From the NCBI GenBank assembly GCA_030154085.1, contig JASKKR010000018.1, forward strand, positions 1 to 41,267: 41,267 nucleotides of DNA. Direction: 5' to 3'. The position numbers and the translations under genes are program-made. Positions 1 through 41,267 of the stretch are shown piece after piece. This DNA is from Candidatus Cloacimonadota bacterium. Its GTDB lineage: Bacteria > Cloacimonadota > Cloacimonadia > Cloacimonadales > Cloacimonadaceae. Position 1 is the stretch's first letter; each line of letters starts with the position of its first letter. The notes below the pieces were generated by a model that saw only the letters and a list, made by a program, of their open reading frames with translations, made no database searches and was not told the DNA's origin.

Positions 1-342
1 AACAAATTAGAAGGGATCCGCCATGATAAATACCCAAACTATAGCGATAATGACTTCGAATCAGATATCAAAAAACACGGAAAGGATTTCGGAATCAATT
101 CAAAGCAGCAGTTCCTTCAAAAAGCACGAGATATCTACAAAAACCCTGACAATATCCGCTGCCAGATGTATAAAGGGCAGCTCCAGTTTACCTTCTATTC
201 CCAAACCCACGGCGGCTATGTCGTCGCCGATACCAATGGCGTCATCAGAGGATGCTTCGCGCATGACAAACCAGGATCCATCGCTAAGTGTCTCGAAAAC
301 ACTGAAAACCAATACTACAATATCAAAGGAGTTTCAAAATGA
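1..342 (+). CDS. C-terminal end of a probable polymorphic-toxin nuclease domain (5' partial)
   Basis: The reading frame is open from base 1 to a TGA at 340-342, giving 113 residues with no start in the window, so the N-terminal part lies outside. The visible part has a helical segment with KHGKDFGI followed by QQFLQKARDIY, then beta-strand-like pieces (QLQFTFYS, GGYVVAD, GVIRGCFA). A 'KHGK-F-G...Y/F..A' helix before short strands is the arrangement I know from BECR-fold (barnase/EndoU/colicin E5-D/RelE) toxin tips and phage-borne relatives. The assignment rests on pattern memory, not a search. The stop overlaps the next start as ATGA, which fits a toxin-immunity pair. Another frame (23-349) is also open but lacks sensible composition and does not couple to the next gene. 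A stand-alone hypothetical protein remains possible. Confidence 0.55.
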   Translation, partial: NKLEGIRHDKYPNYSDNDFESDIKKHGKDFGINSKQQFLQKARDIYKNPDNIRCQMYKGQLQFTFYSQTHGGYVVADTNGVIRGCFAHDKPGSIAKCLENTENQYYNIKGVSK

Positions 343-635
343 AGAATAGACCTGCAAATGACACCGATCCCATGTACCTCGATGCCTTCAAATACGCTCT
401 CGAAGCAAAATGTGTCTTCAGACCTGACGAGTATATGACCATGTGCATGAATATGTCAGATGAAGACGAATTACCCTTCTCAGAAGGCTCTCAAGACCTC
501 TACAATGCTATTCTTGCTTGCCAGCAGCTTATCTTAGACCCTCCATACAACTACGTTATCAGCTATATTAAGCCTTATAGAGAAAAGTATAGCATACCCC
601 GCTCGCACTTCTGGTGGTATATCGACGAGCTCTGA
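339..635 (+). CDS. small acidic protein, candidate immunity protein
   Basis: 98 residues from an ATG at 339 that shares ATGA with the upstream stop; GGAG at 329-332 supplies the ribosome site. The protein is soluble, with no signal peptide or membrane segment. It is acidic (SDEDELPF in the middle) and rich in Tyr, Met and Cys, and ends with an aromatic cluster (HFWWYIDEL). I do not recognise a family. Its size, charge and translational coupling to a toxin-like C-terminus are what immunity proteins of contact-dependent or secreted polymorphic toxins usually show, so that role is inferred from context only. A strong intrinsic terminator follows within 30 bases, so the pair ends a transcription unit. 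Confidence 0.55.
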   Translation: MKNRPANDTDPMYLDAFKYALEAKCVFRPDEYMTMCMNMSDEDELPFSEGSQDLYNAILACQQLILDPPYNYVISYIKPYREKYSIPRSHFWWYIDEL

Positions 636-662
636 CCTCACTCCTCTCATACCATAATGTAA

Positions 663-689
663 GAGCCCCTTTCACGGGGCTCGCTTTTT
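663..689 (+). terminator. intrinsic terminator after the toxin/immunity-like pair
   Basis: A perfect 7-bp stem GAGCCCC / GGGGCTC (663-669 with 676-682) closes a 6-base loop and is followed two bases later by a run of five T (685-689). It lies 28 bases after the stop of the small acidic protein. Confidence 0.8.
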
Positions 690-1164
690 GCTCAAAACCA
701 CCCATTCCACTCTCCAACCCTCTGCGATCGCAAGGCCATCCCCGTTCTTCTTTCCAGTTTCTCTCTCTCCATCTCATCACTCATCCGCAGGTTTCACTTG
801 ATTCACATAGTTCACTTGGAAGTACCGGCGCTCGCCGTAGCGCCAAATAATTTTGCATGGTTCACATAGCTTCGCATTAGACAACATAGCTTCGCATAGT
901 TCGCATATATGGCTATTCTCCTACCTCCTTTGGCGAGATTTCTCCCTGAAATGGCCAGATTTCTCCCTGAGCTGTCAATTTTTCTCGCCAACTACCAAAA
1001 ACCACTGCACCCCCAAAATCCAATGCAACCAATCCTAAAACCCTATTATTCCCACACTTTACAAATTTCTCGCCAAACAAACTCCCCATTCCTCACCATC
1101 CCAAATTATTTCTCGCCAACCAATATCTCCAATAACATCACATAACCCCTTATATCCCACCTAT
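690..1164. repeat. gene-free stretch with short repeated motifs
   Basis: No convincing gene is present on either strand. Short motifs recur: ACATAGCTTCGCAT at 864-877 and 884-897; AGATTTCTCCCTGA at 936-949 and 957-970; TTTCTCGCCAA at 981-991, 1066-1076 and 1109-1119. TTGGCGAGA at 930-938 is the reverse complement of part of the last motif, so 930-991 can fold. The plus strand of 980-1164 is strikingly C- and A-rich and poor in G. The ATTTCTCCCT motif appears again inside the last codons of the truncated glucan synthase (about 1180-1190), which suggests the foreign tail of that protein belongs to this repeat-bearing DNA. Confidence 0.6.
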
Positions 1165-4100
1165 TTACACCCATACACCAATTTCTCCCTCTATCTGTCC
1201 CCCCTTATCACTGCCGGTAAGGGTTGAATTATCAATACCTGCTTTGCCAACCAGGGCTTGCGGATTGGCAACAGTGTTTCCCCTGCCGATAAATTTTGCC
1301 CTGTCTGTTTCGTAAGACACATCTTGGATCTTAGCTCCGTGCACTGCCATCAAATGCAACATCCATGGTTCCAATTCATTCTGAGAACGTGGCCGGCGGG
1401 TGCAGAGGATGGCCCGGGACTTTGGAATGATTTCGGTTTGGACAAATAAGTTGCTAAAAGCTGGATGCAGTGCGTCTGCTGCCTGTGGGGCCAAAACCAC
1501 TTCGGCATAGCTGGTGATTTCTATTACCCGGCTGTTCCGTGAACGGTTAGTAATGCGAAGACGACGCAATTCAATATCATCTTCAGCAGAAACTGCAATC
1601 TCAGTATGAGTGTCATAACCATGGTCTCTGCCCAGAAATTCTGCCCGTCCCTCAGAGAAAATTGCTTCAAAGTGTTTGGATGGTTTCAGAGTAGGCTGAT
1701 ATGTGGCAGACCAGAATTCATTGCTGGCTACATCGCGGATATAGCAAAACATACCCCAGTTATCACAGGTTCGGTCTTCCCGCCAACGTGTAACTGCAAG
1801 GTTTTTCCAACGGCTATAACCTCCTCCGGCATTGGTAACCAATACATGATACCGTCCGTTGGATAGCAAGGCCACTTCCGGATTTGGAGTATCTGGGGTA
1901 GAAAAAACCCGTATGGGTGTTTCGCTTGAAGCAGAGGGAATAAACTGTTCCGTCAGCCTGGTTGTTCGCACATAATGCGCAGTTGCTTTGGGAACTCGTT
2001 CCTGCAACAAAAGCATGGTAGCCTGGAACAAAGAATCAGCTTCAAATCTCTTTTGCATAGGGCGGTCTAAGAGCAGATATGCCAATGCTAAAAGACTCAT
2101 TCCCTGATGGTGCGCCATGAAAGATTTTATTACGACATGGGTTTGGCCGCGGGGCAAACGCGCAGGTGTGTAGTCAATTGCTTCGTAAAAGCCATAATTT
2201 GCTTCAAATCCGTCCGTTGCAAGCCGCTCCAGATTTTGGCAGGATTCCTCTGGAGCCACCATCAACGCCAGAACCGAGGCATAGGGAGCCACCACAAGGT
2301 CTTCGGAAAGACCGCGTTTAAGTCCCAGACCTGGAACCCCAAAGGCACGGTATTGGTAATTTAAATGCACATCTATGGCGTTGTAGCCGCTTTCGGAAAT
2401 TCCCCAGGGGACAGAGCGTCTTTTACCATAGTCAATTTGCCTTGCCACAGCCGTTTTGTAAGTCTGGTCAAGGAGTGTGTTCTTGTATGTGGGCATCACC
2501 AGGAGTGGCATCAGATATTCAAACATCGAGCCGCTCCAGGATAGCAGGATAGGGTCTCCACTGGCTGTTGTGAGCAAGCGTCCAAGGGCAAACCAACTCT
2601 CCTGCGGGATTTTTCCCTGCGCAATTGCCACAAAACTGGAAAACCTGGCTTCCGAAGCCAAAAGGTCATAATAGCTGGAGTCTTGCTGGTGTTCACTTAC
2701 ATTAAAGCCAATAGACAGCAAATGCCGTTTTTTATCATAAAGAAAGTCATAATCCATCTTGGAAAATTCTATGCACAGCCAAGCAAGCTCATCAATGATA
2801 GTGAGTCTGGTTTTGGCGTGCTGGCTGGCTACCTTGATTAGGTTTTGCAGTTCGGACAGCCAGGCTTTATCAGTAGGTTTTACAACAGATTTCAGGTGTT
2901 GGGTGATTATAGGCATTAGCTTGGTTTCCAGCCCTGCCAGTTCGTTCAGAGTTGGAATATGGTCCAGACACAACAAATCATGGGGTAGGTTGTATTTCGT
3001 GAGATGATCTGTCCAGGGAGCCAGAAATGCCAATTCACTCAAGGCATCATGGCATTGCCCCATAAAAGCTCGTGCCCACCATAGTACTAAACTATTCGGG
3101 CTTAGTTCAAGAGCTTCTACTGCGGAAACAATTGCAGAGGCAGATTTTTCCAGTTCCCCAAAGCATTGCCGCGCAGCAGAAAGCGAATCAGGAGGCGAAG
3201 CGATCTTAGAGTCCAGTTGCTGCCAGAGCTGGGTAAGCTGGGACAATATGTGTGGCTCAGGTGCCAAAGCTAATTCATCAGACAGAATTCCCAATGTATC
3301 AGCCAGGCTATCCAGCCAGCGATTTCCCAGAATTATATCATTAGGCAACCCGCGCAATCCATTTTGCAAAACAATCAAATGGCCTGCCAAATTTCCGCTA
3401 TCTACAGACGAAATGTATAAAGGCTTCAGGGCGTGTAAGGTTTGTGTGTCATACCAATTGAAAAAATGACCATGGTATTTATCCAATTTTTCCATAGTAT
3501 GAAGTGTTTGCGCAGAACGCTGCAAAAGTTGCCCGGTCGAGATATAGCCAAAATCGTAGGCTGACAGATTTGCCAGCAGTGAAAGCCCTATATTGGTAGG
3601 GGAAGTCCGATGGGCAATCACGGGAGCGGGATACTCCTGGAAGTTATCTGGGGGAAGCCAGTTTTGTTCCGCGGTAACGAAGGTTTCAAAGAATGCCCAG
3701 GTTTTACGGGACAGTTTTCTGAGAAAAGTAATCTGTTTAGTGCTCAACTTTGCCTCATGCTGAGTCAGAGGACGGCTAATCCACCATGCAATAGCGGGTG
3801 AAACAAACCAAAGGAGCAGGATGGGTGCCGCCATTCCCAGCTGGTTCGGATTTCTGAACGCAAGAACTGTAATAGTAACAAGACTTAGCAGAGGCGCAAA
3901 CCACATGGTTCTGTAGGAAGAGCCTAAAGCGGTTCGTTTATTGTTACCTGTTTCTCCCGAAGGATTCCATTCCAAAAGATGCCTATGTGAAATCAATGTT
4001 CGCCAGATAGTTCGTAGTACAGCATCCAGGCTGAAGAATGCTTCGTAGGGCAGGCAGATGATTGTAAATAAAACCTCCAATATGGCTCGCCGTAGTGAAT

Positions 4101-6780
4101 TCATTTCAGCTGCCAGATGTTCTTTCAAAGATACATCTGCTGGTTTCTGAAACAGTTTTAGAAAAGCTGCAGCCAAGGTTGGGACAATGATGATGCTGAT
4201 AATCGTCAAAGTCCAGTGCAGAGCTGTAGGAAAAACTATCCAACCTGCAAGAAGTAACAGGGTGAGTGCAGCAGATGTCAAGCTGCGCCGCAGGTTATCA
4301 AAGATCTTCCAACGGGACAGGAAAGAGATGGGATTCTTGATCAGATGTGAATCAGCACTTGGGATGAACGGCATCACCCATTGGGCAATTTGCCAGTCAC
4401 CGCGGATCCAGCGATGCCGCCGGTGGACATCTGCAATATATTGTGCGGGAAACTCCTCATACAATTGCACATCACTCACTAAGCCTGACCGTGCATAACT
4501 GCCTTCCAGCAGGTCGTGACTCAGAATCCTGTTTTCGGGAAAACGACCCCCCAAAGCCTGTTCAAAGGCGTCAATATCGTAAATGCCTTTGCCGATGTAA
4601 GAACCTTCTGCAAATAAATCCTGATAAACATCTGAAACTGATCGTGTATAAGGGTCTATTCCAGGTTCACTTGCTCCCATGCGGACATACAAAGAGCGGT
4701 TGGAACCAGGTAAACTAATTGCCACCTGCGGTTGCAGAATGCCATATCCAGCTGTTACTCTTTGTCGCGATTCATCGTAATAAGGTCGGTTCAGTGGATG
4801 TGCCATGGTGCCAATCAATTGCCTTGCTGAGTCACGCACCAACTGAGTATCGGTATCCAGGGTGATTACATACTTCGCACCCAGCAGAATTTTTGTATCT
4901 CCCACAATAAGTGAGAAGCTCTCCTGAGAGCCACCCTGCAAAATTCTATTCAAATCAGTTAGCTTTCCGCGTTTCCGTTCGTATCCCATCCAGATTTTTT
5001 CTCTCGGGTTCCAGCGGCGCGGTCTATGAAACAGGAAGAAAGTATCACTTCCCGGATGGCTGTATTGCTCATTTAGTTCTGCAATTCTTTGGCTAACAAG
5101 CAGCAGCAGTGATTCATCTTCGGGCAGGGATTCTGTAGCTGAATCACAAAAATCTGTTAGCAAGCCAAAGTGCAGATAGTCGTCCTGATTCGCCAGAAAA
5201 CGTATTTCCAAGGCTTTGATTAAATCCTCGATGTTTTGGGGGCTTGTAAGCATAGTTGGAATAACTACCAGAGTGCGCAAGTCCGCAGGAATCCCTTTGG
5301 AGAAATCCAAACGAGGTAAAAGCAGCGGTTTGGATAGCATTGTAGCCATCCAGTTTACCAGTGCCACAGCCAGTTGCGCTGTTCCAATGAACAGGAGCAA
5401 TCCCAGCAAAAACAAAGCCCAGCCCTGAAGTCCGTCTATGTATGCTTTCATTACCAGACAACCTGTAAAGAAGGTGGTAAGTAGTAGAATGGATCCCACA
5501 TATAGCAGAGTTGGGTATTTATGACAGAATTTGCCCAATTGTTCAGTTAGAGGGATGTGGGCTTTTATGCTTTGTTGTAATTTGGTCAAACCTTTGTCAA
5601 TCAGATAGAAACCTACATGTGCCGTGCGATCATCACCACCTTTGTTGGTTGCACTGTTTTGTGCCAGATCGATTGCAGCTTGTGCCACCTCCATTTCAGA
5701 GCTGTGGCTACTTCTGGCTAACTTTTCAATTATGTGCCGATAGTTGTCCCGCGTAGTAAAATCCATTTTCCCATAAACATCGGCTGGATCATTAAACAAT
5801 GTCCTCTCGACCATGCTCATGGATTCTACAAATTCACGCCAGTCAATTGCACTCAAGATGCGTAAACTGCCAATACAATTGCTGATAGTAACCTGGTCGG
5901 CTGCCAATTGTTGATTTTCAGAGCGGACCATATGCTCAATCGTAAGCCCGGACTCAGACAATCTCTGTTCAATCCAGTTCAAAGGCAAAGAAAGAATAGG
6001 CACCTGACCCTGAAGGTTGTGAGCCAGTTCTGCCACAAAGGAACTTACCATGGGAGGATTGGAGCGTGCCATATCTGCAATTACTAGAATCAGGTTTTGG
6101 GGATCCTTGGCTGCTATATCAGTAATCTGCTTAACCCAATATTCAGCTTTCAGACGATACATTCGGTCGGCAGCAATCCGGACAGCCACGCGCCTGAGAT
6201 TTTCCATCAGGGCCAGACGGAGCATGATGGGAATCGCCCAAAGTTCGCCCAATTTTAGAATGTTGACCGATTGGTAGGCTTCCACAAAGCTGCTGAGGTT
6301 TTCCAGATCAACCCTACCATCACCATGGGAAATTGTTTCCAGTGCAATATCATAAACTCGAGGATATCCTGCCAAAGCACCGTTTGCCAAATTTGGCAGT
6401 TCACGGCTGTAACTTTTGGGGAAGTGATGTTTTGCCGTTCGGATTTGCTCTTCAATCAGGTAAAAATTGTCCAGCAACCATTCTCCGGCAGGAGCAATCT
6501 GCCTGTCTGCCAACACGTCTTCCATCAGCAAATCATACACTTCCAGCAGAAAGCTTTCATTTTCGGCAAGCCGTTTCAACAGCATCCCCTTATGATGTCC
6601 GGTAGCAACTTTATGAATTTCCGCCAAGTTTTTTCCATGTAGTCTCATTTGGTCAGCACTAAACAGCTCTGCCCGTAAAGGCAGCTCATCAAAAGTGAAT
6701 TTAGAGGTAGGATCCGTTCCAGATAAAACGTTCCAGATATTCACGATGCTGTCATGAAAAGCCTTGCTGCTAAATGTCAA
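1165..6780 (-). CDS. cyclic beta-1,2-glucan synthase, C-terminally truncated
   Basis: 1871 residues, starting at TTG (6780) with AAAGGAG nine bases upstream. Membrane segments lie near 424-477, 830-876 and 983-1003. The GT84 glycosyltransferase region has D642-T-D644 and an HRRHRWIRGDW motif near 786-796. A glycoamylase-like domain, the cyclisation module of these enzymes, spans about 1467-1571 (DVHLNYQYRAFG ... FMAHHQGMSLLALAYLL). From about 1620 the sequence is the beta-sandwich that opens the GH94 phosphorylase part (VFSTPDTPNPEVALLSNGRYH). The family makes cyclic beta-1,2-glucans from UDP-glucose at the inner membrane; Rhizobium and Brucella NdvB/Cgs are about 2800 residues. Here the protein ends shortly after NPQAL, without the second sandwich and the (alpha/alpha)6 phosphorylase domain. 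Loss of that domain should affect chain-length control. Whether the remnant is active is unknown. Confidence 0.88.
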   Translation of the reverse strand: MTFSSKAFHDSIVNIWNVLSGTDPTSKFTFDELPLRAELFSADQMRLHGKNLAEIHKVATGHHKGMLLKRLAENESFLLEVYDLLMEDVLADRQIAPAGEWLLDNFYLIEEQIRTAKHHFPKSYSRELPNLANGALAGYPRVYDIALETISHGDGRVDLENLSSFVEAYQSVNILKLGELWAIPIMLRLALMENLRRVAVRIAADRMYRLKAEYWVKQITDIAAKDPQNLILVIADMARSNPPMVSSFVAELAHNLQGQVPILSLPLNWIEQRLSESGLTIEHMVRSENQQLAADQVTISNCIGSLRILSAIDWREFVESMSMVERTLFNDPADVYGKMDFTTRDNYRHIIEKLARSSHSSEMEVAQAAIDLAQNSATNKGGDDRTAHVGFYLIDKGLTKLQQSIKAHIPLTEQLGKFCHKYPTLLYVGSILLLTTFFTGCLVMKAYIDGLQGWALFLLGLLLFIGTAQLAVALVNWMATMLSKPLLLPRLDFSKGIPADLRTLVVIPTMLTSPQNIEDLIKALEIRFLANQDDYLHFGLLTDFCDSATESLPEDESLLLLVSQRIAELNEQYSHPGSDTFFLFHRPRRWNPREKIWMGYERKRGKLTDLNRILQGGSQESFSLIVGDTKILLGAKYVITLDTDTQLVRDSARQLIGTMAHPLNRPYYDESRQRVTAGYGILQPQVAISLPGSNRSLYVRMGASEPGIDPYTRSVSDVYQDLFAEGSYIGKGIYDIDAFEQALGGRFPENRILSHDLLEGSYARSGLVSDVQLYEEFPAQYIADVHRRHRWIRGDWQIAQWVMPFIPSADSHLIKNPISFLSRWKIFDNLRRSLTSAALTLLLLAGWIVFPTALHWTLTIISIIIVPTLAAAFLKLFQKPADVSLKEHLAAEMNSLRRAILEVLFTIICLPYEAFFSLDAVLRTIWRTLISHRHLLEWNPSGETGNNKRTALGSSYRTMWFAPLLSLVTITVLAFRNPNQLGMAAPILLLWFVSPAIAWWISRPLTQHEAKLSTKQITFLRKLSRKTWAFFETFVTAEQNWLPPDNFQEYPAPVIAHRTSPTNIGLSLLANLSAYDFGYISTGQLLQRSAQTLHTMEKLDKYHGHFFNWYDTQTLHALKPLYISSVDSGNLAGHLIVLQNGLRGLPNDIILGNRWLDSLADTLGILSDELALAPEPHILSQLTQLWQQLDSKIASPPDSLSAARQCFGELEKSASAIVSAVEALELSPNSLVLWWARAFMGQCHDALSELAFLAPWTDHLTKYNLPHDLLCLDHIPTLNELAGLETKLMPIITQHLKSVVKPTDKAWLSELQNLIKVASQHAKTRLTIIDELAWLCIEFSKMDYDFLYDKKRHLLSIGFNVSEHQQDSSYYDLLASEARFSSFVAIAQGKIPQESWFALGRLLTTASGDPILLSWSGSMFEYLMPLLVMPTYKNTLLDQTYKTAVARQIDYGKRRSVPWGISESGYNAIDVHLNYQYRAFGVPGLGLKRGLSEDLVVAPYASVLALMVAPEESCQNLERLATDGFEANYGFYEAIDYTPARLPRGQTHVVIKSFMAHHQGMSLLALAYLLLDRPMQKRFEADSLFQATMLLLQERVPKATAHYVRTTRLTEQFIPSASSETPIRVFSTPDTPNPEVALLSNGRYHVLVTNAGGGYSRWKNLAVTRWREDRTCDNWGMFCYIRDVASNEFWSATYQPTLKPSKHFEAIFSEGRAEFLGRDHGYDTHTEIAVSAEDDIELRRLRITNRSRNSRVIEITSYAEVVLAPQAADALHPAFSNLFVQTEIIPKSRAILCTRRPRSQNELEPWMLHLMAVHGAKIQDVSYETDRAKFIGRGNTVANPQALVGKAGIDNSTLTGSDKGGQIEGEIGVWV

Positions 6781-7143
6781 TGTAAGTAACTCCTTTTGTT
6801 GGGAATAAAGATGGTTATATAGATATGATACTCAATATCAACTTTGAGGCAGTGGTTATCTGTATTAGACAGTTGATTTTTTGAGGATAAGAAAGCTGTT
6901 ACTAAGTTTTTTGCTGTCATATTATTTTCAAAGGCGGTTAGGGCTCATTAAACTGTCTAACCAATTGCTATGTTTATACTTATAAAGAGTGATGACGCTC
7001 TGATCTTTCATGTAACTCCCTCTAATGGTTACTTTTATTTCTGCGGTAACACACCACCCGCTTTTTGAGTTTAACCCTCTATGATAAGACGCTCTCACAA
7101 CCTGCCATGAACAGATAGAGGTTGGGAAGAATCCATTACTGGC

Positions 7144-7205
7144 TTCCCTCCAGCCGAACCGTACGTGCAGTTCTCCTGCATACGGCTTTCCAGAAAACAG
7201 GTTGC
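7144..7205 (-). mobile_element. group II intron remnant (conserved hairpin)
   Basis: On the minus strand AAGCCGTATGCAG-GAGAA-CTGCACGTACGGTTC forms CCGTATGCAG paired with CTGCA and TACGG, with a two-base CG bulge (plus-strand 7159-7185), followed by a GGAGGGAAG-like segment. This hairpin and its flanks match the form I know from bacterial group II introns near their reverse-transcriptase gene. No reverse transcriptase frame and no domain V were found next to it, so only a fragment would be left. Identification is from memory of the motif. Confidence 0.5.
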
Positions 7206-7434
7206 TCAATTAAGAGACCTGCATAATTTCTCGCGGGTTTTGATGAATGAGAAGAACCCGCGACTATCAATGGTCTTGTTTGGGTAACGGATATTATCTG
7301 TGTTATTCAGAAAATACCGGACTAAACAAAGGAGATAAGATGGATACCCAGACCCCTCCCGAAGAGAAACCTGCCGTCTTGTGGGTAAAAATACAGAAAC
7401 GATAACCAACCGGGGATGCCGCACTAGACATCCC

Positions 7435-7544
7435 CTTATTAATCTAGTTCTGTTAACCATGGCGTCATAACACTGAGGCAAGCATGGCGAGTTCATTGGC
7501 GGATCAGCTTATTAATCTAGTTCTGTTAACCATGGCGTCATAAC
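7435..7544. repeat. perfect 37-base direct repeat with a 36-base spacer
   Basis: Copy 1 is 7435-7471 and copy 2 is 7508-7544. Both begin CTTATTAATCTAG and end CCATGGCGTCATAAC and are identical at all 37 positions. The 36-base spacer (7472-7507) is unique. The lengths mimic a one-spacer CRISPR unit, but no cas gene is nearby and there is no third copy. A duplicated target or recombination site at the edge of the intron-like debris is equally possible. Confidence 0.75.
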
Positions 7545-7553
7545 GCTCGGTTG

Positions 7554-7592
7554 AGGGCAATATTGCCGCTTGGGTGCAGTGAATATTGCCCT
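7554..7592. repeat. perfect 11-bp inverted repeat downstream of the barrel gene
   Basis: AGGGCAATATT (7554-7564) and AATATTGCCCT (7582-7592) are exact reverse complements around a 17-base loop. It starts 11 bases after the stop of the minus-strand outer-membrane gene, where a terminator would sit. No T-run follows on that strand, so it may be a factor-dependent terminator, an mRNA 3' stabiliser or an element end. Confidence 0.55.
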
Positions 7593-7602
7593 TCAAGGCG
7601 AG

Positions 7603-8103
7603 TTATATTTTTAAAGTAATTCCCAGCTTCCCGCCGTTAAAGGCGTTACCACCACCGAATTCGAGATTAACGCCCACCTTATCTGTAAAGAAGTAGCGTC
7701 CTCCGATTTGAGCTGCCACGCCCAACTCTGAATCATGATCTCCGGGATAGTCGTTCGGATTGTTAAAGAAATAGTAGCCAAGATTGAGCCCGGCATAGAA
7801 ATCCCAATCCTGCGGGATATTCAGGATATAATTGAAATGGTAATTCACATTTCCGGATATCCCTATTATGGAGTGGTCATAATGTTCGTTGTGGTAATTT
7901 TCTTCCCAAGAGCGAAAGGACAGTTCTCCGCCCAAACTAACGTCTCTACTAATCCCGAAATCCATTCCGATATAAACCGGTACTCCCCATTCGGAAAGGC
8001 CGACTCCGGCATTAAGTTGTTTTCCGCCACGACCCACAGGGGCCTGGGCAAAGATCGCCGCTACAGCAACGATCAGTCCTAAGGTAAATAATAATTTCTT
8101 CAT
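7603..8103 (-). CDS. small outer-membrane beta-barrel protein
   Basis: 166 residues with a clean signal peptide (MKKLLFTLGLIVAVAAIFAQA) and AAGGAAA before the ATG. The mature part has alternating polar and apolar strands with aromatic girdles (VNYHFNYIL, DWDFYAGLNLGYYF, GVNLEFGGG) and ends in GKLGITLKI, a beta-signal-like last strand. Size and pattern fit the eight-stranded OmpA/OmpW/opacity-type barrels (OMP_b-brl class). No ligand or partner can be read from it. The gene stands alone between debris and the dnaE promoter region, on the opposite strand to dnaE, with a palindrome (8231-8242) about 130 bases upstream that may control it. Confidence 0.7.
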   Translation of the reverse strand: MKKLLFTLGLIVAVAAIFAQAPVGRGGKQLNAGVGLSEWGVPVYIGMDFGISRDVSLGGELSFRSWEENYHNEHYDHSIIGISGNVNYHFNYILNIPQDWDFYAGLNLGYYFFNNPNDYPGDHDSELGVAAQIGGRYFFTDKVGVNLEFGGGNAFNGGKLGITLKI

Positions 8104-8230
8104 GTTTCCTTCTTGATTACTTATTTCAGTTGATTGATTTTCCTTGTTGTCTGCAAAGCCGGGAGCTCTCGGAATTATGGGTCCGGAGCATCACTGCCAC
8201 AAGGGATGATGCCAAATATAATTTGTACTT

Positions 8231-8242
8231 TGTCAATTGACA
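8231..8242. promoter_or_regulatory. 12-base palindrome TGTCAATTGACA, possible -35/operator
   Basis: A perfect palindrome in the 506-base gap between the barrel gene (minus) and dnaE (plus). It presents TTGACA on both strands. On the minus strand it is followed by TATATTTG (plus-strand 8213-8220), which fits the Bacteroidota -7 element TAnnTTTG, although the spacing to the -35-like TTG is short. Read as a possible promoter or operator of the barrel gene. Confidence 0.3.
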
Positions 8243-8459
8243 TTGTCTAATGAAAAACATAACCACAACCAACCTGAAAGCAAGTTATTTTTTTTCTTGC
8301 AGTTATGCTACTTAGTACCACATCGTATACAGCCTTCAGACCATGCATAGAATGCCCTCCAAGTTGTGGAATTACCGGCCGGTGCTCCCCACGATATTTT
8401 TTATGCTATATTAATTAATAGGTAGATATTAGTCCCATGATCGTCGCTTGCTAAAGCCG

Positions 8460-8500
8460 ATTTGCAATTTTCGGTGATCTTTATTTGCAATTTTCGGTGA
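8460..8500. repeat. two tandem copies of an 18-base motif upstream of dnaE
   Basis: ATTTGCAATTTTCGGTGA occurs exactly at 8460-8477 and 8483-8500, each followed by a TCTTT-containing spacer (period 23 bases, about two helical turns). It lies 110-150 bases before the dnaE start, as paired regulator sites often do. The rest of the 8104-8609 gap holds nothing else I can support. Confidence 0.5.
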
Positions 8501-8554
8501 GTCTTTATACACATTATATCCAAACTGAGCATAGGAACTGAGTGTGGATTTTGT

Positions 8555-8582
8555 TTGACATAATTACATAGTCACAGACAAT
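8555..8582 (+). promoter_or_regulatory. candidate promoter of dnaE
   Basis: TTGACA (8555-8560), a 16-base spacer and GACAAT (8577-8582; four of six consensus bases) place a start near 8589, about 20 bases before the dnaE ATG and just ahead of its ribosome site. Confidence 0.35.
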
Positions 8583-8609
8583 GCCATCATTAGTGACACG
8601 GAGATCAAG

Positions 8610-11600
8610 ATGTCTTTTGTACATTTACATAACCATTCCCAATACAGTCTATTAGACGGAGCCTGTCGAGTGGACAGGATGGTCAAGCTTGCCAAAGAGA
8701 TGAATATGCCGGCTCTTGCCATAACCGATCACGGCAATTTATTTGGAGTGATCGACTTTTACAAAACTGCCAAAGCAGCTGGAATCAAGCCAATTATAGG
8801 TACGGAAGCATACATTATCAATGGCAACATCGAGAGTGAGCTGCACAAAAATGCTACTCGCTACCATCTTATTTTATTAGCGCAGAATTATAAGGGTTAT
8901 CAGAACTTGATGAAGCTCTCCTCGTTTTCCTATATAAACGGTTTTTATTACAAACCACGCATCAGCAAAAGTCTGCTCGAGGAATACAACGAGGGTCTCA
9001 TCTGTCTATCTGCATGCGTAAAAGGCGAGATTCCTTCTCTCCTATCAGCAGAACGCTATGGACAAGCCGAGGAAGTGGCAAAGTGGTATAAAAATATATT
9101 TGGAGATCGCTTTTACATAGAAATCCAAGATCACGGTCTTGATATTGAGAAAGCCGTGATGCCCAAGGTGATAGATTTGGCAAAAAAATGTGACATTCCT
9201 ATGGTGCTGACCAATGACTGTCACTATCTACATCAGGAAGATCATGAATCGCACGATATCCTGCTATGTATACAAACCGGAAAATTACTGAATGACCCAG
9301 GGCGTATGCGCTATGACACGACGCAGCTCTATTTTAAATCCCCAGAGGAAATGCAGCAGATCTTCCCGGATTATCCTGAAGCTTATGAGAATACACTAAA
9401 GATCGCAGAACGTATAGATCTTGAGCTCAAATACGACAAATTCCTTTTGCCCAAGGTGGAAACTCCGCCCGAATATCCTGAGATGGGAGACTATCTGAGA
9501 CACCTTTGCTATGAAGCGGCAAAAGAAAAGTATGAACAAGTCGAAGGAGAAGTTTCGGAACGTATAGACTATGAGTTGGGTGTGATCAAGCGCATGGGAT
9601 TTGAAGGGTATTTCCTCGTGGTGAAAGACATCATCGATAATGCTCGCAAGCAGGATGTGCCCGTTGGTCCCGGACGTGGCTCCGCTGCTGGCAGTATCAT
9701 TGCCTATCTATTGGATATTACGAAGATTGACCCGCTCAAATATGGATTACTTTTTGAGAGATTTCTCAATCCTGACCGCGTTAGCATGCCAGATATAGAC
9801 ATAGATTTTTGTGCACAAAAGCGCAATAAGGTGATCGACTATATTGTGCAGAAATACAACCGTGAGAATGTGACTCAGATCATCACATTTGGGACACTTG
9901 GTGCCAAGAGTGTGATCAAAGATGTGGCAAGAGTGCTTTCGGTTCCCGCATCGGAAGCTAACAAGATTACCAAGACAATGCCCGGCATGGTTAAAAATCT
10001 CGAGGAAGCACAAAAGCAATTTCCCGAATTTATGGATCTGATCAATCAAAACGAACTGTATCAGAGCATATTAAAGCATTCTATTGTGTTGGAAGGATTG
10101 ATCAGGCAGACTGGAATCCATGCTGCAGGGGTAGTGATTGCGCCAGGGAATCTCACCGACTATGTCCCTTTGGCATGCAGTTCTCAGAAAGATGGCGAGA
10201 AGGTCATCTTGGTGCAATATGAGGGCAAATGGCTGGATGAGTTGAAGATGCTGAAGATGGATATTCTGGGGCTGAAAACGCTAACTTTGATAAAAAAGAC
10301 GGTAGATTTGGTCAAACAGAGCCATGATATAGGCATTGATATAGATAGCATTCCCCTGGATGATCAGGAAGTGTTTGACTTACTCGGGAAAGGCGAGACA
10401 GATGGAGTCTTTCAATTTGAAAGCGACGGCATGCGCAAGTATTTGGGGGAACTAAAACCAAATAGGTTTGAAGATCTCATCGCTATGGTGGCACTCTATC
10501 GACCTGGACCAATGCAATTTATCGATAGCTACATCGCGCGTAAGCATGGTAAGGAAAAAGTGACCTACGATCACCCTTTGGTAGAAAATGCCCTCAAAGA
10601 TACTTACGGAGTTACTATCTATCAAGAGCAGGTAATGCAGATTTCTCGAGAATTAGGTGGACTCACCGGAGGCGAGGCTGATACACTGCGCAAAGCGATG
10701 GGCAAGAAAAAGACTGATCTGATGATGATCTTTCAAGAAAAGATCATCGCCGGAGCAGCTAAGAATGGAGTTCCACGCTCGACAATCGACAAAATCTGGC
10801 AGGATTGGCTGAAGTTTGCAGAATATGCTTTTAACAAGAGTCATGCAACATGCTATGCTTTGGTTGCATATCAAACTGCATGGCTTAAAGCACACTATCC
10901 TGTAGAGTTTATGGCAGCTTTGCTATCTTTGGAAGACGATCCTGCTGATATCCCACTTGAGATCGAAGTCTGCAAAAACATGGGAATCAATATCATCCCT
11001 CCAAACATAAACCGAAGCGAAGCAGAATTTAGCGTTCATAACTCCGACGTTCTCTTTGGACTGCGAGCTATTAAAAACCTAGGTGAATCTGCCATGCGCG
11101 CTATCATCGAGGATCGTGAGCAAAATGGGGTATATACCAATATCTTCGATTTTTGTTCCCGTCTTGATAGCAGTTCGGTAAACAAAACTGTGCTTGAGAG
11201 CTTAATAGCATCGGGAGCAATGGATGAATTAGAGGGAACTCGGGCTCAGAAGTGGGCTGCAATCGAACAAGCTTTGGCGCTTTCTTCAGGAGATCAGCGT
11301 GATCGTAAACGAGGACAGACCTCACTCTTTGACCTTATCATAGAAGAAGATAGCAATTTCTTCCCAGCCTTACCTACAGTTGAAGAATGGTCTTATCTGC
11401 ATCAGCTGGAAATGGAAAAATCAGTACTGGGCTTTTATATGAGCGGTCACCCTCTATTTGAATATCGAAGTCTCTTGAAATATCTATGCACAGGAAACTC
11501 AATAACCGGAAAGAATAAATACAAAGACATGAGCTTGGTCGGGATAGTCTCAAACTTCAGCCGGAAAAAAGATAATAAAGGTAATCCCATTGCATTTGTG

Positions 11601-12047
11601 GAAATGGAAGATCTATCTGGTAAATTTGAAGTTCCACTTTTTAACCGGGATTATGAGCGATACATGAACTTAATCGAGATCGGCAAAGTTTTTTATGTCT
11701 CTGGAGCCAAAAGTCTATATAATGGTAACGATGATGGAATCCTGAGAATCCTGCCAAAGGCTTTGATACCTTTTGATGAATTGCCACAGGTTTTGCGGGG
11801 GAGCCTCAAGATTCGATTGCAAAATCATCAGATCAAAAAAGGCTATCTTAGCGAAATCAGCACATGGTGCAAACGAAAACCAGGAAATGTGAGTTTGCAA
11901 GTGACTGTGGAAGCGTCTGATATGGAATATTATACACTTGAGACTAAAGATCATATTTTCCCCGATAATACTATTTTGATATGGTTGGAAAAACAGGGAC
12001 TGGAATTCGGTTTGGACGTCTATACAGATGAAAAAAAAGATTATTAA
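8610..12047 (+). CDS. dnaE: DNA polymerase III alpha subunit
   Basis: 1145 residues, the normal length for the DnaE1 class. ATG with CGGAG seven bases upstream. The N-terminal PHP domain shows FVHLHNHSQYSLLDG, ITDHGN and NDCHYL. The palm carries GPGRGSAAGS near 353 and the catalytic acidic motif PDIDIDF at 394-400; the third Asp is in KMDILGLKTL (D551). The C-terminal part has the OB-fold region (SLVGIVSNFSRKKD, FVEMEDLSGKFEVPLFNRDYERY) and a short tau-binding-type tail. This is the replicative polymerase of the chromosome. Its last 20 bases overlap the next gene, so it appears to lead a three-gene unit with the GWxTD proteins. Confidence 0.97.
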   Translation: MSFVHLHNHSQYSLLDGACRVDRMVKLAKEMNMPALAITDHGNLFGVIDFYKTAKAAGIKPIIGTEAYIINGNIESELHKNATRYHLILLAQNYKGYQNLMKLSSFSYINGFYYKPRISKSLLEEYNEGLICLSACVKGEIPSLLSAERYGQAEEVAKWYKNIFGDRFYIEIQDHGLDIEKAVMPKVIDLAKKCDIPMVLTNDCHYLHQEDHESHDILLCIQTGKLLNDPGRMRYDTTQLYFKSPEEMQQIFPDYPEAYENTLKIAERIDLELKYDKFLLPKVETPPEYPEMGDYLRHLCYEAAKEKYEQVEGEVSERIDYELGVIKRMGFEGYFLVVKDIIDNARKQDVPVGPGRGSAAGSIIAYLLDITKIDPLKYGLLFERFLNPDRVSMPDIDIDFCAQKRNKVIDYIVQKYNRENVTQIITFGTLGAKSVIKDVARVLSVPASEANKITKTMPGMVKNLEEAQKQFPEFMDLINQNELYQSILKHSIVLEGLIRQTGIHAAGVVIAPGNLTDYVPLACSSQKDGEKVILVQYEGKWLDELKMLKMDILGLKTLTLIKKTVDLVKQSHDIGIDIDSIPLDDQEVFDLLGKGETDGVFQFESDGMRKYLGELKPNRFEDLIAMVALYRPGPMQFIDSYIARKHGKEKVTYDHPLVENALKDTYGVTIYQEQVMQISRELGGLTGGEADTLRKAMGKKKTDLMMIFQEKIIAGAAKNGVPRSTIDKIWQDWLKFAEYAFNKSHATCYALVAYQTAWLKAHYPVEFMAALLSLEDDPADIPLEIEVCKNMGINIIPPNINRSEAEFSVHNSDVLFGLRAIKNLGESAMRAIIEDREQNGVYTNIFDFCSRLDSSSVNKTVLESLIASGAMDELEGTRAQKWAAIEQALALSSGDQRDRKRGQTSLFDLIIEEDSNFFPALPTVEEWSYLHQLEMEKSVLGFYMSGHPLFEYRSLLKYLCTGNSITGKNKYKDMSLVGIVSNFSRKKDNKGNPIAFVEMEDLSGKFEVPLFNRDYERYMNLIEIGKVFYVSGAKSLYNGNDDGILRILPKALIPFDELPQVLRGSLKIRLQNHQIKKGYLSEISTWCKRKPGNVSLQVTVEASDMEYYTLETKDHIFPDNTILIWLEKQGLEFGLDVYTDEKKDY

Positions 12048-13146
12048 CTTCTGGTTCTTTGTAGTAATCTTACTGCCCCTTTTTGGACAAGAGATGGTAG
12101 TGGAGAACTATGAAACAGGAGTAGATATATGGATTTTAGTGCCATATGACATCTTTCGCTTTCCGCGGGATGCAGAGCAAGCCGAATATCAAGTGTCTAT
12201 CCAAATCCAAGATGCACAAAATAAGCAGGTAACAGTAGCTGAGAGGAAACTCACAGTGCCAAATCAAGATTGGTTGCAGGGAAGTGCTATTCCAATTTAT
12301 CAACAGCTTACACTTTCTGCTGGAAACTATAGCCTAAACATGACTCTCCGCAATCGGCAATTGGGCGACCGGCATAATTTCATCAGAAACTTTTTGGTTA
12401 GCAGGCAGATTACGGAAATAGGACAAGCATATATCATCGCCGAGCGGGATGGTTTTGAATACGTTCCGGCAAATCCAATGAGCCGTTATTTGGATAAAAT
12501 GACCCTGAGACTGAGCTATGGTTTGGATATAGATAAAATCATCCTGAACTTGGATAAGCAGAGCTATAACTTCATTGATCCCCAAAGCCCATTCGAACTT
12601 GAAGTGATGGATTATGCTGTCCCCGATAGCACTTCAAAATTATCTTTGACGCTCTTCCAACAAAACGTCTGTTACAATCTCGAACCATTGTATTATGGTC
12701 AATGGTTTTCCTTTAATCAACGCTATTCGTTAAAAGATCAAATAGATCAATTACGCTATATCGCTAGTCAAAACGAATGGCGAGTGCTCAGTAAAGTATC
12801 CAAAGACAAATATGCCGACGCCATAGAAAGCTTTTGGCAGGCACATGATCCCACTCCGGGTACTATCCGCAATGAAAACCGTGAGTTATTTTATCAGCGG
12901 GTTATTAAGGCTGATGAGCTATTTACAATCCATAGAAGAATGGTGGGCTGGAAATCGGATCGGGGACGAATCTATATCAAATTTGGTGAACCCGATCAAA
13001 TCGTAAATGACAGCTTCCCAATCGGCAAACCACCCAGCATAATTTGGCACTATTTTAGACTAAACCGCGTCTTTGTCTTCGTTGATGAACGCGGATTTGG
13101 GCAATATAAACTAAGGAATACAGAAGATGAATATATCGATTTTTAA
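12028..13146 (+). CDS. exported GWxTD-domain protein, first copy
   Basis: 372 residues with a signal peptide (MKKKIINFWFFVVILLPLFGQ) and a beta-rich N-terminal half. The C-terminal third carries GWKSDRGRIYIKFGEPDQI near residue 308, the signature of GWxTD proteins (here GWKSD). The family is common in Acidobacteriota, Bacteroidota/Chlorobi and Cloacimonadota, and its function is not known to me. The start lies 20 bases inside dnaE and the end overlaps the second copy by 20 bases, so all three are probably translated from one message. Export to periplasm or envelope is predicted from the signal peptide. Confidence 0.85.
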   Translation: MKKKIINFWFFVVILLPLFGQEMVVENYETGVDIWILVPYDIFRFPRDAEQAEYQVSIQIQDAQNKQVTVAERKLTVPNQDWLQGSAIPIYQQLTLSAGNYSLNMTLRNRQLGDRHNFIRNFLVSRQITEIGQAYIIAERDGFEYVPANPMSRYLDKMTLRLSYGLDIDKIILNLDKQSYNFIDPQSPFELEVMDYAVPDSTSKLSLTLFQQNVCYNLEPLYYGQWFSFNQRYSLKDQIDQLRYIASQNEWRVLSKVSKDKYADAIESFWQAHDPTPGTIRNENRELFYQRVIKADELFTIHRRMVGWKSDRGRIYIKFGEPDQIVNDSFPIGKPPSIIWHYFRLNRVFVFVDERGFGQYKLRNTEDEYIDF

Positions 13147-14473
13147 AAAGTCCTTGCTACTGTGCATTTTAATCGCTAGCAGTTTGGGTCTTTTTGCCCA
13201 AGCAAAACTCAATATGTATATCGATTACAATCGGTTTTTAGATCATGAGGGCAACACTATCCTTTTGATAGATTATGAAATTCCATATCGAAGTCTGCTA
13301 TTTTTGGCGCATAACAATGCCTTCTTTGCACAGGTAGAAGTAGAAATCCAAGTGGCAAACCAGGATTCTGTGATCTATACCCACCAAGTCTCTGATAATA
13401 TAGGCATAAGCAGCAAGCACGACGCCAGTTCAAACGTAAAGTCTTATCTCAATCGGATAAGCTTCCTGATGAGCGAAGAACACTATGACATCTCCTTCAC
13501 AGCCACAGACCTGCTCTCAAAAAACAGCTTTGTGTGGAGCTTTGGCGTCGATGCTCTTTCCCCTAGAAGCAGAATCAGCGATTTGGAACTCAATAGCCGA
13601 GTCTATGTAGATAGCAGCGCTTATCTAGAAAAGTTCCGCCGGCAAGGCAAAGTATATGAACCGACAGTGTCCGCAATCTTACGACGCCAGTATCATGAAA
13701 ATGCACATCTATATCTGGAAATATACACACCTGAAGAAGAGCTGGGCGAATCCCAACTCCTTAACCTGAGTCTGGAACAAAACGGGATATTGATTGTGGA
13801 TGAATATATGGATTTTATTCCGACTAAACCGCATGAGAGCTTTACCCTCAAGATCCCGCTCACAGACCTACCAGCGGGCAAATATCAAGCTTGGGTATCA
13901 CTGCAAGCTCGTGAATATCAGGAAGATCGAGATTTTGAATTTGTGCTATCAGAAGAGATCGAGACTATGCTGAGTATCTTTAACAGCCCAGATGATGAAT
14001 ATCAGCTCATGCGCTATTTCATGGCTAGCAATATGCCAGCAAATTGGGATAACATGGATATTGACACCAAACGGAGACACATTAGCAATTTCTGGCGAAA
14101 TATGGCAATTGCAACTCGAATGACTGAGACTGAGGTGATGGATCTTATCAATTCACGTGTCGAACATGCAAATCGGTTTTATTCACATCTTCGACCAGGC
14201 TGGACTACAGACATGGGACGCATCTATATCCGTAACGGAGCCCCTGATGATATCGAAAAGGGGACAAGCTCAGATGAGAGTCGCTTTGTTCGCAAAGACT
14301 ACCAAATCTGGAAGTACCACAGCGGGAACAGACCAGTCTATATCTTCATTGATATCCAGATGAACAATAATTACCGCTTGATCTACGCTAGTGGAGATGA
14401 TATGGAAATTACAAATCCGGATTGGTTGAGATATCTGGGCGGTGATTTTGACGTAAGTCTCTTAAGAAACTAA
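13127..14473 (+). CDS. exported GWxTD-domain protein, second copy
   Basis: 448 residues with a signal peptide (KSLLLCILIASSLGLFAQA). The C-terminal domain has LRPGWTTDMGRIYIRNGAPDD near residue 358, the canonical GWxTD form, followed by YQIWKYHSG and RPVYIFID as in the first copy. The N-terminal region is about 75 residues longer than in the neighbour, and the two share overall plan but little obvious identity outside the signature, so the duplication is old. It overlaps the preceding gene by 20 bases and converges on yraN with a 37-base gap lacking a clear terminator. Function unknown. Confidence 0.85.
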   Translation: MNISIFKKSLLLCILIASSLGLFAQAKLNMYIDYNRFLDHEGNTILLIDYEIPYRSLLFLAHNNAFFAQVEVEIQVANQDSVIYTHQVSDNIGISSKHDASSNVKSYLNRISFLMSEEHYDISFTATDLLSKNSFVWSFGVDALSPRSRISDLELNSRVYVDSSAYLEKFRRQGKVYEPTVSAILRRQYHENAHLYLEIYTPEEELGESQLLNLSLEQNGILIVDEYMDFIPTKPHESFTLKIPLTDLPAGKYQAWVSLQAREYQEDRDFEFVLSEEIETMLSIFNSPDDEYQLMRYFMASNMPANWDNMDIDTKRRHISNFWRNMAIATRMTETEVMDLINSRVEHANRFYSHLRPGWTTDMGRIYIRNGAPDDIEKGTSSDESRFVRKDYQIWKYHSGNRPVYIFIDIQMNNNYRLIYASGDDMEITNPDWLRYLGGDFDVSLLRN

Positions 14474-14510
14474 ACTCAGATGATCGGCTATAAGACAAAG
14501 CAATAAAGAC

Positions 14511-14897
14511 TTATGGCAGATCAACCGGCAAGAAAGCATCTTCAAAATGCTTTATCGAGAAACTCTCGATAGAATCATCATATAGTGCTGTAATCACGTC
14601 AAAGCGGGTATTATGGTTGCGATACTGAGGATTCTGACTACAATATATCTGTGCGACGCGGGAAATGTGCGCCTGTTTACGGTAGTTTACACTAGCAATC
14701 GCACTTTCTATAGAGTGATATTTTCTGGTCTTGACTTCGACAAAAATAAGTTGTTGATCTTTTTCTACGATCAAATCTATTTCGCCTTGTTGAACACGGA
14801 AGTTTCTGCAAATAATGCGGTAACCCTTATGTAACATGTAATTTGCAGCGGCTTCTTCGCCAGCTTTTGCCAAGTCATTCTTTGATAGCATCGTCAT
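14511..14897 (-). CDS. YraN/UPF0102-family endonuclease-like protein
   Basis: 128 residues. Begins GEEAAANYMLHKGYRIICRNFR and continues GEIDLIVEKDQQLIFVEVKTRK, the restriction-endonuclease-like core (acidic residues of GEIDLI and the ExK of VEVKTR) that defines YraN. It ends with RFDVITALYDD and a typical IxHFEDAF tail. The family sits near replication and repair genes and is thought to act on nucleic acid, but no substrate is established. It is transcribed toward the dnaE/GWxTD unit and diverges from the YjbH-like gene. Confidence 0.9.
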   Translation of the reverse strand: MTMLSKNDLAKAGEEAAANYMLHKGYRIICRNFRVQQGEIDLIVEKDQQLIFVEVKTRKYHSIESAIASVNYRKQAHISRVAQIYCSQNPQYRNHNTRFDVITALYDDSIESFSIKHFEDAFLPVDLP

Positions 14898-14913
14898 GCT
14901 GTCTAAAAAAAGC

Positions 14914-14941
14914 TTGACTGATTATTTGTCAATGGTAAATG
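14914..14941 (+). promoter_or_regulatory. candidate promoter of the YjbH-like gene
   Basis: TTGACT (14914-14919), a 16-base spacer and TAAATG (14936-14941) in the gap between yraN and the next plus-strand gene. The -35 is good and the -10 fair. Confidence 0.3.
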
Positions 14942-15017
14942 AGTAATTAATGAGTATGTCGTTCCATTTGGTACTGTTTAAAGAATAAAGAAGAAACACC
15001 GAAAGGTGGAGGGAAGT

Positions 15018-16163
15018 ATGAAAAAAATTATATTAAGTGTGATTGTTATCGCAACGATGTGTGGTCTGTTGAATGCAGTGCCGTTCCAGACTTTGGGCAT
15101 GTTGCGCACCCCGGATGCTTATGTATTACCCCATACAGCGGCAGAAATCATGGTTGGCGGTTATTATCGCGATGTTGCTAAGCCTGTGGATTATGACGGT
15201 TTCACACCTTTTGTGATGCTCGGAGTGGGTATTCTAGATAGAGTCGAACTCGGACTCTTCGTGGGAGACAAAATTGAAGATGAGCCGCTAGTTTATTTTT
15301 TGAATGTAAAGGCTAAGATCTTGCAGGAAACATCATTGCTACCTCAGCTATCGGTGGGAATAGACAACATCTTATCTCCCATTGGTGAGACCAGCGTGGA
15401 AGACCTGAACCCGGGAGATGACTTCTATAATCATCCCGACAATGCCGGATATGAGATATATTCACCATATGTGGTTGCTTCCAAACAAGCTGTAATTCTG
15501 GGTATGCCGTGGATGCTAAATCTTGGTGCTGGTGCACACCGTTTTACCGGTCAAGCTTCAAGATCTCGTGTCTTGAATGGCTTCTTTGCTTCAGCAGAGA
15601 TGTCACCTGTCCAAAACCTCACCCTTCAAGGTGAATTTGATGGACAAGATGTCAATGCTGGGATTAAGTATAGCTATCGAAACTGGGGTGTTAAAGTTGG
15701 TGCACAAGCCTTGGAAGACCTAACCAAAGATAATGGCTACGAAGACAACCTGAGATTGGCTTTTGGCTTAAGCTATCTTTTCGATAAATATGCCGAAGCC
15801 AAGCGTCGTCCGGACATCAGAACCTATGCAAAAGATGAGCATTTGGAAGAATCCTATGTGGTAGATCTTGGAACAGGTTCAGTAGAAAAAAGCTCCCCGA
15901 CTGACAAAGCTATCGTTGATAAGCAAATTGTCCCCACCCCTCAGGATACTCGTCCTGGTGAGACTGTCACCACACCTACAGGCACTCTTGAAACTCCAGG
16001 ATATGCCGAGGGTGATGCTATTAGCTCTCAGGCACAGTTGTCTCCAGAAATACGCGACCTTCTGGAAGAACTTAGAATTCTTAGAACCGAGCGCGAAAAG
16101 GCTCAGAAATCTCTAGACGATTTGCGGGCATGGATTGAACAGCTTAAGCAGGAAAAGAAATAA
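15018..16163 (+). CDS. outer-membrane protein, YjbH-like, with C-terminal coiled coil
   Basis: 381 residues from the ATG at 15018; GGTGGAGGG directly upstream is the ribosome site, so the in-frame GTG at 15006 is not the start. Signal peptide MKKIILSVIVIATMCGLLNA. The mature protein opens QTLGMLRTPDAYVLPHTAAE, resembling the entry of YjbH-type exopolysaccharide-linked barrels ('G-l-TPsA'). Strand-like segments run to about 265. A Pro/Thr-rich linker follows and then a heptad-like helix at 345-381 (LLEELRILRTEREKAQKSL). The family call is tentative. The helix would reach into the periplasm, and the gene lies directly upstream of the TPR/ExbB/ExbD/TonB operon, so it could be its outer-membrane partner; that is inference from position. 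Confidence 0.55.
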   Translation: MKKIILSVIVIATMCGLLNAVPFQTLGMLRTPDAYVLPHTAAEIMVGGYYRDVAKPVDYDGFTPFVMLGVGILDRVELGLFVGDKIEDEPLVYFLNVKAKILQETSLLPQLSVGIDNILSPIGETSVEDLNPGDDFYNHPDNAGYEIYSPYVVASKQAVILGMPWMLNLGAGAHRFTGQASRSRVLNGFFASAEMSPVQNLTLQGEFDGQDVNAGIKYSYRNWGVKVGAQALEDLTKDNGYEDNLRLAFGLSYLFDKYAEAKRRPDIRTYAKDEHLEESYVVDLGTGSVEKSSPTDKAIVDKQIVPTPQDTRPGETVTTPTGTLETPGYAEGDAISSQAQLSPEIRDLLEELRILRTEREKAQKSLDDLRAWIEQLKQEKK

Positions 16164-16164
16164 A

Positions 16165-16192
16165 TTGAAACAGTAGAATAGTGCCTTATACT
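16165..16192 (+). promoter_or_regulatory. candidate promoter of the TPR/Exb/TonB operon
   Basis: TTGAAA (16165-16170), 16 bases, TATACT (16187-16192): five of six matches in each hexamer. It starts one base after the preceding stop codon, so the terminator-like hairpin at 16221 would lie in the leader of the transcript it starts. Confidence 0.45.
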
Positions 16193-16220
16193 AAACACCC
16201 TTACTTCAGATAAACATAAT

Positions 16221-16250
16221 GCCAGGGTGCATGGGTACCCTGGCTTTATA
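16221..16250 (+). terminator. intrinsic terminator or leader attenuator
   Basis: Perfect 8-bp stem GCCAGGGT / ACCCTGGC (16221-16228 with 16237-16244), 8-base loop, then TTTATAAT. It ends the YjbH-like gene and would also be transcribed from the promoter at 16165-16192. Confidence 0.65.
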
Positions 16251-16295
16251 ATATAATTAGAGACTATATACATTGAGTTTAAAGAGAGCGGGTTT

Positions 16296-19200
16296 ATGAA
16301 AAAGTATTTAATTTTGGTTTGGCTCGTCTTGTCATCATTGGTTTGTTTTTCCCAGCTTTCAGCCCAAGCTACCGACTACGTAGAGCAACTTACAATTCAG
16401 CAACTACAAGAAGAAATTCGAGAACAAAAAAGGCAGATCCGCGAAGTAGCCAAGAGTTTCTTGGTTGACGAACTTCCTGTAGTTATTGAGTTGGACCCTC
16501 AGCGTGCAAGCCAAGAGCTGCAGCTTTTCAGCAGCACCCTCAGCACCCTGGGAGACGAAGAAACATCTTTACTACTTGGGCATATGTACGCAAGGATGGG
16601 GGAATATGATAAGGCTATAATTATCTTTGATTCTTTGCTTCCCACAGAGCTAAACTCAGATGCGCGCCAGATGCTGAATATAGTCCTCTATCGTAAGCTA
16701 GCCGACTTGCTGGAGCAAGGTGACCGGGAATCTGCCCGGGAATATCTTAAATATATTATTTTCGGTATTTATAACACAGGCACTTACTTCCCTGCGTATC
16801 TATATCTATATGCAGATTTAAGCGCAGATAATCAGGAATATGATCATGTCCTTAATCTCATAGATGCTTACAATTTCACTCGTCAGACTGTATTAAACAC
16901 CCTCCTCCCTGCTAAGCAGAGAGTATTGGATAGATTAGATTCACTAGATCTGGAATCCTATTTTGAAAATAGCGACCCTGAATTACTTGCTCAGATGTCT
17001 ATGACCATAGACCAAATCCAAGGCGATCTTACTCTAATCCATTCTGAGATGTTGGGTATGCAGGGCATGCTCTTTATCGATGAACTTGTGGAGACACATA
17101 AGCGCGAAAGTGAATTGTTAGCCGATCTAAAGAAGGATCTTGAAAACCTCAGCAAAGCAGATGAAGTGATCGAGAGCCAAATGCAGACAGCACGAGAAAG
17201 CATTGCGGAGATAAAACAAAGCCTCCAGTTTTACGATCGCGTCTTGTTGCTATTTGACAATCATCTTCAGAAGAATTATCTTAGACTTAGCTCTGATCCA
17301 GACTCCATAGATCAGCAGATATATGCTGGTGATCTATACCTTGATCGCATCTACCAGATTGATCGCACGATCGCTATATATGACCAACAGCTGGAGTTAA
17401 TCGACTCTCAGCTTGCTTCCGGTGAATTCCCTGAGCATGAAGCCAGACTTCTTGAAGAGCGTGCTTTGATCATGGCTGAAAAGGAAGATGCCCAAGCTCT
17501 TCGCGTTAGCTTTGTTGATGACCTTGAGAATTTAGCAGATGAAGATGCTGCGGCTCTCTTGGAAATCCTTGACGAATACAATGCTTTGGTCAAAGACCGT
17601 GACCTCCTTCGTGAGACTACTCTGTCCTTGGAAGAATATATCGAAACCGATGTCAAAGAAATGGTCAGCTATGAAGCACGGGGAGGGACTCAAGCGAGAA
17701 TCCTGGCAAACATAGCCGAGCTTAAGGATCCCCAATTGCGCCATCGTGCCATCATAAATGGATATGAAGACTATCTGGCTCACATTGAGTTTTTGAGCCT
17801 ACATCTCTCCTATCGTGAGCTGATGAAAGATACTCATGATTTCTTTAATACTCAGGAAGAACACTCCGATGAAGAGCGGGAAATACAAAGGAATCAGCTC
17901 CGTGAAAGGCACATATCTCTAATCTCAGACATTGAAGCTTTTTTAAATGAGAATCCTGAATTTGCCTCTTTTATCCAACCCGATACGACAAATCTGATCA
18001 CCGTCGCAGATCTACACTATAAGCTTGGGGAACTTAAATATTTCAGCTATCCAGCCGAGCCAGAACGAGCTCTTCAGGATTACCGAAAAGCAGCTCGACT
18101 TGACCCCCATTTCCCTGATCGTGAGCTCGCTTTATACAATGTAGCGGTGATCTCAAGCGAGTTAAAGCGCAGTGAAATTGATCAAAATAAAATAGCATTC
18201 CATGAAACCGCTGATACAAATGCTATGCTTCCGGCTGACTGTCTATATTCTGAAGCCAATTTCAGCGAGACTCTTCAAGCCCTCAAAGAAATCGTAGAAA
18301 ACTACCCTGATTCACAAATCTACGAAGAATCAATTTACCGTCTCGGATTGCTATATTTCCGCTTTGCTGATGATTCGCAGGATCCAAGTTATTATCATGA
18401 CCTAGCTATTCAACACTTTGACACAATCATCGATAGACCTCAAAGTCCTCTGTATTATGAAGCTCTCTATCAACGAGGATGGGTACGTCTGAATAGCTTT
18501 GATAATGATGAACTCATGCTGGCCATGGATGACAATATCGCGATACTCAAAGCCATAGAAGCGCAAGACATCTCTGACCCGCAACTTGCTTCAGATTACC
18601 AGGTCGACGCCATCAACAACATCGCCTACGGTCTGATCGCGCTCGACGGAACAAACTTCCAAAGTGAGTCCCGAGGAGTGACTGAAATCTATAATGTCTT
18701 TCGTGAATACAACAATGAGCTTGTTATCCAAGAAGTAATAGACAAAGCTATAGAGAATAAACTCAATATGGGGCTTACCATACAAGCTATTGACTTCATG
18801 AAACTGAAGCTAGAACACAATCCATTGGCTTTGGAAAACCCTGTTTTGCTGGATTCCATGCTTGTTTTATATCACAATTCCGGTCAGCCCCTAAGAGCAG
18901 GAGAAGACCTGGATCAGATCACACAGGATATATACCAAAAGCTGATCGATGATTATAGCCCATCAACTCAGTGGTATGCAGCAAATAATCATTATGATAT
19001 TAGCCGGCAGATGCAGATTGTGGATAATGCTTACCGACAAAGAGGTATTCGTTTGCTAAATATCTTTGCAGCAGATATCAATCGGGATAACCTTCGCACC
19101 TATGCTGCACACAGTCAGCGCTACGATGCTTTTGCCAAATATTATGCTGAGGATTACCTAGAATTCAGCACTATTAATGATAACCTCTTAGTCAATGCTT

Positions 19201-22121
19201 ATGCTGTATTAGCGGATCAAACCGACGATATATCAGACTATTTGATTGCAATTGAGAAGCTCTACGACTTTAATGAGAATCATCCCTATAACAGCCAGTT
19301 TTATGATAATGAAGAGCTGGCAATGAATTATGCCAGAAATGTCTATGCCAAAATCTCAGAATCTCTAGCCGATCTGGGAGAAGAAGGAACAGCTCGCATT
19401 GATGAAGCCTTTGACTTACTGTTAAACAGTGCAGAACGCTTTATTCTAGTGTCGAATAATGAATTGCACAGTTCTCCACAAAGGCGACTCAAGGCTCTTG
19501 ATATAATTTTGCTCCTGGGAGATATTCAGATGAGCCACATGCACTATGAAGATGCTGCCAACTTCTACAACAGAGCTCTTGAGCAGGAAGAACTACTGTC
19601 CGATGCAGACAAGCGTGACTGCTATCTCAAGCTTGCTGAGATCAGCATACAGCAAAAGCGTCACAGTGATGCCGAGCAATGGCTACGTCTTGCTCTTCCT
19701 CTTGCTGACTCTGAGGAAGATCAGGTTAATATCAAGCAGGACATATTAGTACAAATCCAGAGCAGCTTCGAAAGCGCTGCAGAAGCTCAAGATTACATTC
19801 TAGAAGCTAAAGAGCGCTTGCGCTTAGCAGATGCCTTAGATCCCTCTCGCACTTCAGAAATTTTGGGACACCGCATGGCAGCCGTCGAAGCCTATATAAA
19901 TGCTGGCGAATATCAGCAGGCCATTGATCTATTAATGGCAATCGCTGAAGATGATACCAGTATCGACGCTGTCTATGCTCGCTATAATAGAGCATATGAG
20001 ATCGCAAAGAATGAACATATGCTGAATAATCCTGACTTGGCACGTGCTATTGAGCTAGATTTCATAGACCAATATCCCGCCAGCAACTACAGCTTCCACC
20101 TACGTCTTGCAAATATCCAGGACATCGCGGAAACAGATCCAGCATCTGCTGCAGAACTCTATCTTGCCCTTTTTGAAGAAGTTCAAAACGGTGAGATTGA
20201 TCCTGGTGAGGCAGAAGCAAGCGATCTCTTGGAGGATGCAATCCTTATGTATGCTCGTAGCGGAAATATCACCGCAGAGTATGCACTGCGTCATCGCTTT
20301 ATTGATCTGTATCCCGAACATAGAAATGTGATCCCATATCTGGAATATATGGCAAAAGGACATCTTGATCGTAACGAAATGGATGAATACACTGCTATAG
20401 CTCGCGAGATCATGCGCCGCAATCCGGATAAGGACTCCTATTACCAATTCGTAGCTGATACCAAATTATTACAGATAGCCAGCAGATTTGACGAGGCATA
20501 CTTAAACCAAGATTACGAAGAAGCCTTAGCAATTCGCGATGAATATCTTGCTACTGAAGCTAATTATATTGCAGAAGGACTCAGTTTTGACAATGATAAT
20601 GTGCACGAAGTCTTTGCTGCTGTTCAAGCAGAATATGATGAGATCCAAAAGCGCAATGCCTTCTTAGCTAAATATGATGAGCGTCTGACAGCTCTAGAAA
20701 ATTCCCCCATCTTCACCTCTACTCCGGCTCAACAGATTCGAGTAGTACCAATCACCACATGGGACTACAATCTCAATGGTGGAGATCAGAGAATCCCTCG
20801 CTATCGTGAAACCATCGCCACCGAAGTAGCAAAAGTCACTGACCTTATCAGAGAAGCAAATGAAACCGGTTACTTCATCAGCAACGAGCGCAGACTACGA
20901 GCCATGGACCTCATATGGAGGATATACGAACGAGGAGCCGAAGTAGTCAGCAACCAATTAGAGCAGTATTTCCGCATCACAAATGAAGCCGCATACTATC
21001 GTGAGCAATATCCCGGAGAAGCTCTTGATAATGTGATTGCGCAGTTTAATTTACAGCAAACACAGGATTATCTAAATAACGCCGTTTCTTGGCAATTTGA
21101 GATTTTCCGCCAATATCACCTTGCAGGATATGAAGATGAATACACCATCTCTGCTCGGGAAGCTCTTGCGGCAAGAGATCTCTTAGCAGAATATCAAGAG
21201 CAGGAATTTGTCTTTGACGACAGTTGGGAGCAAGAATTAAATCCATCTTCTGATCTACTCAATATCCAAAACATCACGAGCCCCAAGGGGCAAAACCTGG
21301 GTAGTGTCATGATTCCTCCCGGACACACATTGAAGGTTTCCAAGAGCATCGATCTTACTCTTGAACCAGATTTTGCCTATCTGCATATTGTTTTCCCACT
21401 TGATATCCAAGTTTATCTCAATGGCAGCCTCGTACAGTCTTCCTGGGTACCAATCGACAGTTTAGAAACCGATCAAGCTCTCAGCACCAGATATAGCTAC
21501 ATGATCCCTGGTGAGCTCTTTACTCAGGGTCAAAACATGTTGGAAATAGTGCTATCCAACGACAGCCCCGAGAGTCTACAAATGGCCATGTGTGTACAGC
21601 TAATGACCAATAAACAGCGCATATTGGCAAACATCCCACCCGAGATCATAAATATATATTCCAGTACAGACTGGAAAGTCATCAGAACTGATCCTAATAC
21701 AGGAGAAATCTCAGAGCAGTCTGCGGATTTTGCTCCAGAATGGAACATCACTTGGGATCAGATTGTAAATATGGAGCCCTCTGCAGCCGAGCCGATTTGG
21801 ATATCAGAACTTTCCGCTCCCGTTGATACCCTTGTGTTTGAGACTGAGTTTATCGTAGAAACCAATTTCATAGAAGGAATGATAGACCTTGTCGCTCCTG
21901 AATCCGTAACAGTATATCTCAATGGTTCTAATATCGGCAGCAGTATTTTCGATTACGATCCTGATCCTTTGGAAGTTTACAAAGGGCAGATCATTATTCC
22001 CGCACAAAATATCATAGCTGGCAGAAATGTGCTAAGATTTGAGGTAAACAACAGCTCCCCATACCGAGGATTTTTAGCTCATATCACATACACTCAGACT
22101 GGTAAGGAGGCAATCCGATGA
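16296..22121 (+). CDS. giant exported TPR protein of a TonB-type envelope system
   Basis: 1941 residues with a signal peptide (MKKYLILVWLVLSSLVCF ... SAQA) and a modest GAGAGCGG ribosome site. Most of it is helical and acidic. Tetratricopeptide-like repeats include SLLLGHMYARMGEYDKAIIIF near 90, PERALQDYRKAARLDPHFPD near 590 and YEDAANFYNRALEQEELLSD near 1085. Coiled-coil stretches lie near 250-310 and 360-450. The last 270 residues switch to beta-sandwich: VMIPPGHTLKVSKSIDL with IQVYLNGSLVQSSW (from about 1671), then DTLVFETEFIVET with VTVYLNGSNIGSS (from about 1843), like galactose-binding or jelly-roll modules. It overlaps the next gene by ATGA and heads the ExbB/ExbD/ExbD/TonB genes. A periplasmic scaffold for that motor is the likely role, comparable with TPR partners of TonB systems in Myxococcota and FCB bacteria. 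Exact function unknown. Confidence 0.85.
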   Translation: MKKYLILVWLVLSSLVCFSQLSAQATDYVEQLTIQQLQEEIREQKRQIREVAKSFLVDELPVVIELDPQRASQELQLFSSTLSTLGDEETSLLLGHMYARMGEYDKAIIIFDSLLPTELNSDARQMLNIVLYRKLADLLEQGDRESAREYLKYIIFGIYNTGTYFPAYLYLYADLSADNQEYDHVLNLIDAYNFTRQTVLNTLLPAKQRVLDRLDSLDLESYFENSDPELLAQMSMTIDQIQGDLTLIHSEMLGMQGMLFIDELVETHKRESELLADLKKDLENLSKADEVIESQMQTARESIAEIKQSLQFYDRVLLLFDNHLQKNYLRLSSDPDSIDQQIYAGDLYLDRIYQIDRTIAIYDQQLELIDSQLASGEFPEHEARLLEERALIMAEKEDAQALRVSFVDDLENLADEDAAALLEILDEYNALVKDRDLLRETTLSLEEYIETDVKEMVSYEARGGTQARILANIAELKDPQLRHRAIINGYEDYLAHIEFLSLHLSYRELMKDTHDFFNTQEEHSDEEREIQRNQLRERHISLISDIEAFLNENPEFASFIQPDTTNLITVADLHYKLGELKYFSYPAEPERALQDYRKAARLDPHFPDRELALYNVAVISSELKRSEIDQNKIAFHETADTNAMLPADCLYSEANFSETLQALKEIVENYPDSQIYEESIYRLGLLYFRFADDSQDPSYYHDLAIQHFDTIIDRPQSPLYYEALYQRGWVRLNSFDNDELMLAMDDNIAILKAIEAQDISDPQLASDYQVDAINNIAYGLIALDGTNFQSESRGVTEIYNVFREYNNELVIQEVIDKAIENKLNMGLTIQAIDFMKLKLEHNPLALENPVLLDSMLVLYHNSGQPLRAGEDLDQITQDIYQKLIDDYSPSTQWYAANNHYDISRQMQIVDNAYRQRGIRLLNIFAADINRDNLRTYAAHSQRYDAFAKYYAEDYLEFSTINDNLLVNAYAVLADQTDDISDYLIAIEKLYDFNENHPYNSQFYDNEELAMNYARNVYAKISESLADLGEEGTARIDEAFDLLLNSAERFILVSNNELHSSPQRRLKALDIILLLGDIQMSHMHYEDAANFYNRALEQEELLSDADKRDCYLKLAEISIQQKRHSDAEQWLRLALPLADSEEDQVNIKQDILVQIQSSFESAAEAQDYILEAKERLRLADALDPSRTSEILGHRMAAVEAYINAGEYQQAIDLLMAIAEDDTSIDAVYARYNRAYEIAKNEHMLNNPDLARAIELDFIDQYPASNYSFHLRLANIQDIAETDPASAAELYLALFEEVQNGEIDPGEAEASDLLEDAILMYARSGNITAEYALRHRFIDLYPEHRNVIPYLEYMAKGHLDRNEMDEYTAIAREIMRRNPDKDSYYQFVADTKLLQIASRFDEAYLNQDYEEALAIRDEYLATEANYIAEGLSFDNDNVHEVFAAVQAEYDEIQKRNAFLAKYDERLTALENSPIFTSTPAQQIRVVPITTWDYNLNGGDQRIPRYRETIATEVAKVTDLIREANETGYFISNERRLRAMDLIWRIYERGAEVVSNQLEQYFRITNEAAYYREQYPGEALDNVIAQFNLQQTQDYLNNAVSWQFEIFRQYHLAGYEDEYTISAREALAARDLLAEYQEQEFVFDDSWEQELNPSSDLLNIQNITSPKGQNLGSVMIPPGHTLKVSKSIDLTLEPDFAYLHIVFPLDIQVYLNGSLVQSSWVPIDSLETDQALSTRYSYMIPGELFTQGQNMLEIVLSNDSPESLQMAMCVQLMTNKQRILANIPPEIINIYSSTDWKVIRTDPNTGEISEQSADFAPEWNITWDQIVNMEPSAAEPIWISELSAPVDTLVFETEFIVETNFIEGMIDLVAPESVTVYLNGSNIGSSIFDYDPDPLEVYKGQIIIPAQNIIAGRNVLRFEVNNSSPYRGFLAHITYTQTGKEAIR

Positions 22122-22414
22122 ATAAGAGCATGTTAATGGTCATCCTAATTATATCTTGTGCTTGGGTCCTATCTGCTCAACAAAGCACAGATAGTCCCAG
22201 ACCTGGAGAACCCACCATGACCGCAGATGGCATTGTAGTAGACACGGAAGAGATTGTCATCGAAGTTCGTTCTTTTGCGCCAGTTTCTGGTATCTATAAG
22301 GTCAAACAAGATACTTTTTTGCCCACCGGTAAATACCGCTTTTTACTGGATGAGCAAACGGTCAAAGACAAGAGTGAATTACTACTAAATAAATGGCTTA
22401 AGGAGTCAAAATGA
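22118..22414 (+). CDS. small exported protein of the Exb/TonB operon
   Basis: 98 residues, ATG overlapping the upstream stop (ATGA) with AAGGAGG in front, and stop overlapping the ExbB start in the same way. Signal peptide MNKSMLMVILIISCAWVLSAQ, leaving about 78 periplasmic residues. VDTEEIVIEVRSFAPVSGIY suggests a short beta domain, and DKSELLLNKWLKESK a C-terminal helix. I recognise no family. Tight coupling on both sides argues for a stoichiometric part of the complex, perhaps a periplasmic cap or adaptor for the motor. Confidence 0.75.
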   Translation: MNKSMLMVILIISCAWVLSAQQSTDSPRPGEPTMTADGIVVDTEEIVIEVRSFAPVSGIYKVKQDTFLPTGKYRFLLDEQTVKDKSELLLNKWLKESK

Positions 22415-23172
22415 AAAGCAAGCATAGTATACTCGTTCTAGTTATCCTGTTACTTAGTGTTGGTTTTCTCTTAGCGCAAGAGACCGCAGGAGCACCTGTT
22501 GCTGCTAAACGTGGCGTGAACCTGATCGAGGTTTTTACGGCAAGTGGAGTATTTGCATATTTAATTTTGCTAAATCTAATCATAGGTCTGGCAATGGCAG
22601 TAGTCCGCTTCATCCAGCTCTACGTTCGTGAGAAGATTGATGCTGAAAAGTTCTTTTTAAAACTCAAGAATTTTGTAAAAAACGACCAAATTGATGAAGC
22701 CACCAAGATTGCGGATCAATTCCGTTCAACTACTATGGGTTTTATATTTTTCAGTGGACTCAGTGTCTACAAAGACATCCGCAAATCCGGGAAGAAGGGT
22801 GAAGAAGCCCGCATTGCTGTGCAAAATGCTTTTGATGAAGCCGTCCTTCAGACTGTACATAAACTTGATGGGGGACTTTTCTGGTTTGATACCCTGGCTC
22901 AGATCTCGACCTATCTCGGCCTTTTAGGAACCATTTTTGGGTTGATTGCAGCCTTCGGTGCTTTAGGTAATCTTACTGGTGCGGCAGCCAACAAAGCTCT
23001 CACCGAGGGTATCTATATGGCCATAGGGACCACTGCTCTCGGTTTGATAGGTGCTATTCCCCTTACCCTTATCAAAGGCGGACTCTTTACCCGCGCTCAA
23101 AACTTAATCAGCGATATCGATGAATATAGCGTAAAAATGGTTAACCATATCAACAATTACATTAAGGAATAG
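22411..23172 (+). CDS. ExbB/TolQ/MotA-family proton-channel protein
   Basis: 253 residues. An extra N-terminal hydrophobic segment (SILVLVILLLSVGFLLAQ) ends in an Ala-Gln signal-cleavage-like site, ahead of the usual three membrane helices: FAYLILLNLIIGLAMAVV near 48-66, STYLGLLGTIFGLIAAF near 169-185 and TTALGLIGAIPLTLIKG near 210-226. The LGLLGT and TALGL-AIP motifs carry the conserved Thr residues lining the ExbB pore. The cytoplasmic loop (70-165) is the expected length. With ExbD it should use the proton gradient to drive the TonB-like protein. Four-base overlap with the gene before and four-base gap to the ExbD after. Confidence 0.93.
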   Translation: MKSKHSILVLVILLLSVGFLLAQETAGAPVAAKRGVNLIEVFTASGVFAYLILLNLIIGLAMAVVRFIQLYVREKIDAEKFFLKLKNFVKNDQIDEATKIADQFRSTTMGFIFFSGLSVYKDIRKSGKKGEEARIAVQNAFDEAVLQTVHKLDGGLFWFDTLAQISTYLGLLGTIFGLIAAFGALGNLTGAAANKALTEGIYMAIGTTALGLIGAIPLTLIKGGLFTRAQNLISDIDEYSVKMVNHINNYIKE

Positions 23173-23176
23173 GATT

Positions 23177-23701
23177 ATGGCAGTATATCGTCCTTCCCAG
23201 GCAAGGCAACAAAAGTCCCAAACTGCACCGCAGGAACCAAACTTGGTTCCGATCATGAACCTCTTCGTCACCATTATCCCTTTTCTAATGTTGATGATCG
23301 TGATATCGCAGGTGGCACTCGTGGCTTTGAATTTTTCCTCGGAAGGAGGACCAGTCGTTGCGGGCGATGGTACTGGCGAAAGCGGCGAATCCGGCAAACA
23401 AATAGAGATTCATCTCATGCTAAAAGAACATTCGAGCGGATTATTCCCAGGTATGGAAATTCGTGAGCCTGATGGCAACATACACAAGCTGCCCAATCTG
23501 AGTGAGAATGTATATGATTTCAATAGATTGAATGAACTCTTGATCGATATGAAACAGCGTTATGCTGATACAAATGAAATCGCCGTGATAGTGCATCCCG
23601 AAGTTATTTACGACACCCTGATCCGCACGATTGACCTCTGCAAAACCAATGGCTTTGTCTCCGTGCATTACAAGAACCCCAAAACTGTATACTATTATTA
23701 G
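23177..23701 (+). CDS. ExbD/TolR-family protein lacking the membrane Asp
   Basis: 174 residues with ExbD layout: a short cytoplasmic N-terminus, one membrane helix (PIMNLFVTIIPFLMLMIVIS, about 25-44), a Gly-rich linker (GDGTGESGESG) and a periplasmic alpha/beta domain ending NGFVSVHYKNP. In ordinary ExbD/TolR the helix starts with P-x-I/V-D, whose Asp carries the proton; here that position is N28 (codon AAC at 23258-23260). I believe similar 'MNLF' ExbD forms occur in Myxococcota-type loci, but could not search. Paired with the next gene, which keeps the Asp. Confidence 0.9.
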   Translation: MAVYRPSQARQQKSQTAPQEPNLVPIMNLFVTIIPFLMLMIVISQVALVALNFSSEGGPVVAGDGTGESGESGKQIEIHLMLKEHSSGLFPGMEIREPDGNIHKLPNLSENVYDFNRLNELLIDMKQRYADTNEIAVIVHPEVIYDTLIRTIDLCKTNGFVSVHYKNPKTVYYY

Positions 23702-23716
23702 ATTGGGGGAGGAACA

Positions 23717-24262
23717 ATGAGTAGTATTGATTATAACGTACGCAAGCAAAAAGGAAGACGTGCAATCCGCAAAAAAGCCGAAGAGATTAAGGGACTTTCG
23801 ATCACTTCCTTGTTAGACGTACTCACCATCCTCCTAGTATTTCTGATCAAGAATGTCTCGATGGAAGCGGTTAAAATCTCCGAATTACCAGATATGAAAT
23901 ATCCCACTACCGCCACCGTTGAGTCCCTCATGGATAATGCTATAGTGACTCCTGTAAAATTATACAGAGATCGCGTACTCCTTGGCTTGGACAATCAGCT
24001 TTTGGGTACTCCGGAAGAACTGATCGAAGACGTCGAGACGCGCTCAGTAATGCTTGAATTCTTTCAATCTGAGATGCGCGAAATACCGGAAGATAGATAT
24101 GACGAAGCTTGTCTGATTGTGCAAGCTGATAGAGATATCCCCTGTGCCTACATCACTGAGATTGTGCGCGTTGGCACTAACACCGGTTATCAAAACATCT
24201 ATTTCGCTACTTTGGAGGAAGCAGACTGGCTCTCAAGCTATGCTTCTGCTTCGTTTAAGTAA
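23717..24262 (+). CDS. ExbD/TolR-family protein with canonical membrane Asp
   Basis: 181 residues, with a very strong GGGGGAGG ribosome site. A basic cytoplasmic N-terminus (RKQKGRRAIRKKAEEIK) is followed by SLLDVLTILLVFLI, in which D34 occupies the proton-binding position of the ExbD helix. The periplasmic part contains a segment rich in acidic residues and ends DIPCAYITEIVRVGTNTGYQ, as expected for the ExbD C-terminal domain. It is distinct in sequence from the upstream ExbD, so the pair is not a recent duplication. In known motors an ExbD dimer sits inside an ExbB pentamer; here a heterodimer with one protonatable side chain is plausible. Confidence 0.92.
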   Translation: MSSIDYNVRKQKGRRAIRKKAEEIKGLSITSLLDVLTILLVFLIKNVSMEAVKISELPDMKYPTTATVESLMDNAIVTPVKLYRDRVLLGLDNQLLGTPEELIEDVETRSVMLEFFQSEMREIPEDRYDEACLIVQADRDIPCAYITEIVRVGTNTGYQNIYFATLEEADWLSSYASASFK

Positions 24263-24275
24263 AAGGGGAGACATT

Positions 24276-25670
24276 ATGGCAAAAATCTTAAGTCTCAGAT
24301 TGAACTATAAAGGCAAATTCCTCGACTACGCAAAAGAAGGGAAAGAAATCAAAAAGAAGTTCATTATAGGTCAAAACAAAAACTTGCAGTGGCAGATATT
24401 AGACCCATCTTTCCCTGACAAATTTCAGCTTATCAAGCAAAAGGGTAGGCAATATGTGATGCAACTCCCTCCTGGAAGTGAGCTTAGCTGCGAAATTGAT
24501 GGCAAACCCCTCGATAGCGAGTACCTAAAACAGAATCACTTACTTTCAGGTAACGAATTAGTACTGAATAAAGATATGAAGGGAACTCTGACCGTCTCCA
24601 AAGATTGGAGTATTGATTTCGACTTCCGTGAACCATGGGTTGCTGTGCTCACCGATGAAGAGCGTGCCATCGTCGCTCAATATGCCAGACGCTCCAAACC
24701 GGATGCCATCTCTAGATTCAATCGAACCGTGGTCTGGATTGTCTTGTTGCTCACTGTCGCCTTTATCCTGCTATTTGATCAAGTGCTAAAACCAGAATAT
24801 ACTTTCGAAGAGACCATCCAAGAGCGGCTTCAAAATATTCAGAGCGCTCAGCGGGTGATCCCAGAAATTGTGAGCCCCCAACCAAGCTTTGCTCAGCCTT
24901 TAGACAATACTCCCGAGCAAACTGAAGCTGATGCTACAGATTCTCAGGTTACTACTGGTACCGGTCCCAGAGGATCTGCAGGGCTCACCCGCACATTACA
25001 AGGTTTTGACGCCAGTGCCACAGGAACCGCTCCCGCTCTCACTATAGCCACCGTGACTGAAGGTTTTACCGCCAACCGTCCCGGATCAAGACCTGGAAAT
25101 GGCATCAGTACTGGACGCGGAACCGTAGCTGGAATAGCTACCGGGACTGCTTACAATCCTGCTGCAACTCCTGTCTTTGAGGACATAGGTTCAGTGGTAA
25201 CCAGCGGTCCACAGACTGGTGGTTACAGCGTGCGACCTGAAGGTGCCAGTGGAATACATATCACCGGTGATGCCAGCTCTTTGGCTCCCAGTGGACAATC
25301 CTGGGGTGATGTAGTAGAACAGCAAAGAATCGCAGCTGATTTTGCCCGCAGAGGAATATCTACTGTGAACGAAAGTAGCATCACCACTCTTGATGAAGAT
25401 ACTCGCACCAAATATACCAGTCTCCGTGAACAAATAGAATCACGTCAAAGTCAAATAGAGCACGCATATCGCGAGATGCAAATCCGTCAAAATGTTAGCT
25501 TTACCATAACCCTCTTCATCCGTGCCGATGGTACGGTCAAAGAATCTCAAGTGATCCCGAATGGTAGCTATCCAGAAGCTTTTGTCGCGAAGGTAAAAAG
25601 TATTGTGGATAGTTGGAAATTCAATGTTCGTGAAGAAATGGCTTATCAATTCCGCATAAGAGCCGGTTGA
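24276..25670 (+). CDS. TonB-like protein with FHA-like cytoplasmic domain (AgmX/PglI-type C-terminus)
   Basis: 464 residues from the ATG at 24276, preceded by AAGGGGAG; the frame is open further upstream but that part overlaps ExbD and lacks a site. Residues 1-130 are a soluble beta-rich domain (KKFIIGQNKNLQWQ, YVMQLPPGSELSCEIDGKPL, SGNELVL) with FHA-like spacing but without the canonical GR...S..H residues. One membrane helix follows at about 150-170 (VVWIVLLLTVAFILLF). Residues 175-380 are a Gly/Ala/Thr/Ser/Pro linker able to span the periplasm. The C-terminus (SFTITLFIRADGTVKESQV ... SIVDSWKF) matches the TonB-type domain seen in AgmX/PglI proteins. The architecture recalls GltG-like proteins of the Myxococcus gliding machinery. 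It is the last gene of the operon. Confidence 0.85.
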   Translation: MAKILSLRLNYKGKFLDYAKEGKEIKKKFIIGQNKNLQWQILDPSFPDKFQLIKQKGRQYVMQLPPGSELSCEIDGKPLDSEYLKQNHLLSGNELVLNKDMKGTLTVSKDWSIDFDFREPWVAVLTDEERAIVAQYARRSKPDAISRFNRTVVWIVLLLTVAFILLFDQVLKPEYTFEETIQERLQNIQSAQRVIPEIVSPQPSFAQPLDNTPEQTEADATDSQVTTGTGPRGSAGLTRTLQGFDASATGTAPALTIATVTEGFTANRPGSRPGNGISTGRGTVAGIATGTAYNPAATPVFEDIGSVVTSGPQTGGYSVRPEGASGIHITGDASSLAPSGQSWGDVVEQQRIAADFARRGISTVNESSITTLDEDTRTKYTSLREQIESRQSQIEHAYREMQIRQNVSFTITLFIRADGTVKESQVIPNGSYPEAFVAKVKSIVDSWKFNVREEMAYQFRIRAG

Positions 25671-25693
25671 TATATTTTGGTATCTAAATTAAA

Positions 25694-25724
25694 AAGCCCC
25701 GCATCAAGTGGGGCTTATTTTATT
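25694..25724 (+). terminator. intrinsic terminator of the TPR/Exb/TonB operon
   Basis: Perfect 7-bp stem AAGCCCC / GGGGCTT (25694-25700 with 25710-25716), 9-base loop, then ATTTTATTT. It lies 23 bases after the TonB-like stop. Confidence 0.85.
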
Positions 25725-25881
25725 TGCTGCTAATGGCAATTTTTGATGCCATAAAAACCAAAAAGTCTATTGCAAGTCGAATCTACAAGAACCTTCATAT
25801 ATCTAACTTTTATTAGTTCAGCAGAAACTTAATCTGCAATCGCGTGGCAACAATTATCACAAACTTTATAACGTGTTTTTA

Positions 25882-25910
25882 TTGACAAAAATCCGCCTCC
25901 CAAACTTCAT
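25882..25910 (+). promoter_or_regulatory. candidate promoter giving a leaderless priA message
   Basis: TTGACA at 25882-25887 with 17 bases to CTTCAT (25905-25910; three of six matches). A start seven bases on falls on the A of the priA ATG, and no Shine-Dalgarno sequence is present. The -10 is weak. Confidence 0.3.
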
Positions 25911-25916
25911 CTTTGT

Positions 25917-28265
25917 ATGTATTATTACAAAGTATGCTTGCCCTTGGGCGTAGATCGGAATTTTAGCTACAGTAGCTCAAAGAAACTCACGCGGGGAATC
26001 CGTTGCATCGTGCCCCTAAACGCAAAACTCATGATGGGAATCGTCTTGGAGGAAGTCCCAAAGGGAAATTATCGCTATAAATCTGTGATTGAAACCCTGG
26101 ACGATGCTCCTATTCTTCCGGAGGAACTAATTCAGCTCGCTCAATGGATGGCAAGCTATTATCATTGCTCTTTGGGGAAAGCGCTCTTTGCAATCCTTCC
26201 CGCCAAACTCCAAGCTTCAATTGATGCAGAAATCTCTTGGATTGGAAACCGAGAAGAGATCCCCCCTCGGTTTGAGGCACTTTATGGTCTACTTAAAGAT
26301 ACCAATAAAGCTAAGCTTAGTGAACTTAAAAAAAATCATCCAAATTTTCCTATCTACAAGATCGCTGAAGAGGCAAGCCAAGCCGGTCTCATCAGCCTTT
26401 CCAGCCGTTATTTGCGTAGAGACAAACCCAAAGTGCGAAATTTCATTGAGATCCTTAGCCGGGACTTTGATGAAAATGATCTTCCCTTGCGGCAACGGGA
26501 AGCGTGGGAACTCATCAAAATTCAACCTGCCCCTTTCCCAATGGCAGATATAAGTAATCTTGTTTCATATAGCAGTCTCAAAGGGTTAGTAAAGAAAAAT
26601 ATAATCCGTATCTTTCCAAAAGTAGTAGAGGAAAATCATCTCTTGTTTGAAGGTAGCACAACTGCTAAGAACATCGAACTAAATGATGAACAAAAGCTTG
26701 CTATCAATGAAATCCTGCAAGATTTTGGTAAGTTTCAGACTCACCTGCTCTATGGAATTACCGGCAGCGGCAAAACCGAAGTCTATATCGAGATAATCCG
26801 CAAATATCTTACTGTTGGCAAAGGCATTATCTTCCTGATCCCAGAGATAGCACTCACTCCTCAAATGTTGGATAGATTCGACAGCAGCTTTGGAGAGACC
26901 CTTGCCGTTTTGCACAGCCAATTGACAGATTCTCAGCGCTTTGCTCAGTGGCAAAAGATCAAAGACGGAAAGTGCAGGATCGTTATCGGAGCACGCAGTG
27001 CACTCTTTGCTCCAATACCAGATCTTGGTCTCATAATCGTAGATGAAGAACACGAACAAAGCTATAAACAAGACAACCAACCGCGTTATCACGGTAGAGA
27101 TCTTGCTATCGTGCGCGCAAAGATGCAAGGAGCTCAGATCATCCTTGGTTCAGCTACGCCTTCTTTGGAAAGCTGGCAAAATGCCAAAAATGGTCGTTAC
27201 AAATTGCATATCCTGCGTAAAAGGCCGCTAAACTACAGCCTCCCGGAAGTTAGGATTGTCAATCTCTGCGACAGCCGTGATCCGGAATTGATCTCAGACA
27301 TCTTAGCTCATGCAATCATCGAAAGATTACAGCGTCACGAACAAGTGATTCTCTTTCAAAACCGCCGTGGTTACTCCTCCTTTATGCAGTGCATTAAATG
27401 TGGCAAACTTGTCACCTGCCCAAATTGTGAAATCAGCATGTATTACCATCGCGATCGTGAAGAGATGAAATGTCACTATTGTGGGAATTTCTTCCCCAGT
27501 CCTCGTCGCTGTCCATCATGCGGAGGTTTTAGCTTTTCATACGGCTCACCTGGCACTCAAAAGATAGAACACAGCCTTAGGTTGCTCTACCCCTCGGCAA
27601 GAATCCTGCGCATGGATAGTGATAGCTCTTCCAGCACTCTAAGATCTATGTATAGACGGATGAAGGCAAATGAGGTTGACATCCTTTTGGGTACCCAGAT
27701 GATCTCAAAAGGACTTGACTTTCCGAACGTTACGCTTGTGGGAATTATCAATGCTGATATTAGCCTCAATATTCCAGATTTTCGTGCCGCAGAACGCAGC
27801 TTTCAGCTCATCACGCAAGTAGCTGGAAGAAGTGGAAGAGCCAGCAAGAAAGGCGAGGTTATCATCCAAAGTTACAACCCCTCCCACTACGCTATCCAAA
27901 GTGCCAGCCGTCAAGATTTTGAAGCTTTTGCCAAAGAAGAGCTCAGCTATCGTAAACGCCTACATTATCCTCCTGAGTATCGCCTGGCTCGCCTACTATA
28001 TCAAGCCACAGATCTCAATGCTTTGGAACAAGAAATGGATCGCCTTAAAAGGACATTTCTCCCTCCCCAAGATGAAAATCTCATCGTGCTCGGACCTAGT
28101 CCCAGCCCCTTTGCCAAGATTAACCAACTCTTTCGCTATCATCTCATCTTAAAAGGTAAGAATCCAAAATTAATTCTGGAAGCCATCGCCTATATTCAAG
28201 CAAGATTTAGTCCCCAAAAAGGGATCACATTGCAGATTGATATTGATCCCACATTCCTCGGATAA
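25917..28265 (+). CDS. priA: primosomal replication restart helicase PriA
   Basis: 782 residues. The N-terminal DNA-binding region begins MYYYKVCLPLGVDRNFSYS as in the family, which supports this start. The helicase core has Walker A GITGSGKTEVY near 280, DEEH near 375 and motif III GSATPSLES. Eight Cys in four CxxC pairs (CIKC, CPNC, CHYC, CPSC, about 491-545) bind zinc. Motifs V/VI appear as GTQMISKGLDFPNV and QVAGRSGRASKKGEV. The protein reloads the replicative helicase at stalled forks. It is a single gene between the TonB-operon terminator and the convergent walJ, with no recognisable ribosome site upstream. Confidence 0.97.
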   Translation: MYYYKVCLPLGVDRNFSYSSSKKLTRGIRCIVPLNAKLMMGIVLEEVPKGNYRYKSVIETLDDAPILPEELIQLAQWMASYYHCSLGKALFAILPAKLQASIDAEISWIGNREEIPPRFEALYGLLKDTNKAKLSELKKNHPNFPIYKIAEEASQAGLISLSSRYLRRDKPKVRNFIEILSRDFDENDLPLRQREAWELIKIQPAPFPMADISNLVSYSSLKGLVKKNIIRIFPKVVEENHLLFEGSTTAKNIELNDEQKLAINEILQDFGKFQTHLLYGITGSGKTEVYIEIIRKYLTVGKGIIFLIPEIALTPQMLDRFDSSFGETLAVLHSQLTDSQRFAQWQKIKDGKCRIVIGARSALFAPIPDLGLIIVDEEHEQSYKQDNQPRYHGRDLAIVRAKMQGAQIILGSATPSLESWQNAKNGRYKLHILRKRPLNYSLPEVRIVNLCDSRDPELISDILAHAIIERLQRHEQVILFQNRRGYSSFMQCIKCGKLVTCPNCEISMYYHRDREEMKCHYCGNFFPSPRRCPSCGGFSFSYGSPGTQKIEHSLRLLYPSARILRMDSDSSSSTLRSMYRRMKANEVDILLGTQMISKGLDFPNVTLVGIINADISLNIPDFRAAERSFQLITQVAGRSGRASKKGEVIIQSYNPSHYAIQSASRQDFEAFAKEELSYRKRLHYPPEYRLARLLYQATDLNALEQEMDRLKRTFLPPQDENLIVLGPSPSPFAKINQLFRYHLILKGKNPKLILEAIAYIQARFSPQKGITLQIDIDPTFLG

Positions 28266-28435
28266 AGCAAATATCAGTTTTCTCTGAAACTATATTTATA
28301 CAATTTCCCACCAAATTTAGGGATATTTCTGCGCTATAAATGCCTGCAATAGATACGCTCTGATTTGCACTCAGACCTAAATTACCTGCTGCCGTTTGCA
28401 TAGGATCGATAGCTAGAGAGCTACTAAGCGCGGCT

Positions 28436-29212
28436 TTAAATATCAACTAAGCGCGTGTGGTTATATTGGTCTGCCATTATCAGACAAATATCGCTCCGAA
28501 TGCTTTGCAGATAGTCATTCATGACTTTATGTGCCAATTCTGGATGATTATTTATTTCAGATAGATGCGCCAGCACGAGGTTTTTGAGCCCTGGATGGAT
28601 GACTTGAGTGAGCAGTCCCACAGCTTGTTCATTGGAAAGATGACCATGTTCGCTTTTTATCCGTTGCTTTAAATTGGGTTCATATGGTCCATCCATAAGC
28701 ATCTGAATGTCATGATTGCTTTCTAAGATCAAAGTGTTGATAGATTGCAGTGTTGACACAGTAAGCTTGGTATAGTAGCCTAGGTCCATGACAATACCCA
28801 GGCTGCGATGGTCATGTTCAAGTCTAAAATTGCAGGAATCCGCAGCATCGTGTGAAGATCTAAAGGGATGTATGAGAATGTCCCCGATCATGAATTCCCT
28901 TCCTATCTCAAAGTAATGCAGCCAGTCATGCACTTTTCCAAGCCGATGAGAGCAGTAGTCGTAGGTGTCCGCAGTGATCATAAGCGGAATCTTGAGACTG
29001 CGAGCCAGAGCACCTGCACTTCTTGTGTGATCATAATGTTCGTGAGAAATTATGACAGCTTTGATGATACTGCGCGGGATTTTGAGATCATCCAGAGCCG
29101 TCCAGATACGCTTTAGGCTGATGCCGGCATCAATGATAATTCCTGTTTCTTGACTACGCACCAAAATGCAATTACCCTTGCTGCCGCTGGCAAGTACGGA
29201 GGTTTGAAACAT
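28436..29212 (-). CDS. metallo-beta-lactamase-fold hydrolase, WalJ/YycJ type
   Basis: 258 residues opening TSVLASGSKGNCILVRSQ, as in the YycJ/WalJ group. Metal ligands are seen in SHEHYDHTRS (HxHxDH), SSHDAAD, ESNHD and HLSEINNHPE. Relatives are proposed DNA or RNA nucleases linked to the WalRK signal system in Gram-positives; here no such kinase is adjacent, so only the enzyme fold is claimed. It is the last gene of the rimP-to-walJ minus-strand series, 10 bases after yhaM. The 170-base gap to the convergent priA has no strong terminator, only a weak 5-bp hairpin at 28278-28293. Confidence 0.88.
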   Translation of the reverse strand: MFQTSVLASGSKGNCILVRSQETGIIIDAGISLKRIWTALDDLKIPRSIIKAVIISHEHYDHTRSAGALARSLKIPLMITADTYDYCSHRLGKVHDWLHYFEIGREFMIGDILIHPFRSSHDAADSCNFRLEHDHRSLGIVMDLGYYTKLTVSTLQSINTLILESNHDIQMLMDGPYEPNLKQRIKSEHGHLSNEQAVGLLTQVIHPGLKNLVLAHLSEINNHPELAHKVMNDYLQSIRSDICLIMADQYNHTRLVDI

Positions 29213-29222
29213 AAGCGCTATA

Positions 29223-30173
29223 CTAGATACTAACTATGCGATAGTAGCGATTATTAAGCTTGTCATATTCGCTCCAGACTGCATCTGGAGGAGAAGCCGC
29301 AAGCAATTGTGCAACTCCTGCCGCTTGCGCATCAAGATTGTCACAATGGTGCAAAAGCACAGCTTCCAGAGTCTGAGGTAGGCGAACTGATGCTTTTTCA
29401 TATTCACCATGATGAGAAAGGATCATGTGACGCAAATTCAGAAGGATATCCTCTGGAAATCCTGGAATCTTGGAGGCTGATTCCACCGTGATCTGATCAC
29501 TGATCGTCAGGTGACCAAGGAGTCTGCCTGCATCGGTAAAGTCAATTGAAGTTTTGTCGTTGTATTCGATTACTTTGCCCACATCATGCAACAAGGCACC
29601 AGTGAGCATAAGATCCAACGAAACCGGATATTGACTGCTGACAAATTCACAAATACTGGCAACAGCAATGCTGTGTTCAATCAGACCAGACATATAGTTG
29701 TGATGCCATCCTTTCGCCGCTGGTGCAACCAGATAGCGAGCAAAGAAATCCTTGTCATCAAAGATATTGTGCAGGAGTTTGTTTAGATATTCGTTCTCAA
29801 CTTTATCAACAAATCCCCAGAATCTTTCTGCCAAAAGATCAGGGTTAAAGGGACTGCGTGCTACAAAGTGACTGATTTCATATTCACTTTTATCGGCAAA
29901 ACGCAAGCGAGAGATAGAGAGCTGGATTTGCCCTTTAAAATTAACAACCTGAGCGTGGATCTTGACCACATCTCCGACATCAAATTCGGCGGCAGCTTTG
30001 GCAGCATCTTTCCAGACATTAGCTGTGACCTGTCCACTGCGATCCTGCAGCTTCAGGCGCAGATATTGCCCACCTTTGCCTTCGCGCAGCTCTTTCTCGG
30101 CTGCTAAATAAAAGCCCGTTATCTCTTGGTTCTCATGCTTGTACAATTCGTTAACTAAAATGTGTTCTTCCAT
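29223..30173 (-). CDS. yhaM: OB-fold/HD-domain 3'-5' exoribonuclease, YhaM family
   Basis: 316 residues. The N-terminal OB-fold (YLRLKLQDRSGQVTANVWKD, VVNFKGQIQLSISRLR) binds nucleic acid. The HD phosphohydrolase domain has SGLIEHSIAVA, the HD pair in LLHDVGKVIEY, HMILSHHGEYE and LHHCDNLDAQ, all metal-site elements. Length matches Bacillus YhaM (about 314). The enzyme trims RNA and possibly single-stranded DNA from the 3' end. It lies between a T9SS cargo gene and walJ in the long minus-strand operon, which also encodes the nanoRNase NrnA. No strong ribosome site precedes the ATG. Confidence 0.9.
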   Translation of the reverse strand: MEEHILVNELYKHENQEITGFYLAAEKELREGKGGQYLRLKLQDRSGQVTANVWKDAAKAAAEFDVGDVVKIHAQVVNFKGQIQLSISRLRFADKSEYEISHFVARSPFNPDLLAERFWGFVDKVENEYLNKLLHNIFDDKDFFARYLVAPAAKGWHHNYMSGLIEHSIAVASICEFVSSQYPVSLDLMLTGALLHDVGKVIEYNDKTSIDFTDAGRLLGHLTISDQITVESASKIPGFPEDILLNLRHMILSHHGEYEKASVRLPQTLEAVLLHHCDNLDAQAAGVAQLLAASPPDAVWSEYDKLNNRYYRIVSI

Positions 30174-30179
30174 AATATA

Positions 30180-32057
30180 TCACTTTATAATGCTTATTTT
30201 TTTGCTGATAGGGTTCCTACCCCGACTCTGTATGCGTACAAAGTATATACCAGACGCCGGGAAGACAGAATTTTTTATATGTTCGGATTGGCTGAAATTA
30301 GGATTGTAATAGATGCGTTGTCCTCGAATATTAAAAATGCTTAGTTGAGCTTGATCCGGATAGTGGATAGACAGTTCCTTATTTGTAAAAAGCGGATTGG
30401 GATATAGCTCCAAAACTGCTGCCGGGACCAGATCATCCGAGACGGAGGTGTTAGTTTCAGGATTAATTTCACAGAAATCTGCATAGTAGATCCTACCCCC
30501 GTTTTTCTGCTGGATCCAATAGTAGATGCGATAATCTTGCACGAGATCATCAAAGGAGATTCCTGAGGCTTGGAGCTGGTAGCTTTTATTAATCGTTGCA
30601 CCAAGATTGAGAGCGCTATTTACCGTATCTGCAAAGGCAATCCAATTTGAAAACACATAGCTCTGCGAAGAACCAAAATCATGTTTTTTGAAGAGACCAA
30701 CAAAAATCCTGCTTTGCATCATCAAGCTTTGTGTGGTGCTTGTATAAAGACTGGTGAAATCGTTTGTAAATTGCAGATCGATATTGATGTTGTCAGAGTT
30801 CTCCTGGCTGCGAATCGTGTAGCTTGATGAGCTGATAAAGCTACGATCCTGACTTATCTTTAAAAGAAGATCATAAAACAAATCTTCATAGTTATTCGTA
30901 AAGCCGAAGATCTGCTGATGCCCTGCTCCAGTTGTAATGGGAATGGAATTGTATGAATACCAGTTAAAGCGTCTCATCGACCCCAGATTGGCCAAGGAAT
31001 CCGAAAGAATGGGATAGTAATTTAGAAACTGCAGCCTGGAAGTATCACCACTTTGTTGAATTTGATTGAATAGAGAGCTTTGATCCTCCCTGATAAAATT
31101 TTCCACTAAATGGAAGGGGCTTTCTTCGATAAAAATCTCAAAGTGTTTTAGCTTGCTGTTATTTGCAATGTGTAAATCGCTTTCCGGATACTCACTATGG
31201 ACCGTCGCTTCGATGCGCAATTGGGTGGGATCAATCGGCAGACTGAGCGTGGGTAGAAATCCACTCTGAGAATCAAATTCGTAAAGTTCATGAGCTTCAA
31301 GGCTATGAGGAATCGCAATGTTTAATGTATTATATTCAGCAAAACCTGGACGGCTAAAGACCAAAGTTAACTCGGCTTCATTAATAGGGAACGGAGAATG
31401 ATTGTAAATACTAAACGAGGGATACACTACTCCGCCAGGGACCAAATCTCCTTCCAGGTCAAAACTCTGGAGACGAAGATCCGCTTCATCAAAGACAAAA
31501 TCACCGAGCAGCCCAAAGAGTAGGTCACAATTGAATCCGGAATTTGAAAAAGAGCTCAGATATTGCAATTCTCCTAGTTGGTTCATATAGTAACTGTTTG
31601 TGCCACTACCTCTACTTGCAGCCACAAAGCGGTTGCTCATATTCGTGCGGTAGTCCACCAATAACCAGATGACGTCAGCTTCGATCTCGGTATCGAAACT
31701 GATGTCAATCATTTGTTGATCCACTGCTGCTCTCTTGCGAGCTACCGGGATGCCGGGTCCACCAACACTGTCGAGCGCTAGCTCTACCGTCACAGAATCA
31801 CCCATATTGGGGAACCAAAGTCGCGCCCCATGAGTGCTGAAAAGAAGATTTTCCATTCCGGGATAGTCTCTTTTAAAATCGAAACGCACAGCCCAACGAT
31901 TTGAGCCAAAAAAATTGTAGTCATTTGACGAATTGTGGTTATGATAATGAAATTCCCGATTCCCTAGATCCAAGGTCCTGCCATCAGCTTCAAAATAGCT
32001 GATAGAATATAGTAAGCTGAGCAACAAGGGAAGGATCAAAATAATGCGCTTTAGCAT
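30180..32057 (-). CDS. secreted protein with type IX secretion C-terminal signal
   Basis: 625 residues, ATG preceded by GAGGAG. Signal peptide near MLKRIILILPLLLSLLYSIS. The body is beta-rich with a CARDB-like segment around 215-300 (VYPSFSIYNHSPFPINEAEL). The last 75 residues form a T9SS type A sorting domain: LELYPNPLF, LSIFNIRGQRIYY and SGIYFVRIQSRG, ending in a basic tail KKISIIK. Such proteins cross the outer membrane and are usually anchored at the surface. No catalytic motif was found. Its start overlaps the ribF stop by 7 bases, so a surface protein is embedded in a housekeeping operon. Confidence 0.82.
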   Translation of the reverse strand: MLKRIILILPLLLSLLYSISYFEADGRTLDLGNREFHYHNHNSSNDYNFFGSNRWAVRFDFKRDYPGMENLLFSTHGARLWFPNMGDSVTVELALDSVGGPGIPVARKRAAVDQQMIDISFDTEIEADVIWLLVDYRTNMSNRFVAASRGSGTNSYYMNQLGELQYLSSFSNSGFNCDLLFGLLGDFVFDEADLRLQSFDLEGDLVPGGVVYPSFSIYNHSPFPINEAELTLVFSRPGFAEYNTLNIAIPHSLEAHELYEFDSQSGFLPTLSLPIDPTQLRIEATVHSEYPESDLHIANNSKLKHFEIFIEESPFHLVENFIREDQSSLFNQIQQSGDTSRLQFLNYYPILSDSLANLGSMRRFNWYSYNSIPITTGAGHQQIFGFTNNYEDLFYDLLLKISQDRSFISSSSYTIRSQENSDNINIDLQFTNDFTSLYTSTTQSLMMQSRIFVGLFKKHDFGSSQSYVFSNWIAFADTVNSALNLGATINKSYQLQASGISFDDLVQDYRIYYWIQQKNGGRIYYADFCEINPETNTSVSDDLVPAAVLELYPNPLFTNKELSIHYPDQAQLSIFNIRGQRIYYNPNFSQSEHIKNSVFPASGIYFVRIQSRGRNPISKKISIIK

Positions 32058-32947
32058 TGCATCTCCTCAATCAGAGACTTTGCCAATTCAAGATCTTTGT
32101 GCATAGCTTGGATGAGTAGCTCAGTATTGGCAAACATTTTTTCCTCCCTTAGATATTTAAGTAGTTCTATTTCCATAGTGGAGCCATAGATATCGGAGTC
32201 AAACCCCAAAAGATAGGTCTCAATCTCAATTACTCCGCTGTGTTTCACGGTCGGAGATTTACCAATATTCGTCAAGCCAAAAAACTCTCCCTGCTCAATG
32301 TGCACTCGACTGAGATATAGCCCTATTGCCGGAATGAGTTGATGTGGATTCCTGAGCTTGAGATTGGCGGTAGGAAATCCTAATTCTCGCCCTTTAGCCA
32401 GCCCTCGGCAAACATCACCCAAGAGCCGATAAGGTCTTCCCAAAAGTCGGTTTGCCTCCTCGATGTGCCGGCTTTGTAGAAGATTGCGGATACGACTGCT
32501 GCTGATTACTCGCCCCCCATCAAGGATGGGTTCTACAAATTCAACTCGGTAGCCCCAGCGAGAGGCATGCTTTAAAAGAAAATCCCGATTCCCCTCCCGA
32601 TTTTTGCCAAAATGGCTGTCATACCCCAGGATAAAGACCTTCGGATGCCACTGAGGAATGAGATACTTCTCCAAAAAATCTTGAGCTGACGTTTGGGCTA
32701 TCTCAGGCGTAAAATCCAAGAGGACTACTTCATCAATGCCAAGCTTCTTTAGTTCCTGCTCCTTGATCTCAGAAGGGCAAAGAAGTCCAGGCAACGCTTC
32801 CCTGTGTAGAGTAAAAGCCGGATGATCACTGAAGCTGATTACCACAGAACGTAAATTTTCCTGCTTAGCAATCTGAGTAACGTGCGACAAAAGCTTTCGA
32901 TGCCCAAGATGAATTCCATCAAAAGTGCCAATACTGATCACTGTCAT
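32051..32947 (-). CDS. ribF: bifunctional riboflavin kinase / FAD synthetase
   Basis: 298 residues. The N-terminal nucleotidyltransferase has GTFDGIHLGHRKLL (7-20), FILGYDSHFGKNREG and the SSRIRNLL motif of FAD synthetase. The C-terminal kinase domain has GRELGFPTANLKL and IGLYLSRVHI, then EIETYLLGFDSDIYG. It converts riboflavin to FMN and then FAD. Its start overlaps the truB stop by ATGA; the truB-ribF order is widespread in bacteria. Confidence 0.96.
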   Translation of the reverse strand: MTVISIGTFDGIHLGHRKLLSHVTQIAKQENLRSVVISFSDHPAFTLHREALPGLLCPSEIKEQELKKLGIDEVVLLDFTPEIAQTSAQDFLEKYLIPQWHPKVFILGYDSHFGKNREGNRDFLLKHASRWGYRVEFVEPILDGGRVISSSRIRNLLQSRHIEEANRLLGRPYRLLGDVCRGLAKGRELGFPTANLKLRNPHQLIPAIGLYLSRVHIEQGEFFGLTNIGKSPTVKHSGVIEIETYLLGFDSDIYGSTMEIELLKYLREEKMFANTELLIQAMHKDLELAKSLIEEMQC

Positions 32948-33816
32948 AAGCTTTCCCCAGGATCAAATACCTGTTTAGGTCTAATCATGCCGGTTTCCAC
33001 ACAGCCAATTCCGAGAAGGCGATCTTGCTCGTCATACATTGCGAGCTCTATCGATTCAGCAAAGTTATCCCCAACCGAGATCCCTCTGCCGTGAATGATC
33101 TTTGTCGTTTGCTCATTGTTCAGCAAGATGCTATCCAATTTGAGGATCTTCTTAGCCGGACAAATACCACTCCGCCACTTAGTTTCTAGATCGTCGAAGT
33201 TCACTGCACTATCGACTCCTATATCTCCGATTGCCTCTCTTCGTAAAGCAATGGTCATCCCCACACAACCCAAAGCCTCGGCTATGTATTCGCTGAGAGC
33301 TCTGATATAGGTGCCTTTGGAGACTTTTACAGTATAATCCAAAACCGCAGAATCTTGACTCTGAGAGATCCGGAAATCATGGATCGTGACAGGGCGAATA
33401 GGCATCTCGAGGATTTTACCTTCTCGAGCAAGCTTATATGCCCTTTTCCCATTGATCTTGACAGCAGAATATTCCGGAACTCTGAGGCTCTTCAGAGCAA
33501 GGATCTTCTCGGGCAGGGTAGACAAATCTTGCGAGTTATAAGATATCTCAGAACTAGCAATGATCTCTCCTTCCGGATCACCTGTACTGCTTTTTTTACC
33601 AAGAAGTAATGATGCAGTGTAGGTCTTGCTTTGTGCCTCTGCATATTTGAGCAAACGTGTATATTGCCCCGTAGCACAAATGAGCAATCCCGTGGCAAAA
33701 GGATCCAAAGTCCCAGCATGTCCAATCTTCTTGATGCCCAAGATCCTGCGAAGTTGGCGAATCACATCAAAAGAACTCCATCCAGCGGGTTTATCAATCA
33801 AAAGAAAAGAATTCAT
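32944..33816 (-). CDS. truB: tRNA pseudouridine-55 synthase
   Basis: 290 residues. It opens FLLIDKPAGWSSFDVIRQLR, with the catalytic Asp in GHAGTLDPFATGLLI, then SKTYTASLLLG, RVPEYSAVKINGKRAY and SKGTYIRALSEYIAE. All are hallmark TruB motifs. It modifies U55 in the T-loop of tRNA. Start and stop each overlap neighbours (nrnA and ribF) by four bases, indicating coupled translation. The C-terminal extension is PUA-like (LNNEQTTKIIHGRGISVGD). Confidence 0.96.
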   Translation of the reverse strand: MNSFLLIDKPAGWSSFDVIRQLRRILGIKKIGHAGTLDPFATGLLICATGQYTRLLKYAEAQSKTYTASLLLGKKSSTGDPEGEIIASSEISYNSQDLSTLPEKILALKSLRVPEYSAVKINGKRAYKLAREGKILEMPIRPVTIHDFRISQSQDSAVLDYTVKVSKGTYIRALSEYIAEALGCVGMTIALRREAIGDIGVDSAVNFDDLETKWRSGICPAKKILKLDSILLNNEQTTKIIHGRGISVGDNFAESIELAMYDEQDRLLGIGCVETGMIRPKQVFDPGESL

Positions 33817-34799
33817 AACTGGCTGATGGCATTATGTAGGACTTGATACATCTCAGCTTGCACTTCTGCCAGGGTCCCTTTGAGAGTTAGACCAGCAGCA
33901 TTCCGATGTCCACCTCCACCATATCGTGCAGCTAGACTCTGCACATCAAGATTTAATGATCGCAAAGACACTTTCCAAACATCCGGCTCAATCTCCTTAA
34001 AGTATCCAATGACTATGGTCCCGGATACCCCCTGCACATAGCGAGTTACGCTTATGGATTGATCAGGTTCAATTCCCAGACTCTTTGCCATAGCAAGATC
34101 AGAGTGCAGGAAGAGAATCTTGCCACCATCCAGAAGCCGGATATTGGCAAGGCTCCGCCCCAAATATAGCATTTCCTGAGGGCTATTATTTTGATAAAAC
34201 GCCCTGTTCAACATATGAGGCTGAACGCCGCAGGTCACCAAATCCCGGCATAAATCAAAGACATCTGCGTTAGTATTGGCATTGCTGAAATTATTCGTAT
34301 CATTGAGAATGGTCACATAAGTACATTCCGCGATGAACTTTCTTGTCTGAGGTTTAAGGATTTTAATCTCATCTTCAAGGAGACTGTAGAGCATCGCACC
34401 GACCGACACATAGTGAGGATCAATGACCTCAAGCTCAGCTTCTATTGGAGCATGCTCGACTAGATGGTGATCGATGACTACCCGACTTTGAGCACTTCGT
34501 GTAAGTTTACTGCGCTCGCCCAGACGATCATAGCTATTGCAATCCAGCACAATCACCATATCAAATACCATATCAGGCTGGTACTTCTCAAAGTGGCTGT
34601 GCTGTGTCAAAAAGCTATATCTGGATAACTTCTCTCCATCGGTGATAATTGTAGAATCATACCCTTTATGTCGGAGTAATTCCTGAAGCTCTATAGCGGC
34701 AACCATACCATCTCCATCTGATGAAATATGGGTGGTTATAGCTATGCTCTCTGCCTTGGAAAGTAAGGCAGAGAGCTTGCTTCTGAAGGTTTGTGTCAT
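33813..34799 (-). CDS. nrnA: DHH-family phosphoesterase, NrnA type (nanoRNase / pAp phosphatase)
   Basis: 328 residues. DHH motifs are present: THISSDGDGMVAA, VIVLDCNSYDR, VVIDHHLVEHAP and ILNDTNNFSNANT. The DHHA1 substrate-binding element is RYGGGGHRNAAGLTL. Family members degrade 2-5 nt RNAs and dephosphorylate pAp. Its position between rbfA and truB is the standard one. It starts 73 bases after rbfA, the widest gap within this operon, with no convincing ribosome site before the ATG. Confidence 0.93.
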   Translation of the reverse strand: MTQTFRSKLSALLSKAESIAITTHISSDGDGMVAAIELQELLRHKGYDSTIITDGEKLSRYSFLTQHSHFEKYQPDMVFDMVIVLDCNSYDRLGERSKLTRSAQSRVVIDHHLVEHAPIEAELEVIDPHYVSVGAMLYSLLEDEIKILKPQTRKFIAECTYVTILNDTNNFSNANTNADVFDLCRDLVTCGVQPHMLNRAFYQNNSPQEMLYLGRSLANIRLLDGGKILFLHSDLAMAKSLGIEPDQSISVTRYVQGVSGTIVIGYFKEIEPDVWKVSLRSLNLDVQSLAARYGGGGHRNAAGLTLKGTLAEVQAEMYQVLHNAISQL

Positions 34800-34872
34800 C
34801 TTTTTGAGGAACTTTGTTTGTTTACGTTAGAGTGCTTCCCGAGTCTATCCGGCAAGCTGCTCTACCCTGATT

Positions 34873-35349
34873 TCAATCGTCATCTTCATCATCGTCATCT
34901 TCATCAAAATCGTCATAGTCATCCTCATCATCGTCATCATAATCATAGTATTCATCATCATCGAGATAGTCATCAATATCGATGTCCGGATCATAATCCT
35001 CGTCAAAGTCGTCTTTGACAGAGGCTAGAAGGCTTTCTACTTTTTCGGCACGTTCTTCTGTGTCATCATAGTAGAATGACAGTTCGGGGATTGTTCTCAT
35101 AATATGTGCTCCTGCTATCTGTTTCTTAAGGAATCCTGAAGTTTTGATTAGACTCTGAAGAACCTCCTCGTGCGAAGCGGGATTATTATAATGAGTAAAA
35201 TACAGCTTCGCATAGCGCAGGTCTTTTGAAATTACCACTTCGGTGATATTCACCCACGCTAAGAGCGGGTCATTAATCTTCTGAGACAGTGTAATATTGA
35301 AGATTTTCTTTAGCTCTTCCTGCAATCTAGGAATGCGGTAGTTTTTCAT
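34873..35349 (-). CDS. rbfA: 30S ribosome-binding factor RbfA with long acidic tail
   Basis: 158 residues. The first ~112 are RbfA (RIPRLQEELKKIFNITLSQK, LAWVNITEVVISKDLRYAKLY, IMRTIPELSFYYDDTEERAEKVE), a KH-like domain that helps mature the 30S subunit. The last ~45 residues are almost only Asp, Glu and Tyr (for example YYDYDDDDEDDYDDFDEDDD), encoded by a near-repetitive GAT/GAC/GAA tract. RbfA in other bacteria is usually 110-135 residues and lacks so extreme a tail. The ATG shares one base with the infB stop (TAATG). Confidence 0.93.
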   Translation of the reverse strand: MKNYRIPRLQEELKKIFNITLSQKINDPLLAWVNITEVVISKDLRYAKLYFTHYNNPASHEEVLQSLIKTSGFLKKQIAGAHIMRTIPELSFYYDDTEERAEKVESLLASVKDDFDEDYDPDIDIDDYLDDDEYYDYDDDDEDDYDDFDEDDDDEDDD

Positions 35350-37964
35350 TAGAGTTTCTTTGCTACCTCTTGTTCTATACAGGCTTCGATCACGTCGCCT
35401 TCTTTAATGTCTGCATAGTTTTTGAAGGTCATACCGCATTCGGATCCGGCACGCACTTCTTTTACATCGTTGGCATAGTGTTTCAGTGAACTTAGGCTAT
35501 CTTCCGCGATCAAAACATCATTGCGATAGATCCGCACAAGGCAGTTGCTTTGGATGCTTCCGCGATCCACCTGACAACCGGCGATAGTGCCGATCTTTTT
35601 AACTTTGAAGACCTGTTTGACTGTAGCCGAGCCGATGCTCTGCTCTTCAATAGTTGGTGCCAACATCCCCTCTAAGGCATGCTTGATATCATCGATGGCA
35701 TCATAGATCACTCGATATAGTTTGATTTCCACGCCTTCTTCTTCGGCAAGGCGACGAGCCTGTTGTCCAGCGCGAACATGGAAGCCCAAAATGATGGCAT
35801 CACTTGCCGCTGCCAGACTGACATCGGCTTCACTGATTCCACCCACACTCTTATGGATGATGTTTACGGAGACTTCGTCATTGGCAAGCTTTTGCAAACT
35901 ATCAGCAATCGCTTCGGCGGAGCCATCTGTGTCCGTCTTAAGGATCACATTTAGAGTGTTTATCTGTTCTTCTTTGATCCTGGCATAGATGTTTTGCAGG
36001 CTGGATTTATTGCGATATTTCTCTCGTTCCAAGCGAATCTGTTGACGCTCAGAAGAAATGCTGCGAGCGATCTTTTCATTGTCAACTTGATTCAATATGT
36101 CCCCTGCCTTGGGAGTTCCAGAAAGACCATAGATCCGTGCCACATCGCTCGGACCTAGTTCTGTGACCTCCACTCCACGCTCATTTTCCATGCGGCGCAC
36201 TCTGCCGTTTACTGCTCCACACACGATGATGTCTCCCTTTTTAAGCGTTCCTTTTTGCATGAGGATAGTGGCAGCGGAGCCCATGCGCGAATCCATCTGG
36301 GATTCGATCACGATCGCCTCTGCCGGGACTTGGCGCTTAGCTTTTAAGTCTAACATCTCAGCAGTGAGGAGGATAATCTCGATCAAGTTCAAGATACCCT
36401 CGCCTGTCTTGGTAGAAGTTGCACACCATGGGACATCTCCACCATATTGTTCGAGGTACACACCTGTATCCAAAATCTCAGAAATGGTGCGTTCCACATT
36501 TGCTTCGGGCAGGTCGATCTTATTGATCGCGAAGATCAAAGACACTCCTGCCGCCTTAGCGTGATCGATAGCTTCCTTGGTCTGCGGTTTGACACCTTCC
36601 GCAGCAGATACCACGATCACCGCTATGTCCGTCACATTCGCTCCTCGGGCACGCATAGCCGTGAAAGCTTCATGCCCAGGAGTATCAAGGAAGGTGATCT
36701 TATGCTTATTTATTTCTATCTGATAGGCACCAATATGTTGGGTGATGCCTCCAGATTCACCAGCTACTATGTTTTCATTACGAATATAATCCAAAATAGA
36801 GGTTTTGCCATGATCAACATGACCCATAATGGTCACAACAGGTGGTCGTGGCTCTTCTGGAACGTCTTGATATTGCTCTTGTTTGAGTTCGATAATATCT
36901 GAGCCATATTCATCTTCAAAGCGAAAATCTACCTGAAATTCATCACATATCATCTCCAAAGAATCCCTATCCAGACGCTGGTTCATCGTGACCAATTGAC
37001 CCATCGTAAAGAACTTTGAGATGATCTCCGTAGCAGGTACATTCATGATTTTGGCAAGCTCGGAAACGGATGTAAATTCCCGGATTACAATCTCCTGTCC
37101 CTGGTCTTCCACAGACTGAGCTTCACGATGATATTTCTTGCGCTTAGCTGTTTTTTGCATCACCTTTTTTATGTTTCGGGAAATGGTGGCTTCGTCCACA
37201 TCATGTGTATCCAAGACTTTGGTTTTGGACTTTTTACTACTGGCAATCACAGCTTTTTTGTGTTTGCTCTTTTCGCCAAGATCATCATGAACAAGCTTGG
37301 CTTTGCCAAATTTCTTACCTGCTACCGGTTTGTCCAAGATCGGTGGCGGTGGCGGAGGCGGAGGCGGTGTCGGAGCAGAAGTGCGCGGAGCTCTGCGGGG
37401 TCGTTCAGCTGGTTTTGGCTTGGCTTCTTTCTTCCTTGGAGGGGGAGTAGCCTGCTTATATGGCACCCGGATATCGAGCTTTTCTCTGTGTTTCTTCGCT
37501 TCTTCACGTGCCTTTTCAAGTTGTTCTTCGGCAAATGAGAGATTTTTATCGTTATTCTCAGCACTTGGATTTTCCTCAGGCTGAGTTGCAATTGTTTCTT
37601 TCTTGGTTTTAACTTTGCTTGGTTTGGTAGTTATATCTTCTTTTTCCTTATCGGGGGTTGATTCCGGGATTACTTCTTCTGTATCTGGCTTTTTAACTGG
37701 ACCCTTCTCGGATGCCTTTTCTGCGCTTTTAGCTTCAGATTTCCTAGCTTGCTGGCGCATTTCAATCAATTTCTTGCGATCTTTCTCCGCTCTTTTTTCG
37801 GCATCAATCTGTTCGTTGTATTTTTCCCGAATCTTATCTGCCACTTCTTCGTCCACGAAGCTCATGTGGCTTTTGATTGCTACTCCCAGATCGGTAAGAT
37901 GCTTTTTTAAGGCCATTGTACTGATCTTGAGTTCCTTGGCTAATTCATGTACGCGTATTTGCAA
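35349..37964 (-). CDS. infB: translation initiation factor IF-2
   Basis: 871 residues if it starts at TTG 37964, which has GGAGG four bases upstream and gives the usual [12 protein letters not shown] opening; the frame reaches TTG 37988 but without a ribosome site. Order: IF2_N domain (1-50); a charged Lys/Glu linker with nine consecutive Pro near 200-208; a second IF2_N ([20 protein letters not shown]); and the GTPase, with G1 [15 protein letters not shown]2 [11 protein letters not shown]3 DTPGHEAF and G4 NKID. The C-terminal domains bind initiator tRNA. The spacing to ylxQ upstream is 11 bases. Confidence 0.97.
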
Positions 37965-37975
37965 GGTTCCTCCAC

Positions 37976-38296
37976 TCACGACTGCCAATATTCAAATATT
38001 TTGGCAGCAAAATTTTTGTCGCTGATCCCAAACACGCCAGTCTTAGGTAATCCCAGGGCAGTGCTTAGCTCGATCTGTTCTCCAAAAGTGATCACGGGAA
38101 GCTTTTGCGAATATGCTCTGGCTGCATTAATCACTTTTTTGATGGTGCGATCGGAGCTATCGGCAGCGATCACGATCAAATGTATATGTTTGCGATGCAA
38201 TCCCCGCATACATGCGTCGATTCCCGCTTCCAGTTTCCCAGCTTTGCGGGCAAATTGCATCAAATTCAATATTTTGGGAGCATTCTCAGGGTTCAT
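37976..38296 (-). CDS. ribosomal protein L7Ae-like RNA-binding protein (YlxQ)
   Basis: 106 residues. The L7Ae/L30e fold is shown by LNLMQFARKAGKLEAGIDAC, HLIVIAADSSDRTIKKV, LPVITFGEQIELSTALG and TGVFGISDKNFA. YlxQ proteins bind kink-turn-like RNA, and the gene lies between ylxR and infB in many bacteria, as here. The start overlaps the ylxR stop (ATGA). The precise RNA target is unknown. Confidence 0.9.
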   Translation of the reverse strand: MNPENAPKILNLMQFARKAGKLEAGIDACMRGLHRKHIHLIVIAADSSDRTIKKVINAARAYSQKLPVITFGEQIELSTALGLPKTGVFGISDKNFAAKIFEYWQS

Positions 38297-38523
38297 GAGC
38301 GGCTCCCTTTATGTCTTTTCTTGCGCCATTTTGCTAAACCGGACACACAGTCCCACTTCTGGCAGACATACTGCTTTCTTGCGGGCAGTCTGCGGGCGGG
38401 GTCAAAGGCGATTCCGCTGGGTAGCATGACAAAACTGAGCAGCTCACTCTGAGCGCTTTTCCTCTTGCACACCACGCAGGTGCGGATCGGGATGTGACCA
38501 GCTTTGCTATTCATATTTGGCAT
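38293..38523 (-). CDS. YlxR family (DUF448) RNA-binding protein
   Basis: 76 residues. It carries IPIRTCVVCKRKSAQSELLS, the R-x-C-x-x-C core of YlxR, then FDPARRLPARKQYVCQKWDC and a basic tail (KWRKKRHKG). The usual 'GRGAYVC' segment is altered to ARKQYVC. In Bacillus and others YlxR binds RNA or RNase P and sits between nusA and the L7Ae gene. The ATG shares its last base-pair step with the nusA stop (TAATG-type junction). A second in-frame ATG three codons in is possible. Confidence 0.9.
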   Translation of the reverse strand: MPNMNSKAGHIPIRTCVVCKRKSAQSELLSFVMLPSGIAFDPARRLPARKQYVCQKWDCVSGLAKWRKKRHKGSRS

Positions 38524-39761
38524 TAGAAATACTTTGCAGATTCCTTGAGCTTTTCGGCGGTCTTGGCACCAAGACCTTCCAGCGCAGATAGTTCATTCAC
38601 AGATGCCTGGAATATATCTTGAACACTAGTATATCCAGCGTTGCGGAGCACTTCTGCGATCTTGGGGGTGACCCCATCCAGCTCGCTTACATGGCTAATC
38701 GTCCGGCGCTCTTTAGCCATTTTTTCTTCAAATTCCAACGATGTATAAATGTCTATCTTCAATCCCGTTAGCTTGGCTGCAAGCTTGACATTTTTACCTT
38801 GTTTACCGATAGCGGTGACCTTATCGGCATCGTCCACGATCACGCTGGCTGCTCGATTGCGTTCGATCACCACACGCTTAGCATTGGTGATACCAAGGGC
38901 ATTTGCAACCATCTGTTCGGGGTCATCACTATGCACGACGATATCGATCTTCTCACCATGCAATTCTTTGCTGATGCTATCGATTCGAGTCCCTTTAGGT
39001 CCCACACATTCGCTAATGGGGTCGATGTTCTCATCCAAAGCTTCCAGCTCGACTTTACTGCGGATCCCAGGCTCGCGCACAATCTTGCAGATGCGCATCT
39101 TATTATTGAAAATAGAGGGGATCTCAGCTTCAAAGAGCTTTTTGACAAACTCCGGATTCGTACGCGAGAGAATAACGGTTACCCCACGATTCCCATTGCG
39201 AATATTGGTAACATATGCCTTGATATTATCACCGACCCGGTAGTATTCGTTTTCGATCTGCTCATCAAGAGGGAGCAAAGCATCAGTATAACCGATATCG
39301 ACTCTATATCCGCCGTTGTTTTCATCTATGGATTTGATCTTTCCCGACACAATAGTATATTTCTGTTTGTCAAAGTCGTTCTGGATCTTTTCATCTTCGA
39401 GACTGCGAATTCTGTCTTGGATCAAGCGCTGGGCAGTTTTGACCAATTTCGGTTCAAACTCATGCAGAGACATCTCTTTTTGAATATAGTCTCCCAATTT
39501 AGCTGCAGGATCGTAATTTGCCCGTGCTTCAGCAAGTGAGATCTCACCTAAACCGGTTTCGAGCTCAGTTACTAAGCATTTATAACGTACTTTAATGCCT
39601 TTGACGGCATCATCAATATAGACTTCCAACTCATTTTTTTCATCCAGTTTCTTGGACAAAGTGCTGGTGATGGCATCCACGATGATCTCTTGGATCACCG
39701 CTCCGTCGAGTTGTTTGAGTGAGGCAAGCTGCATCACTGCATCAAGAATATTAACGCTCAT
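38523..39761 (-). CDS. nusA: transcription termination/antitermination factor NusA
   Basis: 412 residues from ATG 39761, preceded by GAGG; the frame opens further upstream but that part overlaps rimP and lacks a site. Order: an RNA polymerase-binding N-terminal domain; S1 (YTIVSGKIKSIDENNGGYRV, about 130-200); KH1 (REPGIRSKVELEALDENIDP, ECVGPKGTRIDSI); KH2 (VTAIGKQGKNVKLAAKLTG); and a C-terminal helix-hairpin-helix repeat (VLRNAGYTSVQDIF, LGAKTAEKLKESAKYF). It regulates pausing, termination and antitermination. It overlaps rimP by 11 bases. The terminator in the operon leader would be a natural autoregulation point for NusA. Confidence 0.96.
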   Translation of the reverse strand: MSVNILDAVMQLASLKQLDGAVIQEIIVDAITSTLSKKLDEKNELEVYIDDAVKGIKVRYKCLVTELETGLGEISLAEARANYDPAAKLGDYIQKEMSLHEFEPKLVKTAQRLIQDRIRSLEDEKIQNDFDKQKYTIVSGKIKSIDENNGGYRVDIGYTDALLPLDEQIENEYYRVGDNIKAYVTNIRNGNRGVTVILSRTNPEFVKKLFEAEIPSIFNNKMRICKIVREPGIRSKVELEALDENIDPISECVGPKGTRIDSISKELHGEKIDIVVHSDDPEQMVANALGITNAKRVVIERNRAASVIVDDADKVTAIGKQGKNVKLAAKLTGLKIDIYTSLEFEEKMAKERRTISHVSELDGVTPKIAEVLRNAGYTSVQDIFQASVNELSALEGLGAKTAEKLKESAKYF

Positions 39762-40230
39762 TGTCTTTACCTCGGGGCAAGCCCAAATATACAGTTTTGG
39801 CACGCGATATCGCTTTGAGAGGAATCTCTATTCGTGCTCCACGATCATCCAAGACTACAGTGTCCTGATTGACTTCTTGCAGAGTTCCCATCACAGATCG
39901 TTTCTCTCCCGCATCATTATATTGGATAGCGACTTTTTCGGTGATTGCGCTCACCCAATGGCTCTTGAGCTTCAGCGGACGCTCCAAACCGGGAGATGAG
40001 ACTTCCAAAAAGTAGCGTTCTGGGATGAGATCGAAGGTTTCCAACTCTTCACTCAAAGCTCGACTAAAACGAGCACAATCATCCAGCGTGATCCCCCCTA
40101 TCTTGGTGAGATACACGATGATGATTCGACCTTTCCCGGACATCTTTTCATCGATGTCATAGACGGCTACCTGCATTTCTGCACAAATCTTTTTGGCGAT
40201 ATCCTCAATCTGTGTTCGGTAATATTGCAC
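39751..40230 (-). CDS. rimP: ribosome maturation factor RimP
   Basis: 159 residues if it starts at GTG 40230, with AGAGG five bases upstream. The frame extends to GTG 40281, adding 17 residues, but without a usable ribosome site; the shorter form also matches family length. Motifs: VQYYRTQIEDIAKKI, GRIIIVYLTKIGGITLDDC, YFLEVSSPGLERPLK (the hallmark SSPG-ERPL) and a C-terminal SH3-like domain. It is needed for 30S maturation and is the first gene of the rimP-nusA-infB operon. Confidence 0.93.
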   Translation of the reverse strand: MQYYRTQIEDIAKKICAEMQVAVYDIDEKMSGKGRIIIVYLTKIGGITLDDCARFSRALSEELETFDLIPERYFLEVSSPGLERPLKLKSHWVSAITEKVAIQYNDAGEKRSVMGTLQEVNQDTVVLDDRGARIEIPLKAISRAKTVYLGLPRGKDNER

Positions 40231-40361
40231 TTTTTCCTCTTTTTTTGCGATCGGGCCGCATTTATAATATCTATCTCCCACCCTGCGGCTCGAAATGCGA
40301 ACACTCTATACACTAGTCTGGCAAAATTGGTATTTGCAAAGCTTCATACCACTTTCGCATC

Positions 40362-40389
40362 AAAAAAAATAGCTAACCGAGGTAGCTAT
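40362..40389 (-). terminator. intrinsic terminator/attenuator in the rimP-nusA leader
   Basis: On the minus strand a perfect 7-bp stem ATAGCTA / TAGCTAT (plus-strand 40383-40389 with 40369-40375) closes a 7-base CCTCGGT loop and is followed by seven T (40368-40362). It sits between the likely promoter (40457-40484) and rimP (40230), about 80 bases into the transcript, so it would stop most messages unless antitermination occurs. Confidence 0.75.
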
Positions 40390-40423
40390 CAAGACCGCAA
40401 GCACGGGAACCATAACATCTTAG

Positions 40424-40444
40424 CTGCCAGTTTTGGCAGTTTTT
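40424..40444 (+). terminator. hairpin with T-tract on plus strand, leader hairpin on minus
   Basis: CTGCCA / TGGCAG (40424-40429 with 40434-40439) with a 4-base loop. On the plus strand it is followed by TTTTT, so it can end transcripts coming from the left. On the minus strand it falls just after the predicted start of the rimP operon, where it would form a 5'-terminal stem. Confidence 0.45.
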
Positions 40445-40456
40445 ATCATTTGAGTC

Positions 40457-40484
40457 AATATAAAATGTCTTGTGCTTATGTCAA
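40457..40484 (-). promoter_or_regulatory. promoter of the rimP-nusA-infB operon
   Basis: On the minus strand TTGACA (plus-strand 40484-40479), 16 bases, TATATT (40462-40457; five of six). It is the best promoter match in the window on this strand, about 230 bases before rimP, leaving a long structured leader. Confidence 0.6.
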
Positions 40485-40830
40485 GTAAAAAGATTGCAAG
40501 ATGCTTCTCTTCTGCTAACAAAGAGTTTCTGACAATCTAAATCCAATTTCGCTGCTATGCATGATAAGACTTTACCAAATAAATGTAATCGGCACCAAGC
40601 TATAGATATTATAAAAGTTCTCTCTCGTTGCTATATTCTTTTGACCTCACAACAGACTTCACATCGCTGTAACTCCTTCGTTTCTCGTTTCTTGCCCACT
40701 TCGCAAATGAGCGAGAAACGGGGGAGGCATGAAGTGTGCTTATAATTCAAGCACTTAGCTATAGATTTATGCTTTATATTTGAAGAAATAAAGGAGGGAT
40801 TTTGCGCATACTGTAATGATAAGTAACTGA
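40485..40830. other. gene-free stretch with one long hairpin
   Basis: No gene supported. It contains a 15-bp hairpin (arms 40673-40687 and 40712-40726, 24-base loop) with two G-U wobble pairs: CTCCTTCGTTTCTCG against CGAGAAACGGGGGAG. GGAGGCATGAAG occurs here (40723-40734) and again inside the IS remnant (40915-40926). Nothing else stands out. Confidence 0.5.
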
Positions 40831-40852
40831 TGAACCTGTCCCATTTTTTACA
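40831..40852. repeat. terminal inverted repeat of an IS3-family element
   Basis: TGAACCTGTCCCATTTTTTA reads inward from the left boundary, five bases beyond the end of the transposase frame. TGA/TGT-led ends with a CCC block and T-run are usual for IS3-family elements. The matching left repeat would be outside the window. Confidence 0.5.
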
Positions 40853-40856
40853 CCAC

Positions 40857-41138
40857 TCATAAAAAGACACGTTTGTTATCGACATCGTTTTCATAGTTTT
40901 CACAGTATTTAGCCGGAGGCATGAAGATAAGTTAGCCGTGGGGGCGATTATTATTATTGTAATCGACCTGCCATTTGCTTATCACGACTCTTGCTACAAT
41001 TGGATTTACACATGAGTATAAGTCAAGACATTCTTTTCTGAACTTTCCATTAAAGCTTTCTACAAAAGCATTCTGTTGCGGTTTTCCGGGGGTGACCCAA
41101 TCCGGGGTATAAGATGATAGGCGGTGTGCTTTAGCCAC
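40857..41138 (-). pseudogene. IS3-family transposase (OrfB), C-terminal remnant with in-frame stop
   Basis: The minus-strand frame reads PDWVTPGKPQQNAFVESFNG then KFRKECLDLY and QVDYNNNNRPHG, the end of the IS3 OrfB DDE domain with the catalytic Glu in NAFVESFNG. TAA at 40934-40932 interrupts it, but the same frame resumes at once and continues MPPAKYCENYENDVDNKRVF to TGA at 40859-40857, like a normal IS3 tail after RPHxSL. A TCA-to-TAA change would explain the stop. Upstream of PDWVT the frame enters the tandem array, so the first two DDE Asp residues and OrfA are absent here. Not functional as seen. Confidence 0.8.
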
Positions 41139-41267
41139 CGTATACCATGTGACCCGATTCTACAAATAAGATGATTTCCGGTGGACTTTAGTCACCGTAT
41201 ACCATTGTGACCCAATCCGGGGTATAAGATGATAGGCGGTGTGCTTTAGCCACCGTATACCATGTGA
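41092..41267. repeat. tandem array of 57-58-base hairpin units running off the window
   Basis: Unit A is 41092-41148 (57), B 41149-41206 (58) and C 41207-41263 (57), with the next unit's GTGA at the edge. A and C plus the following GTGA are identical over 61 bases; B differs at about a third of positions. Each has CGGTG-x-(G/A)CT-TT-AG(C/T)-CACCG, an 8-bp stem in which G-C in A/C becomes A-T in B. A/C also pair GGTATA with TATACC outside it. The unit includes the PDWVT-coding bases of the adjacent transposase. Confidence 0.8.

Follow-up and report, generated by a model that had tools for sequence, protein, structure and literature searches.

A probable Glt-type envelope motor operon in Cloacimonadota with a natural Asn/Asp pair of ExbD subunits

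In models of the 5:2 motors (MotAB, ExbBD, TolQR), two identical axle aspartates alternate, and ten protons and ten 36-degree steps make up one turn. The proton-carrying Asp of ExbD is described as 'strictly conserved', and Asn serves as a laboratory mimic of the protonated Asp. Among described systems, the Agl-Glt machinery of Myxococcus is close to the locus reported here; GltG binds AglR, and gltC/D/E/G are clustered with the aglRQS core in other bacteria (PMC3169522). The Fibrobacter succinogenes cluster FSU_2396-2403 has the order OmpA, TPR, TPR, ExbB, ExbD, ExbD, TonB. It was more abundant on cellulose, its TPR and OmpA proteins were complexed with cellulases (PMC6851124, PMC4619616), and its authors interpreted it as a cellodextrin importer (PMC6851124). 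PVC-type clusters combine a TPR gene, TolQ, two TolR and a vWA transducer (PMC12204202). We found no published experiment on any member with an Asn/Asp pair, and no phenotype data for Cloacimonadota.

We analysed a window of 41,267 nucleotides from a Candidatus Cloacimonadota bacterium (contig JASKKR010000018.1). The six genes on one strand, with tight junctions and a closing terminator, that the original prediction had described were all found where it placed them (Table 1). The junctions were, in order, ATGA, ATGA, 4 nt, 15 nt and 13 nt, and the final codons of the gene for the 98-aa protein overlapped the ExbB Shine-Dalgarno sequence. Pfam E values were 1.3e-20 for MotA_ExbB and 2e-7 and 7e-8 for the two ExbDs, which are indeed unlike each other, only ExbD2 carrying the Asp. 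The signal-like N-terminal segment noted in ExbB is real, but it is not unusual: 'long' ExbBs are already known (PMC9008036), and the ExbB of the genome's own Ton system has such a segment too.

Table 1. Positions of the operon genes and related features in the window
Feature	Position	Strand	Remark
Outer-membrane barrel gene; alternative GTG start 15006	15021..16163	+	own transcription unit
Terminator-like hairpin, barrel gene / operon boundary	16221-16244	+	
TPR protein gene	16296-22121	+	1941 aa, exported; TPRs confirmed by Pfam
Galactose-binding-like (jelly-roll) C-terminal region of TPR protein	21273..22118	+	residues 1660-1941
98-aa exported protein gene	22118-22414	+	signal peptide present
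ExbB gene (ExbB/TolQ/AglR-type channel subunit)	22411-23172	+	Pfam MotA_ExbB
ExbD1 gene, axle subunit	23177-23701	+	Pfam ExbD
AAC codon, Asn28 of ExbD1, column of proton-carrying Asp	23258..23260	+	
ExbD2 gene, axle subunit	23717-24262	+	Pfam ExbD
GAC codon, Asp34 of ExbD2	23816..23818	+	
TonB-like, GltG-type transducer gene, ATG start at 24276	24276-25670	+	464 aa
FHA-fold domain of transducer	24276..24629	+	residues 1-118
TonB-like C-terminal domain of transducer	25395..25667	+	about residues 374-464
Intrinsic-terminator-like hairpin at operon end	25694-25716	+	

The locus shares with Agl-Glt an ExbB with two ExbDs, a transducer composed of FHA domain, transmembrane helix and AgmX/PglI tail, large exported TPR proteins, outer-membrane barrels and a small exported protein (GltF in Myxococcus has 89 aa); core genes clustered in one region are likewise seen for Agl-Glt beyond the Deltaproteobacteria. 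The AgmX/PglI (GltJ/GltG) C-terminal domain was detected in 46/51 transducer members, and cognate transducers of other phyla matched the NCBIfam GltG model with E values down to 1.6e-49, which supports the proposed link to Agl/Glt; no scanned member reached the equivalog cut-off of this model. The 98-aa protein is the positional counterpart of GltF. Orthology of the TPR protein to GltC, GltD or GltE could not be shown, although large exported TPR proteins occupy the same place, and we saw no counterparts of GltI, GltJ or GltK in the operon. There are also clear differences. The Asp is present in both AglQ and AglS (PMC9389320), but ExbD1 here has Asn; the FHA domain here lacks the phosphothreonine-binding residues; two TPR proteins are fused; and there is no evidence for gliding.

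Two genomes (L195 and L196) matched the published Fibrobacter masses of 55/84/145/32.4/19.9/32.6 kDa, and from masses and gene order we infer that they are Fibrobacter. Their locus has the same order and component types as the one studied here, with an Asp-less ExbD1 (Gly) and an ExbD2 with Asp; it differs by a short transducer without FHA domain (311 aa), a larger ExbD1 (297 aa) and a first gene of the OmpA family. PVC-type clusters resemble the operon in their TPR gene, TolQ-like gene, two unlike TolR genes and one-TM transducer, but the latter ends in a vWA domain and carries an SHLS/His motor-binding motif, whereas the end is of TonB type here.

The transmembrane site of ExbD1 was Asn in 56/56 Cloacimonadota scan loci and in all 33 of the 33 first relatives, whereas ExbD2 had Asp in 53/53 and 32/32, respectively. 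Among 48 loci of other phyla, the ExbD1 site was Asn in 35, Gly in 3, Ser in 2 and Asp in 8 (40/48 Asp-less); ExbD2 there had Asp throughout (45/45). The channel threonines T174 and T208 of ExbB were invariant in a cross-phylum alignment (61/61 rows). A sequencing error can be discarded, the Asn being the same in more than 80 genomes, and we dropped the idea that it marks a dead motor because the ExbB channel residues and the Asp of ExbD2 are invariant. A PDB profile search with ExbD1 returned only weak ExbD matches amid chance ones. The Asp-to-Asn change had not been mentioned in the original prediction.

From the Asn/Asp split together with the retained ExbB threonines we infer that the axle is a heterodimer in which a single proton site works. 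As the best explanation, and one we consider somewhat better than evenly supported, we propose a Glt-type, proton-driven envelope motor with an Asn28/Asp34 heterodimeric axle. An ExbB pentamer would surround one ExbD1 and one ExbD2; since only single chains were folded, the pairing itself remains inferred. Protons would load onto Asp34 of ExbD2 alone, Asn28 of ExbD1 being the permanently neutral half, and such a single loading site would give a turn of five steps, unequal or of 72 degrees each, in place of ten equal ones of 36 degrees. Whether 5:2 motors in at least 25 families outside Cloacimonadota also run on an obligate heterodimeric axle, one half lacking the carboxylate (Asn, Ser or Gly), with five and not ten proton transits per turn, appears evenly balanced to us.

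The cytoplasmic N-terminus of the transducer (residues 1-118) gave a structural model with pLDDT >95, and the best PDB matches were FHA domains with probability 1.00. The FHA-like domain suggested earlier thus stands at the level of the fold, but no Pfam FHA match was obtained and searches by sequence alone (Pfam, NCBIfam, PDB profile) gave essentially none. The positions of the canonical phosphothreonine-binding Arg and Ser are taken by Ser/Gln/Asn and an invariant Pro; the domain is predicted to be an FHA fold without phosphothreonine-binding residues. One TM helix follows at about residues 148-171, then the anticipated Gly/Ala/Thr linker of ~145 residues, disordered at 193-337. A His anywhere in the TM stretch was present in 2/51 rows, and the transducer of the window has none.

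The TPR and jelly-roll character assigned to the 1941-aa protein was upheld by Pfam TPRs and by resemblance of its C-terminus to galactose-binding-like domains of glycosidases (best 3.5e-6). The protein is a fusion; in deeper lineages, proteins of ~690 and ~1490 aa are encoded by separate genes. The 98-aa protein consists of a signal peptide, an extended middle and a C-terminal helix. No family match was found for it, in agreement with its description as uncharacterised, and its model had no globular domain. The barrel protein has a conserved C-terminal helical tail; its match to YjbH (0.0074) was below the cut-off. It was present in 75/81 genomes with ExbD1 vs 10/44 without (Fisher p 1e-15, without correction for phylogeny), and this co-occurrence, together with its constant position next to the operon, supports the suggestion that it is the outer-membrane partner.

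ExbD1 was present in 81/125 Cloacimonadota genomes and in 51/71 good ones, about a quarter being without it. Throughout the phylum the order was barrel, TPR, 98-aa protein, ExbB, ExbD1, ExbD2, TonB-like, the core order being identical in 56/56 loci, and homologous loci recurred in other phyla, many with the same order; a scatter of homologues without order, which would have refuted the original prediction, was therefore not observed. A first contig scan for ExbD1 matched Cloacimonadota only because the peptide pattern was tight, and a restriction to this phylum was rejected as an artefact of that pattern once a broader search reached other phyla. A search of plasmids gave no transducer homologue. 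In an ExbB tree, Cloacimonadota and other-phylum sequences were separate from the genome's other two motors (97/94), with the Asp types in about four separate places; two outgroup rows formed long branches and the base was unresolved.

One clade of Cloacimonadota has lost the motor and kept the envelope parts: the barrel, two TPR genes, a gene of the 98-aa type and an exported TonB C-terminal domain are intact in three genomes, which belong to two genera within a small section of a single family. Force is therefore not always needed. A further candidate, locus L145, was not motor-less, its motor being recovered by a stop-to-stop HMM search. The motor-less variant, the loss of the FHA residues and the two-gene origin of the TPR protein had not been foreseen.

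The closest competitor to the heterodimeric axle is a normal 5:2 motor with an ExbD2 homodimer in the pore, ExbD1 being a peptidoglycan-binding or regulatory accessory outside it. Only ExbD2 keeps the Asp everywhere, and the periplasmic part of ExbD1 is more variable than that of ExbD2, as this arrangement would have it. The transmembrane motif around the Asn (PIMNLF..IIPFL), however, is complete and very conserved, unlike what would be expected of a freed accessory; the two exbD genes are always neighbours; and the ExbD1 site is Asp in some relatives, which suggests a position in the pore. We hold the homodimer to be unlikely, though it cannot be set aside. That the complex is mainly a structural scaffold between outer membrane and wall, the motor being a dispensable add-on, would fit the motor-less variant. 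Outside that small part of one family, however, motor and envelope genes occur together, in 56/56 loci and in many of other phyla, and the ExbB channel residues are invariant, so that this option seems improbable.

A specialised nutrient uptake system could be argued from membership in the ExbB, ExbD and TonB families and from the importer interpretation of the Fibrobacter counterpart (PMC6851124). Yet no receptor lies nearby: both TonB-dependent receptors of the genome are on other contigs (C33 and C35) and none on that of the window, so that the transducer does not pair with receptors; such pairing would have spoken against the original prediction. The receptor on C33 adjoins a separate, classical Ton set (ExbB-ExbD-ExbD-TonB) with homologous ExbB, ExbD and TonB C-terminal fold, in which, unlike here, both ExbDs keep the Asp. 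The FHA domain, GltG/AgmX tail, giant TPR partners and missing TM His also disagree with uptake, which we regard as very unlikely; the data support a Glt-type trans-envelope motor and not a nutrient-uptake Ton system. We give equally little credence to a Tol-Pal substitute drawing the outer membrane inward at division. ExbB was nearest to TolQ among NCBIfam models (4.6e-20), and the TPR proteins recall CpoB, with weak YbgF/CpoB matches. However, neither the operon nor its conserved neighbours contained TolB or Pal (only the locus was considered), ExbD1 is missing from 20 of the 71 good genomes, and contig C27 carries a further ExbB-ExbD-TonB/TolA-like set. A search of the same genome for GldM, the T9SS/gliding motor subunit, as an alternative motor gave no match, which is weak evidence because the control search performed poorly.

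For the Glt-type motor that we favour, the periplasmic domains of the ExbDs may grip peptidoglycan while the motor drives the transducer, whose C-terminal domain would cross the wall and pull an assembly of TPR protein, 98-aa protein and barrel at the outer membrane. This domain could make contact by strand pairing, its partner being either the barrel or the 98-aa protein, and the FHA domain might position the inner-membrane part through a contact that does not depend on phosphate. As the task, inferred only, we consider it most likely that the machine exerts force on a surface adhesin or polymer-binding complex, or moves it. Several points weigh against this explanation: the motor-less clade keeps the envelope parts, the His by which TonB and TolA are coupled to their motors is missing from the TM of the transducer, leaving the coupling site undetermined, and no adhesin or substrate has been identified.

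In conclusion, the Glt core is extended to a whole uncultured phylum and joined to the cellulose-induced cluster of Fibrobacter, and in a clade without motor the envelope part occurs separately from its engine. The natural Asn/Asp pair argues for a heterodimer and makes the motor question directly testable. If the proposal is true, the motor would be expected to limp or to advance by 72 degrees per step, and the symmetric turnstile cycle would not be the sole working mode of 5:2 motors.

The transmembrane Asp is the proton carrier in MotB, ExbD and TolR. In ExbD it was called strictly conserved (PMC9008036). The two ExbDs of the present operon, however, unexpectedly did not both follow this rule: ExbD1 carried Asn28 (VPIMNLF) and ExbD2 Asp34 (SLLDVL), both aligned with the Asp of the genome's three other ExbDs and both in the same Pfam column. 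Within Cloacimonadota, Asn was found in ExbD1 of 33/33 first relatives and of 56/56 loci from an ExbD1-profile scan of GTDB contigs, and Asp in ExbD2 of 32/32 and 53/53, the two sets overlapping. A broader search for the ExbD1 type in 387 genomes, 262 of them from other phyla, gave matches in more than 50 of these 262. Among 48 loci from other phyla whose ExbD1 site was read, the residue was Asn in 35, Ser in 2, Gly in 3 and Asp in 8; the share of Asp is no estimate, the query itself being of the Asn type. ExbD2, which was no criterion of this search, had Asp at all 45 of these loci where it was located. Two other-phylum loci (L187, L155) each contained two ExbB genes. In the ExbB tree, Asp types occupied about four spots amid Asn types and the base was unresolved. 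The ExbD1 site seems to have changed state more than once, and ExbD2 never to have lost its Asp. The channel threonines of ExbB, Thr174 and Thr208, were kept in 61/61. One genome (G026) had a second, shorter system (L139) of ExbB, an ExbD1-like protein with Gly at the Asp site, an ExbD2-like protein with Asp, a 312-aa protein and a 775-aa exported protein.

The original prediction placed an FHA-like cytoplasmic domain on the TonB-type protein, and this was borne out at the level of the predicted fold. AlphaFold gave an all-beta domain for residues 1-118 (pLDDT about 95), followed by a TM helix, a disordered stretch rich in Thr, Gly and Ala (193-337) and a TonB-like beta-beta-alpha-beta end. 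FHA domains made up nearly all of the top 35 Foldseek matches in the PDB (probability 1.00, best E 4.2e-4). The canonical FHA Arg was replaced by Ser, Asn, Gln or others at position 33 (Arg in 1/51) and the canonical Ser by Pro at position 47 (51/51), with Gly32 and Trp39 (nearly) invariant in the 51 rows; we infer that the domain binds protein, not phosphothreonine. No conserved His was found in the TM helix. The C-terminus matched NCBIfam AgmX/PglI in 46/51 members (best 3e-8), PglI being GltG and AgmX GltJ (PMC3169522), and cognate transducers of other phyla matched the NCBIfam GltG model from FHA to tail, up to 1.6e-49, albeit below its equivalog cut-off. Because of this tail and these cognates, the protein is, judged by sequence, a divergent GltG-family transducer.

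The operon was laid out as predicted and at the predicted coordinates (16296-25670), with six genes on one strand, junctions of ATGA (22118), ATGA (22411), 4, 15 and 13 nt, and a terminator-like hairpin at its end. Since the upstream barrel gene stops before its own hairpin, it is probably a separate transcript. Homologues were not scattered: the core order lay on a single strand at 56/56 Cloacimonadota scan loci, and the regions sampled repeated the order DnaE, two GWxTD genes, (YraN, reverse), barrel, TPR, 98-aa, ExbB, ExbD1, ExbD2, TonB-like, usually with PriA. The GWxTD-domain proteins, constant upstream of this block phylum-wide, have no known link to it. A first survey found the transducer in 34/40 relatives. 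ExbD1 was present in 81/125 Cloacimonadota genomes (51/71 of good quality) and the transducer profile matched 88/125, C-terminal-only matches counted; the system is widespread in the phylum, not universal. The barrel is its steady companion, since a strong match (E below 1e-20) occurred in 75/81 ExbD1 genomes versus 10/44 others (Fisher p = 1e-15, kinship uncorrected); the six exceptions were 59-91% complete. A class-level relative (G117) carried two complete, diverged copies (L134 on contig C51, L138 on contig C24).

Coordinates of features (window unless a locus is named)
Feature	Position	Remark
Hairpin	16221-16244	3' of barrel gene, before operon
Last codons of 98-aa gene (KESK, AAGGAGTCAAAATGA)	22396-22414	also ExbB Shine-Dalgarno and start
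Terminator-like hairpin	25694-25716	operon end
Two GWxTD-domain proteins	12028-14473	after DnaE
1871-aa protein	1165-6780 (-)	
625-aa protein	30180-32057 (-)	
Motor-less locus L130, Cloacimonadota	2684-11228	envelope genes intact
Motor-less locus L131, Cloacimonadota	about 3900-12344	envelope genes intact
Motor-less locus L132, Cloacimonadota	about 4100-12520	envelope genes intact
L139, paralogous locus	6336-11184	G026
L187, two ExbB genes	8256-11716	other phylum
L155, two ExbB genes	6267-7658	other phylum

The TPR giant is a fusion of two proteins. In deeper lineages (e.g. L100, L106, L112, L123, L125) two adjacent genes replace it, encoding an exported protein of ~690 aa and one of ~1490 aa that matches the window protein from about residue 510 onward. 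The predicted jelly-roll was correct, as the C-terminal 280 residues resembled galactose-binding-like domains, those matched coming from a carbohydrate esterase (3.5e-6), from rhamnosidases and from GH2 enzymes; binding of a sugar polymer is therefore plausible but not shown. The 98-aa protein, held to be uncharacterized, indeed matched no family in family searches. Its fast-evolving homologues kept the same position in most loci, with a Pro near residue 55 as sole invariant residue (46 rows), and in its model a signal helix leads into an extended central stretch, which ends in a C-terminal helix. In near relatives its conserved NKWLKESK end overlaps the ExbB ribosome-binding site (AAGGAGTCAAAATGA), so that part of this conservation serves the DNA. 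In size and position it resembles GltF, an exported protein of 89 aa that lies between GltE and GltG (PMC3169522).

The operon is not a Ton uptake system. The genome (1.95 Mb, 99.75% complete, with the window as one entire 41-kb contig) has two TonB-dependent receptors, both on other contigs (C33, C35), so that no pairing with the TonB-like protein was seen. The receptor-ExbB-ExbD-ExbD-TonB set on C33 has Asp in both ExbDs, unlike the window pair; a further ExbB-ExbD-TonB/TolA-like set lies on C27. The proposed envelope motor akin to Agl/Glt is supported as a Glt-type trans-envelope motor, its phenotype untested. From the known Agl-Glt machine it differs by the Asn/Asp pair, the degenerate FHA and the fused TPR. 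Since one feature tested, Asp in both ExbDs, is lacking here and the phenotype is untested, we do not class it as the gliding machine itself; gliding in Cloacimonadota was unreported in the literature searched. Elsewhere in the window, a 625-aa protein carries a sorting domain for type IX secretion (Por_Secre_tail 2.5e-7), while a search of the genome for GldM_1st gave no match, which is weak evidence of its absence. Another window protein, of 1871 aa, combines a GH94 supersandwich domain (1.7e-75) with glucoamylase-like domains, an arrangement known from cyclic beta-glucan synthases.

That the envelope proteins might serve as a scaffold rests mainly on a motor-less variant. Three genomes of one family and two genera (G085, G089, G091) kept the barrel, both TPR genes, the 98-aa-type gene and PriA, with ExbB, ExbD1 and ExbD2 cleanly absent. 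Along with the motor, the TM and FHA parts of the transducer were removed, leaving an exported ~255-aa protein with only the TonB-type C-terminal domain. The envelope part of the system can therefore be retained where no force is supplied, and the TonB-type domain is suggested to be a structural part of its assembly.

The standard turnstile model has two equivalent sites that alternate, one proton per 36 degrees; breaking the symmetry of the pair would give five states per turn, with 72-degree steps or limping (PMC9389320). Whether AglQ and AglS form a heterodimer was left open in the same review. As one ExbD would be unable to carry a proton, ExbD1 and ExbD2 would make sense as one heterodimeric axle. 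Given that MotB D22N mimics the protonated state (PMC9389320), ExbD1 may be the permanently neutral half and ExbD2 the sole proton-loading site. The GltG-type transducer, whose M. xanthus counterpart binds AglR (PMC3169522), would relay force to the TPR/98-aa/barrel assembly.

The strongest hint from elsewhere as to the task comes from Fibrobacter. There the FSU_2396-2403 proteins (OmpA, TPR, TPR, ExbB, ExbD, ExbD, TonB) reach higher abundance on cellulose, and a complex that contains cellulases was reported to include FSU_2396 and FSU_2397 (PMC6851124, PMC4619616). Two of the genomes analyzed (L195, L196) are very likely Fibrobacter, since their protein masses (55, 84, 145, 22, 32.4, 19.9 and 32.6 kDa) match the published series in order (55.97, 83.8, 146.7, no value, 32.4, 18.2, 32.5). 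Their ExbD1 likewise lacks the Asp (Gly), with Asp in ExbD2. Although direct evidence is lacking, the Fibrobacter clue and the sugar-binding-like domains favor a task in which the system adheres to a surface polymer or moves one.
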